Below, piece after piece: positions 1 to 64,000 of a stretch of 64,000 nt of DNA (positions within the stretch are counted from its first letter, which is position 1; every line of letters begins with the position of its first letter). Both the position numbers and the translations under genes were made by a program. Source of the stretch: Neobacillus thermocopriae (GTDB taxonomy: Bacteria > Bacillota > Bacilli > Bacillales > Cytobacillaceae); contig NZ_JAAIUV010000016.1 of the NCBI RefSeq assembly GCF_010975035.1, positions 1-64,000 of the forward strand, given 5' to 3'. The notes under the pieces were generated by a model. That model was given only the letters and a program-made list of their open reading frames with translations. It did not search any database and was not told where the DNA came from.

Positions 1-87
1 AGCAAGCTTCTATTGGTCCGCTCGACTTGCATGTATTAGGCACGCCGCCAGCGTTCGTCCTGAGCCAGGATCAAACTCTCCAAAAAA
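1..87 (-). rRNA. 16S ribosomal RNA, 5' end only (partial)
   Basis: Read on the minus strand this contains the universal 5' start of bacterial 16S rRNA (GGAGAGTTTGATCCTGGCTC at 62-81, then the conserved ACGAACGCTGGCGGCG stretch) and runs off the left window edge in the first variable region. The mature 5' end is placed near 87 by analogy with B. subtilis. Only the first 80 or so bases are visible. It is the start of an rRNA operon transcribed leftward, downstream of two strong promoters. Confidence 0.97.
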
Positions 88-211
88 AGTTGATTAGCTC
101 ATAAAATTAACGTTGGCTTCGTTTCGAACGAAACGAATGTTGTGATTATTGACGTTTTTGGTTGTTTAGTTTTCAAAGAACAATCACTTTGCTATCAAAA
201 GCGACTTTTTA

Positions 212-240
212 AATATATCATCAACTGACTTTCTTGTCAA
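212..240 (-). promoter_or_regulatory. rRNA operon promoter P2 (sigma A)
   Basis: On the minus strand a perfect -35 TTGACA (235-240) and a -10 TATATT (212-217) are separated by exactly 17 bases. It lies about 125 bases upstream of the 16S start. The intervening leader contains the TTTGAAAACTAAAC-type stretch common in Bacillus rrn leaders, probably part of the antitermination/processing region. Confidence 0.93.
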
Positions 241-282
241 CTGTTTTTTTAAGTTGTTAATTCGTCAGCAGCGACGTTTATT

Positions 283-311
283 AATATACCAAGGTCGAAT
301 TGGAAAGTCAA
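283..311 (-). promoter_or_regulatory. rRNA operon promoter P1 (sigma A)
   Basis: On the minus strand -35 TTGACT (306-311) and -10 TATATT (283-288) have 17-base spacing. It lies 71 bases upstream of P2. Tandem promoters with near-consensus elements are the usual arrangement of Bacillus rRNA operons. Confidence 0.9.
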
Positions 312-340
312 CCTTTTAATTAAAAAAACTGAAAAAAATT

Positions 341-580
341 CTAGTTAGGGTTTAACCTTTTTCTCCCCCTCTTTCCTTTTCTCATATATTTTAAACATTC
401 ATGGGGGCTAGCAACCCTCCTAAATAAATTAAATAAAATCTTATATCTTTCTTCCATGGCTCTTTTTACAAGTTGATCAATACGTTCATCTCTTAAATCA
501 AACAAAATTTCATCCATTTCTCGTTTAATAAGGTACTCCATTTCTTTAGCCTCTTGGTCGTTAATTAAAAATCCAAGCAT
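341..580 (-). CDS. Conserved hypothetical protein, 79 aa
   Basis: A small charged protein with no signal peptide or membrane segment, rich in Glu, Lys and Arg and predicted mostly helical, ending in a basic tail (KRGRKRLNPN). A good ribosome binding site (GGAGG, 7 bases before the ATG) makes it a real gene. Its stop lies just upstream of the rRNA P1 promoter, and it is divergent from pdaB. I recall similar small proteins beside pdaB in other Bacillaceae but cannot name a function. Confidence 0.75.
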   Translation of the reverse strand: MLGFLINDQEAKEMEYLIKREMDEILFDLRDERIDQLVKRAMEERYKILFNLFRRVASPHECLKYMRKGKRGRKRLNPN

Positions 581-714
581 AAGTAACCTCCAGCAAAATA
601 TATGTTAATGTAGTTTTTTCCAATTTGTGAAATTTTATAATTCAAATCATTCATCATAATTTTTTTAAGCCAAGCATATGTTTGAGACAGGAATGTATGG
701 ACGAGGTGGGATCA

Positions 715-1467
715 ATGAAATTCTTTTATGTTGTAAATGGGAAGGCATTAAAAAGTATTACTTTAATTTTAATTGCAGCCTTTTTTACAGCTTGGTTCCT
801 CTTTATTGAAAACATTGCACAAATACCTGTTTTTTCAACAAGAGAAGGACCAAAAGCAATTTATCGAGGTGAAAAAGATCTGGCACTAACATTTAATATC
901 GGATGGGGTGATGAAAAGGCTGAGCCTATTTTAGATACTTTAAAAAAAGAAAATGTAAAATCCGCTACATTCTTTCTCTCGGGTTCTTGGGCTGAGAGAC
1001 ATCCAGATATTGTTGAGCGAATTGTTAAAGATGGATATGAGATTGGCCTTCTAGGGTATAACTATGAAGACTATTCTGAGTTAGAAGATAATAAAATTAG
1101 GAAGGATATTTTACAAGCTCAAGAAGCACTTAAAAAATTAAATGTAAAAAATATTAAGCTATTGCGTGCACCGACCGGCCATTTTGATGAAAGAACATTA
1201 AAAATAGCCAACCAATATGGGTATACAGTAGTACATTGGCGTATTGATTCAAAAGATTGGCAAAATCCAGGTGTAAAAACAATTGTAGAAAATGTTAGCA
1301 AAGCGGAAAAAGGAGATATTGTTCTGCTTCATGCATCTGACTCGGCCAAACAAACAGCAGAAGCATTGCCTCAAATTATTGATAACATTCAACAAAAAGG
1401 ATTAAAACTCGTAACCGTTTCTGAACTCATTGCAAACAGTGAAGTAAAAACAAAAGAGATAAATTAA
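715..1467 (+). CDS. pdaB: Polysaccharide deacetylase family sporulation protein PdaB
   Basis: PdaB is a forespore-expressed NodB-fold protein needed to keep spores intact late in sporulation. The start is set at the ATG at 715 because GAGGTG sits six bases upstream; in-frame starts at 682 (TTG) and 697 lack such a site. The product is 250 aa, close to the 254 aa of B. subtilis. Residues about 13-32 form one membrane anchor; the NodB domain follows ([11 protein letters not shown], then [20 protein letters not shown]). The usual TFDDGP and HxxxH metal-binding motifs are not intact: TFNIGW and [14 protein letters not shown] take their places, so classical deacetylase activity is doubtful, as in known PdaB proteins. 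It stands alone, followed by a repeat element and a terminator shared with kbaA. Confidence 0.93.
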
Positions 1468-1650
1468 AAAAGCGAAAGCGCCCTGTTTAGCGGCGTATGA
1501 CCTCCTCCCAAAAGCTGTCACTTTCGGTCGTGCGATGTTTATGCTATCGGAGCCTTCCTTGTGGTGGTCTCCAACTAAGATATAGGAAACACGATGAGCT
1601 TCAACTACTCTCTGTTCATAAGGTAGACAACAAAGTCTCTCACAACTTGA
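1468..1650. repeat. Intergenic repeat copy 1 (GCGAAAGC...TTAGCGGC family)
   Basis: The space after pdaB holds a stretch starting AAAAAGCGAAAGCGCCC, then TTAGCGGCGTATGAC, and about 90 bases further CTCCAACTAAGATA. The same three boxes in the same order appear at 11184-11344. It has no ORF with a ribosome binding site. I interpret it as one member of a small non-coding repeat family; the exact right boundary is uncertain. Confidence 0.6.
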
Positions 1651-1699
1651 ATGTGCAAGATGATTTTCAAAGCTGATAAAATCGTTTTTTCTTATAACA

Positions 1700-1730
1700 A
1701 AAACCGTCCGATAATTAAATGGACGGTTTT
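1700..1730. terminator. Bidirectional terminator between pdaB and kbaA
   Basis: A perfect 10-bp stem (AAAACCGTCC at 1700-1709, GGACGGTTTT at 1721-1730) with an 11-base loop, flanked by T-runs in both directions. The kbaA stop codon (1715-1717) is in the loop, so the last kbaA codons form one arm of the hairpin. Confidence 0.88.
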
Positions 1731-2395
1731 TTGTTTAATTTACGAGGTTTTTTTCCCTTATGACCGGAATGTTGAACACGCTTCTGCCTTTCTTCCTGAG
1801 ATTTTTCATTTAATTTGGGAAGAATTAAAAGTTGGTAAGCATTGCAAGCCAGTAAAGCTGCGAGCATTAAATAAAGCCAATGTGTTGAGTTTTCTCGCAG
1901 AACAGGAACCCATTCCACAATTGTAACAACAATCATAAAAAATAAAGCAGGAATAAAGGCTTGTCGATTGGTTTGTTTCACTTTCAACCATGCAGTAATA
2001 ATCCCTACAAACAACAGGATAAAGGCAGGGAATAAATAAGTCAGAACACTTTCCCCTGATTCAGCAAAATTTTCATATCGCAAATAAACTAAATCAAAAA
2101 GGGCAAATAAAATAAGAACGACTTGAACACCATTCCATAATGAAGGCGATTTAAAAATTCCTAATCCAAATCGATGGATGGTTAAATAAGAAAAAAAGCC
2201 CATTTGACTGATAACACTAATTAAAAACCCCATAAATATTAGCCATACGATGGCAGAAATCATATCAAGAAGTTGAAATTCAACAAAATACTGCTGTAAT
2301 TCACTCCAGCGAACAATTAATCCTACAATCGCTGTAGTGAGCCCGCCAACTAAGGATGTGGTCAAAAACAGTTTTACCCAATTGCGGCTTGTCAC
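1715..2395 (-). CDS. kbaA: KinB-signalling pathway activation protein KbaA
   Basis: KbaA is an integral membrane protein that helps activate the sporulation kinase KinB, feeding the Spo0A phosphorelay. The sequence shows about six hydrophobic segments and a basic C-terminal tail (residues about 195-226) that is longer than I recall for B. subtilis (198 aa in total). The start is a GTG at 2395, since GGAGG lies eight bases upstream; an ATG at 2428 in the same frame would place that site inside the gene. The product is 226 aa. It is divergent from gerD, as in B. subtilis. Its stop codon is in the terminator loop. Confidence 0.9.
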   Translation of the reverse strand: MTSRNWVKLFLTTSLVGGLTTAIVGLIVRWSELQQYFVEFQLLDMISAIVWLIFMGFLISVISQMGFFSYLTIHRFGLGIFKSPSLWNGVQVVLILFALFDLVYLRYENFAESGESVLTYLFPAFILLFVGIITAWLKVKQTNRQAFIPALFFMIVVTIVEWVPVLRENSTHWLYLMLAALLACNAYQLLILPKLNEKSQEERQKRVQHSGHKGKKPRKLNKKPSI

Positions 2396-2542
2396 ACTAT
2401 AAACCTCCAAAGCAAGATTAAATACCATTATGATTGTACCAATCCCTATATAAAAAATCTATAAAATGAAGGAACTACGAATAATCTTTATGAAATTTCT
2501 TCATCATAACATTAAGGATTTATATCTGAAAGGAGCTTAAAC

Positions 2543-3133
2543 ATGAATGGAAAAAGAACGGCGCTCCTCCTATCCGCCCTACTTTTATTAGCAAGTTGTG
2601 CTCCTGCGGAGTCAGGAAATGGAGGGCAAGTTGATTATGAACAAACTAAAAAAATGGTAGTCGATATTCTTAAGACCGATGATGGGAAGAAAGCAATCAA
2701 AGAAGTTATGTCTGATGATAAAATGAAGGAAAGTTTAGTTATGGACCAACAGGTTGTCGCCACAACTATTGAACAAACGCTTACTTCTGATAAAGCAACA
2801 GAGTTTTGGAAAAAAGCTTTTAGTGACCCCAAATTTGCTAAAAGCGTTGCTAAAAATATGAAAGAAGAAAATGAAAAGCTATTAAAAGAATTAATGAATG
2901 ACCCTGAATATCGAGGAATGATGATTGAAGTATTTAAAGAACCTGAAATTCAGAAGGAACTGACAGATGCTTTAAAAAGTAAGGAATATCGCGAACATCT
3001 GCAAAAGGTAATAACCGAGACTGTTGATAGTCCGCTTTTTAAAGCAAAAATTGAGGAACTACTTTTAAAAGCTGCCTCAGAAGCATCTAAAAATGAGAAA
3101 GAGAAAAAAGAAGGTGAAGAACAAGAAAGCTAA
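2543..3133 (+). CDS. gerD: Spore germination lipoprotein GerD
   Basis: GerD is an inner-spore-membrane lipoprotein that clusters nutrient germinant receptors into the germinosome. The N-terminus is a lipoprotein signal (hydrophobic residues 7-17, lipobox LASC with Cys19). The remainder is very rich in Lys and Glu with long predicted helices, fitting the rod-like GerD trimer, and ends in a Lys/Glu tail. It has 196 aa. GAAAGGAG precedes the ATG. It is flanked by kbaA and salA in the B. subtilis order and ends in a terminator shared with salA. Expression by sigma G is known for the family; I did not find a convincing sigma G promoter by eye. Confidence 0.94.
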   Translation: MNGKRTALLLSALLLLASCAPAESGNGGQVDYEQTKKMVVDILKTDDGKKAIKEVMSDDKMKESLVMDQQVVATTIEQTLTSDKATEFWKKAFSDPKFAKSVAKNMKEENEKLLKELMNDPEYRGMMIEVFKEPEIQKELTDALKSKEYREHLQKVITETVDSPLFKAKIEELLLKAASEASKNEKEKKEGEEQES

Positions 3134-3173
3134 AGCAGTTACTCCTTCACCCTGTTATGTGGAAAATATGCAT

Positions 3174-3206
3174 AAAAAACCTCTTCCTAAATGGAAGAGG
3201 TTTTTT
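3174..3206. terminator. Bidirectional terminator between gerD and salA
   Basis: A perfect 14-bp stem: AAAAAACCTCTTCC (3174-3187), loop TAAAT, GGAAGAGGTTTTTT (3193-3206). T-runs on both strands serve the convergent genes gerD (ends 3133) and salA (ends 3209). Confidence 0.95.
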
Positions 3207-3208
3207 CG

Positions 3209-4261
3209 TTATTTTTTTAAACGTCCGACTACTTTTTCTGCAATATCTAAATATAATTTCCCAAGTGGATGATCTTCTTGATAAACAGATGGTGCAAAGT
3301 CTTCATCATTCCAGTCTGGTTGGTTCAGTGGTAGACGTCCAAGGACTTCAGTATTTAGTTCTTCGGCAAGCTTATCTCCACCGCCGCGGCCAAATACATA
3401 TTCCTTTTCTCCAGTTAATTTACTTTCAAAGTATGCCATATTTTCAATAACGCCCAATACTTCGTGATCTGTTTTCACAGCCATGGCGCCTGCACGAGCA
3501 GCTACGAAAGCAGCTGTTGGATGAGGAGTTGTTACAATAATTTCCTTACATGACGGCAACATACTGTGAACATCCAGAGCAATATCGCCTGTTCCTGGCG
3601 GTAAGTCTAAAAGTAAATAATCGATTTCGCCCCATTCGACTTCATGAAAGAAGCTGTTTAGCATTTTTCCTAACATAGGACCACGCCAAATGATTGGGGA
3701 ATTATCTTCAACAAAAAAGCCCATAGAGATTACTTGAACACCAAAGCGCTCCACAGGAATAATCTTTTCGCCACGAACAACGGGACGTTTCGTAATTCCC
3801 ATCATATCTGGTACACTAAAACCATAAATATCTGCATCAATCAAACCGACCTTTTTACCAAGTCGTGCCAATGCAACAGCAAGGTTTACCGATACAGTTG
3901 ATTTTCCTACTCCTCCTTTTCCGCTGGCAATCGCTATGAAGGTTGTGTTTTTAGAGTTCAGAAGATTTTCCTCCTTTTCAGGCTCCGCATGCCGATGCGC
4001 TGCTAGAACCTCATCTGAGAGTTGAGAAAATCGAATACCGACAGTTGTCGCCCCAGCCTCCTTTAATAAATTGACAATTTGAGTTTGCAACTGTAGCTGT
4101 TCACTTGTCCCAGTCCGAGCAATTCCTATTTTTACACTGACATGATTCTTTTCTTCTTTTATCTTAATTTCTTCTATTGCATCTAATTCAGCTAACGATT
4201 TATGTAAAAATGGCTCTTTAAGACTTCCGAGAATCTCACGTACACTGCTTTCTGTTAACAT
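3209..4261 (-). CDS. salA: Mrp/ApbC-family P-loop ATPase SalA
   Basis: SalA is the Bacillus member of the Mrp/NBP35 ATPase family; in B. subtilis it represses scoC and so raises exoprotease production. Residues about 1-85 form the DUF59-type N-terminal domain. The Walker A deviant motif GKGGVGKS is at 114-121, followed by DADIYGFSVPDMMG and LLDLPPGTGD. The CxxC iron-sulfur motif of general Mrp proteins is absent (ENMAYFESKLTGEKEYVFG has no Cys), which fits SalA rather than an Fe-S carrier. The ATG at 4261 has GCGAGGTG eight bases upstream and gives 350 aa (B. subtilis 352), so the longer in-frame extension is not used. It lies between gerD and cwlD as in B. subtilis. Confidence 0.94.
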   Translation of the reverse strand: MLTESSVREILGSLKEPFLHKSLAELDAIEEIKIKEEKNHVSVKIGIARTGTSEQLQLQTQIVNLLKEAGATTVGIRFSQLSDEVLAAHRHAEPEKEENLLNSKNTTFIAIASGKGGVGKSTVSVNLAVALARLGKKVGLIDADIYGFSVPDMMGITKRPVVRGEKIIPVERFGVQVISMGFFVEDNSPIIWRGPMLGKMLNSFFHEVEWGEIDYLLLDLPPGTGDIALDVHSMLPSCKEIIVTTPHPTAAFVAARAGAMAVKTDHEVLGVIENMAYFESKLTGEKEYVFGRGGGDKLAEELNTEVLGRLPLNQPDWNDEDFAPSVYQEDHPLGKLYLDIAEKVVGRLKK

Positions 4262-4375
4262 TGCAAAAACACCTCGCCTCATTGAATTCGTTTCCATATT
4301 TAAGTATACCATAAGTCGGCATAGATACAGTTATTTGAATCACACCAAAATCATCGACGTACCTTCCTAGAAAAC

Positions 4376-4420
4376 GGAGAACCATTCGATGTTGGCCTGA
4401 TCGTATAGAAGAGTAAAAGC
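4376..4420. repeat. Degenerate fragment of the intergenic repeat (copy 3)
   Basis: Upstream of salA, the stretch GAGAACCATTCGATGTTGGC followed by TGATCGTATAGAAG resembles the middle of the copy at 11184-11344 (GAAGAACC, then ATTCGATGTTGACTTATCGT, then GAAGA). Only this part is recognisable, so it is probably a decayed fragment. Confidence 0.45.
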
Positions 4421-4481
4421 GATTATTGATAATGATTTGTACTAGACCCTTTTTTTAAAGTCAAAATAAAATTTCTTCCCC

Positions 4482-4512
4482 TAAAAAAATGGAAGGCACT
4501 ACTACCTTCCAT
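4482..4512 (-). terminator. Terminator after cwlD
   Basis: On the minus strand, ATGGAAGG (complement of 4505-4512), an 8-base loop and CCTTCCAT (complement of 4489-4496) are followed by seven T residues, just past the cwlD stop codon at 4516. Confidence 0.9.
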
Positions 4513-4515
4513 CCT

Positions 4516-5238
4516 TTAATCGGTTTCTTTTAATTCCTTTTCATTTGTAAAATATCGCAAAATCCCTTTATAAATGGAGGCTGCAACTTTTTCCTGATAC
4601 TCTTTCTTTTTCAAATTTTCTCTTTCCGTAGGATTAGACAAAAAACCAACCTCTACCAATACCCCTGGCTTTTTCGCATGTTTTAAAATGTAAACTTCAT
4701 TAATCGGTTTAGCTTTCCGATGAGTGTTCTCAAGATTTTTTCTTAATTCATCTTGGATAAATTTAGCCGCTCGAGCATTTTCCTTATGATGAGGGGCATA
4801 AAATGTTTGAGCTCCACTCCAGCGTGAGGAAGGAATGGCATTTAAATGAATGCTAACAAAAAAATCGTTTTCTTTATTATTAATCATTTGCAGCCTCTTT
4901 TTTAAATCTTCCACTTTTCTTCTGCTATAGCCTCTTGTATCAGGATCAGCCAAATCCGTATCCGTTTCCCTTGTCATCACCACAAGAGCACCTTGTTCTT
5001 GCAAATAATCTCTAACCATTAAAGTAATAGATAAGGCGATGTCTTTTTCAAGCGTTTTACCAGAACCCGCTCCGCCGTCGGGTCCGCCATGCCCTGCATC
5101 CAATAAAATAATTTTTCCTGACAATGGAAGATTCCAGGATTCCCAAGAGTCATTTTCAGTAAAGTCATATTGCAAAATCAGAAATAATACCAACAAACCA
5201 GCCGAAAATAAGATGATTTTTAATCTGCTATTTAACAC
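4516..5238 (-). CDS. cwlD: N-acetylmuramoyl-L-alanine amidase CwlD
   Basis: CwlD removes the peptide from muramic acid in the spore cortex; with PdaA this yields muramic-delta-lactam, the mark recognised by germination-specific lytic enzymes. It has one N-terminal membrane/signal segment (residues 6-23) and an Amidase_3 domain. Zinc ligands are visible: His50 in LDAGHGG, Glu64 in KTLEKD, a His in VSIHLNA, and the catalytic Glu in LVEVGFLSN. At 240 aa it matches B. subtilis (237 aa). It starts with GTG at 5238 behind a GGAAGGAA site. Upstream lies ybaK. The terminator at 4482 separates it from salA. Confidence 0.95.
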   Translation of the reverse strand: MLNSRLKIILFSAGLLVLFLILQYDFTENDSWESWNLPLSGKIILLDAGHGGPDGGAGSGKTLEKDIALSITLMVRDYLQEQGALVVMTRETDTDLADPDTRGYSRRKVEDLKKRLQMINNKENDFFVSIHLNAIPSSRWSGAQTFYAPHHKENARAAKFIQDELRKNLENTHRKAKPINEVYILKHAKKPGVLVEVGFLSNPTERENLKKKEYQEKVAASIYKGILRYFTNEKELKETD

Positions 5239-5358
5239 CCCAAATCATTCCTTCCCGCTCGTCCCTGTTCAATAAACTATATGGGACAAGGAAAATTTTT
5301 AGAACAGAAAGAAATGAATGAGGAGATAGACAATTATCTCATGTCAACCTTATTTTAG

Positions 5359-5802
5359 TTAATGAAGACGAAGCTTGTATCGTCGATAGCCTTTTTCATA
5401 TCCTTCTCTCCACCAAACTTGAACATATTGTTCACAAAGATAATACAAGGATTCACTCATAACCCCTTCCTCCCCATTGCCCCAATATAATAAAAAATTG
5501 AATAACGTATCCACTAAATGCTTTTCTTCTTTATAACAGCGCATACGAACGGACTCTATATCTTCCCCATAATAGCCAAATTTGCTAAACTTTGCCCCTA
5601 ACAAATAAGCTTCAAGGGCAACATCATAACAAGCTTCTTCCATTCCTGTATTGATAATGAAAGCGGAAGAGATTCTTGTTGAACCAAAATACTGTTTTAC
5701 CCGTTCTTTCAATGTCTGGATTGATAAATCCCGTAGAACAGATCGTTCGTATTTAATTTGCTTTTCACGTCTTTTCTCTTTAAAGGTTGTTATCACAGTC
5801 AC
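5359..5802 (-). CDS. ybaK: YbaK family protein (DUF2521)
   Basis: A 147-aa soluble protein of unknown function, typical of the YbaK family next to cwlD in Bacillus. The N-terminus is basic (FKEKRREKQIKYERSVLRDL) and the C-terminal part is rich in aromatic residues (YLCEQYVQVWWREGYEKGYR). No signal peptide or catalytic motif is visible. The start is GTG at 5802 behind AGAGGTGA. In B. subtilis ybaJ and then rpsI precede it; here an accessory block of about 16 kb takes that place. Confidence 0.88.
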   Translation of the reverse strand: MTVITTFKEKRREKQIKYERSVLRDLSIQTLKERVKQYFGSTRISSAFIINTGMEEACYDVALEAYLLGAKFSKFGYYGEDIESVRMRCYKEEKHLVDTLFNFLLYWGNGEEGVMSESLYYLCEQYVQVWWREGYEKGYRRYKLRLH

Positions 5803-5956
5803 TTTCTTTCACCTCTTAGGACTATTCTTTATCCCCCATTGATAAGAAATACAAAGACCAAATGGTTTTCAATTGCCAATTTTTATCCCCTACTATTTCT
5901 TTCAATGAAAAAAACATAATTATTCCAGATTAGGTAAAGATAAAATAAAAGGTTTA

Positions 5957-7459
5957 ATGGCGGTGATGGAAATGAGGTGGCTTTTTAAGCAACAAAAAAA
6001 AGAGGGAAAAAAAGCGGAAACAGAACAATACCTAAAGAAATCTCAAGATTATACACAAGTATCCTATATAAATCAGGTAACAAACAAAAAATTTACGATA
6101 TCTTTTATTACAACACTAATTGATGAGAGTATTCTCCAGAATGATGCTCTTCCATTTTTGTTGGAAAAACCGCTCGAAAACATTGAGGATGTAAAAAAAA
6201 TCGTTGCTATTGCGGATGTACAAATTAGCAACGATGAAAGTGAGATTGAACAAAAATTATTTAACGGCTATGTATTAGTAACCCTAGAATCAGATAATTC
6301 CAACTTTGCTTTTTTAGCCGCCCAAAAAGAGATCGTCCGAAACATTACAACACCTGAGATAGAATTTAGTGTTATCGGACCAAAGGAAGCATTTGTAGAG
6401 TCCCTTGATCAAAACATTAATCTTCTTCGAAAACGGCTTCCTGTAAAAGAGCTTATAAAAAAAGAAGTAACACTTGGTACCATATCAAAAACAAAAGTCG
6501 CCATTTTATATCTTGAAAATATCGCAAATCCTGAGAATGTTCAAACCTTGATGGAACGAATCAAAAATGTAGAATTCGATGCCATTACCGATAGTTCTTA
6601 TATTGTTCAGCTCATCTCAGATAATAAAAACTCTCCGTTTCCACAACTTTTAGATACGGAGCGACCAGATCGAGTAGCTGCTGTACTGGCAGAGGGGAAA
6701 ATTGCGATTATTGTGGATGGATCTCCACATGCTTTAATTACCCCTACCACATTGGTTGAATTTTTTAGTTCTTTTGAGGACTATTTCCTTAACTGGATTT
6801 TATCGTCCTTTTTTCGCTTAATTAGGCTTTTTGCCGTTGCATTTTCCATATTAATTACGCCGATTTATGTGGCCACATTATCTTATCATTACGAGTTAAT
6901 CCCAAAGGATTTATTAAATACTCTGGTGACCTCACGTCGGGAAATACCGCTACCACCTATTTTAGAAGCCCTTTTTCTTGAGCTCACAATTGAATTGCTG
7001 CGGGAAGCAGGGGCTCGCTTACCCACAAAAGTCGGCCAGACCATTGGTATCGTTGGAGGGATCGTAATTGGTACCGCTTCCGTAGAAGCGGGGCTAACCA
7101 GTAATGTCCTCTTAATTATTGTTGCTTTAGCAGCACTAGCGTCATTTACCACACCTGTCTATAAAATGGGTAATGCTATTCGTTTATTGCGCTTTCCCTT
7201 TTTGCTTTTTGCCGAACTTTGGGGGCTTTTGGGAATATTAATTTGTTTTAGTTTTTTACTCACTCACTTGATTAGGCTAACTTCACTCAATCGTCCATTT
7301 TTAGAGCCATTATTTCCACCAAGAGTGACGGATATGAAGGATGCGCTTATTAGGCTCCCATTTAATAAGCAATCTCGAAGGCCACAATTTATGAGGACAA
7401 AGTTCCCTTTTCGTCATACATCAGGTACTAACAATCAAAACAAAGATATAGACGAATAG
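5957..7459 (+). CDS. Spore germination receptor A subunit (GerA family)
   Basis: This is the A subunit of a nutrient germinant receptor, which sits in the inner spore membrane with B and C subunits and triggers germination; A subunits form a ligand-gated channel. The product is 500 aa. Residues about 30-240 form the hydrophilic N-terminal domain (SFITTLIDESIL, VILVDGSPHALITPTTLVEF-type region). Membrane segments follow (about 270-430), with the family signature LLREAGARLP near residue 353. The C-terminal 50 residues are basic and soluble. The first of several in-frame starts (5957, 5966, 5972) was used; ribosome-binding evidence does not separate them. It leads a three-gene operon (A, B, C). 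The substrate cannot be inferred. Confidence 0.94.
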   Translation: MAVMEMRWLFKQQKKEGKKAETEQYLKKSQDYTQVSYINQVTNKKFTISFITTLIDESILQNDALPFLLEKPLENIEDVKKIVAIADVQISNDESEIEQKLFNGYVLVTLESDNSNFAFLAAQKEIVRNITTPEIEFSVIGPKEAFVESLDQNINLLRKRLPVKELIKKEVTLGTISKTKVAILYLENIANPENVQTLMERIKNVEFDAITDSSYIVQLISDNKNSPFPQLLDTERPDRVAAVLAEGKIAIIVDGSPHALITPTTLVEFFSSFEDYFLNWILSSFFRLIRLFAVAFSILITPIYVATLSYHYELIPKDLLNTLVTSRREIPLPPILEALFLELTIELLREAGARLPTKVGQTIGIVGGIVIGTASVEAGLTSNVLLIIVALAALASFTTPVYKMGNAIRLLRFPFLLFAELWGLLGILICFSFLLTHLIRLTSLNRPFLEPLFPPRVTDMKDALIRLPFNKQSRRPQFMRTKFPFRHTSGTNNQNKDIDE

Positions 7460-7476
7460 TTTACGGAGGAATAAAC

Positions 7477-8565
7477 ATGGAACAATTAGTGCCTGAAAAA
7501 GGAAAAATTTCACCCTTTTTAGTATTTTTTCTACTCCATACCATGCAAGTAGGGATTGGAGTACTTGGATTTCAGAGAATTATTGCAAAATATGCAGGGT
7601 ATGATGCATGGATTTCCGTTTTGGTTACGGGTTTGAGTATCCATATTATTCTTTGGATGATGTATAAAATAGGTGAAACCACTAACGGAGACATGTTATC
7701 AGCCCATACATTTGTGTTTGGAAAAAAACTTGGCAAAATATTGACTTTCCCATTTATATTTTATTTCACCCTTGTGGCTGTCACTATACTTAGAACTTTT
7801 ATAGAGGTAATACAAGTATGGATGTTTCCTGACCTTAATACCTTTTGGTATTCTCTTGCTTATTGTATCTTGGCCATTTATATCATTTTTGGAGGCTTTA
7901 GAACCGTAGCAGGTATTGCCTTTTTTGGGGTTATTCTCCCACTTTATTTAAATTTTATCTTTTTATTCACTTTACCTTATACGGATTTTAAAAACTTATT
8001 ACCCATTTTTGATCATTCTGTAAAAGACTTATTAATGTCCGGATATAAAATGTCATTAACCTATCTTGGTTATGAAATTTTGTTATTTCTTTATCCTTAT
8101 ATTAAAGATCCACAACGTTCAAAAAAATGGGCCCATCTTGGTATCTTATATACTACTTTTTTGTATACATTAATCACCATTATTACCTTTGCCTATTTTT
8201 CAGAAGGTCAACTTCAAAAACATGTTTGGCCTACGCTAACGATGTGGAAAGCGGTACATATGCCGTTTGTGGAAAGATTTGAGTATATAGGAATTGCCAA
8301 TTGGAATATTATCATTCTTCCTAACTTTTGCATTGCACTATGGTGTGCCAGTCGCCTTTTAAAAAGAGTGGTACATTTAAAACAAAAAAAGGGGATCCTC
8401 CTCATTTCCTTTGCCTGTCTGATTGCCATTAATTTTTTTAAAACACGTGAACAAATTAATAAATTAGGTGATTATACCGGTCTAATTGCGTTTTTTTTAA
8501 ATTTCGGATACATCCCTTTTCTCTTTTGTCTAGTCTTACTTGTTAAAAAGGTGAAAAAGAAATGA
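7477..8565 (+). CDS. Spore germination receptor B subunit (GerB family permease)
   Basis: The B subunit of GerA-type receptors is related to APC amino acid transporters and is thought to bind the germinant. The 362-aa product is almost entirely hydrophobic with about ten membrane segments and begins with the family-typical short soluble start before FLVFFLLHTMQVGIGVLG. GGAGG sits eight bases before the ATG. It lies 17 bases after the A subunit and overlaps the C subunit by four bases (ATGA), so all three are translated from one mRNA. Confidence 0.94.
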   Translation: MEQLVPEKGKISPFLVFFLLHTMQVGIGVLGFQRIIAKYAGYDAWISVLVTGLSIHIILWMMYKIGETTNGDMLSAHTFVFGKKLGKILTFPFIFYFTLVAVTILRTFIEVIQVWMFPDLNTFWYSLAYCILAIYIIFGGFRTVAGIAFFGVILPLYLNFIFLFTLPYTDFKNLLPIFDHSVKDLLMSGYKMSLTYLGYEILLFLYPYIKDPQRSKKWAHLGILYTTFLYTLITIITFAYFSEGQLQKHVWPTLTMWKAVHMPFVERFEYIGIANWNIIILPNFCIALWCASRLLKRVVHLKQKKGILLISFACLIAINFFKTREQINKLGDYTGLIAFFLNFGYIPFLFCLVLLVKKVKKK

Positions 8566-9629
8566 AAAAAGTCCAATTATGGAGCTTAATAATCATCATG
8601 ATTTTTGCTACAGGGTGTGTAGAAAAGGAAATATTAGATGATGTAAATCTAGAAACCGCAGCGGGTTATGATTACATTGACAAAAAAGTGCGCGGGTCTG
8701 CTTTGGTACCCGTTTTTTTACCCGATAAGACCGTCCACAATACTGTCTTTACTGCTTCATCCAATTTAAGTAGAGATTTTTTAAGGGATATACAGAGACA
8801 GTCCTCTGATCCCATTGTAACAGGGAGTCTTGAAGTTGTTCTTTTTGGTGAAAAAATGGCTAAAAAAGGAATCGTTGATATCATCGATGCCTTCCAGCGC
8901 GATGCCAGTATTGGAACAGATATTTATCTTGCTGTAACAGAAGGACCATCGAAAAAAATACTGGAAGGAAACTATAGCAAAAGAGGGAATGCCATTTTTA
9001 TATCCAATCTTATCCGCCAGAACATCGAAACGAAAGATGTACCAAAAACTAATCTTCACCTTTTTTTATCTTCCTATTATCAAAAGGGTAAAACCGCTTA
9101 TCTCCCTACGATTAGGAGTATTGGAAAAAACAAAATTGAAATTAGTGGCATTAGCCTTTTTAAAGGGGATCGAGTTGTTGATACGTTACCCGCTAAACAA
9201 ATGTTTTTTTTCAAACTCCTAGTGGATAACTATAGTAAAGGGACTTTTAAAGTAGATATGAAAACAGAAAAAGCCGCCGTAGAAAGCATTCGGTCAAAAT
9301 TTAAAATGCGGCTGGTTTCCAGGAAACCGTTAACTGTAGGAATAAACATTAAAATTCGAGCCATTTTAATTGAGTACTCGGGTGCAAAAGTAACAACAAA
9401 GGAAATTAAAGAAATAGAAAAGTCACTTAATGAAACTATTGAGAGAGAATGTACCAAACTAATAAAAAGGTTTCAAGAAAAAGGGATTGACCCTGTTGGA
9501 TTGGGACACTTTGTCAAAAGTAGAACAAGAAAATTTGACTTTAAAACATGGGAACAAACAGGCTATTCAAACTTAAAAGTAAACGTCAAATCAGATGTAA
9601 TGATTACGGAATCCGGAGTTATTGAATAA
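8562..9629 (+). CDS. Spore germination receptor C subunit (GerC family lipoprotein)
   Basis: The C subunit is a lipoprotein on the outer face of the inner spore membrane, required for receptor function. Residues 1-18 are a signal sequence with lipobox FATGC (Cys19). The mature part has the GerC look: DYIDKKVRGSALVPVFLPDK near the N-terminus and a C-terminal domain with TKEIKEIEKSLNETIERECT. The length, 355 aa, is usual for GerC. The start overlaps the end of the B subunit. This completes an apparently intact receptor operon. Confidence 0.94.
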   Translation: MKKVQLWSLIIIMIFATGCVEKEILDDVNLETAAGYDYIDKKVRGSALVPVFLPDKTVHNTVFTASSNLSRDFLRDIQRQSSDPIVTGSLEVVLFGEKMAKKGIVDIIDAFQRDASIGTDIYLAVTEGPSKKILEGNYSKRGNAIFISNLIRQNIETKDVPKTNLHLFLSSYYQKGKTAYLPTIRSIGKNKIEISGISLFKGDRVVDTLPAKQMFFFKLLVDNYSKGTFKVDMKTEKAAVESIRSKFKMRLVSRKPLTVGINIKIRAILIEYSGAKVTTKEIKEIEKSLNETIERECTKLIKRFQEKGIDPVGLGHFVKSRTRKFDFKTWEQTGYSNLKVNVKSDVMITESGVIE

Positions 9630-9636
9630 GAAAAAA

Positions 9637-9686
9637 GAGGCTGTATATCTGACTCCATACGAAAGTAGCCCAGATTATACAGCCTC
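9637..9686. terminator. Terminator between the ger operon and nhaC
   Basis: An 11-bp stem (GAGGCTGTATA at 9637-9647, TATACAGCCTC at 9676-9686). On the minus strand it is followed by six T residues, so it ends nhaC transcription; it may also slow plus-strand transcription of the ger operon. A second 10-bp inverted repeat (9690-9699 and 9723-9732) lies between it and the nhaC stop. Confidence 0.8.
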
Positions 9687-9737
9687 AGAAGAAATCATGA
9701 TCCTAAATGCATAGAAGATTGACATGATTTCTGATGA

Positions 9738-11162
9738 TTAGTAACTCCTACGCATAGGAATATGTTTGGAATGAGGTTTTGTCGAAGTTTTAGGAAGTGT
9801 TATACCTGTAAACCCAAAAATGACGGTAATTAACGGTGAAACTAAGCAAAAGAATGCATATGGTGCAAATTCAACCACTGAGACCCCAAGAACTGTAGCT
9901 AGAAATACACCACAGACACTCCATGGTACAAGGGGATTAACCACTGTTCCCGCATCCTCAAGAACCCTTGAAAGATGCTTTGGTTTCAAACCAGCCTTTT
10001 TAAAATGCTCCTTAAAAGTATTACCAGGTAACAAAATAGAAAGGTACTGTTCCCCCAAAATGAAATTAACCGCAATGGCCATACTAGCTGTTGAGCAAAT
10101 TAACACCGAAACTCGAGATAACAAATTTTGCACAACCGATAGTAACGATGGAATAATGCCAAGCCTAAAGAGAAGCCCTCCCATACTAAGTGCAAGTAAA
10201 ATGACTGATATGCTAAACATCATACTTTCCATGCCGCCCCTTGATAGCATAGAGTCAATTTCCTTAATGCCAGTTTCCGATTTATAACCGGAATAAAGCA
10301 GCTCCAACACACTATTTACATCTACTCCACTATTGATCCACAAGGAAAGGATAAGGGCAGATAAGGTTCCGGCAGACAAAGTAGCTATTGCTGGCACTTT
10401 TTTGAGAGCCAGGACAGCAAGAATGACTATTGGAATGAGTGAGTACCAGTGAACAAGATTCAAATTTTGTAATCCTTCTTTTACGATGGCCACTTGATGG
10501 ATACTTTGATCCGTATTATCCGGAGAAAGAATTAAATATAGAATAAATGAAAGAATAAACGCTGGAATGGTCGTCCAAGCCATATTTTTTATATGCTCAA
10601 ATAAATCTGCACCCGCTACACTCGATGCAAGATTCGTTGTATCTGATAATGGCGACATCTTATCTCCAAAAAAGGCTCCTGATACCACTGCCCCGGCTGT
10701 AATGACTGGAGATATATCTAGTGCACTGCTTGCACTGACGAAAGCAACACCTAATGTTGCTGCCGTAGTAAGGGAACTACCAATACTTAACCCGATAATG
10801 GCCGTTACCGTAAAAACAATGGCATAGTAAAATTTCCCCGATACTAACTCAACCGCTAAATAGATAAATGTCGGAATAGTCCCGCTTGCCATCCAGCTAC
10901 TGATGAGCATTCCTATAAAAAAGAAAATCATGACAGCATTAATCCCCGACTTGGCACCTTCCGCCATCGCACCTTCTAACTCTTTAAAGCTTACTCTTTT
11001 AACTGTTCCATATAATAGTAGAAGTACAATCCCAGCCATAATAGCAATATGTGGAATTACTTTCATGCTAATGATTAAGTATCCAATCATCCCGATTAAT
11101 AGAGCCGTTATACATGCTGCTTCAATCGGGTGAATGTTTAGTACCTTTTGTGATTGAATCAT
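9738..11162 (-). CDS. nhaC: NhaC-family antiporter, T-box controlled (possible tyrosine transporter)
   Basis: A 474-aa polytopic membrane protein of the NhaC family, with about eleven hydrophobic segments and the conserved stretch AGAVVSGAFFGDKMSPLSDT (about residue 158). The family includes Na+/H+ antiporters, MleN (malate/lactate) and predicted amino-acid transporters. AAGGGGGGA precedes the ATG. Upstream on the same strand is a T-box leader whose specifier reads UAC, so expression should rise when tRNA-Tyr is uncharged. A housekeeping sodium antiporter would not need this; I infer transport of tyrosine or a related compound. NhaC relatives controlled by Tyr T-boxes have been predicted as tyrosine transporters (TyrT). 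The family is sure, the substrate is not. Confidence 0.85.
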   Translation of the reverse strand: MIQSQKVLNIHPIEAACITALLIGMIGYLIISMKVIPHIAIMAGIVLLLLYGTVKRVSFKELEGAMAEGAKSGINAVMIFFFIGMLISSWMASGTIPTFIYLAVELVSGKFYYAIVFTVTAIIGLSIGSSLTTAATLGVAFVSASSALDISPVITAGAVVSGAFFGDKMSPLSDTTNLASSVAGADLFEHIKNMAWTTIPAFILSFILYLILSPDNTDQSIHQVAIVKEGLQNLNLVHWYSLIPIVILAVLALKKVPAIATLSAGTLSALILSLWINSGVDVNSVLELLYSGYKSETGIKEIDSMLSRGGMESMMFSISVILLALSMGGLLFRLGIIPSLLSVVQNLLSRVSVLICSTASMAIAVNFILGEQYLSILLPGNTFKEHFKKAGLKPKHLSRVLEDAGTVVNPLVPWSVCGVFLATVLGVSVVEFAPYAFFCLVSPLITVIFGFTGITLPKTSTKPHSKHIPMRRSY

Positions 11163-11183
11163 TCTTTTCCCCCCTTAATATAG

Positions 11184-11344
11184 AAAAGCGAAAGCCCCCT
11201 GCTTAGCGGCATATGACATGGAGGGCTCCAACTGAGATAAAGATTCAAGAAGAACCGAAGGCGATTCGATGTTGACTTATCGTAGGGCGAAGACCAAAGG
11301 GCATTAACCGCTAGAGGGCTGGAGCATAAGCTAAGGCTTTCGTT
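11184..11344. repeat. Intergenic repeat copy 2, imperfect palindrome
   Basis: It begins AAAAGCGAAAGCCCCCTG and TTAGCGGCATATGAC and has CTCCAACTGAGATAAA, the same boxes as the copy at 1468. Its ends are complementary: CGAAAGCC (11189-11196) with GGCTTTCG (11335-11342), and TAGCGG (11204-11209) with CCGCTA (11308-11313), so the transcript can fold into one long hairpin. It sits between the T-box terminator and the nhaC ribosome binding site, which suggests insertion of a small non-autonomous element. No coding capacity is apparent. Confidence 0.65.
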
Positions 11345-11404
11345 CAAAAGAAGCCATTCTTACGCTGGTCATTCTCAAACTAAAAATTTACATTCGTAAA
11401 TCAC

Positions 11405-11643
11405 AAAAAAACCCTTCGTCGTTAGGGACGAAAGGTTTTCCGCGGTACCACCCTAATTGGCAAGAATAACTCCCTGCCCTCTTTCAAAACATACCCGTTT
11501 AACACAGCTGTATTTCAATAATGCCATCGCCCGGATTCTCAGCATCCATCCGGTCTCTATTAGCTGCTAATGACATTTTTACTTTTACTGTAGGTATCTA
11601 TTCACTTTTTTACTAAAACGCTTTTAAGCGTTAAAGCGTGTGT
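11405..11643 (-). promoter_or_regulatory. T-box riboswitch, tyrosine specifier (UAC), upstream of nhaC
   Basis: On the minus strand all T-box parts are visible. The T-box sequence AGGGTGGTACCGCGG is at 11440-11454. A terminator follows (stem 11410-11420 with 11427-11437, then a run of T). Stem I has an AGUA loop-E strand and, on the other side, GAAA followed by TAC (11510-11512). In the cysE T-box of this window GAAA is directly followed by TGC (Cys), which supports reading UAC (Tyr) here. The bulge reads UGGU, complementary to an ACCA tRNA end, as expected for tRNA-Tyr with discriminator A. The controlled gene is the NhaC-family transporter. Confidence 0.93.
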
Positions 11644-11649
11644 GTATTA

Positions 11650-11678
11650 ATTATACATGATTACTGTTTGTTAGTCAA
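11650..11678 (-). promoter_or_regulatory. Promoter of the nhaC T-box leader
   Basis: On the minus strand -35 TTGACT (11673-11678) and a perfect -10 TATAAT (11650-11655) have 17-base spacing. The predicted RNA start near 11643 directly precedes T-box stem I. Confidence 0.9.
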
Positions 11679-11764
11679 AAATTTTTTTAGAATATGTAGG
11701 GAAGAAATATAGATTGATACAAAATTAAAACTACAATGATTGTTACTCTTATCCTATAAAAATA

Positions 11765-11789
11765 GCTCTTTCCCCAAAGGGAAAAGAGC
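11765..11789 (-). terminator. Terminator after the bacteriocin exporter operon
   Basis: Stem GCTCTTTTCCC (complement of 11779-11789) with GGGGAAAGAGC (complement of 11765-11775), one bulge, followed on the minus strand by ATTTTTAT. It lies 112 bases downstream of the permease stop. Confidence 0.75.
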
Positions 11790-11901
11790 CCTGAAACATA
11801 TCCTAATTATTATTTCAACAACTGGGGTGCACGACAAATGACTTTGCAACTGACTTGTAACCAAATGTTTAAAAAACAAATTTACGAATTTCATATTTAG
11901 C

Positions 11902-13101
11902 CTATTCATATCTTAACGCATCAATTGGTTCCATTTTTGCGGCTTTATTGGCTGGCATGATTCCAAAAATAATTCCGAGAATAATGGAGAACAAAATTGC
12001 GCCAATAATAACCTCAATCGAAACAAGTGGTGGCCATTTCGCAATAAAGGAAACGAAATATGCACCTGCAGCACCAAAGGTAATTCCAATCGTTCCTCCA
12101 AAAAGAGTAAGCATCATGGACTCAATTAAAAATTGAAGTAAAATATTACCCCGTGTAGCTCCAAGTGCTTTCCGAATACCTATTTCTCTCGTTCTTTCCG
12201 TTACGGAAACAAGCATGATATTCATAACCCCTACTCCGCCAACCAGTAAGGAAATACTCGCTATCCCACCAATAATCATAGTCATGATTTTCGTAATCCC
12301 CGCCATACTCTTTTGTAGTTCTTCAAGGTTCAAAACCTCATACTTTCCTTCCAACTCTGGTGATTTGGCATCGTTTAACATTTTAGCTGCTTTGGTACCA
12401 GCAAGTTCAAGTTGGCTAATATCTTTCACTTGTAAAGTAACGCTTTGAATATCATCCGTCCCATATAATACAGGCCATAGGGTTAACGGCATAATTATTT
12501 CTGGAGTGCTTAATCCAAACAGTCCACCTGCCGATTTATAAACACCGATCACTTCAAAAGGCTGTCCTTTAATTTCAAGAATCTGACCAATGACTTTACT
12601 ATCTTTAAATAATTCCTGTGCTGCCCCGTCATTGATCATAATTACATTATTTGATTGAGAAAAATCAGCCTCATTCAGCTTTCTTCCCCTTTTCATTTCA
12701 ATAGAATTTACAGCAAAAAATTCATCGGTCACACCCAAAACTTGTGTACTTATCGATTGTTCATTTACCATTAACATCTCCATTGAACTATTTGTCGTTA
12801 TGACATGTTTAACCTCAGGAATTTTTCTTAGTTGGAAAATGTTATCCTCTGTAAAAACAGGAAGCTCATCGGTTATCATTGCAAACGGATCGTCTGAATC
12901 GGGAATGAAGTTAATTTCAATGGTATTATTACCTGAAGCAGCAAATTGAGATTTTAACGCTGCCTCGCCTCCTTGACCTATGGCCACTATGGTAACAATA
13001 CTCCCTACTCCAATAATGATTCCTAACATCGTTAAGGCTGATCGTAATTTATGGGCAAGAATCGATGAGAGAGCAAATTTTATACTTTCCATCCAACTCA
13101 T
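11902..13101 (-). CDS. MacB-like ABC transporter permease (As-48H-like)
   Basis: A 399-aa permease of the MacB/FtsX type: one N-terminal membrane segment (TMLGIIIGVGSIVTIVAIG), a large extracytoplasmic MacB_PCD-type domain (residues about 45-260) and three C-terminal membrane segments with the family motif VTERTREIGIRKALGA near 308. It works with the ATPase encoded upstream (four-base overlap ATGA) and the adaptor before it. In AS-48 clusters a second transporter (F, G, H) of this type exports or protects against the peptide. Given the divergent AS-48-like genes next door, that role is inferred; the alternative is a general YknXYZ-like exporter. Confidence 0.88.
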   Translation of the reverse strand: MSWMESIKFALSSILAHKLRSALTMLGIIIGVGSIVTIVAIGQGGEAALKSQFAASGNNTIEINFIPDSDDPFAMITDELPVFTEDNIFQLRKIPEVKHVITTNSSMEMLMVNEQSISTQVLGVTDEFFAVNSIEMKRGRKLNEADFSQSNNVIMINDGAAQELFKDSKVIGQILEIKGQPFEVIGVYKSAGGLFGLSTPEIIMPLTLWPVLYGTDDIQSVTLQVKDISQLELAGTKAAKMLNDAKSPELEGKYEVLNLEELQKSMAGITKIMTMIIGGIASISLLVGGVGVMNIMLVSVTERTREIGIRKALGATRGNILLQFLIESMMLTLFGGTIGITFGAAGAYFVSFIAKWPPLVSIEVIIGAILFSIILGIIFGIMPANKAAKMEPIDALRYE

Positions 13102-13781
13102 GTGAATACCCTCTTCATATCAGAAGTTATTCTACCGTCTCTGAGTAAAATGCAGCGTGGGGTGTAAGCCGCCACCTCTTCCTCATGTGTTACCATAATA
13201 ATGGTTGTACCTTCCTTATTCAGCTGAGTAAAAATATTCATGATTTGCTCTCCTGACTTTGAATCAAGTGCCCCAGTCGGTTCATCCGCTAAAATAAATG
13301 ATGGATTTGTTGCAATAGCTCGGGCGATTGCAACACGTTGCTTTTGTCCACCTGAAAGTTGATTAGGTAAATGATCCATTCTATCTGCAAGCCCTACTTT
13401 AGCCAATACTTCCTGCGCACGTTTCCGCCTTTCTTTTTTACTAATACCCCCATAGATGAGTGGCAATTCCACATTCTCCAATGCGTTCAATCTAGGAAGT
13501 AAATGAAAATGTTGAAATACAAATCCAATGAATTGATTACGTATCATCGATAGCTTTTTTTCGTTAGATTCTAATATATTGAATCCATTTAATACATACT
13601 CCCCTGATGTAGGTCGATCAATACATCCTATAATATTCATTAATGTTGATTTGCCAGACCCAGATGGGCCCATAATCGAAACAAATTCGCCCCTATTAAT
13701 CTCAATATTAATATCGTGAAGTACTGGAACATCAAGGTCCCCTTGAATGTACGACTTAAAAATATTCTTTAGACTTATCAT
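13098..13781 (-). CDS. MacB-type ABC transporter ATPase (As-48G-like)
   Basis: A 227-aa ATP-binding subunit with Walker [10 protein letters not shown] (residues about 39-47), Q-loop [12 protein letters not shown], signature LSGGQKQR and Walker [13 protein letters not shown]. This is the LolD/MacB subfamily that powers mechanotransmission permeases. It starts three bases after the adaptor stop and overlaps the permease start by four bases, so the three proteins form one operon on the minus strand. Proposed partner of the AS-48-like peptide cluster. Confidence 0.92.
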
Positions 13782-13784
13782 TCC

Positions 13785-14984
13785 TTAATTCACTTCCATT
13801 CCGTCGGATAACTGATCGGATGGATTTTTGACTACTTTGTCACCAACTTTTAGGCCTGTAAGGATTTCAGTCCATTTACCATCTTCTATTCCGGTTGTTA
13901 CTTGTTGTTTTCGTAGTTTATTCTCATCTAAGACATAGACAAACTGAGAATCCCCATCCTCTTTAATACAACTACGAGGAATGGACATTCTAGTCTTTGC
14001 CGATTGAATCACTTGTATCGTTACATGATAACCAGGTGACAATCCTTCCTGGGAATCCAGCACCCCTTTAAAATTATAGTAAGAAATATTTTGTGATCCA
14101 TCTGCACCAACAGCACTTTGAACTAGTTCTTGTGCTAGTGGATATTCACTGACTTCTATAATTTTCCCCGTCCAAGTTTTATCTGCAACAGCCTTCGAAG
14201 TAACTTTTATAGGCTGATTCGGTAGTATTTGTGCCTTTTGTAATTCGCTTAATTGTCCTTGTATTTGATACGGCTCTTTTGAAACAATTTGCACGATCGG
14301 GTTACCTTGTCCCTCCATAGTGCTAGAAAGACTTTGTTTATCATCTTTCGCCACTTTCTGAACAATACCTGCAGTATTGCTGTAAACAATTAAATTATTT
14401 TGTTTCTTATGTAACTGTTCTTCTTGTAATTTGAATTTTTCTTTTTCCAACTCCATGCTTTCCTTCTCAAACTCTAAGTCTTTTAATTGTGCTTCTAAAT
14501 TCTTAGTTGTTTCTTTAAGTTGCGCATTAAGCTCAGCATTTTGGTTGTTTTTTTCAGCTTCCTTTGCTTTTTTTATCTCTTTTCTTAAAGAGTTCATTTT
14601 TTCATTTACTTGTTCATAGCGCATTTGACTTGTTTTCTTGTCAATCTCTAACTGCTTCATTTCAAAAGATAGTTCCGAATCATCATAAGAAAAAAGTTTT
14701 TGACCCTTCGTGATTTCCTGCCCTTCTTGAACAAAAATCTCCACTACTTTCCCTTTTGTTGGGTCTGGATAAATAGTTTCAATAGCTCCTGGAACCACTT
14801 TTCCAGCGATTAACTTCGTGGTATTCATCTCTTTTTCTATCACACTGACAAAACTTAATTCATTAGCTTTAGCTGGCTTTTTTTGTAATAACACGATATT
14901 CAGAGCAGCCACTATGACGATAATTGTGATTATCCCAAAGATAATCCACTTCTTCCTTGATGTCGTTTGGTATTTTACCTCCAT
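13785..14984 (-). CDS. HlyD/MacA-like adaptor subunit (As-48F-like)
   Basis: A 399-aa membrane-fusion-type adaptor of Gram-positive exporters. One N-terminal membrane segment (residues about 13-32), a biotinyl-lipoyl half (KGKVVEIFVQEGQEITKGQKL), a long Lys/Glu/Gln coiled coil (about 100-200), the second lipoyl half (IVYSNTAGIVQKV) and a beta-barrel. It resembles YknX of B. subtilis and the F protein of AS-48 clusters. First gene of the F-G-H operon, with a promoter at 15055-15084. AAGGGG precedes the ATG. Confidence 0.87.
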   Translation of the reverse strand: MEVKYQTTSRKKWIIFGIITIIVIVAALNIVLLQKKPAKANELSFVSVIEKEMNTTKLIAGKVVPGAIETIYPDPTKGKVVEIFVQEGQEITKGQKLFSYDDSELSFEMKQLEIDKKTSQMRYEQVNEKMNSLRKEIKKAKEAEKNNQNAELNAQLKETTKNLEAQLKDLEFEKESMELEKEKFKLQEEQLHKKQNNLIVYSNTAGIVQKVAKDDKQSLSSTMEGQGNPIVQIVSKEPYQIQGQLSELQKAQILPNQPIKVTSKAVADKTWTGKIIEVSEYPLAQELVQSAVGADGSQNISYYNFKGVLDSQEGLSPGYHVTIQVIQSAKTRMSIPRSCIKEDGDSQFVYVLDENKLRKQQVTTGIEDGKWTEILTGLKVGDKVVKNPSDQLSDGMEVN

Positions 14985-15033
14985 ACACGTTATCCCCTTT
15001 GTTTAAAGTACTCAAGTTTTATAATCACAAAAA

Positions 15034-15084
15034 ATTACAATAATTTACAATATTATAATATTATTACAAAAATATTACTGTCAA
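15034..15084 (-). promoter_or_regulatory. Promoter of the exporter operon with repeated TTGTAAT boxes
   Basis: On the minus strand -35 TTGACA (15079-15084) and -10 TATTAT (15055-15060) are 18 bases apart. On the plus strand four similar heptamers lie in and around it: ATTACAA (15034), TTTACAA (15044), ATTACAA (15063) and ATTACTG (15074). Their starts are 10, 19 and 11 bases apart, about one or two helical turns, so a protein could bind them on one face. Boxes downstream of and inside the promoter suggest repression. The regulator is unknown. Confidence 0.55.
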
Positions 15085-15350
15085 TAAATCCAATTAAATT
15101 AAAATATTAGGTACAAATACAAAAAGTGGAATAATGAGGATATTTAAAACATCAATAGGCATTTTGAATGAAATAAGATAGTTTTAAATTACTATTGTAA
15201 AAAGACAAGTTTGAGAAAATTGGGTAAAAATGATTATTTTGTAATTTTTTGTATAATTCTGTATTGGAAAATTTTTTTTGCTTGTTATTATTTAACTATC
15301 GGCAGCCAAAAAAAGGAAAAAATTCTGATGCTTGAAAGGAGGTGAATATG
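15085..15350. other. AT-rich divergent intergenic region before the bacteriocin gene
   Basis: About 270 bases without a gene. A perfect plus-strand -10 (TATAAT at 15252-15257) lies 93 bases before the bacteriocin start, but no good -35 is seen at the right distance (best AATGAT at 15229). It may be an activator-dependent promoter. TTGTAA-like words occur here too. The bacteriocin ribosome binding site AAAGGAGGTG is at 15335-15344. Confidence 0.5.
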
Positions 15351-15668
15351 ATGGCAAACCGTCTAAATGTAATTAAGGTTCCTGTATTACTTACAGCAAC
15401 TGCAATTATTATGCTTGGTTACTTTGCTTTATTAGGAACCCTTCCAATCGCTGATCTTGCGAAAGAATTTGGCGTACCTTCCGCAGTAGGAAGTGTTGTT
15501 GCTTGGTACTTAGATCTGGGTGCTGCTGCAAGTATCATTATTGGATTACTTACAGGTTTCCTTTCCGGTGGATTAGGGCTAATTGCCGCAGCGGGAAGAG
15601 AGACTTTAAAGGCCTTCCTATTAGCTGAATTAAGAAATAGAGGTACTAAAGCCTTTGTAGCTTGGTAA
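15351..15668 (+). CDS. Circular bacteriocin precursor, enterocin AS-48-like
   Basis: The precursor of a head-to-tail cyclised antimicrobial peptide. From the ATG at 15351 (GGAGG eight bases upstream; an ATG at 15348 is also possible) it is 105 aa. Cleavage after LPIAD would leave a 35-aa hydrophobic leader and a core of exactly 70 aa running from LAKEFGVPSAV to KAFVAW. AS-48, as I recall it, also has a 35-aa leader ending LPIAH and a 70-aa core from MAKEFGIPAAV to RAVIAW. The two cores align without gaps, sharing SGGL, AAAGRE and the C-terminal Trp. The ends would be joined Leu1 to Trp70. The core is less basic than AS-48 in its C-terminal helix (LAELRNRGTK). B, C, C1, D and D1 homologues follow directly. 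Confidence 0.93.
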   Translation: MANRLNVIKVPVLLTATAIIMLGYFALLGTLPIADLAKEFGVPSAVGSVVAWYLDLGAAASIIIGLLTGFLSGGLGLIAAAGRETLKAFLLAELRNRGTKAFVAW

Positions 15669-15737
15669 AAAAGTTTGAAGGTGAAATGACATTCATTTCA
15701 CCTTCTACTATGTAAATCTTCAAATCGGAGTGTTTTT

Positions 15738-17489
15738 ATGTTTCCACATATGATTCCCCTCTTACAATTATTTTTAACAATGAGATTAGAAAAAGATTTT
15801 TCTGCCATTGTCAAAAAAATTCCATACATTAAAAGAATCAGTTTGATCCTAATAATTAAAAATCTAATTTTTACATTTCTTTCTATTGTGGCAGTTTATT
15901 TTTTCTATCATAAATATCTTTTTTATATGGTTGAATATCGCGATATCATTGTCCTTTTTATTCTATTATTATTGTTATTTATTTCATTACTAAACGGGGT
16001 ATTGGCTTATAAAAGAACACATTTTCCCATTTACGGAGACCTTTTATCTCTTTCACCATTAAATAATAAAGAGATCTTTTTCCTGCTAATAGCGGAAGAG
16101 ATGATCTGGCTTATTTTTCAAAATGTTGGGTTTCTACTATCCATACTGATCTTCCTTTATTGGTTAATGTCCATATCTATTTTTTCTTTTCTTTTATTTT
16201 CTATTGTCATCATTTTATCAATGGCCTTCATGTTTACACTCGGAAATATCTGTTGGGGCCGCTATCAAATTTATAAGATTCAAAAGAAAATTGGTTTTAT
16301 TCGTTTTATGATTTATCTACTCAATGCTTGTTTATTTATGTCTTTTGGATTTTTGATTAGTCATACATTGGCCTTTATCATTAAAACTTTTAGAGCCCAT
16401 TTCCATTATTTTGATCAACTTATGAACGATCAGTTTTATGAATCACTCTTAGGCATATTTAAAAATGAGTTTATTTTATTTATCTTCCAACTTATTAACA
16501 AGATATATCAATTCTCTATTTATACGTTTATCACATCATTTATCAAATCAGAAAATGTCTTTTCTTATATATTGGGAATCGTTATAATCATATTTTTGCT
16601 TTACTTATTAAAGTACTTTACACCTATATATGGGGATAACCAATTCATAAAAAAATCATTATTTCATCATGATTATTTATATATTTATACGAAAATCGTT
16701 AACAAAGTGTTTAATAGAAATCACAATGCCATCTTTCATAAGGAACTGATTATCCTTAATAAGAGTCGATGGATTATTTCACCTGGGGTTTTTTCCATCA
16801 TTTTTTATACCTTTGAATCTTTCTTTTATTTAGGAGTATTACTCGGAATTGGAGTAAACATGACCAATGATCCAATGTTTATTGCACTACTGCTACTTTT
16901 CAATGCAATGATTATGATCATGCACTGTTATGATATTGTTAGTGAATTCCCTCAGATCTTTTTCTTAAGTTCTGAAGGAAAGAATATTGAATTTATTCGT
17001 TCCTCACCCATAGGTATTCAACAATTATTCGAAGCAAAAATAAGATTGCTTCATGCCGTATTGACGATTCCTATGGTCATTAGTTTTTCATTTTCTTGTT
17101 TTCTTTTACTGTATACCAAAAATTTTAATTTACTTACTATCATTCTCTTAATCAGTATTTTATTGATCATGTATTTCATTTCACCGATGATTCAACTATA
17201 TATGGCACCCTATTATGCCAAATTTAATTTTGATGATATTCAAGAAGTGGGCAGTACATATGAAGAAAAGGAATTACATATTCGTTCTCAAAGTGTCCCG
17301 AGGTATATTATCTTAATCCCTGCATTGATTTTTAGTTTTTTAAATATTTTCTTTCCTTTTTATCAATACATTCCTTTTATTCATATCATATACTTTGTAG
17401 CTATTTTTTTACCTGCACTCATTTATCTAATTGTATCCAAAAAGATAATTAACAAAGGTTTGTACAAGCTGGAAAGGAGAATATTTTGA
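15738..17489 (+). CDS. Large membrane protein of the circular bacteriocin cluster (As-48B-like)
   Basis: A 583-aa, very hydrophobic protein with roughly a dozen membrane segments and no enzymatic motif I can name. Position (first gene after the precursor), length and hydrophobicity match As-48B, a membrane protein needed for maturation and secretion of the circular peptide. CGGAGTG precedes the ATG. It overlaps the next gene by four bases. Its composition is strongly AT-rich, like the rest of the cluster. Assignment is by context and architecture rather than by a motif. Confidence 0.83.
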   Translation: MFPHMIPLLQLFLTMRLEKDFSAIVKKIPYIKRISLILIIKNLIFTFLSIVAVYFFYHKYLFYMVEYRDIIVLFILLLLLFISLLNGVLAYKRTHFPIYGDLLSLSPLNNKEIFFLLIAEEMIWLIFQNVGFLLSILIFLYWLMSISIFSFLLFSIVIILSMAFMFTLGNICWGRYQIYKIQKKIGFIRFMIYLLNACLFMSFGFLISHTLAFIIKTFRAHFHYFDQLMNDQFYESLLGIFKNEFILFIFQLINKIYQFSIYTFITSFIKSENVFSYILGIVIIIFLLYLLKYFTPIYGDNQFIKKSLFHHDYLYIYTKIVNKVFNRNHNAIFHKELIILNKSRWIISPGVFSIIFYTFESFFYLGVLLGIGVNMTNDPMFIALLLLFNAMIMIMHCYDIVSEFPQIFFLSSEGKNIEFIRSSPIGIQQLFEAKIRLLHAVLTIPMVISFSFSCFLLLYTKNFNLLTIILLISILLIMYFISPMIQLYMAPYYAKFNFDDIQEVGSTYEEKELHIRSQSVPRYIILIPALIFSFLNIFFPFYQYIPFIHIIYFVAIFLPALIYLIVSKKIINKGLYKLERRIF

Positions 17490-18013
17490 AACTTGTTACT
17501 CGATTAATGAAAAGCTGGGGACATTTATATGTTTTATTCTTTCTCATATTTCTTTTAGGAGTTGTTTCGGGCGTATTTTTTCACCCTGAAGATAACCATC
17601 ATTTTCAACCTGTTAGCGCAAATTACATGGATATTTTTATCAATAATCTTAAGGTAGGATTGCTATTAATATTTGGTGGACTAATGTCTGGCGGGGTTAT
17701 TCCGATCCTTGTGATCGGATCGAATGGATACATTATTGGTCATGTTATTCATATTGCTCTTACTGAACATACGATTACTCTATTATTTACTGGATTATTA
17801 CCACATATGTTTGTTGAGCTGGTTGCCTTGATATCATGTGCGGTAGTCGGTAGCTTTTCTGGAAGTTTCATGTTCAATTATTTTCGTAATAAAGTGCCAA
17901 AAAATTTTTTTCGATTGACTTTATCTGATGGGCTAACTCTATTCTTTATTGCTTTCTTTTTATTATTTTTAGCAAGTTTAATAGAGGATTTCATAAGTCA
18001 TGTAAAACTTTAG
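17486..18013 (+). CDS. SpoIIM/DUF95-family membrane protein (As-48C-like)
   Basis: A 175-aa protein with about four to five membrane segments. The stretch GLLPHMFVELVALISCA is the hallmark of the SpoIIM/DUF95 family. Circular bacteriocin clusters (AS-48, circularin, uberolysin, carnocyclin types) nearly always hold such a gene, with an assumed role in maturation, secretion or immunity. It overlaps the B gene by four bases. It should not be read as the sporulation protein SpoIIM. Confidence 0.87.
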   Translation: MKLVTRLMKSWGHLYVLFFLIFLLGVVSGVFFHPEDNHHFQPVSANYMDIFINNLKVGLLLIFGGLMSGGVIPILVIGSNGYIIGHVIHIALTEHTITLLFTGLLPHMFVELVALISCAVVGSFSGSFMFNYFRNKVPKNFFRLTLSDGLTLFFIAFFLLFLASLIEDFISHVKL

Positions 18014-18025
18014 GAGGGAATGAAA

Positions 18026-18577
18026 ATGAACTTGTGGTTAAATCCAACCAACTTTTTTTCACAGGATAAAGAGGCTATTACGAATAGAAGTATCATATTA
18101 AAAAATATTATGATCCTTATTGTTGGTATGTTCTTTGTTACATGCATTCTGTATCAACTGATTCCAGATGTAAATAATAGTAATTTGTTTTTAACTTTTG
18201 CGTTTATTACTGCTCTATCAGTCCCATTCTATCTAATATTTAATTTTTTTCTTTCCCTGGTTTATTTATTAGTATTAATCTTTTTTCACCCTTCCTTAAA
18301 GATTAGTAAATTTTATACACTAATATTAACGTATAATACTTTAAATTTTCTTTTTAGTTCCATTGGTGTAAACTTACTCTTTTATTACGAGAATACTTTA
18401 ACACAAATATTCATTATTTGTATTTCCCTTCTTATTAACATATGGAGCCTTCGCATATTATTTGCCGGGCTTATAAATTTTATCGGTTTTTCAAAGAAAG
18501 TAAGTATAGTTTTTTGCACAACACTTTTTTTATTAAATTTACTCATATTAATAGGAGGAAATTTCCTAAATGTCTAG
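18026..18577 (+). CDS. Membrane protein of the bacteriocin cluster (As-48C1-like)
   Basis: A 183-aa protein with about five membrane segments (from residue 25 on) and a short soluble start MNLWLNPTNFFSQ, reminiscent of Yip1-type membrane proteins. The ATG at 18026 is chosen because AGGAGGG lies eight bases upstream; the ATG at 18020 would be only two bases away. It overlaps the ATPase gene by eight bases and so probably forms the membrane part of the C1-D transporter. The match to As-48C1 rests on order and type. Confidence 0.78.
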   Translation: MNLWLNPTNFFSQDKEAITNRSIILKNIMILIVGMFFVTCILYQLIPDVNNSNLFLTFAFITALSVPFYLIFNFFLSLVYLLVLIFFHPSLKISKFYTLILTYNTLNFLFSSIGVNLLFYYENTLTQIFIICISLLINIWSLRILFAGLINFIGFSKKVSIVFCTTLFLLNLLILIGGNFLNV

Positions 18578-19268
18578 TAATACCATATTAAGGCTAGAAA
18601 ATATTTCATTCGGATATTCTAAAGAAGAAAATATTCTTAAGAACATTCATTTTAAATTTAATGCTGGGGAAATTAGTGTAATAAAAGGGAATAATGGTGC
18701 TGGTAAATCTACCTTGCTAAAAGTATTATCCGGGTTAGTGGAATTTGATGGTGAGCTTTTTCTAAAAGAAGAGAAAGTTTTCGATTTAAAGGAATATAAA
18801 AAAAGGATTGCTTACATTCCAGATTCTCCTTTATTATATAACATTCTAACTGGGCGAGAGAATTTAAAGTTAATAGAAAATTTATGGTTAGTCAAAGATC
18901 ATTCGGGCTATTGGGATCGTATTTACATATGGGCTGAGAAACTCCATATGATAGATGCACTTGATAAACCAGTGGACGAATATTCACTTGGTATGCGTAA
19001 TAAACTTTTTTTTATCGGAAATTTGGCTAGGAATCCAGAAATTGTTTTCCTCGATGAACCTTTTTCTTCATGGGACCAGGAATCCTTGAAAAACGTGATC
19101 CTTATGCTTAAAGAATATGTTACCGTTTCGGAACGTGCAATCATTATGGTTACACATTCAGAAAGTCTAATTCATCATCTTGGAGACAAAGTTATTCTAC
19201 TAAAAAATAATACGTTAAATAAATCTAAACCATTTATTCCACTAAAAAAAGAAAGGTCGATTCAGTAA
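18570..19268 (+). CDS. ABC transporter ATPase of the bacteriocin cluster (As-48D-like)
   Basis: A 232-aa ATP-binding subunit: Walker A GNNGAGKST (residues about 39-47), a degenerate signature YSLGMRNK in place of LSGGQ, Walker B IVFLDEPFSSWD and the switch His in VTHSES. In AS-48 the D ATPase works with the C1 membrane protein for secretion and self-protection. GGAGG precedes the ATG. It overlaps C1 by eight bases and the immunity gene by one base (TAATG). Confidence 0.92.
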   Translation: MSSNTILRLENISFGYSKEENILKNIHFKFNAGEISVIKGNNGAGKSTLLKVLSGLVEFDGELFLKEEKVFDLKEYKKRIAYIPDSPLLYNILTGRENLKLIENLWLVKDHSGYWDRIYIWAEKLHMIDALDKPVDEYSLGMRNKLFFIGNLARNPEIVFLDEPFSSWDQESLKNVILMLKEYVTVSERAIIMVTHSESLIHHLGDKVILLKNNTLNKSKPFIPLKKERSIQ

Positions 19269-19435
19269 TGAAATACTTTTATGGAATTTTGTTAGTACTA
19301 TGTGTCATCTCCATTGTTTCTCTATGCTTGTTAGGAATAAATGATCTTAACATCGGGAAAATCCTGATAGTAGTTTGTTCCGCTTTTGCTGCTACAAGTA
19401 TTATGAAGCTAGTAAGTTTAAATAAAAATCATTAA
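19268..19435 (+). CDS. Small hydrophobic immunity protein candidate (As-48D1-like)
   Basis: A 55-aa protein, MKYFYGILLVLC... to ...LVSLNKNH, with two membrane segments (about 4-23 and 31-47) around a short polar turn (GINDLNIGK) and a basic C-terminus. Its start overlaps the ATPase stop by one base (TAATG), indicating translational coupling. As-48D1, the main AS-48 immunity protein, is about 56 aa, hydrophobic and cationic, and in the same position, so the same role is inferred. Confidence 0.8.
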   Translation: MKYFYGILLVLCVISIVSLCLLGINDLNIGKILIVVCSAFAATSIMKLVSLNKNH

Positions 19436-19451
19436 ATTGAGGTGAAATAGG

Positions 19452-19637
19452 ATGAGTTCTGCTTTATGTCCAAAGTGCGGAAAAGATGTTGTCAATAAGT
19501 TACATTTAGTACCCGTTCATCTCCAAAATAAAGACCAGGTGGTTCAATTATTAACATGTGGATCCTGTCATACCATTATTGGAATATATGACGCTGAAAC
19601 AGCAAAAACAGTAGATCGTATCTTCTTAAAGCTATAA
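19452..19637 (+). CDS. Small zinc-ribbon protein of unknown function
   Basis: A 61-aa soluble protein with two CxxC pairs (CPKCG at 6-10 and CGSCH at 36-40), the pattern of a zinc ribbon. GAGGTGAAATAGG precedes the ATG. It lies 16 bases after the immunity gene and before the terminator, so it is the last gene of the bacteriocin operon. I do not know of it in AS-48 clusters. It could be a regulator, an assembly factor or an unrelated gene. Confidence 0.75.
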   Translation: MSSALCPKCGKDVVNKLHLVPVHLQNKDQVVQLLTCGSCHTIIGIYDAETAKTVDRIFLKL

Positions 19638-19690
19638 CAAGCACCAAATACTCTCTATCTCGTTGTAGACAGAGAGTATTAATGCTTGTT
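19636..19690 (+). terminator. Terminator of the bacteriocin operon
   Basis: A long two-part stem: AACAAGCA (19636-19643) with TGCTTGTT (19683-19690) enclosing AATACTCTCT (19647-19656) with AGAGAGTATT (19671-19680), followed by TTATTTT. It starts at the stop codon of the zinc-ribbon gene. Confidence 0.88.
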
Positions 19691-20054
19691 TTATTTTCCA
19701 CCTATCCTTCTGTAAATTTAGTAATACAATAAGCTTATCTTTCTAAAACGAATAATAAAACTAAAAAACAAATATTCATCCAATGAAAGAGTATGAAAAA
19801 ACATACGAAGAGTTTAAGCAAGTGAAAAGGTGTTTTGTGATTTCAAAATTAAACTAATTGTTTTTAAGAGAGAAATGAAATAGCTTCTATTAAAATCCGA
19901 AGAAATTAAAGCCTAATACTTCGATTTTCATTCAGAGACATTAGGCTTCTTGCTCTAGTAGATCGGTTCTTAAGTGCAATACTTCATCCTTAACGATCAT
20001 ATTACTGAGTTTTTTTTCGATATTCAATCATTGCGCCCAATTTATGAAAAATGT
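19691..20054. other. Intergenic region without a recognised gene
   Basis: About 360 AT-rich bases between the bacteriocin terminator and the HAAS gene stop. The only structure I see is a 9-bp inverted repeat, AAGCCTAAT (19909-19917) with ATTAGGCTT (19940-19948). No ORF with a ribosome binding site, RNA gene or known repeat was recognised. Confidence 0.5.
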
Positions 20055-20807
20055 TTATTTATTTGCTATTTTATTCAATACCCAAAGGTATATAGAAAAC
20101 CCAGCAAAGGTTATCAATGTGCTAATAATTAGTTGTGTTTCATGTTTTAATGGTGTAAAGCTCAATACATATTTTGGTACTATCAACAATACTAAAGAAA
20201 TAATGAAAATCCACGTTTTTGACCAAATAGACATGCCAATGATAAAGAATGTTGTAATAACCCCTATAATCACGCTTGCTGTATTGCCAAAATGAATAAT
20301 AGGAGTATGAATGGTTTGATTTAAGTAAATTAAACCAATAAACAAGAAAAGAGGCAGTGACATTATTATAAATAATTTAATACCTTGAATTTTTGAAGAT
20401 TGATTTGTTGTGGAAATATATTTAAATCCAGCAAAGATCAAAGTAATAAATATGGTTCCAATGATAATATATCCAACAATCTCTAACACAGAATAGGAAA
20501 GGTTCCCTTCTAATAAATCAGAGAAGATTGTAAAAGAAAATGATCCAAAAATAATTAGACAAATGTATTGAATCCAACTTCGAAAGTCAATGCTCATTTC
20601 CTTAGAAACCATCTCCATATATTCTTTCGGTGATTTTCCAATAATTTTATCAATGGGCTTCCCATTTTTTTCTGCTTCTAATAAATGAACTTTCAATTCT
20701 TCCACAACTTCTTCTATTTCATCTGAGTTTTTCCCACAAGAAAATAAATAGAGGCGTAAATTCTCTAAAAATGCTTTACTTTCATTTGAGAGTTTTAAGT
20801 CATTCAA
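20055..20807 (-). CDS. HAAS-domain membrane protein, PadR partner
   Basis: The N-terminal 80 residues (FLENLRLYLFSCGKNSDEIEE, then ELKVHLLEAEKNGKPIDKII) are a HAAS-type domain, common in proteins encoded after PadR regulators. Six membrane segments follow. A TTG start at 20807 fits the GGAG nine bases upstream and gives 250 aa; the ATG at 20816 sits directly on that site and is less likely. The gene overlaps the padR end. The pair probably forms a sensing or envelope-stress unit; its signal is unknown. Confidence 0.78.
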   Translation of the reverse strand: MNDLKLSNESKAFLENLRLYLFSCGKNSDEIEEVVEELKVHLLEAEKNGKPIDKIIGKSPKEYMEMVSKEMSIDFRSWIQYICLIIFGSFSFTIFSDLLEGNLSYSVLEIVGYIIIGTIFITLIFAGFKYISTTNQSSKIQGIKLFIIMSLPLFLFIGLIYLNQTIHTPIIHFGNTASVIIGVITTFFIIGMSIWSKTWIFIISLVLLIVPKYVLSFTPLKHETQLIISTLITFAGFSIYLWVLNKIANK

Positions 20808-21159
20808 CCGTCCCATCTCCTTTTAATAAATTTGTGTTGGATTCATTGTTCAAAACCCTATTTACATTGTTTTGTAAGTACCTCCATCGCTCAATAAACA
20901 ATTCTAATTCTGCTTCACCTTTTGGTGTAAGCGAGTAATATTTTCTTTTAGGCCCAGCAGTTGATTTTTTCAATGTTGAAGTAACCAATTCTTCCTTTTG
21001 CATCCTCATTAACAATGGATAAATCGTCCCCTCGCTAAAGGAATGAAATCCATAGCTTTCAAGCTTTTCAGCCAGCTCATATCCATATACTTCTTTATTT
21101 TTAATAATAGCTAGCAAACACCCTTCAATAATTCCTTTTAGCATCTGTGTTGTCGACAA
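20800..21159 (-). CDS. PadR family transcriptional regulator
   Basis: A 119-aa winged-helix repressor: LKGIIEGCLLAIIKNKEVYG, YELAEKLE, SEGTIYPLLMRMQKEELV and the wing TAGPKRKYYSLTPKGE are classic PadR elements. The start is TTG at 21159, eight bases after GGGGTG; the in-frame TTG at 21165 is too close. Upstream are a 13-bp palindrome and a 17-bp inverted repeat that look like its operators. PadR members often respond to antimicrobials or phenolics. It could regulate itself and perhaps the adjacent bacteriocin cluster. Confidence 0.9.
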   Translation of the reverse strand: MSTTQMLKGIIEGCLLAIIKNKEVYGYELAEKLESYGFHSFSEGTIYPLLMRMQKEELVTSTLKKSTAGPKRKYYSLTPKGEAELELFIERWRYLQNNVNRVLNNESNTNLLKGDGTVE

Positions 21160-21184
21160 GTCCAATTCACCCCGCTTCCAATAA

Positions 21185-21277
21185 CTTGTAATACAAGGGT
21201 TATACCATTACATATATCTTGCATTACATGGTATATAAATCATATTAACAATTTTTTCCTTGTAATGCAAGATATAT
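21185..21277. promoter_or_regulatory. Operator-like inverted repeats upstream of padR
   Basis: A perfect 17-bp inverted repeat, ATATATCTTGCATTACA (21212-21228) and TGTAATGCAAGATATAT (21261-21277), with a 32-base spacer, plus a separate 13-bp palindrome CTTGTAATACAAG (21185-21197) near the padR start. All three share the half-site CTTGYA. This spacing would suit looping by a PadR dimer pair. A clear promoter is not obvious; TTGCAT-17-TAATAT on the minus strand is the best candidate. Confidence 0.65.
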
Positions 21278-21280
21278 TAG

Positions 21281-21477
21281 CCTTAGGAATTCCTCTAATG
21301 GGATAAAAACAAATCCTTCATAGAATGACTATATATACGATATGCATCCCATGCATTTGAAGCAGGAATGAGCATAAAAGGAGTATAGAGTGGTTAGATC
21401 ACTCAGACATTCACACAACCATGAACATCTATCCATACGTTTCTGATACATAAAATGAGACAACACTAGAAGTTCAA
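21281..21477. other. Intergenic region without a recognised gene
   Basis: About 200 bases between the padR operator and the dnaA fragment. I see short ORFs without ribosome binding sites and no known repeat. It may be further debris of the rearrangement that left the dnaA and dnaN pieces. Confidence 0.45.
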
Positions 21478-21567
21478 GAAGGTTTAGATATTCCAAACGA
21501 AGTGATGCTTAATATTGCTAATCAAATTGATTCCAACATTCGTGAACTTGAAGGAGCTCTTATCCGT
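21478..21567 (+). pseudogene. dnaA: dnaA fragment (30 codons, domain III)
   Basis: The plus strand encodes [18 protein letters not shown] followed by [12 protein letters not shown]. This matches, nearly residue for residue, the B. subtilis DnaA region just after sensor-II ([18 protein letters not shown]...). The match stops abruptly at 21567, where DnaA would continue VVAYSSL. No start, ribosome binding site or remaining gene is present, so this is a non-functional fragment. It abuts an inverted dnaN piece. Confidence 0.88.
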
Positions 21568-21572
21568 GAACC

Positions 21573-21707
21573 TTGTACTTCAATTTCTACTGTATCAGTA
21601 GGAAGCTTCTTTACAATTTTACTAAAAAATTTTGCTTGGATAACAATTGATCCAATCTCTTTAATTTCAACAATTTCATTGCCTTCTTCTTCTTTGGGAA
21701 TATATTT
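21573..21707 (-). pseudogene. dnaN: dnaN fragment (about 45 codons), inverted
   Basis: The minus strand encodes [19 protein letters not shown], then [17 protein letters not shown], then TDTVEIEVQ. This corresponds to residues about 55-100 of the DNA polymerase III sliding clamp of Bacillus (FIPKEEGDKEIVTIEQPGS...). Both ends stop mid-gene. It points towards the dnaA fragment, whereas intact dnaA and dnaN are consecutive on the same strand, so the junction at 21568-21572 is rearranged. Confidence 0.85.
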
Positions 21708-21756
21708 AATGCATGAATAATGTAGATGACCATAAGTAAAAATTGTGGATTTTCAA

Positions 21757-21795
21757 GCAAAAAAAGACCCCCAACCAATATTGGTTGAGAGTCTT
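21757..21795 (-). terminator. Terminator after rpsI
   Basis: On the minus strand AAGACTCTCAACCAA pairs, with a few G-U pairs, with TTGGTTGGGGGTCTT around the palindromic centre CAACCAATATTGGTTG (21772-21787), followed by seven T. It closes the rplM-rpsI operon. Confidence 0.92.
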
Positions 21796-21809
21796 GAAAC
21801 GTGAATATA

Positions 21810-22202
21810 TTAACGTTTTGAGAATTGTGGCGCGCGACGAGCACCTTTAAGACCGTATTTTTTACGTTCTTTCATACGTGCATCGCGAGTTAATAGACCA
21901 GCACGTTTTAATGTTGGACGATATTCTGGATCAGCTTGAAGCAGTGCACGAGCAATACCATGACGGATTGCACCAGCTTGGCCAGTGTAGCCACCACCGC
22001 TTACGTTTACTAGAACATCATAGCTACCAACAGTTTCAGTTGCTACTAATGGTTGTCTTACAACAACACGTAAAGCTTCAAATGGGATATAGTCGTTAAT
22101 GTCACGATTGTTAATTACAATTTTACCTGTACCTGGAACTAAGCGCACACGTGCGACAGAGCTCTTACGACGGCCAGTACCGATATATTGAACTTGTGCC
22201 AA
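21810..22202 (-). CDS. rpsI: 30S ribosomal protein S9 (uS9)
   Basis: S9 lies in the 30S head; its extended C-terminal tail ends in Lys-Arg (RRAPQFSKR) and reaches the P-site tRNA anticodon. The TTG at 22202 with GGAGG eight bases upstream gives 130 aa starting [15 protein letters not shown], identical in length to B. subtilis; the in-frame ATG at 22223 overlaps the rplM stop and is not the start. Second gene of the rplM-rpsI operon. Confidence 0.97.
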
Positions 22203-22222
22203 GTTAATTTCCTCCCTCTTCA

Positions 22223-22660
22223 TTAACCGCGAAGTTCGTAAACTTCAGGTTTTTGTGCTTGGTGCGGATGCTCTGCGCCAGCATAAACATGTAATTTTTT
22301 GAACATTTTACGTCCTAGAGAATTCTTTGGAAGCATGCCTTTAACAGCAAGCTCAAGCATTTTCTCTGGATAGTTTGTACGCATTTCAAGAGCAGTTCTT
22401 TGTTTTAAACCGCCTGGATGTAAGCTGTGACGATAGTAGATTTTGTCATTTAACTTGTTACCAGTTAATTGAATTTTAGATGCATTAAGAATAATGACAT
22501 GATCACCAGTATCAACATGTGGTGTATAAGTTGGTTTGTGTTTACCGCGTAAAATTGATGCTACTTCAGAAGCAAGACGTCCAAGAGTCTTCCCCTCAGC
22601 ATCAACTACGTACCATTTGCGCTCGATATTGTTGGCATTTGCCATAAACGTTGTACGCAT
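22223..22660 (-). CDS. rplM: 50S ribosomal protein L13 (uL13)
   Basis: An early 50S assembly protein. The product is 145 aa, as in B. subtilis, with [18 protein letters not shown] near the start and the [21 protein letters not shown] signature. GGAGGGA precedes the ATG. It leads the operon with rpsI and has a long structured leader (22661-22844), probably feedback-controlled by L13. Confidence 0.97.
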
Positions 22661-22844
22661 GAGTTTCCCTCCTAATTAAATCCATAAAAAATATTTATTT
22701 GCGCACGGTCACGAGCATATTAGTGTCCGATTCTGTTCCGGGAATGAACATTAAAGCCGAGCGTGCAATTAATTTTGTTAATCATATATTTTCAATCACG
22801 ATGAAGACTTTCCGGGGCTTATCGTGGGATTAAAAACACACACA
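22661..22844 (-). promoter_or_regulatory. Probable L13 ribosomal leader RNA
   Basis: The 184-nt untranslated leader of rplM is unusually long and structured. A hairpin (CACGAT, 18-nt loop, ATCGTG) encloses AAGCCCCGGAAAG, and a second long-range stem pairs TTGCACG with CGTGCGCAA around a variable loop. Leaders of rplM in Firmicutes are a known protein-binding class (L13 leader). I assign it by position and structure, without a covariance search. Confidence 0.55.
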
Positions 22845-22850
22845 TATAAT

Positions 22851-22879
22851 ATAATAAATAATTGGTATCTAATTGTCAA
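22851..22879 (-). promoter_or_regulatory. Promoter of rplM-rpsI
   Basis: On the minus strand a perfect -35 TTGACA (22874-22879) and -10 TATTAT (22851-22856) are 17 bases apart. Transcription would start near 22844. It sits 53 bases after the truA stop. Confidence 0.85.
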
Positions 22880-22931
22880 GAAAATGTTACACCAGGATAG
22901 GTTGTTTTATGAAATCAGTTGATGAGTGCTT

Positions 22932-23675
22932 TTAATAATACACTTTCCAAAGATATAATCCATGAGCCGGTGCGGTTTTGCCAGCCAATCGTCGGTCTTT
23001 CGCCTCCAAAATTTTTGGAATATCAGCAGGCTCCAAACGACCAGTACCTACTTCTAATAACGTCCCTACTAGAATGCGAACCATATTATAAAGAAAACCA
23101 TTCCCAACAAAACGCAGTATTAACATATTTCTATCTTCCAACCATTCAATGGAAATGGTTTGAATGGTTCGAACCTTGTCCTCGACGTCTGTGTTTGACG
23201 CACAAAAACTTGTAAAATCATGCGTGCCAAGAAAGAATTGACTTGCTTCCTTCATTGCTTGCAAATTCAATGAGTAGGGATACTGAACCGCAAAATTCCG
23301 TTGAAACGGGTCGCGCCTGTCTGACAAATAAAGCAAATAACGATATTCTTTTCCTACCGCACTAAATCGGGCATGAAACGAATGATCTACTTTCTCCACC
23401 GAAATCACGGAGACATCCTCGGGGAGTAAAGAATTCAAGGCAATAACCCAACGATCCTCAGGGATTGCTAGAGGAGAATCAAAATGAATGACCTGTCCCT
23501 TAGCATGGACCCCTGCATCGGTCCTACCGGAAGCAGTCACCTTCACTTGGGTACCTTTATGCAATTTTGCCAAAGCGGTTTCCAATTCTAACTGAACAGT
23601 TCGCTTATTAGGCTGAACTTGATAACCGGAAAATCCTGAACCATCATAGGCTATGATTCCTTTGTATCTTTGCAT
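22932..23675 (-). CDS. truA: tRNA pseudouridine(38-40) synthase TruA
   Basis: TruA converts uridines 38, 39 and 40 of the tRNA anticodon arm to pseudouridine. The catalytic Asp is Asp53 in ASGRTDAGVHAKGQ; the C-terminal part has FLGTHDFTSFCAS and GNGFLYNMVRILVGTLLEVG. It has 247 aa, as in B. subtilis. GGAGAG precedes the ATG. It follows ecfT by 12 bases, as in Bacillus. Confidence 0.97.
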   Translation of the reverse strand: MQRYKGIIAYDGSGFSGYQVQPNKRTVQLELETALAKLHKGTQVKVTASGRTDAGVHAKGQVIHFDSPLAIPEDRWVIALNSLLPEDVSVISVEKVDHSFHARFSAVGKEYRYLLYLSDRRDPFQRNFAVQYPYSLNLQAMKEASQFFLGTHDFTSFCASNTDVEDKVRTIQTISIEWLEDRNMLILRFVGNGFLYNMVRILVGTLLEVGTGRLEPADIPKILEAKDRRLAGKTAPAHGLYLWKVYY

Positions 23676-23687
23676 TATTTCTCTCCA

Positions 23688-24485
23688 TTACGAACGGAAT
23701 ATTATTAATAAAATTGTTAATATGACTAATAACCCAACCTGCAAGGTATCTATCATTCTCCAGCTTAATTGGCGGTATTTCGTTCGTCCCTCACCGCCGC
23801 GATAACCTCGTGCTTCCATTGCTATCGCCAGCTCCTCCGCCCGTTTAAAAGAACTGACAAACAATGGTATGAGCAGTGGAATAACCGCCTTGATGCGTTC
23901 CTTAATCGGGCCGCTGGCAAACTCTACTCCCCTAGCAATCTGTGCCTTCATAATTTTATCTGTTTCCTGCATAAGTGTAGGAATAAACCTTAATGAAATC
24001 GACATCATTAACGCCATTTCATGAACAGGAAAGCGCAGCTTCTTCAAAGGGGTTAATAATGTTTCAAGGCCATCGGTAATTTCAATGGGTGTTGTTGTCA
24101 AAGTCAAAAGAGACGTTATCAAAATTAGAAAGAAGAACCGGAGAGAAATAAATAATCCCATCCTAATCCCTTCCTCATAAATTTCGATCGGTCCCCAATC
24201 GAAAACTAGATTACCACCCTTAGTAAAAAACAATTGTAATAAAAAAGTAAATAAAACAAGCCATATTACCGGCTTTAAACCACCATATAGAAACCGAAAT
24301 GGAACCTTAGATAACCCCAGCATAAAAAATGTATAAAGAGCAATTAATGCATAGGTAATCCAATTGTTTGCAAGAAAAATAATAGCAACAAACAGAAAAA
24401 TTATGATTAACTTGGAACGGGGATCCATCTTATGAATAACAGATGGAATGGGTACATAACGGCCAAATATCATTTTCTCCATCAT
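23688..24485 (-). CDS. ecfT: ECF transporter transmembrane subunit EcfT
   Basis: EcfT is the shared membrane scaffold of energy-coupling-factor vitamin importers, connecting the two ATPases to exchangeable substrate-binding S components encoded elsewhere. The 265-aa product has about five membrane segments and the two coupling motifs near ARGVEFASG and AMEARGYRGG (Ala-Arg-Gly type). It overlaps ecfA2 by four bases. AGAGGTG lies seven bases before the ATG. Confidence 0.96.
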   Translation of the reverse strand: MMEKMIFGRYVPIPSVIHKMDPRSKLIIIFLFVAIIFLANNWITYALIALYTFFMLGLSKVPFRFLYGGLKPVIWLVLFTFLLQLFFTKGGNLVFDWGPIEIYEEGIRMGLFISLRFFFLILITSLLTLTTTPIEITDGLETLLTPLKKLRFPVHEMALMMSISLRFIPTLMQETDKIMKAQIARGVEFASGPIKERIKAVIPLLIPLFVSSFKRAEELAIAMEARGYRGGEGRTKYRQLSWRMIDTLQVGLLVILTILLIIFRS

Positions 24486-25351
24486 GTGCGAACACCTCTG
24501 CCTAATAGTTCTGCCACGGCAGATGACAACTCTTCAATGGATAAATAAACTTTATCCAACTTAACCGATAATTTTTGCTCTAGTTTCATTTGAAACCGAA
24601 CAACTTCCGGAACGTCCAGACCCATTTTTACTAATTCAGATGGAGAAGAAAAAATCTCAGTAGGGGTCCCCTTTTTCATGACACGGCCACGCTGCATGAT
24701 AACAATTTGATCTGCGTATTTCGCCGCATCTTCCATACTATGAGTGACAAGAATCGTAGAAAGATTTCTTTTTTTATGAAGGGTATAAAACATTTCCATG
24801 ATCTCGTTCCTACCACGTGGATCAAGCCCAGCAGTTGGCTCATCCAAAACAAGAACATCGGGATTCATCGCCAAAACTCCAGCAATGGCCACGCGTCGCA
24901 TTTGTCCACCTGATAAATCAAACGGAGATTTTTCTAATATTTCTTCTCCAAGTCCTACTTGCTTTAAAGCCTCTCGTGCCCGGGCTTTGGCCTCTTTTTC
25001 CGATACCCCAAAATTCATTGGTCCGAAAATAATATCCTTTTCTACGGTTTCTTCAAACAATTGATGTTCAGGAAACTGAAAGACAATCCCTACTTTTTGG
25101 CGGACCTCTCTTAAGTTTTTATTTTTCTGATGGGATTTAATTTCATGTTCACCGATTTTAACCGTTCCTTCTGTTGGTACTAACAGTGCATTCAAATGTT
25201 GTAATACAGTCGATTTACCGGATCCAGTATGGCCAATTAAAGCCAAATAAGTCCCTGTTGGAATATCGATGGATACGTCCTGAATAGCTATTCTTTCAAA
25301 CGGCGTATTGGCCTGATAACGGTATTCTACTTGTGAGAGTGAGATGTCCAT
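24482..25351 (-). CDS. ecfA2: ECF transporter ATPase EcfA2
   Basis: One of two ATPases of the ECF importer. Walker [10 protein letters not shown] (residues about 38-46), Q-loop [11 protein letters not shown], signature LSGGQMRR, Walker [13 protein letters not shown] and switch VTHSMED are intact. It has 289 aa. It overlaps ecfA1 by 25 bases and ecfT by four, so the three are co-translated. The Q-loop wording separates it from EcfA1. Confidence 0.96.
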
Positions 25352-26169
25352 AGCTCTGTCACCAACTCTTCTTCCGTTAAATAATGTTTCGGTAAATCGA
25401 TTCCCTTTTGACGAAATGCTTTCCCTATTTTTACGGAGAATGGAATATCTAGCCCTAGCTTAATTAATTCCTCATCCATCGAAAAAATTTCCTCAGGGGT
25501 GCCTTCACGATAAACCTCTCCCTTATTCATGACAATGATTCGATCCGCTTTTGCCGCCTCTTCTAAATCATGTGTAATAGAGATTACAGTTAATCGATTT
25601 TCATTCTTTAAATCTCTAACTACTTCTAACACCTCTTCTCGTCCCCTAGGGTCGAGCATCGAGGTAGCTTCATCTAAAATGATAATGGACGGACTCAAGG
25701 CTAAAACTCCGGCAATGGCAACTCGTTGCTTTTGTCCTCCCGATAGATGGTGGGGCTCTTGATATAGAAATTGTTCCATTTTAACTTTTTTTAATGAATC
25801 TTGAACACGCAAAACCATTTCTTCTCTCGGGATTCCCATATTTTCTAAACCAAAAGCCACATCATCCTCTACAGTTGTCCCAACAAACTGATTATCAGGG
25901 TTTTGAAAAACCATACCCAATTGTTTACGTATATCCCATACATTTTCTTCCGTTAATGGTAAACCGCAAACGGTAATCTTCCCTTGATTAGGAAACTGCA
26001 AACCATTTAATAATTTGGCCATTGTTGACTTGCCAGAACCATTATGTCCTACGATGGCAAGCCATTCTCCTTCGTAAATATCAAAAGTAACAGAATGCAG
26101 GGCATAGTTGTCTTGTCCGTCATATTGAAAACAAACATCATTTAATGATATGATTGGTTTCTTTGTCAT
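25327..26169 (-). CDS. ecfA1: ECF transporter ATPase EcfA1
   Basis: The other ATPase of the ECF importer, forming a heterodimer with EcfA2. Walker [10 protein letters not shown] (about 40-48), Q-loop [11 protein letters not shown] typical of EcfA1, signature LSGGQKQR, Walker [13 protein letters not shown] and switch ITHDLEE are visible. It has 280 aa. GAGGGGGGA precedes the ATG. It is the first gene of ecfA1-ecfA2-ecfT-truA; an attenuator-like terminator lies 50 bases upstream. Confidence 0.96.
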
Positions 26170-26217
26170 TGCCGTCCCCCCTCAGCTCTCTCTGCTCAGC
26201 TCAATATCTCTATATAC

Positions 26218-26304
26218 AAAAAAAGCCTGCACCTCATCCCGCAGGCAAGACCGATATTAACTGCCTATCATTAACAATTCCTTCACAGGAATGGGAAGAG
26301 GTGC
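26218..26304 (-). promoter_or_regulatory. Attenuator-like RNA structure upstream of ecfA1
   Basis: On the minus strand a terminator is visible: GCCTGC (26241-26246), 10-base loop, GCAGGC (26225-26230) and seven T (26218-26224). The loop plus two bases of the 3' arm (GGGATGAGGTGC, 26229-26240) is complementary at 11 of 12 positions to GCACCTCTTCCC 52 bases upstream (26293-26304). The two pairings overlap, so they could be alternatives. The signal sensed is unknown; the terminator may instead simply end rplQ transcription. Confidence 0.55.
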
Positions 26305-26550
26305 ATGAGCTAGACGAGACGCAGCAAAGAAAAAACAATACATTACTTTCTTTCCGGTATACACTATCACAATTTAAACGGTCCAATATAAATATTGGAG
26401 CATACGCTCATCATAACGCTCTTTTTGGCTTGGTTCGTGTAAAAGGTGTATGTTCGAAGCAAAACACCACAACATTCACCTTAAATAAATTTAAGTTTTA
26501 ACGTTAGTCGGTTGTCCCTACAAACACCATAAAGTGTTATCCTTAACCTT
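26305..26550. other. Long intergenic stretch between rplQ and ecfA1
   Basis: The remaining space holds no ORF with a ribosome binding site on either strand. It is probably the promoter and leader region of the ecfA1 operon; TGTATA with TTGGAC 17 bases upstream on the minus strand is a weak promoter candidate near 26355-26385. Confidence 0.4.
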
Positions 26551-26552
26551 AA

Positions 26553-26603
26553 ACAAAAAGGGCAGAGAACAAGTTTGTTACTAAACTGTCCAGTACCCTT
26601 GTT
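26553..26603 (-). terminator. Probable terminator after rplQ
   Basis: On the minus strand AAGGGTACTGG and CTCTGCCCTTTTTG flank a hairpin region with inner AACAA/TTGTT pairing, ending in a short T-run 50 bases after the rplQ stop. The stem is imperfect. Confidence 0.5.
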
Positions 26604-26617
26604 GTCTAAAGAATATA

Positions 26618-27025
<408 letters not shown>

Positions 27026-27052
27026 TTAATAAAAGAACAAATAATATAATTA

Positions 27053-27997
27053 TTAGTCGTCCTTACGTAAGCCCAATCCAAGCTCTTCTAGTTTTGCTTT
27101 CACTTCTTCAAGTGATTTACGACCTAAATTACGTACCTTCATCATATCTTCTTCAGTTTTATTTGCTAATTCCTGAACTGTATTAATTCCGGCACGTTTT
27201 AAACAGTTATATGAACGAACAGATAGATCAAGTTCTTCAATCGTCATTTCAAGAACTTTTTCTTTCTGATCTTCTTCTTTTTCTATCATGATTTCAGCAT
27301 TTTGAGCCTCATCGGTTAAACCAACGAAAATGTTCAAATGCTCGGTCAAAATCTTTGAACCAAGAGCAATCGCTTCTTTTGGCCCAGTGCTTCCATCTGT
27401 CCAAACATCAAGCGTTAGCTTATCATAATTTGTCGATTGACCTACGCGAGTATTTTCTACTTGATAAGATACACGAGAAACCGGAGTGTAAATAGAATCA
27501 ATCGGAATGACACCAATCGGTTGGTCTTCCCTCTTGTTTTGATCTGCAGGAGTATAGCCGCGGCCTCGTTTTGCCGTTAAGCGCATGCGTAGGTGTCCAT
27601 TAGACGCTAGCGTTGCAATATGGAGATCTGGATTTAAGATTTCCACATCACTGTCATGCGTAATATTGGCTGCTGTAACCGGGCCTTCGCCTTGTACATC
27701 AATTTCAAGTGTTTTCTCTTCATCAGAGTAGATTTTTAAAGCTAATTTTTTAATGTTTAAAATGATGGATGTTACATCCTCTACGACGCCTTCAATTGTT
27801 GAGAACTCATGAAGTACCCCATCGACCTGAATCGATGTAACAGCGGCACCTGGGAGTGAAGATAATAGGATACGACGTAAGGAGTTACCCAAAGTGGTAC
27901 CATATCCACGCTCAAGTGGCTCTACGACAAATTTACCGTACTTGGCATCATCGCTGATCTCAACCGTTTCAATTTTTGGTTTTTCTATTTCGATCAA
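27053..27997 (-). CDS. rpoA: RNA polymerase alpha subunit
   Basis: The alpha subunit dimerises to start RNA polymerase assembly (N-terminal domain, residues 1-230) and contacts activators and UP elements through its C-terminal domain (about 245-314, [20 protein letters not shown]). The TTG start at 27997 with GGAGG eight bases upstream gives 314 aa starting [10 protein letters not shown], as in B. subtilis. An 8-bp hairpin (28028-28050) lies in its leader. Confidence 0.97.
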
Positions 27998-28168
27998 TTC
28001 ATAACCCTCCTTCAAAACGTCGAAACCTCGATTAGTTCACCGCTAATCGAAATTCCCCCATGTATACTTTCCCGTTTTGTGCACAACAACTGGAATGCAT
28101 TTTCTGTATTAGGGAAATTCATAACATATCCCATTATAGACAAATAATACAATTTCTATACAGAAAAA

Positions 28169-28558
<390 letters not shown>

Positions 28559-28579
28559 TTAAATAACCTCCTTTGCCGA

Positions 28580-28945
28580 TTACTTCTTCTTGTTCGCAAC
28601 AGTCTTACGAGGACCTTTGCGTGTACGAGCATTGTTTTTCGTATTTTGTCCACGAACAGGTAAACCACGACGATGACGCAATCCGCGGTAGCAACCAATT
28701 TCCATTAAACGCTTAATGTTAAGAGAAACTTCACGGCGAAGGTCACCTTCAACTTTTAGCTTGTCAACGATATCACGGATTTTGTTTAATTCGTCCTCTG
28801 TTAAATCACGTACACGAGTATCTTCAGAAACACCAGCTTCTGCAAGAACTTTTTGTGCAGTTTTTTTGCCAATACCATAAATGTAAGTTAAAGAGATAAC
28901 TACACGCTTTTCACGTGGAATATCAACACCAGCAATACGTGCCAT
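28580..28945 (-). CDS. rpsM: 30S ribosomal protein S13 (uS13)
   Basis: A 30S head protein that bridges to the 50S subunit and touches the P-site tRNA with its basic tail ([16 protein letters not shown]). It has 121 aa starting [17 protein letters not shown]. In the infA-rpmJ-rpsM-rpsK-rpoA-rplQ order typical of Bacillus. Confidence 0.97.
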
Positions 28946-28966
28946 TAATGCACACCTCCCTTAGAA

Positions 28967-29336
<370 letters not shown>

Positions 29337-29430
29337 GGGTCTCGTCTCCCTTCTCTTTTCGAAATATCGTCATTAATGACTAGTAATGCAAAGCGTGTCT
29401 TCTCGATCGTACGTTGTTGGCAACCTTTAA

Positions 29431-29459
29431 AGTATAACATGTAGTACGTATTTTGTCCG
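29431..29459 (-). promoter_or_regulatory. Candidate promoter before infA
   Basis: On the minus strand -35 CGGACA (29454-29459) and -10 TATACT (29431-29436) are 17 bases apart, about 95 bases before infA. It would supply the infA-rpmJ-rpsM-rpsK-rpoA-rplQ group independently of the spc operon. Confidence 0.6.
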
Positions 29460-29624
29460 CAAGTAATTTTTGTCTAATGAAGAATTTCATTTCTTCATGT
29501 CATTCTTGCCCAACTCTCGGCCCTGTATACAACTAGTACAAGAGAAAAGCCTAATGCTTTCACATACATCCATAGTTTTAGGAGAGATAACGAGAGTCGC
29601 ATGCCATGATAATAGGACTAATAA
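29460..29624. other. adk-infA gap; methionine aminopeptidase gene absent
   Basis: In B. subtilis this gap contains map and ybzG. Here only 288 bases separate adk and infA and no such gene is present. Inverted repeats are seen (ATGAAGAA at 29478-29485 with TTCTTCAT at 29492-29499; ACTCTCG at 29513-29519 with CGAGAGT at 29591-29597) but no clear terminator T-run. Confidence 0.75.
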
Positions 29625-30293
<669 letters not shown>

Positions 30294-30342
30294 TTAAGAA
30301 TGGGTTTTTAGGGGCCCGTATTTGGGTCCCGTTAAACCTTCT

Positions 30343-31638
30343 TTATTTAATAAAACCTTTATAATGACGTTTAACTAATTGTGCTTCAAGCTGCTTATAC
30401 GTCTCGAGTGCAACACCAACAACGATGAGCAAACTTGTTCCTCCAATTTGGGCTGATTGTGGAAGATTCGCTATGTTTATGAAAAACACAGGGAGGATCG
30501 AGATGATTGTCAAGAAGATCGCACCCACAAATGTTAAACGATATAAAACGCGAGTTAAATATTCTTGCGTGTTCTTACCTGGACGAATTCCAGGAATATA
30601 TCCACTTTGCTTTTGTAAGTTTTCCGCTGCTTGTTCAGGATTCACTTGAATAAAAGCATAAAAATAAGTAAACGCAATAATTAATGCAGCATATAAAATC
30701 ATTCCAATAGGAGCAGAGTAGTCCAGATTCTTATTAATCCATAATGTCACATCATTTGTTGGGAAGAACGATGCAATCGTTCTAGGTGTAACAATAAATG
30801 AAACCGCAAAGATTACTGGAATAACCCCAGCTGCGTTAACTTTTAAAGGCATATGAGTGGATTGGCCACCCACAGGGGTACGACCTGCTACCACGCGTTT
30901 AGCGTATTGTATTGGAATTTTACGAGTAGCCTGTTGAATAAAAATAACTCCAACAGTAATTAAAAGAACAGCAAGAGCAATTAGAACCACTTTAACAATC
31001 CGTATGAACAGCTGATCCCCTGCATTTTCAAATTGTTGAACAAAAATCTGATTGAGCACTGTTGGAATGCCAGCAACAATCCCAGCAAAGATAATAATGG
31101 AAATACCATTGCCCACACCTTTTGCCGTAATTTGTTCACCTAACCACATTAAAAAAGCAGTACCAGCTGTTAATACTACCGCAATTAGTAAATACGTGCC
31201 TATACCAGGATTCTCAATTAGCTGTCCGCCAACTAAGTTATTAAAACCATAAGCCATACCAAAAGCCTGGATAAAACCAAGCACAATCGTAAAATATCGT
31301 GTAAATTGGGCAAGCTTACGGCGACCTGCTTCCCCTTGTTTGGACCACTCTGTAAATTTAGGAACAACGTCCATTTGCAGAAGTTGGATAATAATAGAAG
31401 CAGTGATATAAGGCATAATTCCCATCGCAAAGATGGAGAAGTTTTGCAGTGCACCTCCACCAAATGTATTTAAAATGCCGAAAGCGCTCATTTGATCTTG
31501 TAGAGCAAGAATTTCAGCATTTACATTTGGTACAGGTATAAATGCACCGATTCGAAACACGATTAACATTAAAAGGGTGAATATGATCTTACGTCTTATT
31601 TCACCCACGCGCATAAAATTGGAGATAGTTTGGAACAT
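30343..31638 (-). CDS. secY: Protein translocase channel subunit SecY
   Basis: The pore of the Sec translocon, with SecE (57758) and SecG. 431 aa with ten membrane segments; family signatures include TAGTAFLMWLGEQITAKGVG and the cytoplasmic loop KRVVAGRTPVGGQSTHMPLK. Its start overlaps the rplO stop by one base, so it is translationally coupled. Confidence 0.97.
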   Translation of the reverse strand: MFQTISNFMRVGEIRRKIIFTLLMLIVFRIGAFIPVPNVNAEILALQDQMSAFGILNTFGGGALQNFSIFAMGIMPYITASIIIQLLQMDVVPKFTEWSKQGEAGRRKLAQFTRYFTIVLGFIQAFGMAYGFNNLVGGQLIENPGIGTYLLIAVVLTAGTAFLMWLGEQITAKGVGNGISIIIFAGIVAGIPTVLNQIFVQQFENAGDQLFIRIVKVVLIALAVLLITVGVIFIQQATRKIPIQYAKRVVAGRTPVGGQSTHMPLKVNAAGVIPVIFAVSFIVTPRTIASFFPTNDVTLWINKNLDYSAPIGMILYAALIIAFTYFYAFIQVNPEQAAENLQKQSGYIPGIRPGKNTQEYLTRVLYRLTFVGAIFLTIISILPVFFINIANLPQSAQIGGTSLLIVVGVALETYKQLEAQLVKRHYKGFIK

Positions 31639-32078
31639 TAGATCACCTCTGTAGTTCCACCAGCAGCTTCGATCGCTTCCTTAGCAGCAGATGAGAATTT
31701 ATGAGCCTTTACAGTAAGTTTTTTCTCTATGTTCCCTTTTGCAAGAATCTTGATTCCTGCTTTCTCGTTACTTACAACGCCTGTTTCGATAAGAAGTTCT
31801 GGAGTAACTTCTGTACCTTCTTCAAAGCGATTTAACGCATCAAGATTTACAACTGCATATTCTTTGCGGTTGATATTTGTAAAACCTCGTTTTGGTAAAC
31901 GACGGAATAAAGGTGTTTGACCACCCTCGAAACCGATGCGAACACCGCCGCCGGAACGAGCTTTTTGACCTTTATGACCTTTACCTGCAGTTTTACCTTG
32001 ACCAGATCCGATACCGCGACCTAAACGCTTGCGTTCTTTACGAGAACCTTCGGCAGGTTTTAACTCATGAAGTTTCAT
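31638..32078 (-). CDS. rplO: 50S ribosomal protein L15 (uL15)
   Basis: A late-assembly 50S protein with the Gly/Arg-rich N-terminal extension ([20 protein letters not shown]) that threads into 23S rRNA. It has 146 aa. In the rpmD-rplO-secY order of the spc operon. Confidence 0.97.
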
Positions 32079-32109
32079 ATTGGCACCTCCTTATGAAAGA
32101 AAACAACTT

Positions 32110-32292
32110 TTATTGTTCTTTAACTGTAACAAGGTGAGCAACTTTATTAATCATACCGCGAATAGCAGCGTTATCTTGATGCTCAACTGTTTGATTTAGT
32201 TTCCGTAAACCTAGTGCTTTAACTGTTTCGCGTTGGTCTTGAGGACGACCAATGACGCTTTTTTTGAGGGTAACTAATAGTTTATTCGCCAT
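32110..32292 (-). CDS. rpmD: 50S ribosomal protein L30 (uL30)
   Basis: A 60-aa 50S protein: [20 protein letters not shown] and [20 protein letters not shown]. It lies 13 bases after rpsE in the spc operon. Confidence 0.96.
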
Positions 32293-32305
32293 TTGATATC
32301 CCTCC

Positions 32306-32809
<504 letters not shown>

Positions 32810-32829
32810 TTATGTCCCTCCTTTGTCTA

Positions 32830-33192
32830 TTAAAATTGTAAGCCGTTTTCGCGGGCAGCATCAGCTAATGCTTGAATACGTCCATGGTACAAGTATCCTC
32901 CACGGTCAAACACAACAGAAGTGATACCTTTTTCTACCGCACGTTTAGCGACTAATTCTCCGACCTTTTTCGCAGCTTCAATATTGCTTGAAGACTCAAG
33001 GTTAAGTTCTTTATCTAATGTAGAAGCACTTGCTAAAGTAACTCCTTTAGTGTCATCGATTAATTGAGCATAAATATGCTTATTGGAACGAAACACATTT
33101 AGACGTGGACGAGCAGAGGTACCGCTTAGTTTCGCACGAACACGAGCATGTCTTTTCTTGCGAACAGCGTTTTTATCTTGCTTCGTAATCAT
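32830..33192 (-). CDS. rplR: 50S ribosomal protein L18 (uL18)
   Basis: L18 binds 5S rRNA with L5 and docks it on the 50S. The ATG at 33192 gives 120 aa ([20 protein letters not shown]), the B. subtilis length; the in-frame extension to 33201 is only three codons and less likely. Conserved [23 protein letters not shown] is near the end. Confidence 0.96.
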
Positions 33193-33224
33193 TTCCGTCA
33201 CTCCTTTCGTTTACCTATGCGGCA

Positions 33225-33761
33225 TTACTTACCTGTTTTACCTTCTTTACGGCGTACATATTCGCCTTCGTAACGGATTCCTTTGCCTTTGTATGGCTCA
33301 GGAGGACGAACCTGACGAATATTTGCTGCTAATGCACCAACACGTTCTTTGTCAGCACCCTTAACAGTAACTTTTGTATTTGAAGGAACTTCAATTTCAA
33401 GGCCTTTTTCTGGTTCAATCTCAACTGGATGAGAGTAACCTACGTTTAATACAAGTTTGTTACCTTGCTTTTGTGCACGGTATCCAACCCCGATTAACTC
33501 TAAACTCTTTTCAAAGCCTTTAGAAACACCTTCGATCATGTTTGCGATAACCGCGCGAGTTGTACCGTGCAATGCGCGGTGCTCTTTCACATCAGAAGGA
33601 CGAGAGATCGTAATAACATTCTCTTCAATATTAATGTTCATATCAGGATTAAAAGTACGAGTAAGCTCGCCTTTTGGTCCTTTTACAGTAACAGTGTTGT
33701 TATTTAATGTAACTGTTACACCTGCAGGAATTTCGATTGGTTTTTTTCCTACGCGAGACAT
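33225..33761 (-). CDS. rplF: 50S ribosomal protein L6 (uL6)
   Basis: A 50S protein at the base of the L7/L12 stalk near the sarcin-ricin loop. It has 178 aa with two repeated domains and the C-terminal [21 protein letters not shown] signature. Confidence 0.97.
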
Positions 33762-33791
33762 TTAGTGCACCTCCATTCATCAAAAAATCGA

Positions 33792-34211
<420 letters not shown>

Positions 34212-34220
34212 CTATGAGTT

Positions 34221-34418
<198 letters not shown>

Positions 34419-34429
34419 TTATTTAGCGA

Positions 34430-34969
34430 TTACTTTTGGAATGGCATTCCAAGTAGAGTTAAAAGTTCACGAGACTCTTCATCTGTTTTTGCAGTAGTAA
34501 CAATAACGATGTCCATACCGCGCACTTTGCTTACTTTATCATAATCAATTTCAGGGAAAATTAGCTGTTCTTTAATACCTAAAGTGTAGTTACCGCGACC
34601 ATCAAATGCTTTCTTAGAAACACCACGGAAGTCACGTACACGAGGTAAAGAAACAGAAACTAATTTGTCCAAGAATTGATACATACGCTCACCGCGAAGA
34701 GTAACCTTTGCACCGATTGGCATACCTTCACGAAGACGGAAGCCTGCAATAGATTTCTTAGCACGAGTTACAAGTGGTTTTTGACCTGTAATAGTAGCTA
34801 GTTCTTCAACTGCGTTGTCAAGAGCTTTGGCGTTTTGAACAGCATCACCAACACCCATGTTAACAACGATTTTTTCAATCTTTGGTACTTGCATTACTGA
34901 TTTATAGTTGAACTTGCTCATAAGAGCAGGAACGATTTCTTTGTTATATTTTTCTCTTAGGCGGTTCAT
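34430..34969 (-). CDS. rplE: 50S ribosomal protein L5 (uL5)
   Basis: L5 binds 5S rRNA and contacts the P-site tRNA and the 30S head. It has 179 aa with [17 protein letters not shown] and the [16 protein letters not shown] signature. Confidence 0.97.
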
Positions 34970-34995
34970 GTATTGTACCTCCCTTCTTATTTAAA

Positions 34996-35304
34996 CTATT
35001 TATCTAATACTTCACCGGATTTTGCTACGCGTACTTTTTTACCATCAATTACTTTATGATAAACGCGAGTAGGGTTACCAGTTTTAGGATCAATAGGCAT
35101 TACATTTGATACATGAATTGGAGCTTCAAAGCTGATAATTCCGCCCTGTGGATTAGCTTGAGAAGGCTTAGAATGTTTTTTAACAATGTTCACACCTTCT
35201 ACAACAACACGGCTTTCCTTAGGATAAGCAGCTAGGATTACGCCTGTTTTACCTTTATCCTTACCAGAGATTACTCTGACCTTATCGCCTTTTTTTACAT
35301 GCAT
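34996..35304 (-). CDS. rplX: 50S ribosomal protein L24 (uL24)
   Basis: A 50S assembly-initiating protein at the tunnel exit, with a KOW motif ([20 protein letters not shown]). The ATG at 35304 gives 102 aa (MHVKKGD...), preceded by AAGGAGGTG; the in-frame extension to 35328 overlaps that site. Confidence 0.96.
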
Positions 35305-35341
35305 CCGTAAGCACCTCCTTAAAGGCAATTGTTATTTTTGA

Positions 35342-35737
<396 letters not shown>

Positions 35738-35751
35738 CTAAATCCGAACAA

Positions 35752-36015
35752 TTAAATGATAACTGCTTTTTCTACAATTTCAACCAAACGGAAGCGCTTA
35801 GTAGCTGAAAGTGGACGAGTTTCCATAATACGTACGATATCGCCAACTTTTGCTTGGTTTTGCTCATCATGAGCTTTGTACTTCTTAGAGTACTTTACGC
35901 GTTTACCATATAGCGGATGCTTTTTGTATGTTTCTACTAGAACAGTAATGGTTTTATCCATTTTGTCAGAAACAACGCGTCCAGTGTAAACCTTGCGTTG
36001 GTTACGTTCACTCAT
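35752..36015 (-). CDS. rpsQ: 30S ribosomal protein S17 (uS17)
   Basis: A primary 16S-binding OB-fold protein of 87 aa; [22 protein letters not shown] and [20 protein letters not shown] are typical. Confidence 0.97.
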
Positions 36016-36040
36016 TTATCGTGAACCTCCTCTCAAGTTT

Positions 36041-38016
<1,976 letters not shown>

Positions 38017-38025
38017 TCAATCCCG

Positions 38026-38874
<849 letters not shown>

Positions 38875-38884
38875 TTATTGGATT

Positions 38885-39169
38885 TTAGCTTTCAAAGAAT
38901 TCGATCTCTTTGCTATCAGCAGTTAATTTGACGATTGCTTTACGACGTTTGTTTGTATAGCCGCCAAATTTACCCATGCGTTTAAATTTGCCTTTGTAGT
39001 TCATGATGTTAACTTTTTCAACTTTCACACCAAAGATTTCTTCAACCGCATCTTTGACTTGAGTTTTATTAGCCTTAACATCTACTTCAAATGTATATTT
39101 CTTTTCAGCCATTAAGTCAGTAGAACGTTCAGTAATAACGGGGCGCTTAATGATATCGCGTGCATCCAT
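38885..39169 (-). CDS. rplW: 50S ribosomal protein L23 (uL23)
   Basis: The main dock for trigger factor and SRP at the tunnel exit. It has 94 aa. It overlaps rplD by one base. Confidence 0.97.
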
Positions 39170-39792
39170 TATGCAAGCACCTCCTCTACTTTTTCAACCG
39201 CTGCTTTAGTCATGATCAACTTATCATGATTTACAACGTCTAACACGTTGATGCCATCAGCTGTTACAACTGTTACACCAGGAAGGTTGCGAGCAGAAAG
39301 TGCTACATTTTCATCCAGGTCAGCAGTAACAATAAGTGCTTTTTTCTCTACAGAAAGACCATTTAAAACAGCTTTGAAGTCTTTTGTTTTTGGTGTTTCA
39401 AACACTAAGTTTTCTAATACTAGTAGATTTTCTTCTAATACTTTAGAAGAAAGTGCAGATTTGATTGCTAAACGGCGAACTTTTTTCGGTAATTTATAGC
39501 TGTAGCTACGTGGTTGTGGACCAAATACAGTACCACCTCCGCGCCATTGTGGTGAACGGATAGACCCTTGACGAGCACGGCCTGTTCCCTTTTGACGCCA
39601 TGGCTTACGGCCACCGCCGCTTACCTCAGAACGATTTTTTACTTTATGAGTACCTTGACGTAATGAAGCTCTTTGCATGATAATCGCTTCAAATAATACG
39701 TTTTGGTTAGGTTCGATACCAAAGACATTCTCGTTTAGTTCGATTTCGCCAACTTGAGAACCAGTTTGGTTATATAATGCTACTTTCGGCAT
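39169..39792 (-). CDS. rplD: 50S ribosomal protein L4 (uL4)
   Basis: L4 reaches into the exit tunnel with an extended loop ([19 protein letters not shown]), intact here. In E. coli it represses the S10 operon; whether this holds in Bacillus is unclear. It has 207 aa. Confidence 0.97.
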
Positions 39793-39821
39793 TCCTATGT
39801 TCCTCCTTTCCTATGAAGTAA

Positions 39822-40448
39822 TTATGCTTTAACCGCACTTTTAATTTTTAGTAATGCTTTTTTCGCACCTGGAACGTTACCTTTAATTAAAAGAAGATTA
39901 CGTTCAACATCAACCTTAACAATTTCAAGGTTTTGTACAGTTACTTGTTCTCCACCCATGCGACCAGGTAATGCTTTACCTTTTACTACACGGTTTGGAG
40001 CGATAGGTCCCATAGAACCAGGACGACGATGGTAACGAGAACCGTGAGACATAGGTCCACGAGATTGTCCATGGCGTTTAATCGCACCTTGGAAACCTTT
40101 ACCTTTTGAAATTCCTGTTACATCTACTAAATCGCCAGCAGCGAAAATATCAACTTTGACTTCTTGACCAACTTCATAGCCTGCTAAGTCGTTTCCGCGG
40201 AATTCGCGAATGAAGCGCTTAGGAGCAGTATTTGCTTTAGCAACGTGACCTTTTTCAGGTTTGTTTGCTAATTTTTCACGTTTGTCCTCAAAACCAAGTT
40301 GAACTGCTTCATAACCATCAGTTTCAACAGTTTTCTTTTGAAGAACAACGTTTGGAGTAACTTCAACTACAGTTACAGGAATTAAGTTTCCGTTCTCTGC
40401 AAATACTTGAGTCATACCAATCTTTCTTCCTAAGATTCCTTTGGTCAT
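39822..40448 (-). CDS. rplC: 50S ribosomal protein L3 (uL3)
   Basis: An assembly-initiating 50S protein whose loop nears the peptidyl transferase centre. The ATG at 40448 gives 208 aa ([16 protein letters not shown]), as in other Bacillus; GGAGGTGTGACTTAC precedes it. The longer in-frame start at 40478 is rejected. Confidence 0.97.
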
Positions 40449-40486
40449 GTAAGTCACACCTCCTAATTTTCTGTTCATTTATTAAA

Positions 40487-40924
<438 letters not shown>

Positions 40925-40929
40925 TGTCT

Positions 40930-40958
40930 ATTATACATAAAACATAAAGTAAACGCAA
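40930..40958 (-). promoter_or_regulatory. S10 operon promoter P2
   Basis: On the minus strand -35 TTGCGT (40953-40958) and a perfect -10 TATAAT (40930-40935) have 17-base spacing, about 135 bases before rpsJ. Confidence 0.8.
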
Positions 40959-41004
40959 CATTTATCACGATTTTTTTATGTTTATGCTGCTGAACACTTT
41001 ATTT

Positions 41005-41033
41005 ATTATAAGGGCTGGTATACTAGTTTTCAA
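41005..41033 (-). promoter_or_regulatory. S10 operon promoter P1
   Basis: On the minus strand -35 TTGAAA (41028-41033) and a perfect -10 TATAAT (41005-41010) have 17-base spacing. With P2, 75 bases downstream, it makes a tandem pair like that of the rRNA operon. Confidence 0.8.
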
Positions 41034-41226
41034 CAGCTTAAATTGAATCTCCAATAAGTTCCTAATATTTGCTTTTTAAAATACTTCTATTATATAGAAG
41101 AAACTGGTTATATCAAAGAGCAATTCCTAAAATACACTTTACCACCAACAAAATATCTAGATATCCCCAAAATTTATATAGATATTGTGATACTTGAGTA
41201 ATAAAACTCACTCCAAATATTTTTTA

Positions 41227-41260
41227 CAAAAAAAAGCAGCTGGATCTTTATCCAGCTGCT
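41227..41260 (-). terminator. Terminator after tuf
   Basis: A perfect 11-bp stem, AGCAGCTGGAT (41235-41245) with ATCCAGCTGCT (41250-41260), 4-base loop, followed on the minus strand by about eight T. It lies 15 bases past the tuf stop and ends the str operon. Confidence 0.95.
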
Positions 41261-41274
41261 TATTATCGTTTTTA

Positions 41275-42462
41275 TTACTCAACGATTGCTGTGATAGAAC
41301 CTGAACCTACAGTACGTCCGCCTTCACGGATAGAGAACTTAGTTCCTTCTTCAATCGCAACAGGAGCAATAAGTTCTACAGACATTTCAATGTGGTCTCC
41401 AGGCATAACCATTTCTGTACCTTCTGGAAGAGTGATGATACCAGTGATATCAGAAGTACGGAAATAGAATTGTGGACGGTAGTTTGAGAAGAATGGAGTA
41501 TGACGTCCACCTTCTTCTTTAGATAATACGTAAACTTGTGCTTTGAACTTTGTATGTGGAGTGATAGAACCTGGTTTTGCTAATACTTGTCCACGCTCTA
41601 CTTCGTCACGAGAAATACCGCGAAGAAGCGCACCAATGTTGTCACCAGCTTCTGCAAAGTCAAGAAGTTTACGGAACATTTCTACACCAGTTACAGTAGT
41701 AGATTTTGGCTCATCAGTGAAACCAACGATCTCAACTGCGTCACCAACTTTAACTACACCGCGCTCTACGCGACCAGTAGCAACTGTACCACGACCAGTG
41801 ATTGAGAATACGTCCTCAACTGGCATCATGAATGGCTTGTCAGTGTCACGAGTTGGAGTTGGGATGTACTCGTCAACAGCGTTCATTAATTCAACGATTT
41901 TTTCTTCCCATTGAGGGTCACCTTCTAATGCTTTAAGAGCAGAACCTTTGATAACTGGGATTTCATCTCCAGGGAATTCATACTCAGAAAGAAGGTCACG
42001 AACTTCCATTTCTACTAGTTCTAGAAGCTCTTCGTCATCAACCATGTCACATTTGTTCATGAATACAACAAGGTATGGTACGCCTACCTGACGAGAAAGA
42101 AGAATGTGCTCACGAGTTTGTGGCATTGGACCGTCAGCAGCAGATACAACAAGGATACCGCCGTCCATTTGTGCTGCACCAGTGATCATGTTTTTAACAT
42201 AGTCAGCGTGTCCTGGGCAGTCAACGTGTGCATAGTGACGTGCATCTGTTTCATACTCAACGTGTGCAGTAGAGATTGTGATACCACGTTCTCTTTCTTC
42301 TGGAGCACCGTCGATTTGATCGTATGCACGAGCTTCTGCTTTACCTTGTTTAGCAAGAACAGAAGTAATTGCAGCTGTTAAAGTAGTTTTACCATGGTCA
42401 ACGTGACCAATTGTACCAATGTTTACGTGTGGCTTAGAGCGGTCAAATTTAGCTTTTGCCAT
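41275..42462 (-). CDS. tuf: Elongation factor Tu
   Basis: EF-Tu delivers aminoacyl-tRNA to the ribosome as a GTP complex. G1 GHVDHGKT (residues about 19-26), G3 DCPGH and G4 NKCD are intact. It has 395 aa. Last gene of rpsL-rpsG-fusA-tuf, 127 bases after fusA, with a strong hairpin in that gap. Confidence 0.98.
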
Positions 42463-42508
42463 TTTGGAAAATCCTCCTTTGGATTATAAGGTTAAGTATA
42501 TTTTTAGT

Positions 42509-42545
42509 GGAAACTGTTAGATGGTTGTCCATTCTAACAGTTTCC
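42509..42545. other. Perfect 13-bp hairpin between fusA and tuf
   Basis: GGAAACTGTTAGA (42509-42521) and TCTAACAGTTTCC (42533-42545) with an 11-base loop. There is no T-run on the minus strand, so it is not a standard terminator. It may be an RNase processing or stabilising structure at the 5' end of tuf mRNA. Confidence 0.7.
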
Positions 42546-42589
42546 ATTATTACATAAGTAGTTATACTTTATATACAAATGAAAATCAA

Positions 42590-44671
42590 TTATTCACCTG
42601 TATTTTTTTTGATAATTTCATCAGAAATTGATTTTGGAACTTCTTCATAGTGATCAAAGTGCATAGTGAACACACCACGACCTTGAGTTGCTGAACGAAG
42701 AGAAGTTGCGTAACCAAACATTTCTGATAGCGGAACCATCGCACGTACAACTTGAGCATTACCGCGAGCTTCCATACCTTCAACACGTCCGCGGCGTGCA
42801 GTGATTGAACCCATAATATCTCCTAAATATTCTTCAGGAATTACGACTTCAACCTTCATAACTGGTTCAAGAATAACAGGTTGACATTTAGAAGCAGCAT
42901 TTTTAAGTGCTAAAGAAGCAGCAATTTTAAATGCCATTTCTGAAGAGTCGACATCATGGTATGAACCATCAAATAATTTTGCTTTGATGTCTACCATTGG
43001 ATAACCTGCTAGTACGCCTCGTTCCATAGCATCCTTCAAGCCTTGTTCTACTGCTGGAATGTATTCACGTGGAACAACACCACCAACAATAGCATTTTCA
43101 AACTCGAAGCCTTTTCCTTCTTCGTTTGGTGAGAACTCAATCCAAACATGTCCATATTGTCCGCGACCACCAGATTGGCGGGCAAACTTACCTTCTACTT
43201 GTGCACTTGCACGGAAAGTTTCACGGTAGGCAACTTGTGGAGCACCAACATTTGCTTCTACCTTGAACTCACGGCGCATACGGTCAACGATGATATCAAG
43301 GTGAAGCTCACCCATACCAGCGATAATCGTTTGGCCAGTTTCCGTATCAGTATGTGCACGGAAGGTTGGATCTTCTTCTTGTAATTTTTGAAGCGCTGTA
43401 GCCATTTTATCTTGGTCAGCCTTAGATTTAGGCTCAACAGATAATTGGATTACAGGCTCTGGGAACTGCATAGACTCTAAGATAACAAGATTTTTCTCAT
43501 CACATAGAGTGTCGCCAGTTGTTGTGTCTTTTAAACCTACAGCTGCAGCAATGTCTCCAGCATAAACTTTGGAGATTTCCTGACGGTGGTTTGCGTGCAT
43601 TTGCAGGATACGACCAATACGTTCACGTTTCCCTTTAGTAGAGTTTTGAACATATGATCCAGATTCTAGTGTACCAGAGTATACACGGAAGAATGTAAGT
43701 TTACCAACATATGGGTCAGTCATTACTTTAAATGCAAGAGCAGCAAACGGCTCATCATCGCTAGAATGACGTTCAATCACTTCATCTTCAGCATCCGGTG
43801 CATGACCTTTGATTGCTGGTACATCAATTGGAGATGGTAGGTAATCAATTACTGCATCTAGCATTAATTGAACACCTTTATTTTTAAATGCTGAACCACA
43901 AAGTACAGGATAGAATTCAACATTTACAGTACCTTTACGAATCGCTGCTTTTAGCTCTTCTTTAGTGATTTCTTCTCCACCAAGGTACTTTTCCATTAAT
44001 TCTTCATCTAGTTCCGCAACAGCTTCAATTAGCTTTTCGCGGTATTCTTCAGCTTGTGCACGATATTCCTCTGGAATTTCGCGAACTTCGATTTCAGTTC
44101 CTAAATCATTTCCATAAAACACTGCATGCATTTCAACAAGGTCAATGATTCCATGGAACTGATCTTCTGCACCGATTGGTAATTGAATCGCATGTGCATT
44201 TGCTTGAAGGCGTTCATGTAATGTGTTTACTGAATATAAGAAATCAGCACCAATTTTGTCCATTTTGTTAACAAAAACAATTCGTGGAACGCCGTAAGTT
44301 GTAGCTTGACGCCAAACTGTTTCTGTTTGCGGCTCAACACCAGATTGAGCATCAAGAACTGCTACTGCACCATCAAGCACACGTAGTGAACGTTCAACCT
44401 CAACAGTGAAGTCTACGTGTCCTGGTGTGTCGATGATGTTTACGCGGTGACCTTTCCACTGCGCAGTAGTCGCAGCAGAAGTAATGGTAATTCCGCGCTC
44501 TTGTTCTTGCTCCATCCAGTCCATCTGAGACGCACCTTCATGAGTTTCACCGATTTTGTGAATTTTACCAGTGTAATAAAGAATACGCTCAGTGGTTGTT
44601 GTTTTACCAGCATCAATGTGAGCCATGATACCGATATTGCGAGTCTTTTCTAAGGAGAACTCTCTTGCCAT
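42590..44671 (-). CDS. fusA: Elongation factor G
   Basis: EF-G drives translocation with GTP. G1 AHIDAGKTT (residues 17-25), G3 DTPGH and G4 NKMD are intact; domain IV contains the conserved [19 protein letters not shown]. It has 693 aa. 48 bases after rpsG. Confidence 0.98.
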
Positions 44672-44719
44672 TGGGTCTTTCTCCTTCCTAGTATGAAAGT
44701 TTTTTTATTGAAGGTTAGA

Positions 44720-45220
<501 letters not shown>

Positions 45221-45229
45221 TTAATTTGT

Positions 45230-45748
<519 letters not shown>

Positions 45749-45754
45749 CAGTTT

Positions 45755-46003
45755 TTAACAGATAATAGCAACAGTTGCAGCACCAACTTCAATTCCACAT
45801 GCTTTTCCTAATTTTTTCATAGAATCCACATACTGAATTGGAATTCCATGTTCCTCAGCCTCAGTAACAGCTGGTGCAATTACTTTTGAATCAGCATCCG
45901 ACGCTACAATCAGCTCTTGAACATTTCCTTCTCTAAGTGCTTTCACTGTTTGTTTTGTTCCTATAATGATCTTTTTCGCCTGTAATACTTTTTCATAAGA
46001 CAT
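45755..46003 (-). CDS. rplGB: L7Ae-family K-turn-binding protein RplGB (YbxF)
   Basis: A small K-turn RNA-binding protein of the L7Ae/L30e fold. The ATG at 46003 (GGAGG upstream) gives 82 aa ([20 protein letters not shown]), the B. subtilis length. [19 protein letters not shown] and [12 protein letters not shown] are typical. Between rpoC and rpsL. Its physiological RNA targets are not well established. Confidence 0.93.
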
Positions 46004-46101
46004 AATAACATCCTCCAAAGTATCAGGTGTATAGGAGCACCTTTGATATATTACCATCTTCTAAATTAGATGTCAACAAATCATTTATTTTTTTCTTGAA
46101 A

Positions 46102-46126
46102 TAGAGGCTGACATAGTCAGCCTCTA
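46102..46126 (-). terminator. Hairpin after rpoC
   Basis: A 10-bp stem TAGAGGCTGA (46102-46111) with TCAGCCTCTA (46117-46126) just after the rpoC stop codon. The following minus-strand sequence has only a weak T-run, so it may be a partial terminator or a stabilising structure between rpoBC and the str operon. Confidence 0.6.
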
Positions 46127-46131
46127 AATCA

Positions 46132-49100
46132 TTACTCAATTGTAATTGGCTCTTCGGAAGTAGTATCTCTTAATACAGGTTCCGCTTTGCGGTAACGCTG
46201 CATACCTGTTCCAGCTGGAACAAGTTTACCGATAATAACATTCTCTTTTAAGCCAAGTAATTCATCACGTTTACCTTTAATCGCTGCATCCGTAAGAACT
46301 CTTGTCGTTTCTTGGAATGATGCTGCTGAAAGGAAGGAATCAGTTTCAAGCGACGCCTTGGTAATACCAAGTAATACAGGACGGCCCGTTGCCGGCATTT
46401 TACCTTCCAATAACGCCTTTTCGTTTGCATCCGTAAACTGATGAATATCCAATAATGTACCAGGTAATACATCCGTTTCACCAGCATCGCTTACTCGAAT
46501 CTTACGAAGCATTTGACGAACCATTACCTCAACGTGCTTATCACCGATTTCTACCCCTTGCATGCGGTAAACCTTTTGTACTTCTCGGAGCAGATATTCT
46601 TGTACAGAATGTACATCTTTTACTTTTAATAATTCTTTCGGATCAACGGAACCTTCCGTTAATTCTTGTCCGCGTTCTACACGGTCTCCTGCAGCAACCT
46701 TTAACCTTGCAGTAAATGGCGCATTGTAAGTTCTTGATTCAACTTCACCTTGAATGACAATTTCATGTTGTCGGTCACGGCCTTCATTAATACCTACAAC
46801 CACACCATCAATCTCAGAAATTACAGCCTGCCCTTTAGGATTACGTGCTTCAAAAATCTCTTGGATACGTGGTAAACCTTGTGTAATATCATTACCCGCT
46901 ACCCCACCGGTATGGAAGGTACGCATTGTTAACTGAGTTCCAGGCTCACCAATAGATTGAGCAGCTATAATACCAACCGCTTCACCCACTTCAACTTCTT
47001 GTCCAGTTGCCAAGTTGCGGCCGTAACACTTCTTACATACTCCATGACGGGTATTACATGTGAAAGCAGAACGAATTTTCACTTCTTCGATGCCCGCAGC
47101 AACAATGGCAGCAGCAACATCCTCGGTAATCAACTCGTTCTCTCTAACAAGGATTTCCTTTGTCTCAGGATGTCTGATCGTATTACGAGAATAACGACCG
47201 ATTAGGCGTTCTTCTAGTGTTTCGATGATTTCCGTACCATCTTTTAAAGCACGAATAGTAAAGCCGCGATCTGTACCGCAATCATCCTCGCGGACAATAA
47301 CATCTTGAGCCACATCCACAAGACGACGGGTTAAGTAACCAGAGTCAGCAGTCTTAAGAGCAGTATCTGCAAGACCTTTACGAGCTCCGTGTGTTGAGAT
47401 AAAGTACTCTAATACGGTTAATCCTTCACGGAAACTTGATTTGATTGGTAATTCAATAATACGTCCAGCCGGGTTCGCCATGAGACCACGCATACCAGCA
47501 AGCTGAGTGAAGTTCGAAGCGTTACCACGGGCTCCGGAATCACTCATCATAAAGATTGGGTTCGTTTTATTCAAGGACTTCATAAGTTTACCTTGAATAG
47601 TGTCCTTCGCCTGACTCCAAATGGAGATTACACGGTCATAACGTTCATCTTCAGTAATGAGACCGCGTCTGAACTGCTTCATTACATTATCTACTTTTGC
47701 CTGTGCTTCTTGAAGAATTTGCTCTTTCTCTCCAAGTACAACGATATCGGCAACCCCAACAGTGATACCCGCTTTAGTTGAGTATTTGAATCCAAGATCT
47801 TTCATACGGTCAAGCATTTTAGACGTTTCCGTAATTTTGAAACGTTTAAATACTTCCGCAATGATGTTTCCAAGGATTTTCTTTTTAAACGGATCGATTA
47901 AAGGCATATTTTTAATTTTTTCTTTAACATTTTCGCCTTTTTCAACAAAATACTTTTCAGGTGTTTCAACTTCTAGATTATGCTTTGTTGGTTCATTAAT
48001 GTAAGGGAATGATTTCGGAAGAATTTCATTAAAAATAAGTTTACCAACTGTTGTTATAAGCAACTTATTGTTTTGTTCTTCCGTAAATGTTTCATTGCCT
48101 AATGAACCCGCATAAACTGCAATACGTGAATGCAAGTGAACATAACCATTATGATAGGCAAGAATGGCTTCGTTTGCATCTTTAAATATCATACCCTCGC
48201 CGATTGCGCCTTCTCTTTCCATCGTTAAGTAATAGTTTCCTAATACCATGTCCTGAGAAGGAGTAACAACCGGTTTTCCATCTTTAGGGTTTAGAATGTT
48301 TTGTGCAGCTAGCATTAAGAGACGCGCTTCTGCTTGAGCTTCAGCAGATAGAGGTACGTGAACAGCCATCTGGTCACCGTCAAAGTCTGCGTTATAAGCC
48401 GTACAAACTAACGGGTGAAGACGGATGGCACGGCCTTCTACTAATGTTGGTTCAAAGGCCTGAATACCTAATCTATGAAGCGTTGGGGCACGGTTTAATA
48501 ATACCGGATGCTCCTTAATGACTTCTTCAAGTACGTCCCAAACATCTGGAGAGACTCGTTCAATTTTACGCTTAGCTGATTTAATATTGTGAGCCAATCC
48601 TTTTTCAACTAGTTCTTTCATTACAAATGGCTTAAATAGTTCAAGTGCCATTTCTTTTGGAAGACCACATTGATACATTTTCAAGTTTGGTCCAACAACA
48701 ATAACTGAACGTCCGGAATAGTCCACACGTTTTCCTAGCAAGTTCTGACGGAAGCGTCCTTGCTTACCTTTTAACATATGAGAAAGAGATTTTAATGGAC
48801 GATTACCAGGACCTGTTACCGGGCGGCCACGTCGACCGTTATCGATAAGAGCGTCAACCGCTTCTTGAAGCATTCGCTTTTCGTTTTGAACGATGATACT
48901 TGGTGCACCAAGATCTAATAAACGTTTTAAACGGTTGTTCCGGTTAATTACGCGACGATATAAATCATTAAGGTCAGATGTTGCAAATCTACCACCATCC
49001 AATTGGACCATCGGACGTAGTTCCGGCGGGATAACCGGTAGCACATCAAGCACCATCCAAGAAGGTTCGTTACCTGAATTGCGGAACGCTTCTAGAACCT

Positions 49101-49731
49101 CAAGACGTTTAATCGCACGTGTACGGCGTTGACCTTGTGCTGTTTTCAACTCTTCTTTTAACATATCTACTTCTTTATCTAAATCAATATCAGAAAGAAG
49201 CTTTTTAATAGCTTCCGCACCCATAGAAGCTTGGAATTTGCTTCCGTATTTTTCGCGATAGGCACGGTATTCTTTTTCTGATAAAAGCTGTTTCTTTTCT
49301 AGGGCAGTATCTCCTGGTTCTGTAACAACATAGGAAGCAAAATAAATTACTTCCTCCAGTGCCCTTGGAGACATATCTAGCACTAATCCCATACGGCTAG
49401 GAATACCTTTAAAATACCAAATATGGGATACAGGTGCTGCCAATTCAATATGGCCCATTCTCTCACGGCGGACCTTCGCTCTTGTAACTTCCACTCCGCA
49501 TCGATCACAAACAACGCCCTTATAACGGACACGTTTGTATTTTCCACAATGACATTCCCAGTCTTTAGTTGGGCCGAAAATTCTTTCACAGAATAGACCG
49601 TCTTTCTCCGGCTTTAACGTACGATAGTTTATGGTTTCGGGTTTTTTTACTTCACCATAAGACCAGGAACGGATTTTATCCGGTGAAGCAAGACCAATTT
49701 TCATATACTCAAAATTATTAACGTCCAGCAA
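46132..49731 (-). CDS. rpoC: RNA polymerase beta' subunit
   Basis: The catalytic subunit: NADFDGDQM holds the active-site Mg, and the N-terminal zinc finger has CHCG and CDRCG; a second zinc site lies near CGTDRG and [13 protein letters not shown]. It has 1199 aa, matching Bacillus. The start is a TTG at 49731 behind GGGAGG, eight to nine bases upstream. 118 bases separate it from rpoB. Confidence 0.98.
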
Positions 49732-49849
49732 GGGGCCTACCTCCCTATTCTATTCCAGGTTATACCCTTTATAAGAAGAGCGCACTTGAAACAAGTGTAG
49801 CTTGGTTTTAATAGCTATTCTGTTAAAAGTACGCTCTAAACGAAATAAA

Positions 49850-52800
49850 TTACTCCTTTGAACCAACTTTTTCAGATTCAAGTTGTGGTGTATCAGGAAC
49901 AATGTTTAAAGTATCGACTTGCTGTAAGTCATCATCTTCTTCCATATCTCGCATCTCTATTTCTTCTTCATCACCAGACAGGATTTTTACATCCATACCT
50001 AAGCTCTGAAGCTCTTTAATTAATACTTTAAATGACTCAGGAACTCCTGGTTCTGGAACATTTTCACCTTTTACAATGGCTTCATATGTTTTCACACGGC
50101 CAACAACGTCGTCTGATTTGACGGTAAGAATTTCCTGAAGAGTGTATGCTGCACCATATGCTTCAAGTGCCCATACCTCCATCTCACCGAAACGCTGTCC
50201 ACCAAATTGTGCTTTACCACCAAGCGGCTGTTGTGTAACAAGTGAGTAAGGTCCTGTTGAACGAGCATGTAATTTATCGTCAACCATATGTGCTAGCTTA
50301 ATCATATACATGACACCAACAGAAACACGGTTATCAAATGGCTCTCCTGTTCGTCCGTCATATAGTACGGTTTTAGCGTCGCGAGCCATACCGGCTTCTT
50401 CAATGGTTGCCCAGACATCTTCCTCACGTGCACCATCAAATACTGGTGTTGCTACATGGATTCCCAATTGTCTAGCCGCCATACCCAGATGTAGTTCAAG
50501 TACCTGTCCGATATTCATCCGTGATGGAACCCCTAGTGGGTTTAACATGATATCTACTGGTGTTCCATCTGGCAGGAATGGCATATCTTCTTCTGGTAAA
50601 ATTCTAGAGATTACCCCTTTGTTACCGTGGCGTCCTGCCATTTTATCTCCTGCTGAGATTTTACGTTTTTGAACGATATAAACGCGAACAAGTTGGTTTA
50701 CACCTGGTGGTAATTCATCGCCATCTTCACGGTTGAAGACTTTTACATCAAGAACAATACCACCGCCGCCGTGCGGTACACGAAGCGATGTATCACGGAC
50801 TTCACGAGCTTTTTCTCCAAAAATGGCATGTAGCAAGCGTTCCTCCGCTGTCAGTTCTGTAACCCCTTTTGGAGTTACCTTACCTACAAGAAGATCTCCG
50901 TCTTTCACTTCTGCTCCGATCCGAATGATACCACGTTCATCCAAGTTACGAAGAGCATCTTCACCTACGTTTGGAATATCGCGGGTAATTTCTTCCGGTC
51001 CAAGCTTTGTATCACGAGATTCTGATTCATATTCTTCAATATGAATGGAAGTGTATACATCGTCTTTGACCAGGCGTTCACTCATGATAATCGCATCTTC
51101 GTAGTTATATCCGTCCCATGTCATAAAAGCAACAAGTACATTTCTACCTAATGCCAATTCTCCAAGTTCCATCGAAGGACCATCAGCAAGGATTTCACCT
51201 TTTTTCACACGATCACCGACGGATACAATTGGACGTTGGTTATAACATGTACCTTGATTAGAGCGGACAAACTTCAGTAAGCGATATTTATCAAGATCCC
51301 CTTTGATTTCTTGGCCGTCTACTTCTTTTATGCGTCGTACCCAAACTTGACGTGCCTCAACATGTTCAACAATACCATCATGTTTACAAATAACAGCCGC
51401 ACCAGAGTCTTTACCTGATACATATTCCATACCGGTACCAACTATTGGAGCCTCTGGCTGCATAAGTGGAACTGCTTGCCGCTGCATGTTTGCACCCATC
51501 AACGCACGGTTAGAGTCATCGTTTTCTAAGAACGGAATACATGCCGTTGCCGCAGAAACGACTTGTTTCGGTGATACATCCATATAATCCACGCGGTCAC
51601 GCTTAACCACTGTGTTTTCACCACGGAAACGGGCAATAACTTCCTCATCTAAGAATGAACCGTCTTCTCCTACACGCACATTAGCCTGTGCCACTACATA
51701 GTTATCTTCTTCATCAGCTGTTAGGTAATCGATTCGGTCCGTAACTTTCCCTGTATCAGGATCAACACGACGGTATGGTGTTTCAATAAAACCAAAGCGA
51801 TTTACTTTTGCATAAGTTGATAAAGAGTTGATCAAACCAATGTTCGGGCCCTCTGGCGTTTCAATCGGACACATACGTCCATAGTGAGAGTAGTGTACGT
51901 CCCGAACTTCCATTCCTGCACGTTCACGGGTCAAACCACCAGGTCCTAATGCAGATAGACGACGTTTATGCGTCAACTCAGCCAATGGATTTGTTTGGTC
52001 CATGAACTGTGAAAGCTGAGAGCTTCCAAAGAACTCTTTAATTGACGCAATAACTGGACGAATATTAATTAATTGCTGCGGCGTAATAGTCGCTGTGTCT
52101 TGAATAGACATTCTTTCCCGAACCACACGCTCCATTCGGGATAGTCCAATACGGAATTGGTTTTGCAACAACTCACCAACTGAACGGAGACGTCTGTTCC
52201 CTAAATGGTCGATATCATCTGTGTCTCCCACACCATGTAACAGATTAAAGAAGTAGCTAATAGAAGCAATGATATCAGCTGGAGTAATATTCTTAATTGG
52301 TTCTGCCACATAGGCATTGCCAATTACATTAATTACTTTATCGCCATCATCACCAGGAGCGTAAATTTTAATACCTTGTAAAATAATTTCATCTTCTACA
52401 ACTCCACCAACAGGGTTGTAGCTTCTGAAATTAATATTTTTCTCAAGGGCAGGCAAAATTCTGTCAAGAGTTCTTCGATCAAGCAAAGTTCCCTTTTCAG
52501 CAATAATTTCGCCTGTTTCAGGATCAGCTAGGGTCTCCGCTAAACGTTGATTAAATAAGCGATTTTTAATATGAAGTTTTTTATTAATTTTATAACGCCC
52601 TACACTCGCTAAATCATAGCGCTTAGGATCAAAGAAACGTGAAATTAACAAGTTCTTTGCGTTTTCAACGGTTGGAGGTTCACCAGGACGAAGGCGTTCA
52701 TAAATTTCAAGTAACGCTTTATCGATACCTTCCGTGTTATCTTTTTCTAATGTATTGCGAAGATACTCGTTATCACCAATCAACTCAATGATTTCTTGAT

Positions 52801-53410
52801 CAGAGCCGAATCCAAGTGCACGTAAAAGGACCGTAACCGGCAGTTTACGCGTACGATCAATTCTGACATATACAACGTCTTTGGCATCTGTTTCATACTC
52901 TAGCCATGCACCCCTGTTCGGAATGACAGTAGCTGTATAGCCTTTTTTCCCGTTTTTATCTGTTTTTCCACTATAGTAAACACTTGGTGAACGGACTAAC
53001 TGGGAAACAATAACGCGTTCTGCACCATTAATTACAAACGTGCCTGTTTCAGTCATGAGTGGAAAATCACCCATGAATACATCTTGATCCTTTACTTCAC
53101 CTGTTTCTTTATTGACAAGACGTACCTTAACACGCAATGGAGCTGCATATGTAACGTCCCGTTCTTTCGATTCTTCAACGGAATACTTTGGTTCGCCAAG
53201 ACTATAATCAATAAATTCTAGTGATAAGTTACCGGTAAAATCCTCAATCGGTGAAATATCTTGGAACATTTCACGCAAGCCCTCATCAAGAAACCATTGA
53301 TATGAAGAGGTTTGGATTTCAATTAAATTTGGTAATTCTAAAACTTCACTGATTCGTGCGTAACTTCTTCGTTGGCGGTGTCGTCCATACTGAACTAGTT
53401 GACCTGTCAA
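49850..53410 (-). CDS. rpoB: RNA polymerase beta subunit
   Basis: The other half of the polymerase active centre. The rifampicin pocket ([20 protein letters not shown], then [10 protein letters not shown]) is wild type. The TTG at 53410 starts [20 protein letters not shown] as in B. subtilis and has GAGGGGTG upstream; the GTG at 53419 is inside that site. It has 1186 aa. The C-terminus is acidic ([11 protein letters not shown]). Confidence 0.97.
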
Positions 53411-53490
53411 CTGATTCACCCCTCAAATCAAGCGTTATTTTGAAAAGTTTATTTAATCTTTTAGAAGGAGTTCGCACTCTTTCCAAAAGA

Positions 53491-53521
53491 CAAAAAGAAA
53501 AAGGGTTTTTCTAAAAAAACC
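53491..53521 (-). terminator. Terminator-like hairpin in the rpoB leader
   Basis: On the minus strand GGTTTTT, TTA and AAAAACC form a hairpin followed by CTTTTTCTTTTT. It lies about 85 bases before rpoB, after rsmC, so it could end rsmC transcription or act as a leaky attenuator of rpoBC. A second imperfect hairpin (53457-53490) follows. Confidence 0.5.
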
Positions 53522-53635
53522 GCAATTTCACATTTTGACCTATTATTTTGTCATCATTTCCTTATTATTCCACTTTTATACTTTAAATAAGTATTTATAG
53601 GAATAATCCGGTAATTATTATGATGGCATTTTATA

Positions 53636-53664
53636 ATGCTACCACAACAATTTGATAAAGTCAA
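53636..53664 (-). promoter_or_regulatory. Candidate promoter for rpoBC
   Basis: On the minus strand -35 TTGACT (53659-53664) and -10 TAGCAT (53636-53641) have 17-base spacing, directly after the rsmC stop codon. The -10 is weak (4 of 6). Confidence 0.4.
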
Positions 53665-54264
53665 TTATTTTATTGTTCTTATAATAAAATAACCTTTTTC
53701 TCTATCAACAATTTCTACACTAGAGAATAATTCTTTTAATTTTTCTAAAGCAGATGGTGCTCCTTGTTTCTTTTGGATAACCACCCAAAGTTCACCCTTC
53801 GGAGCTAGATAATCATAACTCTGTTCAAAAATATCATGAACAATCTTTTTTCCAGCACGAATAGGGGGGTTGGTCAAGATTGCTGCAAAGTTTTTTTCTT
53901 CTACATTCAAAAGACGATCACTTTCATAAATTCTAACATTATCTATTCTGTTAAGTGACGCATTTTCTTCCGCCAATTGAATAGCCCGCTCGTTAACATC
54001 AATCATATGCACCATACGATTCTTATAGCTCTTAGCTATCGCTAATCCGATGGGACCGTAACCGCAACCCACATCAAGTATCGGACCCTCTACTTCTGGT
54101 ATAGAGAAAGCTTCTATTAAAAGACGGGATCCAAAATCCACCTCTTTTTTTGAAAAAACTCCATTATCTGTTTTAAAGCGAAACGTATGTTTTCTAAGAG
54201 TATAATCCCAAAATTTAGGATCGCTTTCTACCTTTTGTGTACGAGAATAATAATGTTCAGACAT
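53665..54264 (-). CDS. rsmC: RsmC-like 16S rRNA (guanine) methyltransferase (YbxB)
   Basis: A SAM-dependent methyltransferase: the cofactor loop GPILDVGCGYGPIG (about residues 59-72) and the catalytic NPPIR motif near 128. Homologues modify 16S rRNA (m2G). It has 199 aa, one domain only, as in B. subtilis YbxB between rplL and rpoB. Confidence 0.93.
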   Translation of the reverse strand: MSEHYYSRTQKVESDPKFWDYTLRKHTFRFKTDNGVFSKKEVDFGSRLLIEAFSIPEVEGPILDVGCGYGPIGLAIAKSYKNRMVHMIDVNERAIQLAEENASLNRIDNVRIYESDRLLNVEEKNFAAILTNPPIRAGKKIVHDIFEQSYDYLAPKGELWVVIQKKQGAPSALEKLKELFSSVEIVDREKGYFIIRTIK

Positions 54265-54318
54265 GAATCCACCTCACGCGGAATACAAATAAAATATAAG
54301 AACATTTTTAAAGTAGCC

Positions 54319-54349
54319 AAAAAAAGCCCGCTTATGCAGCGAGCTTTTT
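54319..54349 (-). terminator. Terminator after rplL
   Basis: On the minus strand AAAAAGCTCGC, 7-base loop and GCGGGCTTTTTTT form an intrinsic terminator 11 bases past the rplL stop. Confidence 0.88.
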
Positions 54350-54359
54350 ATTATGAAGA

Positions 54360-54725
54360 TTACTTAAATTCAACGTTTGCTCCAACTTCTTCAAGTTTAG
54401 CTTTGATTTCTTCAGCTTCTTCTTTAGAAACGCCTTCTTTAAGCGGCTTTGGAGTGTTGTCAACAAGGTCTTTTGCTTCTTTAAGTCCAAGACCAGTAAT
54501 TTCACGAACAACTTTGATAACTTTAATTTTTTGATCTCCAGCGCTTGCTAAGATTACATCAAATTCAGTTTTTTCTTCAGCAGCAGCACCTGCGCCAGCT
54601 CCACCTACAACAGCTACAGGAGCAGCAGCAGTTACGCCGAATTCTTCTTCAATTGCTTTTACTAGATCGTTAAGTTCTAAAACAGTCATATTTTTAACTG
54701 CTTCAATGATTTGTTCTTTAGTCAT
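54360..54725 (-). CDS. rplL: 50S ribosomal protein L7/L12 (bL12)
   Basis: The multicopy stalk protein that recruits GTPase factors. It has 121 aa: N-terminal dimer domain, Ala/Gly-rich hinge (about 33-52) and the C-terminal factor-binding domain ([20 protein letters not shown]). Confidence 0.98.
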
Positions 54726-54782
54726 GATATGTTTTCCTCCTTAATTTTTCGTTCAATTTATTAGATAGCGATTTTGATTAAC

Positions 54783-55277
54783 TTACGCGCCTTCTTTTTG
54801 ATCTGCAACTGCTTTTGCTGCAAGCGCAAAGTTGCGGATAGGAGCTTGTAGTACGCTGAGTAGCATAGATAGTAAGCCTTCGCGAGAAGGAAGTTCAGCA
54901 AGTGCTTTAACATCCTCAACTGTTGCGATATTCCCTTCGATCACACCTGCTTTAAGTTCAAGCGCTTCGTTCTTTTTCGCAAATTCATTTAAGATTTTTG
55001 CTGGTGCAACTACATCTTCTGTACTGAATGCAATTGCGTTTGGACCTGTTAATGCATCATTTAAGCCAGAAAGTCCAACTGCTTCAGCAGCACGGCGAGT
55101 TAAAGTGTTTTTGTAAACTTTGAACTCAACTCCAGCTTCGCGAAGCTGTTTACGAAGTTCAGTTACTTCTGCAACTGAAAGTCCGCGGTAATCAACAACA
55201 ACTGTTGATACACTCGCTTTTAATTTTTCAGCGATTTCTTCAACTACTTGTTTTTTAGCTTCGATTGCACTGCTCAT
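54783..55277 (-). CDS. rplJ: 50S ribosomal protein L10 (uL10)
   Basis: The stalk base that binds L12 dimers through its C-terminal helix. It has 164 aa. GGAGGTGTCAAG precedes the ATG. The L10 leader upstream mediates autoregulation. Confidence 0.97.
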
Positions 55278-55450
55278 CTTGACACCTCCTGTAGATTGTC
55301 TACATTTATACCGAGCAATAAAAAGCCTCCATATCTACCGAGACATGGAGGCAAAATAATAGTCATAGCTATCTATCGCACTACCTCGGCAGGCTTATTA
55401 AGCAATGTTTGCCCCTGCTGTCTACGGTACAAATGTTTATTTAAACAACA
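55278..55450 (-). promoter_or_regulatory. L10 ribosomal leader RNA with attenuator
   Basis: On the minus strand the classic L10-leader words are present: CCGTAGACAGCAGGGGC, TTAATAAGCCTGCCGAGGTA, and then a terminator with stem GCCTCCATGTC/GATATGGAGGC followed by TTTTTATT (55319-55354). Binding of L10-L12 to this leader promotes termination in Firmicutes. Confidence 0.92.
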
Positions 55451-55456
55451 AAAATG

Positions 55457-55485
55457 ATTATATAAAATCTATTTTTGTTTGTCAA
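55457..55485 (-). promoter_or_regulatory. Promoter of rplJL, full consensus
   Basis: On the minus strand TTGACA (55480-55485), 17 bases, TATAAT (55457-55462): a perfect sigma A promoter. It feeds the L10 leader. Confidence 0.95.
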
Positions 55486-55506
55486 TTACCAATTTTATCA
55501 AACAAA

Positions 55507-56205
55507 TTATTTAACTGCAACTGAAGAAGGATCTACTTTCACGCCAGGTCCCATAGTAGAAGCAACTGTTACGTTCTTCATGTAAGTACCTTTTGCAGCT
55601 GCAGGTTTAACTTTAAGCATTGTTTCAAAAACAGTAGTAAAGTTTTCAACAAGCTTTTCGTTTTCAAAAGATGCTTTACCGATAGGAACATGAATGTTTC
55701 CAGCTTTATCTACACGGTATTCAACTTTACCTGCTTTAATTTCGTTAACAGCTTTAGCTACATCAAATGTAACAGTACCTGTCTTAGGGTTTGGCATTAA
55801 GCCTTTAGGACCTAACACACGTCCAAGTTTACCAACTTCACCCATCATATCTGGAGTTGCAACGATGACATCAAATTCAAACCAACCTTGTTGAATTTTG
55901 TTGATGTATTCTGCATCTCCTACATAATCTGCGCCAGCTGCCTCTGCTTCCTTAACCTTTTCACCCTTCGCAAATACTAAAACGCGTTGAGTTTTACCAG
56001 TACCGTTTGGAAGTACTACAGCACCGCGGATTTGTTGGTCTGCTTTCTTAGGATCAACACCTAAGCGGAACGCAACTTCGATTGTTGCATCAAATTTTGC
56101 ATAATTTGTTTTCTTTACTAGTTCAATTGCTTCTTCGATTGGGTAAGCTTTAGAGCGATCTACAAGCTTCGCAGCTTCTAAATACTTCTTACCTTTTTTA
56201 GCCAT
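55507..56205 (-). CDS. rplA: 50S ribosomal protein L1 (uL1)
   Basis: The L1 stalk protein at the E site, also a translational repressor in many bacteria. The ATG at 56205 (AAGGAGGAAAC upstream) gives 232 aa ([20 protein letters not shown]); the longer in-frame start at 56277 lies in leader sequence. Confidence 0.97.
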
Positions 56206-56398
56206 TTTTGTTTCCTCCTTAAATTGTGGTTTTAACGTTGAATAACTCCCACGCAAAAAAAGCGGAGGCGTCATCAACCAAGTTTCCCTTGGTATTTAGA
56301 GGTAAAAGACATGAGACAAACCAGTATGAAAGATTTTTATCCTTCAAGATTGATTGACTAATGGCTTGGATCCTCTTGACGCCACAGCTAACCATTAA
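56206..56398 (-). promoter_or_regulatory. Leader between rplK and rplA, structured
   Basis: On the minus strand GGCGTCA (complement of 56377-56383) can pair with TGACGCC (complement of 56267-56273), which is followed by TCCGC and seven T. ACCAAG, GGAAA, CTTGGT forms a small hairpin inside. It looks like a second terminator or an L1-responsive leader. Confidence 0.45.
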
Positions 56399-56431
56399 AA
56401 AGGTTGCGTGTATTTCAAAACTACGCAACCC
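56397..56431 (-). terminator. Terminator after rplK
   Basis: On the minus strand GGTTGCGTAG and the matching ACACGCAACC are followed by TTTTTAATGG, 29 bases after the rplK stop. Partial readthrough presumably reaches rplA. Confidence 0.82.
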
Positions 56432-56459
56432 CTTCATTACACATTAACAGTTACATGGA

Positions 56460-56885
56460 TTAGTCTTCAATAACAATACCCATGCTGCGTGCAGTACCTT
56501 CAACCATACGCATTGCAGCTTCAACGCTAGCGGCGTTTAGGTCAGGCATCTTTAGTTCCGCAATCTCGCGTACTTTGTCACGCTTTACTGTTGCTACTTT
56601 ATTACGGTTAGGCTGGCCTGAACCAGACTCAATCCCAGCTGCTTTCTTAAGCAATACGGCAGCAGGAGGAGTTTTCGTAATAAATGTAAATGAACGGTCT
56701 TCAAACACCGTAATTTCAACAGGAATGATCAACCCAGCTTGATCAGCTGTACGAGCGTTAAATTCTTTACAGAATCCCATAATGTTAACACCGGCTTGAC
56801 CAAGAGCTGGACCAACTGGTGGTGCAGGGTTTGCTTTACCCGCAGGGATTTGTAATTTAACAACTTTAATTACTTTTTTAGCCAC
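56460..56885 (-). CDS. rplK: 50S ribosomal protein L11 (uL11)
   Basis: L11 forms the GTPase-associated centre and is needed for RelA activation. The GTG at 56885 behind GGAGGTG gives 141 aa ([20 protein letters not shown]), as in B. subtilis. Confidence 0.97.
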
Positions 56886-57029
56886 GAGACACACCTCCTT
56901 AAAGTCCGTGATGTGGTTAATGGGGAACCTCTAAGCCCCCTCCCACTCATCTGAAGTCTTTATATAAATACAAAGAACTTATCAAAAGTCTTGTCCCAGC
57001 ACCTAACCTGAGACATACTGACCTATGAA

Positions 57030-57058
57030 ATATTAACATTTTTTTAACTTGATTTCAA
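57030..57058 (-). promoter_or_regulatory. Promoter of rplK-rplA
   Basis: On the minus strand -35 TTGAAA (57053-57058) and -10 TAATAT (57030-57035) are 17 bases apart, about 145 bases before rplK; the -35 overlaps a short hairpin after nusG. Confidence 0.65.
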
Positions 57059-57092
57059 GTTTTTTTACAAATATAAGTTAAGGATTCTACTG

Positions 57093-57626
57093 TTATATTT
57101 TTTCAATTTGAGAAAATTCCAGTTCTACTGGTGTATCGCGACCGAACATATTAACGAGAACTTTAAGCTTACCTTTTTCCCTATCCATTTCTTCAATAAT
57201 ACCAGTGAAATCGGCAAATGGCCCTTCCTTCACACGGACCGTTTCATTGATTTCAAAGTCTACATCAATACGTTTCTCCTCTACACCCATACGTTTAAGA
57301 ATAGCACCAACTTCTTCCGGAAGCAAAGGAGACGGTTTCGAACCGGATCCAGCTGAACCAACAAAACCTGTTACACCTGGAGTATTCCGGACAACATACC
57401 AAGAATCATCTGTCATAATTAATTCCACTAAAACATACCCTGGGAATACTTTCCGTTTAACAACTTTTTTCTTCCCATTTTTCATATCAGTTTCTTCTTC
57501 TTCTGGGACAACTACACGAAAGATCTTATCTTGCATCCCCATTGATTCTACGCGTTTTTCCAAATTGGCTTTTACTTTATTTTCATAGCCAGAGTAGGTG
57601 TGTACCACATACCAATTCTTTTCCAT
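57093..57626 (-). CDS. nusG: Transcription elongation factor NusG
   Basis: NusG binds RNA polymerase through its NGN domain (WYVVHTYSGYENKVKANLEK) and other partners through a KOW domain (about 125-177, VRVKEGPFADFTGIIEEMD). In Bacillus it promotes sequence-specific pausing. It has 177 aa. Its leader has a promoter and a terminator of its own. Confidence 0.97.
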   Translation of the reverse strand: MEKNWYVVHTYSGYENKVKANLEKRVESMGMQDKIFRVVVPEEEETDMKNGKKKVVKRKVFPGYVLVELIMTDDSWYVVRNTPGVTGFVGSAGSGSKPSPLLPEEVGAILKRMGVEEKRIDVDFEINETVRVKEGPFADFTGIIEEMDREKGKLKVLVNMFGRDTPVELEFSQIEKI

Positions 57627-57684
57627 TCATGCGGACTTTATGCGTCCGTCCCTCCCTATCATTTTATCGGAGATTTTCCCAATA

Positions 57685-57706
57685 TAAAAAACCCGTAAAC
57701 ACGGGT
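57685..57706 (-). terminator. Terminator/attenuator between secE and nusG
   Basis: On the minus strand ACCCGT, GTTT, ACGGGT and then six T. It lies 60 bases before nusG and downstream of a promoter (57735-57765), so it may act as an attenuator as well as ending secE transcription. Confidence 0.8.
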
Positions 57707-57734
57707 CTTTGATAAAACTACCTCTATTAATCTC

Positions 57735-57765
57735 ATTATACCATGAACCACGATCTATTATTCAA
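57735..57765 (-). promoter_or_regulatory. Candidate extended -10 promoter of nusG
   Basis: On the minus strand TGGTATAAT gives an extended -10 (TATAAT at 57735-57740); TTGAAT (57760-57765) lies 19 bases upstream. It overlaps the end of secE. Confidence 0.55.
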
Positions 57766-57940
57766 GAATTAAACGAATCAATTCTGAAATTCCTAAATCC
57801 AGTACAGCAAAAAACGCGACGAAAAAAGCAACAGTTGTAACAACAGTAACTGTAGAACGAATTAGTTCACTACGTTTTGGCCAGCTTACTTTTCTCATTT
57901 CACGGACAATGTCACTGAAGAATTTTGTTATGCGTTGCAT
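57758..57940 (-). CDS. secE: Protein translocase subunit SecE
   Basis: SecE clamps SecY. It has 60 aa: an amphipathic helix with the VREMRKVSWPKRSEL signature and one membrane segment (about 34-56). Between rpmG and nusG as in Bacillus. Confidence 0.96.
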   Translation of the reverse strand: MQRITKFFSDIVREMRKVSWPKRSELIRSTVTVVTTVAFFVAFFAVLDLGISELIRLILE

Positions 57941-57981
57941 CTCTTGTTAACCCCCAACTATCAAATAGCACTGCTCGTTCT

Positions 57982-58128
57982 CTATTTCGTTTCCCGGTGG
58001 TTAGTTTGCGTTCCACAGGTTTTACAAAATTTTTTTAATTCCAGTCTTTTTGTTTGTGTGTCACTACTAGATGTGGAATAATTACGTGAACCACAACAAA
58101 CACATGCAAGTACAACTTTTTTTCCCAT
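57982..58128 (-). CDS. rpmG: 50S ribosomal protein L33, zinc type (bL33)
   Basis: A 48-aa protein, [17 protein letters not shown] to TNHRETK, with two Cys pairs (CVCC/CCG and CKTC) for zinc. AGGTGG precedes the ATG. It lies between sigH and secE, the position of rpmGB in B. subtilis. Confidence 0.92.
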
Positions 58129-58234
58129 AATCAGCCACCTAATATATCCTTAAAAATGTAACATGCACCCTAATATATGTCAACTTGAAACAAAATTCGG
58201 TTCTTAAACTGTTGGTTTCGGTAGCGCATACAAT

Positions 58235-58888
58235 TCACAGCGAAAATTCACGAAGTTCAAGATATCTTTCTAATTTCCTTTTTACACGCTGCAAGGCATT
58301 ATCAATCGATTTAACGTGACGATTTAGCTCCTCAGAAATCTCTTGATAGGATTGGCCGTCCAAATAAAGAGTCAAAACCTTTCGTTCTAAATCGCTTAAT
58401 AATTCAGTCATTTTTACTTCTATTTGATCAAATTCTTCTTGGTTGATAATTAATTCCTCCGGATCAAGCACCTTTGCGCCAGACAGTACGTCCATTAATG
58501 TCCGATCAGATTCCTCATCAAAAATCGGTTTATCTAGCGATACATAAGAATTAAGCGGTATGTGCTTTTGCCGTGTCGCAGTCTTAATTGCTGTAATAAT
58601 TTGCCGCGTTATGCAAAGTTCGGCAAAGGCTTTAAAGGAGGTAAGCTTGTCCTCACGAAAGTCACGAATTGCCTTATATAGGCCAATCATCCCTTCTTGG
58701 ACAATATCCTCCTTATCCGCACCAATTAAAAAATAGGATCTCGCTTTTGCACGTACAAAGTTTCGATACTTATGGATTAAAAAATCCAAAGCATCGCTGT
58801 CCCCTTGATGAACTAAATCGACAATCTCCTCGTCTTCCATGGCCAAAAGTTGTTCGTTCATTTTAATTCCAAAGTCCGCACTCACCCT
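58235..58888 (-). CDS. sigH: RNA polymerase sigma-H factor
   Basis: Sigma H controls early sporulation and stationary-phase genes. Region 2 (DALDFLIHKYRNFVRAKARS, DIVQEGMIGLYKAIRDF) and region 4 (SYQEISEELNRHVKSIDNAL) are intact. The GTG at 58888 with GGAGGG upstream gives 217 aa (B. subtilis 218). Confidence 0.96.
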   Translation of the reverse strand, partial: RVSADFGIKMNEQLLAMEDEEIVDLVHQGDSDALDFLIHKYRNFVRAKARSYFLIGADKEDIVQEGMIGLYKAIRDFREDKLTSFKAFAELCITRQIITAIKTATRQKHIPLNSYVSLDKPIFDEESDRTLMDVLSGAKVLDPEELIINQEEFDQIEVKMTELLSDLERKVLTLYLDGQSYQEISEELNRHVKSIDNALQRVKRKLERYLELREFSL

Positions 58889-58955
58889 AAGATCCCTCCT
58901 ACCGAACAAGCATAGATAATGCTATTATACATTAGAAATTTTTTGAAGTCGAGAA

Positions 58956-59465
58956 TCACTTCAATCCTCTGCGCCACTTTTCAAAAATTTCTGCCATTTC
59001 ATTGCTAATCGGTATCTTGGTAACTGGTTTATTTTCTTGAATTTTCTTCACTTTTCTTTCAATGCCTTTTTCAATAGAAGACATTTCTAATAACAGCTCA
59101 CGTGCAGATTTTCTAAGGGCCCCTTGTCCAAAAATCGCCCATTGTTCCGTATAATCAGAAGTTGCCACATGAATTTGTGTTGCTCGATTATTTAGGCTAA
59201 TTGCCAACTTTTCAATCCGTTCGTCCGCTGTCTCATTTTCTTTTGTAAATATAACTTCTACCTTATGATTCTTATATTTTTTTTCGATACCTTTTACATA
59301 ATGAGCATCGAAAATCACAATAACCCGGTAACCGGAAAACGCTTGGTATTCAGCCATTTTCTCAACTAGTAAGTCACGTGCTGCTGGTAGGTCCCGATCC
59401 TTTAAAGCCTTTAATTCTGGCCAAGCTCCAATGATGTTATATCCGTCCACTAACAGGATATCCAT
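58956..59465 (-). CDS. rae1: Ribosome-dependent endoribonuclease Rae1 (YacP)
   Basis: A NYN-domain nuclease that cleaves some mRNAs in the ribosomal A site. Acidic metal-site residues are visible (LLVDGYNIIGAWPEL at the start, VIFDAHYVKG, TSDYTEQWAIFG). It has 169 aa. It lies two bases after rlmB, in the usual order. Confidence 0.93.
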   Translation of the reverse strand: MDILLVDGYNIIGAWPELKALKDRDLPAARDLLVEKMAEYQAFSGYRVIVIFDAHYVKGIEKKYKNHKVEVIFTKENETADERIEKLAISLNNRATQIHVATSDYTEQWAIFGQGALRKSARELLLEMSSIEKGIERKVKKIQENKPVTKIPISNEMAEIFEKWRRGLK

Positions 59466-59467
59466 GA

Positions 59468-60211
59468 CTATCCCTCAAGACTGTGCCGTTTCCGGTATAC
59501 CTCATACATTAAAAGAGCCGCAGCCACTGAAGCATTTAACGATGTCACTTTTCCCACCATTGGCAATCGAATTAAAAAGTCACATTTATCCCGGATTAAT
59601 CGTCCCATTCCTCGACCTTCACTACCAATTACTAAGCCTATCGGCAGCGTTCCGTCCAACTGTCGATAATCCTGCTTGCCTTTTGCATCCGTGCCTGCAA
59701 TCCATACTCTTCGCTCTTTTAATTCATCAATGGTACGGGCCATATTGGTGACACGGACAACAGGAATATATTCAATAGCCCCTGTGGAAGCTTTTGCCAC
59801 TGTCGCTGTTAAACCAACCGCTCTCCTTTTAGGAATGATAATTCCGTGGGCCCCTACTGCATCTGCTGTTCTCATAATAGAACCTAAATTATGAGGATCT
59901 TCGATTTCATCTAACAAAAGAAAAAAAGGAGGTTCATTTTTCTTTTCTGCGGCAGCAAATAAATCATCCAGTTCTGCATATTGGTAAGCTGCGACAAAAG
60001 CTAAGACACCTTGATGATTTTGATCGGTTATTTGGTCAATTTTTTTCTTCGGAACTACCTGCACCAGCACATTTCCTTCTTTAGCTAGTTGAGTAATCTG
60101 CTGCATCTGCCCGCGCAATGACCCTTCCGCAATTAATATTTTGTTAATATCCCGTTTTGATTTTAATGCTTCTATAACTGGATTTTTACCGACGATGTAT
60201 TCTTGGCTCAT
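59468..60211 (-). CDS. rlmB: 23S rRNA (guanosine-2'-O)-methyltransferase RlmB
   Basis: A SPOUT (TrmH-type) methyltransferase for G2251-type sites. Family motifs: [28 protein letters not shown] and [16 protein letters not shown]. It has 247 aa. It overlaps mrnC by four bases. Confidence 0.95.
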
Positions 60212-60633
60212 CCTAACGTTCCTCCTTTCCTTTGATCTACATAATTAAACGCTTGATGGACCAACTGTTCTAATCGAACTGTCTTACCCGATAAATAAAG
60301 ATAGCCTATCAACGCTTCAAATGCAGTACTATACCGATACGTCTGGACATCCGTATTTTTAGGGACTGTTCCGGATTTGGCATTTCTACCCCGCATTACT
60401 ACTGCTAATTCTTCATCATTTAACAATTGTTCATCCATCATTTGAAATAATATCTTACACTGCGCTTTTGCGGACACGTATTTTGTTCCCTCACGATGAA
60501 GTTGATGCGGACGAACTTGCCCTCCATATAAAAGATGGCGTCTTACATAAGTCTCATAAATAGCATCACCCATATAGGCAAGAGCCAGGCTATTTAATTG
60601 GTTAGCATCTATTGTATTTTCATAATCAAGCAT
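60208..60633 (-). CDS. mrnC: Mini-ribonuclease III (MrnC)
   Basis: An RNase III domain without a dsRNA-binding domain that matures 23S rRNA. Catalytic residues lie in [20 protein letters not shown]; the second acidic cluster is in [16 protein letters not shown]. It has 141 aa. Confidence 0.95.
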
Positions 60634-60637
60634 TGAA

Positions 60638-62035
60638 CTAACCTCTTTTCCACCTGGTGCCTTGAGGAGTGTCTTCTAAAATGATGTTCATTTCTTTTAA
60701 TTGGTCCCGAATTTGATCAGCCAATTGGAAATTACGCTCTTTACGCGCTTGATTGCGCTTTTCGATCAAAGCATCAATCTCTTCATCCAGTAGTTCTTCT
60801 TTTTCTAATGTCAAACCAAGTACTGTAAATAGTTCTTCAAACTCATTAGTAAATGCATCGATTACTTCTACAGCCGTATTTTTTTCCATCAGATAATAAT
60901 TTGCCAATTTGGATAAATCAAATAAAACAGAGATCGCTTTTGCGGTATTAAAATCATCATCCATTGCTTCTATAAATTGGCCATGTAACTCCGCAATTTT
61001 ATTCAACCATTCTTCATTATTTTCGGTTAGATTTGTACTAGATTCTCTTCGATGTTTTAAATTTTGATAGGAAGTAGTCAGTCTTTCATAAGCTGCCTTA
61101 GTACTCTCCAGTAATTCCTCACTATAATTGATCGGGTTCCTGTAATGAACCGAAAGCATAAAGAATCTCAGTACTTGTGGATTGTGTTTTTGGATAATAT
61201 CATGCACCAACACGAAATTCCCAAGCGACTTCGACATTTTTTCATTATCAATGTTAATATAACCGTTATGCATCCAATATCGAGCAAAGGTCTTACCAGT
61301 TAATGCCTCTGATTGAGCTATTTCATTTTCATGGTGCGGGAATGTTAAATCCTGTCCACCGGCGTGAATATCAATAGTTTCCCCGAGATATTGTTTCGCC
61401 ATTGCGGAACATTCAATATGCCAGCCTGGTCTACCTTTTCCCCAAGGGCTTTCCCAAAAAATTTCTCCTTCTTTTGCCGCTTTCCATAAGGCAAAATCAA
61501 GGTCATCTTGCTTTTTCTCGCCTACCTCAATTCTGGCACCAATCCGTAATTCATCAATAGATTGATGAGATAGCTTTCCATATTCTTTAAAGCTTCTCGT
61601 CCGGAAATATACATCTCCTTCTGATTCATAAGCATAACCTTTTTCAATCAATTGACTAATAAATTCAATAATAATGTCCATATTTTCCATTACCCGTGGA
61701 TGGACATCTGCCTTACGACAACCTAACGCGGAAACATCTGCAAAATAGGCTTCAATAAACCGATCAGCTAATGTAGGAACATCTTCCCCAAGCTGATTTG
61801 CTGCTTTAATTAATTTATCATCGACATCAGTAAAGTTAGAAACATATTTTACATCATAGCCTCGGTATTCAAGGTAACGGCGAACCGTATCAAAGACGAT
61901 TGCCGGCCGAGCATTTCCAATATGAATATAGTTATAGACCGTTGGACCGCAAACATACATTTTTACTTTTCCTTCTTCAAGCGGTACAAAGGTTTCTTTT
62001 TTACGAGTCAAAGTATTATAAAGTTGAATGGCCAT
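60638..62035 (-). CDS. cysS: Cysteinyl-tRNA synthetase
   Basis: A class I synthetase charging tRNA-Cys. HIGH motif YIHIGNARP (about residue 37), zinc site Cys/His residues, and KMSKS (KMSKSLGNF near 266) are present. It has 465 aa. It overlaps cysE by 20 bases; both are under the Cys T-box. Confidence 0.97.
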
Positions 62036-62684
62036 TGACTTTTATCCTTTCTTCTTTTAATTCTGCAAGTTCTTGTTTTAGCCGGTCCAGCTCTTCTTGC
62101 ATTTCTTTAAAACGATCAGCAACCGGATCCGGGAGGTCACAATGATTTAAATCTTTATTGATCCTAATGCCATCTTGAATAACAACTTTTCCTGGAACTC
62201 CAACTACCGTAGAATTTGGTGGCACTTCTTTTAATACGACAGAACCTGCTCCAATCTTAGAGTTTTCGCCAATCGTAATGGATCCAAGCACTTTAGCCCC
62301 GGTAGCAATTAATGCATTATCCTTTATCGTAGGATGGCGCTTTCCTTTTTCTTTGCCAGTCCCGCCAAGAGTAACCCCTTGGTAAATAGTTACGTTATCT
62401 CCAATTTCACAAGTTTCTCCAATTACTACACCCATCCCATGGTCAATAAATAATCTCCTGCCTATTTTTGCCCCAGGATGAATTTCAATTCCTGTGAAAA
62501 AGCGGCTTATTTGTGAAATGGCACGGGCAAGGAAAAAGAATTTTCGTTTAAAAAGTGCATGCGCAATACGGTGAGCCCATATTGCATGTAATCCAGAATA
62601 CGTAAGGATCACTTCCAAATAGCTTCTTGCAGCTGGATCCTGTTCAAAAACAACTTCAATATCTTCCTTCATCCTTTTAAACAT
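62016..62684 (-). CDS. cysE: Serine O-acetyltransferase
   Basis: Makes O-acetylserine, the first step of cysteine synthesis. Left-handed beta-helix hexapeptide repeats ([20 protein letters not shown]) and active-site [10 protein letters not shown]. It has 222 aa. First gene after the Cys T-box. Confidence 0.97.
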
Positions 62685-62727
62685 TTGCCATTCCTCCCCC
62701 TAAATATTGCTTAGTTTAAGCCGTTTG

Positions 62728-63034
62728 AAATTAAAAAGCGTCCCTGTCCATAATGACAGAGACGCTTAGTGCGTGGTTCCACTCTGATTAGGCTATCTCT
62801 ATGTACACCTATCTTTTATAAATTGGGTGTACCTAACTTTCATAGCCTCACTCTTTCTTGTTAACGGAAAGGTTCCGCCCAAATCTACTCATGATTTCTC
62901 ACTTTCGGTTTGAGACTCTGAGGTGCATTTCGAAAAATGAGAGGCTTAAACCACTTTCAGCCGATGATGGTTCTCTCTTTCAAGCATCACTTTTCTACTT
63001 TTCCTCATCTACGCTTTAGCTTATATAAATAGTT
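62728..63034 (-). promoter_or_regulatory. T-box riboswitch, cysteine specifier (UGC), upstream of cysE
   Basis: On the minus strand: stem I with GAAA followed by TGC (62925-62927) as specifier, a T-box (AGAGTGGAACCACGC, slightly off consensus; bulge UGGA fits the UCCA end of tRNA-Cys), and a terminator (AAGCGTCTCTGTC with GACAGGGACGCTT, then T). It controls cysE-cysS. Confidence 0.96.
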
Positions 63035-63040
63035 ACTCTT

Positions 63041-63069
63041 AATATATTACATTTTTTCTATAATGTTAA
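63041..63069 (-). promoter_or_regulatory. Promoter of cysE-cysS T-box leader
   Basis: On the minus strand -35 TTAACA (63064-63069) and -10 TATATT (63041-63046) are 17 bases apart. The -35 overlaps the gltX stop codon. Confidence 0.7.
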
Positions 63070-64000
63070 CTAATAATTTGCTGAATTCTCTTTTGAACTT
63101 TTTGTTTACCTAAAAGTTCTAAAGCTAGAGGTAAGTCTGGACCATGGGTCTGTCCAGTTACAGCCGCACGGATCGGCATAAATAAATTCTTTCCTTTTTG
63201 GCCTGTCGATTTTTGTACTGCTTTCATCGCTGCTTTAATTTCATCAGCTTGAAAATGATCCAATTGATCAAGTTCCTGTGAAAAAGCCTTTAATACTTCA
63301 GGAACCTGCTCCCCGGAAAGAACTTCTTTTGCCTCTTCCTCAAATTCCACATTTTCTTTGAAGAACATTTCAGAAAGCTCAACAATTTCTGCTCCGAAGC
63401 TCATTTTTTCTTGAAGTAACGCAACTAAGCTACGTACCCATTGATGCTCTTCATCCGTTAAGTTTTCACTTACACGTCCTGCTTTAATCAAATGTGGCAA
63501 TGAAAGTTCAACAACCCTGTCCAGCTCTACCTTTTTCATATATTGATTATTCATCCAGGTCAGTTTTTGTTTATCAAATAGGGCAGGTGATTTAGATAAG
63601 CGATTTGCATCAAAAATTTTAATAAATTCATCTTTGGTAAATAACTCTTCTTCCCCTGCCGGCGACCAACCTAGAAGGGCAATAAAATTAAATAATGCTT
63701 CTGGAAGATAACCTAGTTCTTCATATTGCTCAATAAATTGAATAATTGATTCATCACGCTTACTTAATTTCTTCCGGCTTTCATTAACAATTAATGTCAT
63801 GTGTCCGAAAATAGGTGGCTCCCAGCCAAATGCTTCATAGACCATTAGCTGTTTCGGTGTATTGGAAATATGGTCATCACCGCGAAGCACATGGGAGATT
63901 TTCATTAAATGGTCGTCGATAGCAACCGCAAAGTTATAGGTTGGAGTCCCATCCTTTTTGACAATGACCCAGTCCCCTATTCCTTCTGATTCAAAGGAAA
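63066..64000 (-). CDS. gltX: Glutamyl-tRNA synthetase, C-terminal part (partial)
   Basis: A class I synthetase that charges tRNA-Glu (and often tRNA-Gln in Bacillus, for later amidation). About 310 codons are visible, beginning inside the catalytic domain ([20 protein letters not shown]) and including KLSKRDE, the KMSKS-type motif. The gene runs off the right window edge. gltX-cysE-cysS is the Bacillus order. Confidence 0.96.

Follow-up and report, generated by a model that had tools for sequence, protein, structure and literature searches.

Introduction

The question raised by this locus is whether it contains an intact cluster for a circular bacteriocin of the enterocin AS-48 type, how far such a cluster extends, and which of its proteins would mature, export and tolerate the product. 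The window analysed here is the whole stretch of 64,000 nucleotides from Neobacillus thermocopriae. It contained the six-gene set A-D1 in a single order, with homologies throughout to known clusters and with a hairpin behind the precursor gene that was present in all cluster loci examined, and the set was absent from the genus loci examined. Judged from its sequence, the window probably carries an intact AS-48-type cluster encoding a ring bacteriocin, and we give this reading a probability of about 80%. The features are collected in Table 1.

Table 1. Features of the cluster and its surroundings (positions in the window).
Feature	Position	Strand	Description	Support
Extra stretch	11693..21748		about 10 kb, missing here in genus mates	
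H	11902..13101	-	MacB/FtsX-type permease, as-48H-like	PF12704 E 4e-39, PF02687 E 5e-21
G	13098..13781	-	MacB-type ABC ATPase, as-48G-like	50% to pPD1 G, E 1e-75
F	13785..14984	-	HlyD/RND-type adaptor, as-48F-like	TIGR01730 93.6 vs cut-off 94.9
A	15351..15668 (stop codon included)	+	precursor, 35-aa leader and 70-aa core (LAKEFG...FVAW)	profile, phmmer, alignment
Hairpin	15675..15707	+	3' of the A stop, loop 3; likely mRNA processing or stabilising element	z -4.1
B	15738..17489	+	membrane protein of 583 aa, homologous to as-48B; putative two-domain ABC-2-type permease	
C	17486..18013	+	SpoIIM/DUF95 membrane protein, TTG start, as-48C homologue	PF01944 E 4e-18
C1	18020..18577 (start 18020 or 18026)	+	membrane protein of 185 aa, weakly Yip1-like, homologous to as-48C1	
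D	18570..19268	+	ABC ATPase, as-48D homologue	PF00005 E 9e-25
D1	19268..19435	+	55-aa cationic two-TM protein; likely immunity protein	
CxxC ORF	19452..19637	+	61 aa, zinc-ribbon-like, outside the conserved cluster	
Stem-loop	19636..19690	+	long, into a U-rich stretch; likely terminator	z -7.1

Results

Precursor and core peptide

The precursor A contained 105 amino acids. Its start codon was the ATG at 15351, with an alternative ATG at 15348, and an AGGAGG sequence was seen by eye 5' of the gene at nucleotides 15337–15342. The leader ended in LPIAD and was followed by a core of 70 residues from LAKEFG to VAW, as the sequence-only reading had described. That reading had also expected a gapless alignment with AS-48 at somewhat under half identity and a less basic core, and both were found: with PDB 1e68 as the reference, 32/70 positions (46%) were identical without a gap, and the net charge was +2 against +6 in AS-48. 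The BLOSUM62 score of this alignment was 172, whereas the maximum among 20,000 shuffles was 28. A net charge of +2 was also found in the Halobacillus core and in both Paenibacillus cores; that the low charge alters the spectrum relative to AS-48 is a guess.

The precursor matched TIGR03651 (circularin A/uberolysin family) over positions 35–105 with 37.2 bits (cut-off 30.7), and phmmer connected it with AS-48 at E 8e-15. Its score against PF09221 (Bacteriocin_IId) was 22.5 (E 1.4e-4), just below the gathering score of 23.6, and the protein P0001, which is 98% identical to the precursor, carries a precomputed PF09221.17 assignment. The predicted model of the core contained five helices in a saposin-like fold (pLDDT 73); all four PDB matches found with it by Foldseek at E <= 10 were circular bacteriocins, with AS-48 as the best match (E 0.02). 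These similarity searches (TIGR03651, phmmer and Foldseek on the predicted core) could have spoken against the proposed AS-48-like identity and instead supported it.

AS-48-like peptides are reported to contain the core motif (L/M)(A/V)KEF(G/N)(I/L), an acidic residue at position 20 and LxxLP in the leader (PMC5695211). The core start LAKEFGV contained 6/7 of the motif positions; the 7th position was Val instead of Ile/Leu, as in the cores of L009, L010, P0002 and P0003. The acidic residue (D20) and the leader residues L-8, L-5 and P-4 were present, as were the KEF and the C-terminal AW that are conserved in the family. The calculated mass of the core was 7161.4 Da as a linear peptide and 7143.3 Da as a ring (average; 7138.99 monoisotopic), and the calculated tryptic peptide across the Trp70-Leu1 junction was AFVAWLAK (MH+ 905.52). 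The precursor had 0 matches in plasmid and phage records, none of the 98 pattern matches from the search of viral contigs with the precursor alignment encoded a relative, and literature searches by term, not by sequence, gave no paper on this peptide.

Gene order, extent and transcript

The genes A-B-C-C1-D-D1 were found in the proposed order on a single strand, all six open and of the usual length. The further claim that they overlap throughout was wrong; the spacing was +69 nucleotides for A/B, -4 for B/C, +6 for C/C1, -8 for C1/D and -1 for D/D1. The cluster had been called complete, which holds for A-D1 but omits the divergent genes F, G and H at 11902–14984, matching as-48FGH. Its end had been placed too far downstream, at 19637, which includes a 61-aa CxxC ORF; D1, the last cluster gene, ends at 19435. 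This ORF gave nothing better than E 0.69 in 13 other cluster loci and was found among 60 genus genomes only in the window's own. It was considered as the immunity gene and rejected, as D1 fits that role. Transcription probably yields a single RNA that starts with A and ends at the terminator-like stem at 19636–19690, which lies 3' of the CxxC ORF, so this ORF is probably cotranscribed with A-D1.

RBS-like sequences were seen by eye upstream of A, C, C1 and D. No regulator was found when the cluster genes were scanned for families, none of the ten proteins scanned matched a peptidase family, and Rfam gave 0 matches at the gathering score between 11000 and 23000. The promoter scan found 21 promoters, below the mean of 29.9 in shuffles, and no weight was therefore put on promoters.

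Hairpin behind the precursor gene

The gap between A and B contained a stem of 13 pairs, or 14 with one mismatch allowed. A stem of at least 12 pairs (G-T and one mismatch allowed) was found 5–21 nucleotides past the precursor stop in 14/14 loci, that is, in the window and the 13 others, and by eye these stems comprised eight unrelated sequences. For background, 228 other ORF ends were taken from both strands of the same sequences (mechanically called ORFs of at least 150 amino acids), and 27 of them reached 12 pairs. The support per locus was uneven, with z from -1.9 to -7.6 and with 0 to 15 of 200 shuffles reaching the value. An ordinary terminator was rejected, there being no U-run on the + strand and a terminator-like call by the scan on the - strand only; in some relatives the hairpin tail was T-rich (up to 6/8 in L010 and L013). 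An inverted repeat after as-48A (PMC8306556) and the processing of as-48ABC RNA, which separates A from BC (PMC8306556, PMC3942455), are already reported for AS-48, so the element is known, and our study adds that it recurs across the group. Such a hairpin may help to locate operons of this kind.

Machinery genes in other clusters

The comparison set contained 13 cluster loci, of which 11 came from named genomes and two were pPD1 and a Listeria innocua plasmid; it did not include the window's own locus (L001) or a 3.3-kb stretch (L002). B, C and D were found at the matching place in 13/13 loci, with the weakest matches in two actinobacterial loci, L008 (B, E 5e-12; C, 6e-4) and L012 (B, 1e-4). 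C1 was found by BLAST in nine loci; in the remaining four, a profile of those nine and the window's C1 scored above all 500 shuffles each, although the score of the AS-48 C1 was marginal (13.8 against 12.5 for the best shuffle). The match of the window's C1 to PF04893 had an E of 2e-5 and was below the cut-off.

A short ORF encoding two hydrophobic segments lay 3' of D in eight of the 13 loci, and no D1-like ORF was seen in four pumilarin-type loci and in L012. The D1 of the window scored 37.7 bits against a profile of eight relatives including the AS-48 D1, a score reached by 0/2000 class-preserving shuffles (maximum 12.7); by BLAST it had a clear match to L003 and L004 only. As stated by van Heel et al., immunity genes may be absent or reversed in AS-48-like clusters (PMC5695211).

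The window's B had no match in Pfam and NCBIfam, and 15 members of the B family gave only single chance-level matches there. Its predicted fold appeared ABC-2-like, best in the second half. The B profile gave one chance-level match among PDB sequences (E 0.23), and the comparison of the two halves of B was not significant.

The divergent pump genes

F-G-H was separated from A by 366 nucleotides. F was 23% (E 6e-15) and H was 34% (E 3e-51) identical to its pPD1 counterpart. F, G and H occurred jointly in 3/13 cluster loci, those of AS-48 and two Paenibacillus, and L012 contained a G-like gene (45%) but neither F nor H within the compared stretch. as-48E was not found by tblastn (best E 0.043, elsewhere in the window). 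According to van Heel et al., E occurs in no AS-48-like cluster other than AS-48 (PMC5695211), and it is therefore not defining for the wider family.

The three closest copies of the pump were found in G029, G032 and G059 (H 71%, G 75–78%, F 51–56%). The copies in G029 and G059 faced another operon, encoding an 80-aa peptide, a SpoIIM protein, a Yip1-like protein, an ABC ATPase and a 477-aa membrane protein, and in G032 the contig ended beside the copy. The 80-aa peptide was found in 2/200 relatives; it had no family match, and its PDB matches were at chance level (best E 0.21). The hairpin behind its gene had 14 pairs in L054 and only 7 in L053. The comparison of B with the 477-aa protein was not significant (E 0.11, reversed control 0.39). 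One such pump is reported to accompany several unrelated enterocins (PMC10598978), and a copy beside an unrelated 80-aa peptide operon would, by analogy, fit one pump serving unrelated bacteriocins.

Genomic place and spread

The ribosomal neighbourhood was considered as a functional part of the locus, and this was rejected: A, B, C, C1, D1, F and H were absent from the stretches compared in 16 genus loci around rpsI, of which L033 covers only 4.8 kb and L041 contained one short ATPase fragment. Homology to the window had its left edge near 11640–11690 in 5/16 of these loci (L028, L029, L030, L035 and L041) and resumed on the right near 21750–21800 in 16/16. In L029 and L030, about 1.5 kb with a 235-aa ORF lay between the NhaC-like gene and rpsI. 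Gene labels such as NhaC, DUF2521, PadR, Wzm and NosY-type, some of them taken from entry titles, are presumptive. The GC content was 30% in A-D1 and 37% in F-G-H, with 36% in 1–11162 and 40% in 21810–64000.

Among 200 relatives the precursor was found in the window's own genome and one other. By alignment it was found in 9/397 genomes of the order and, within the genus, in the own genome only; the match in G223 contained internal stop codons. The absence of the cluster from the genus loci and genomes, together with the homology edges, indicates that the extra stretch was probably acquired in the form of one module or two. A tRNA was sought as the insertion point, and the window contained 0 tRNAs; no integrase or transposase was seen by eye among the ORFs of the extra stretch.

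Discussion

Cyclization, export route, killing and immunity are here predictions. Cleavage of the precursor would follow residue 35 of the leader, and Leu1 would likely be joined to Trp70, giving a ring of 70 residues with a predicted lethal action on Gram-positive competitors, whose membranes it would open. The hairpin 3' of A likely gives the precursor message a longer life than that of the machinery, as reported for AS-48. B, C, C1 and D would form the membrane machinery, in which B with the ATPase D may be the exporter and C (SpoIIM) and C1 (Yip1-like) may help to remove the leader and ligate the ends. Immunity is likely conferred by D1, and the F-G-H pump likely extracts the ring peptide from the producer's membrane. 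The cutting, closing and export of circular bacteriocins are described as open in PMC6131525 and PMC8659200.

The choice of B and D for export follows from the model of B, whose single chain resembles a pair of ABC-2 permease domains, and we hold this assignment at about even odds. A somewhat less probable arrangement has C1-D, or the SpoIIM protein C with D, as the exporter and places B in the leader-cutting and ring-closing machinery. It agrees with the description of as-48C1D as the secretion transporter and as-48B as biosynthetic machinery (PMC8306556), with the suggestion of SpoIIM as a membrane partner of the ATPase (PMC7132975), and with the lack of any Pfam or NCBIfam match for B, which would suit an unusual enzyme. 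The ABC-2-like fold predicted for B argues against it, and so do group ii clusters, in which an ABC-2 permease (PlcE, GaaE) lies beside SpoIIM and the ATPase (PMC7452424), a place that B would take here. The pump is subject to a similar doubt, in that F-G-H could be a pump for peptides or drugs in general, belonging to the genus and adjoining the cluster by chance, with immunity coming from D1 and C alone. H homologues in 59/60 genus genomes including the own one, a second set with a Yip1 gene in the own genome (G 64%, H 50%, at C15), and a GC content near that of the left flank and unlike that of A-D1 favour this explanation. We consider it the less likely reading, as in two genus mates the closest copies diverge from a different SpoIIM operon, homologues accompany the AS-48 cluster and two Paenibacillus clusters, and F-G-H lies inside the stretch missing from genus mates.

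It is improbable, in our judgement, that the cluster is intact but silent, or that its product has lost killing power through low charge, even though the charge is low, no regulator lies among the cluster genes and no other genome of the genus contained the precursor in the two sets searched; the open reading frames of usual length, the RBS-like sequences and the recurrence of net +2 cores in Halobacillus and Paenibacillus speak against it. Most improbable by far is a linear or unrelated hydrophobic peptide. Cyclization is invisible in a sequence, but the family profile, the gapless alignment, the conservation of both ends to be joined and the presence of the whole machinery all point to a circular bacteriocin.

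If the ring leaves through B-D, C and C1 remain as the candidates for cutting the leader and closing the ring. We tentatively extend this to the group: AS-48-type B proteins would be two fused ABC-2 permeases, and the genus pump copy with the SpoIIM/Yip1-like/ATPase toolkit would serve the unrelated 80-aa peptide, maybe a new bacteriocin class. An exporter role for B makes the question of export and ring closure testable in a clean cluster. The peptide itself is one more low-charge member of a well mined family with interest for food preservation; the new parts are the less charged peptide, the divergent and probably self-protective pump and the predicted role of B.

Comparison with known systems

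The nearest named relatives of the cluster were those of Bacillus xiamenensis and B. safensis S-11 (L003 and L004), with 57% identity in the precursor, 43% in B, 48–49% in C1 and 47–48% in D, and with D1 present. They differ in the net charge of the core (+5), in Gly at core position 20, where the window has Asp, and in having no F or H match within 8 kb on each side. We know of no characterised product of these two clusters. The pumilarin-type clusters of the Bacillus pumilus group (L005, L006, L007 and L011) share the 70-aa LAKEFG core and A-B-C-C1-D with the window, whereas the core identity was 49% and the compared stretch showed no D1-like ORF and no match to F or H. The name pumilarin is that used in PMC5695211.

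The enterocin AS-48 cluster as-48ABCC1DD1EFGH (pPD1, NZ_KT290268.1, L014) shares with the window the gapless 70-aa core, P-4, the order A-B-C-C1-D-D1, the F-G-H pump and the inverted repeat after A, and its leader is likewise of 35 amino acids (PMC8306556). Apart from the core identity of 46% and the lower charge in the window, it differs in lying on a plasmid instead of beside ribosomal genes, and its B and C are only 28% and 30% identical to those of the window, where E is lacking and F-G-H is divergent and upstream. The Mr10EFGH/as-48EFGH pump contains, like that of the window, an adaptor, an ATPase and an FtsX-type permease (PMC10598978); the window has no E, and its adaptor is the 23% match to as-48F given above. 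The full four-part EFGH pump is described in that source as found only in Enterococcus, and a structurally similar B. subtilis transporter is proposed there as protection against the SDP toxin (PMC10598978).

Flanks and gene content of the extra stretch

On its left side, the site has a conserved boundary that is marked by a T-box leader, which scored 77.7 bits against RF00230, below the gathering score of 93 for this family, and was present upstream of a gene that we take to be NhaC-like. The extra stretch of about 10 kb, not found at this place in genus mates, contained a presumed PadR-like regulator and membrane protein on the strand opposite to the bacteriocin cluster. At its right edge, a short reading frame, possibly DnaA-like, is perhaps a gene remnant. 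The zinc-ribbon-like ORF after D1 probably shares a transcript with the cluster; no counterpart was found in the 13 AS-48-type loci compared, nor in the 59 other genomes of the genus searched.

Coordinates of the features
Feature	Location	Strand
T-box leader (RF00230)	window 11421-11601	minus
61-aa CxxC zinc-ribbon-like ORF	window 19452-19637	
Presumed PadR-like regulator and membrane protein	window 20055-21165	minus
Short reading frame (20 protein letters)	window about 21500-21600	plus
80-aa peptide operon, G059	L053:11479-15320	
80-aa peptide operon, G029	L054:1844-5870	

Related loci in other genomes

In two genus mates (G059 and G029), a close F-G-H pump diverges from an operon encoding an 80-aa peptide, followed by SpoIIM, a Yip1-like protein, an ABC ATPase and a 477-aa membrane protein. 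This unrelated peptide was glycine-rich and hydrophobic, and possibly represents a new bacteriocin class. An additional AS-48-like precursor, a 112-aa ORF with the core LAKEFGVPAWAAAW..., was found in another genome belonging to this order (G481, locus L048), where a transposase-like ORF, recognized by eye, adjoins it.
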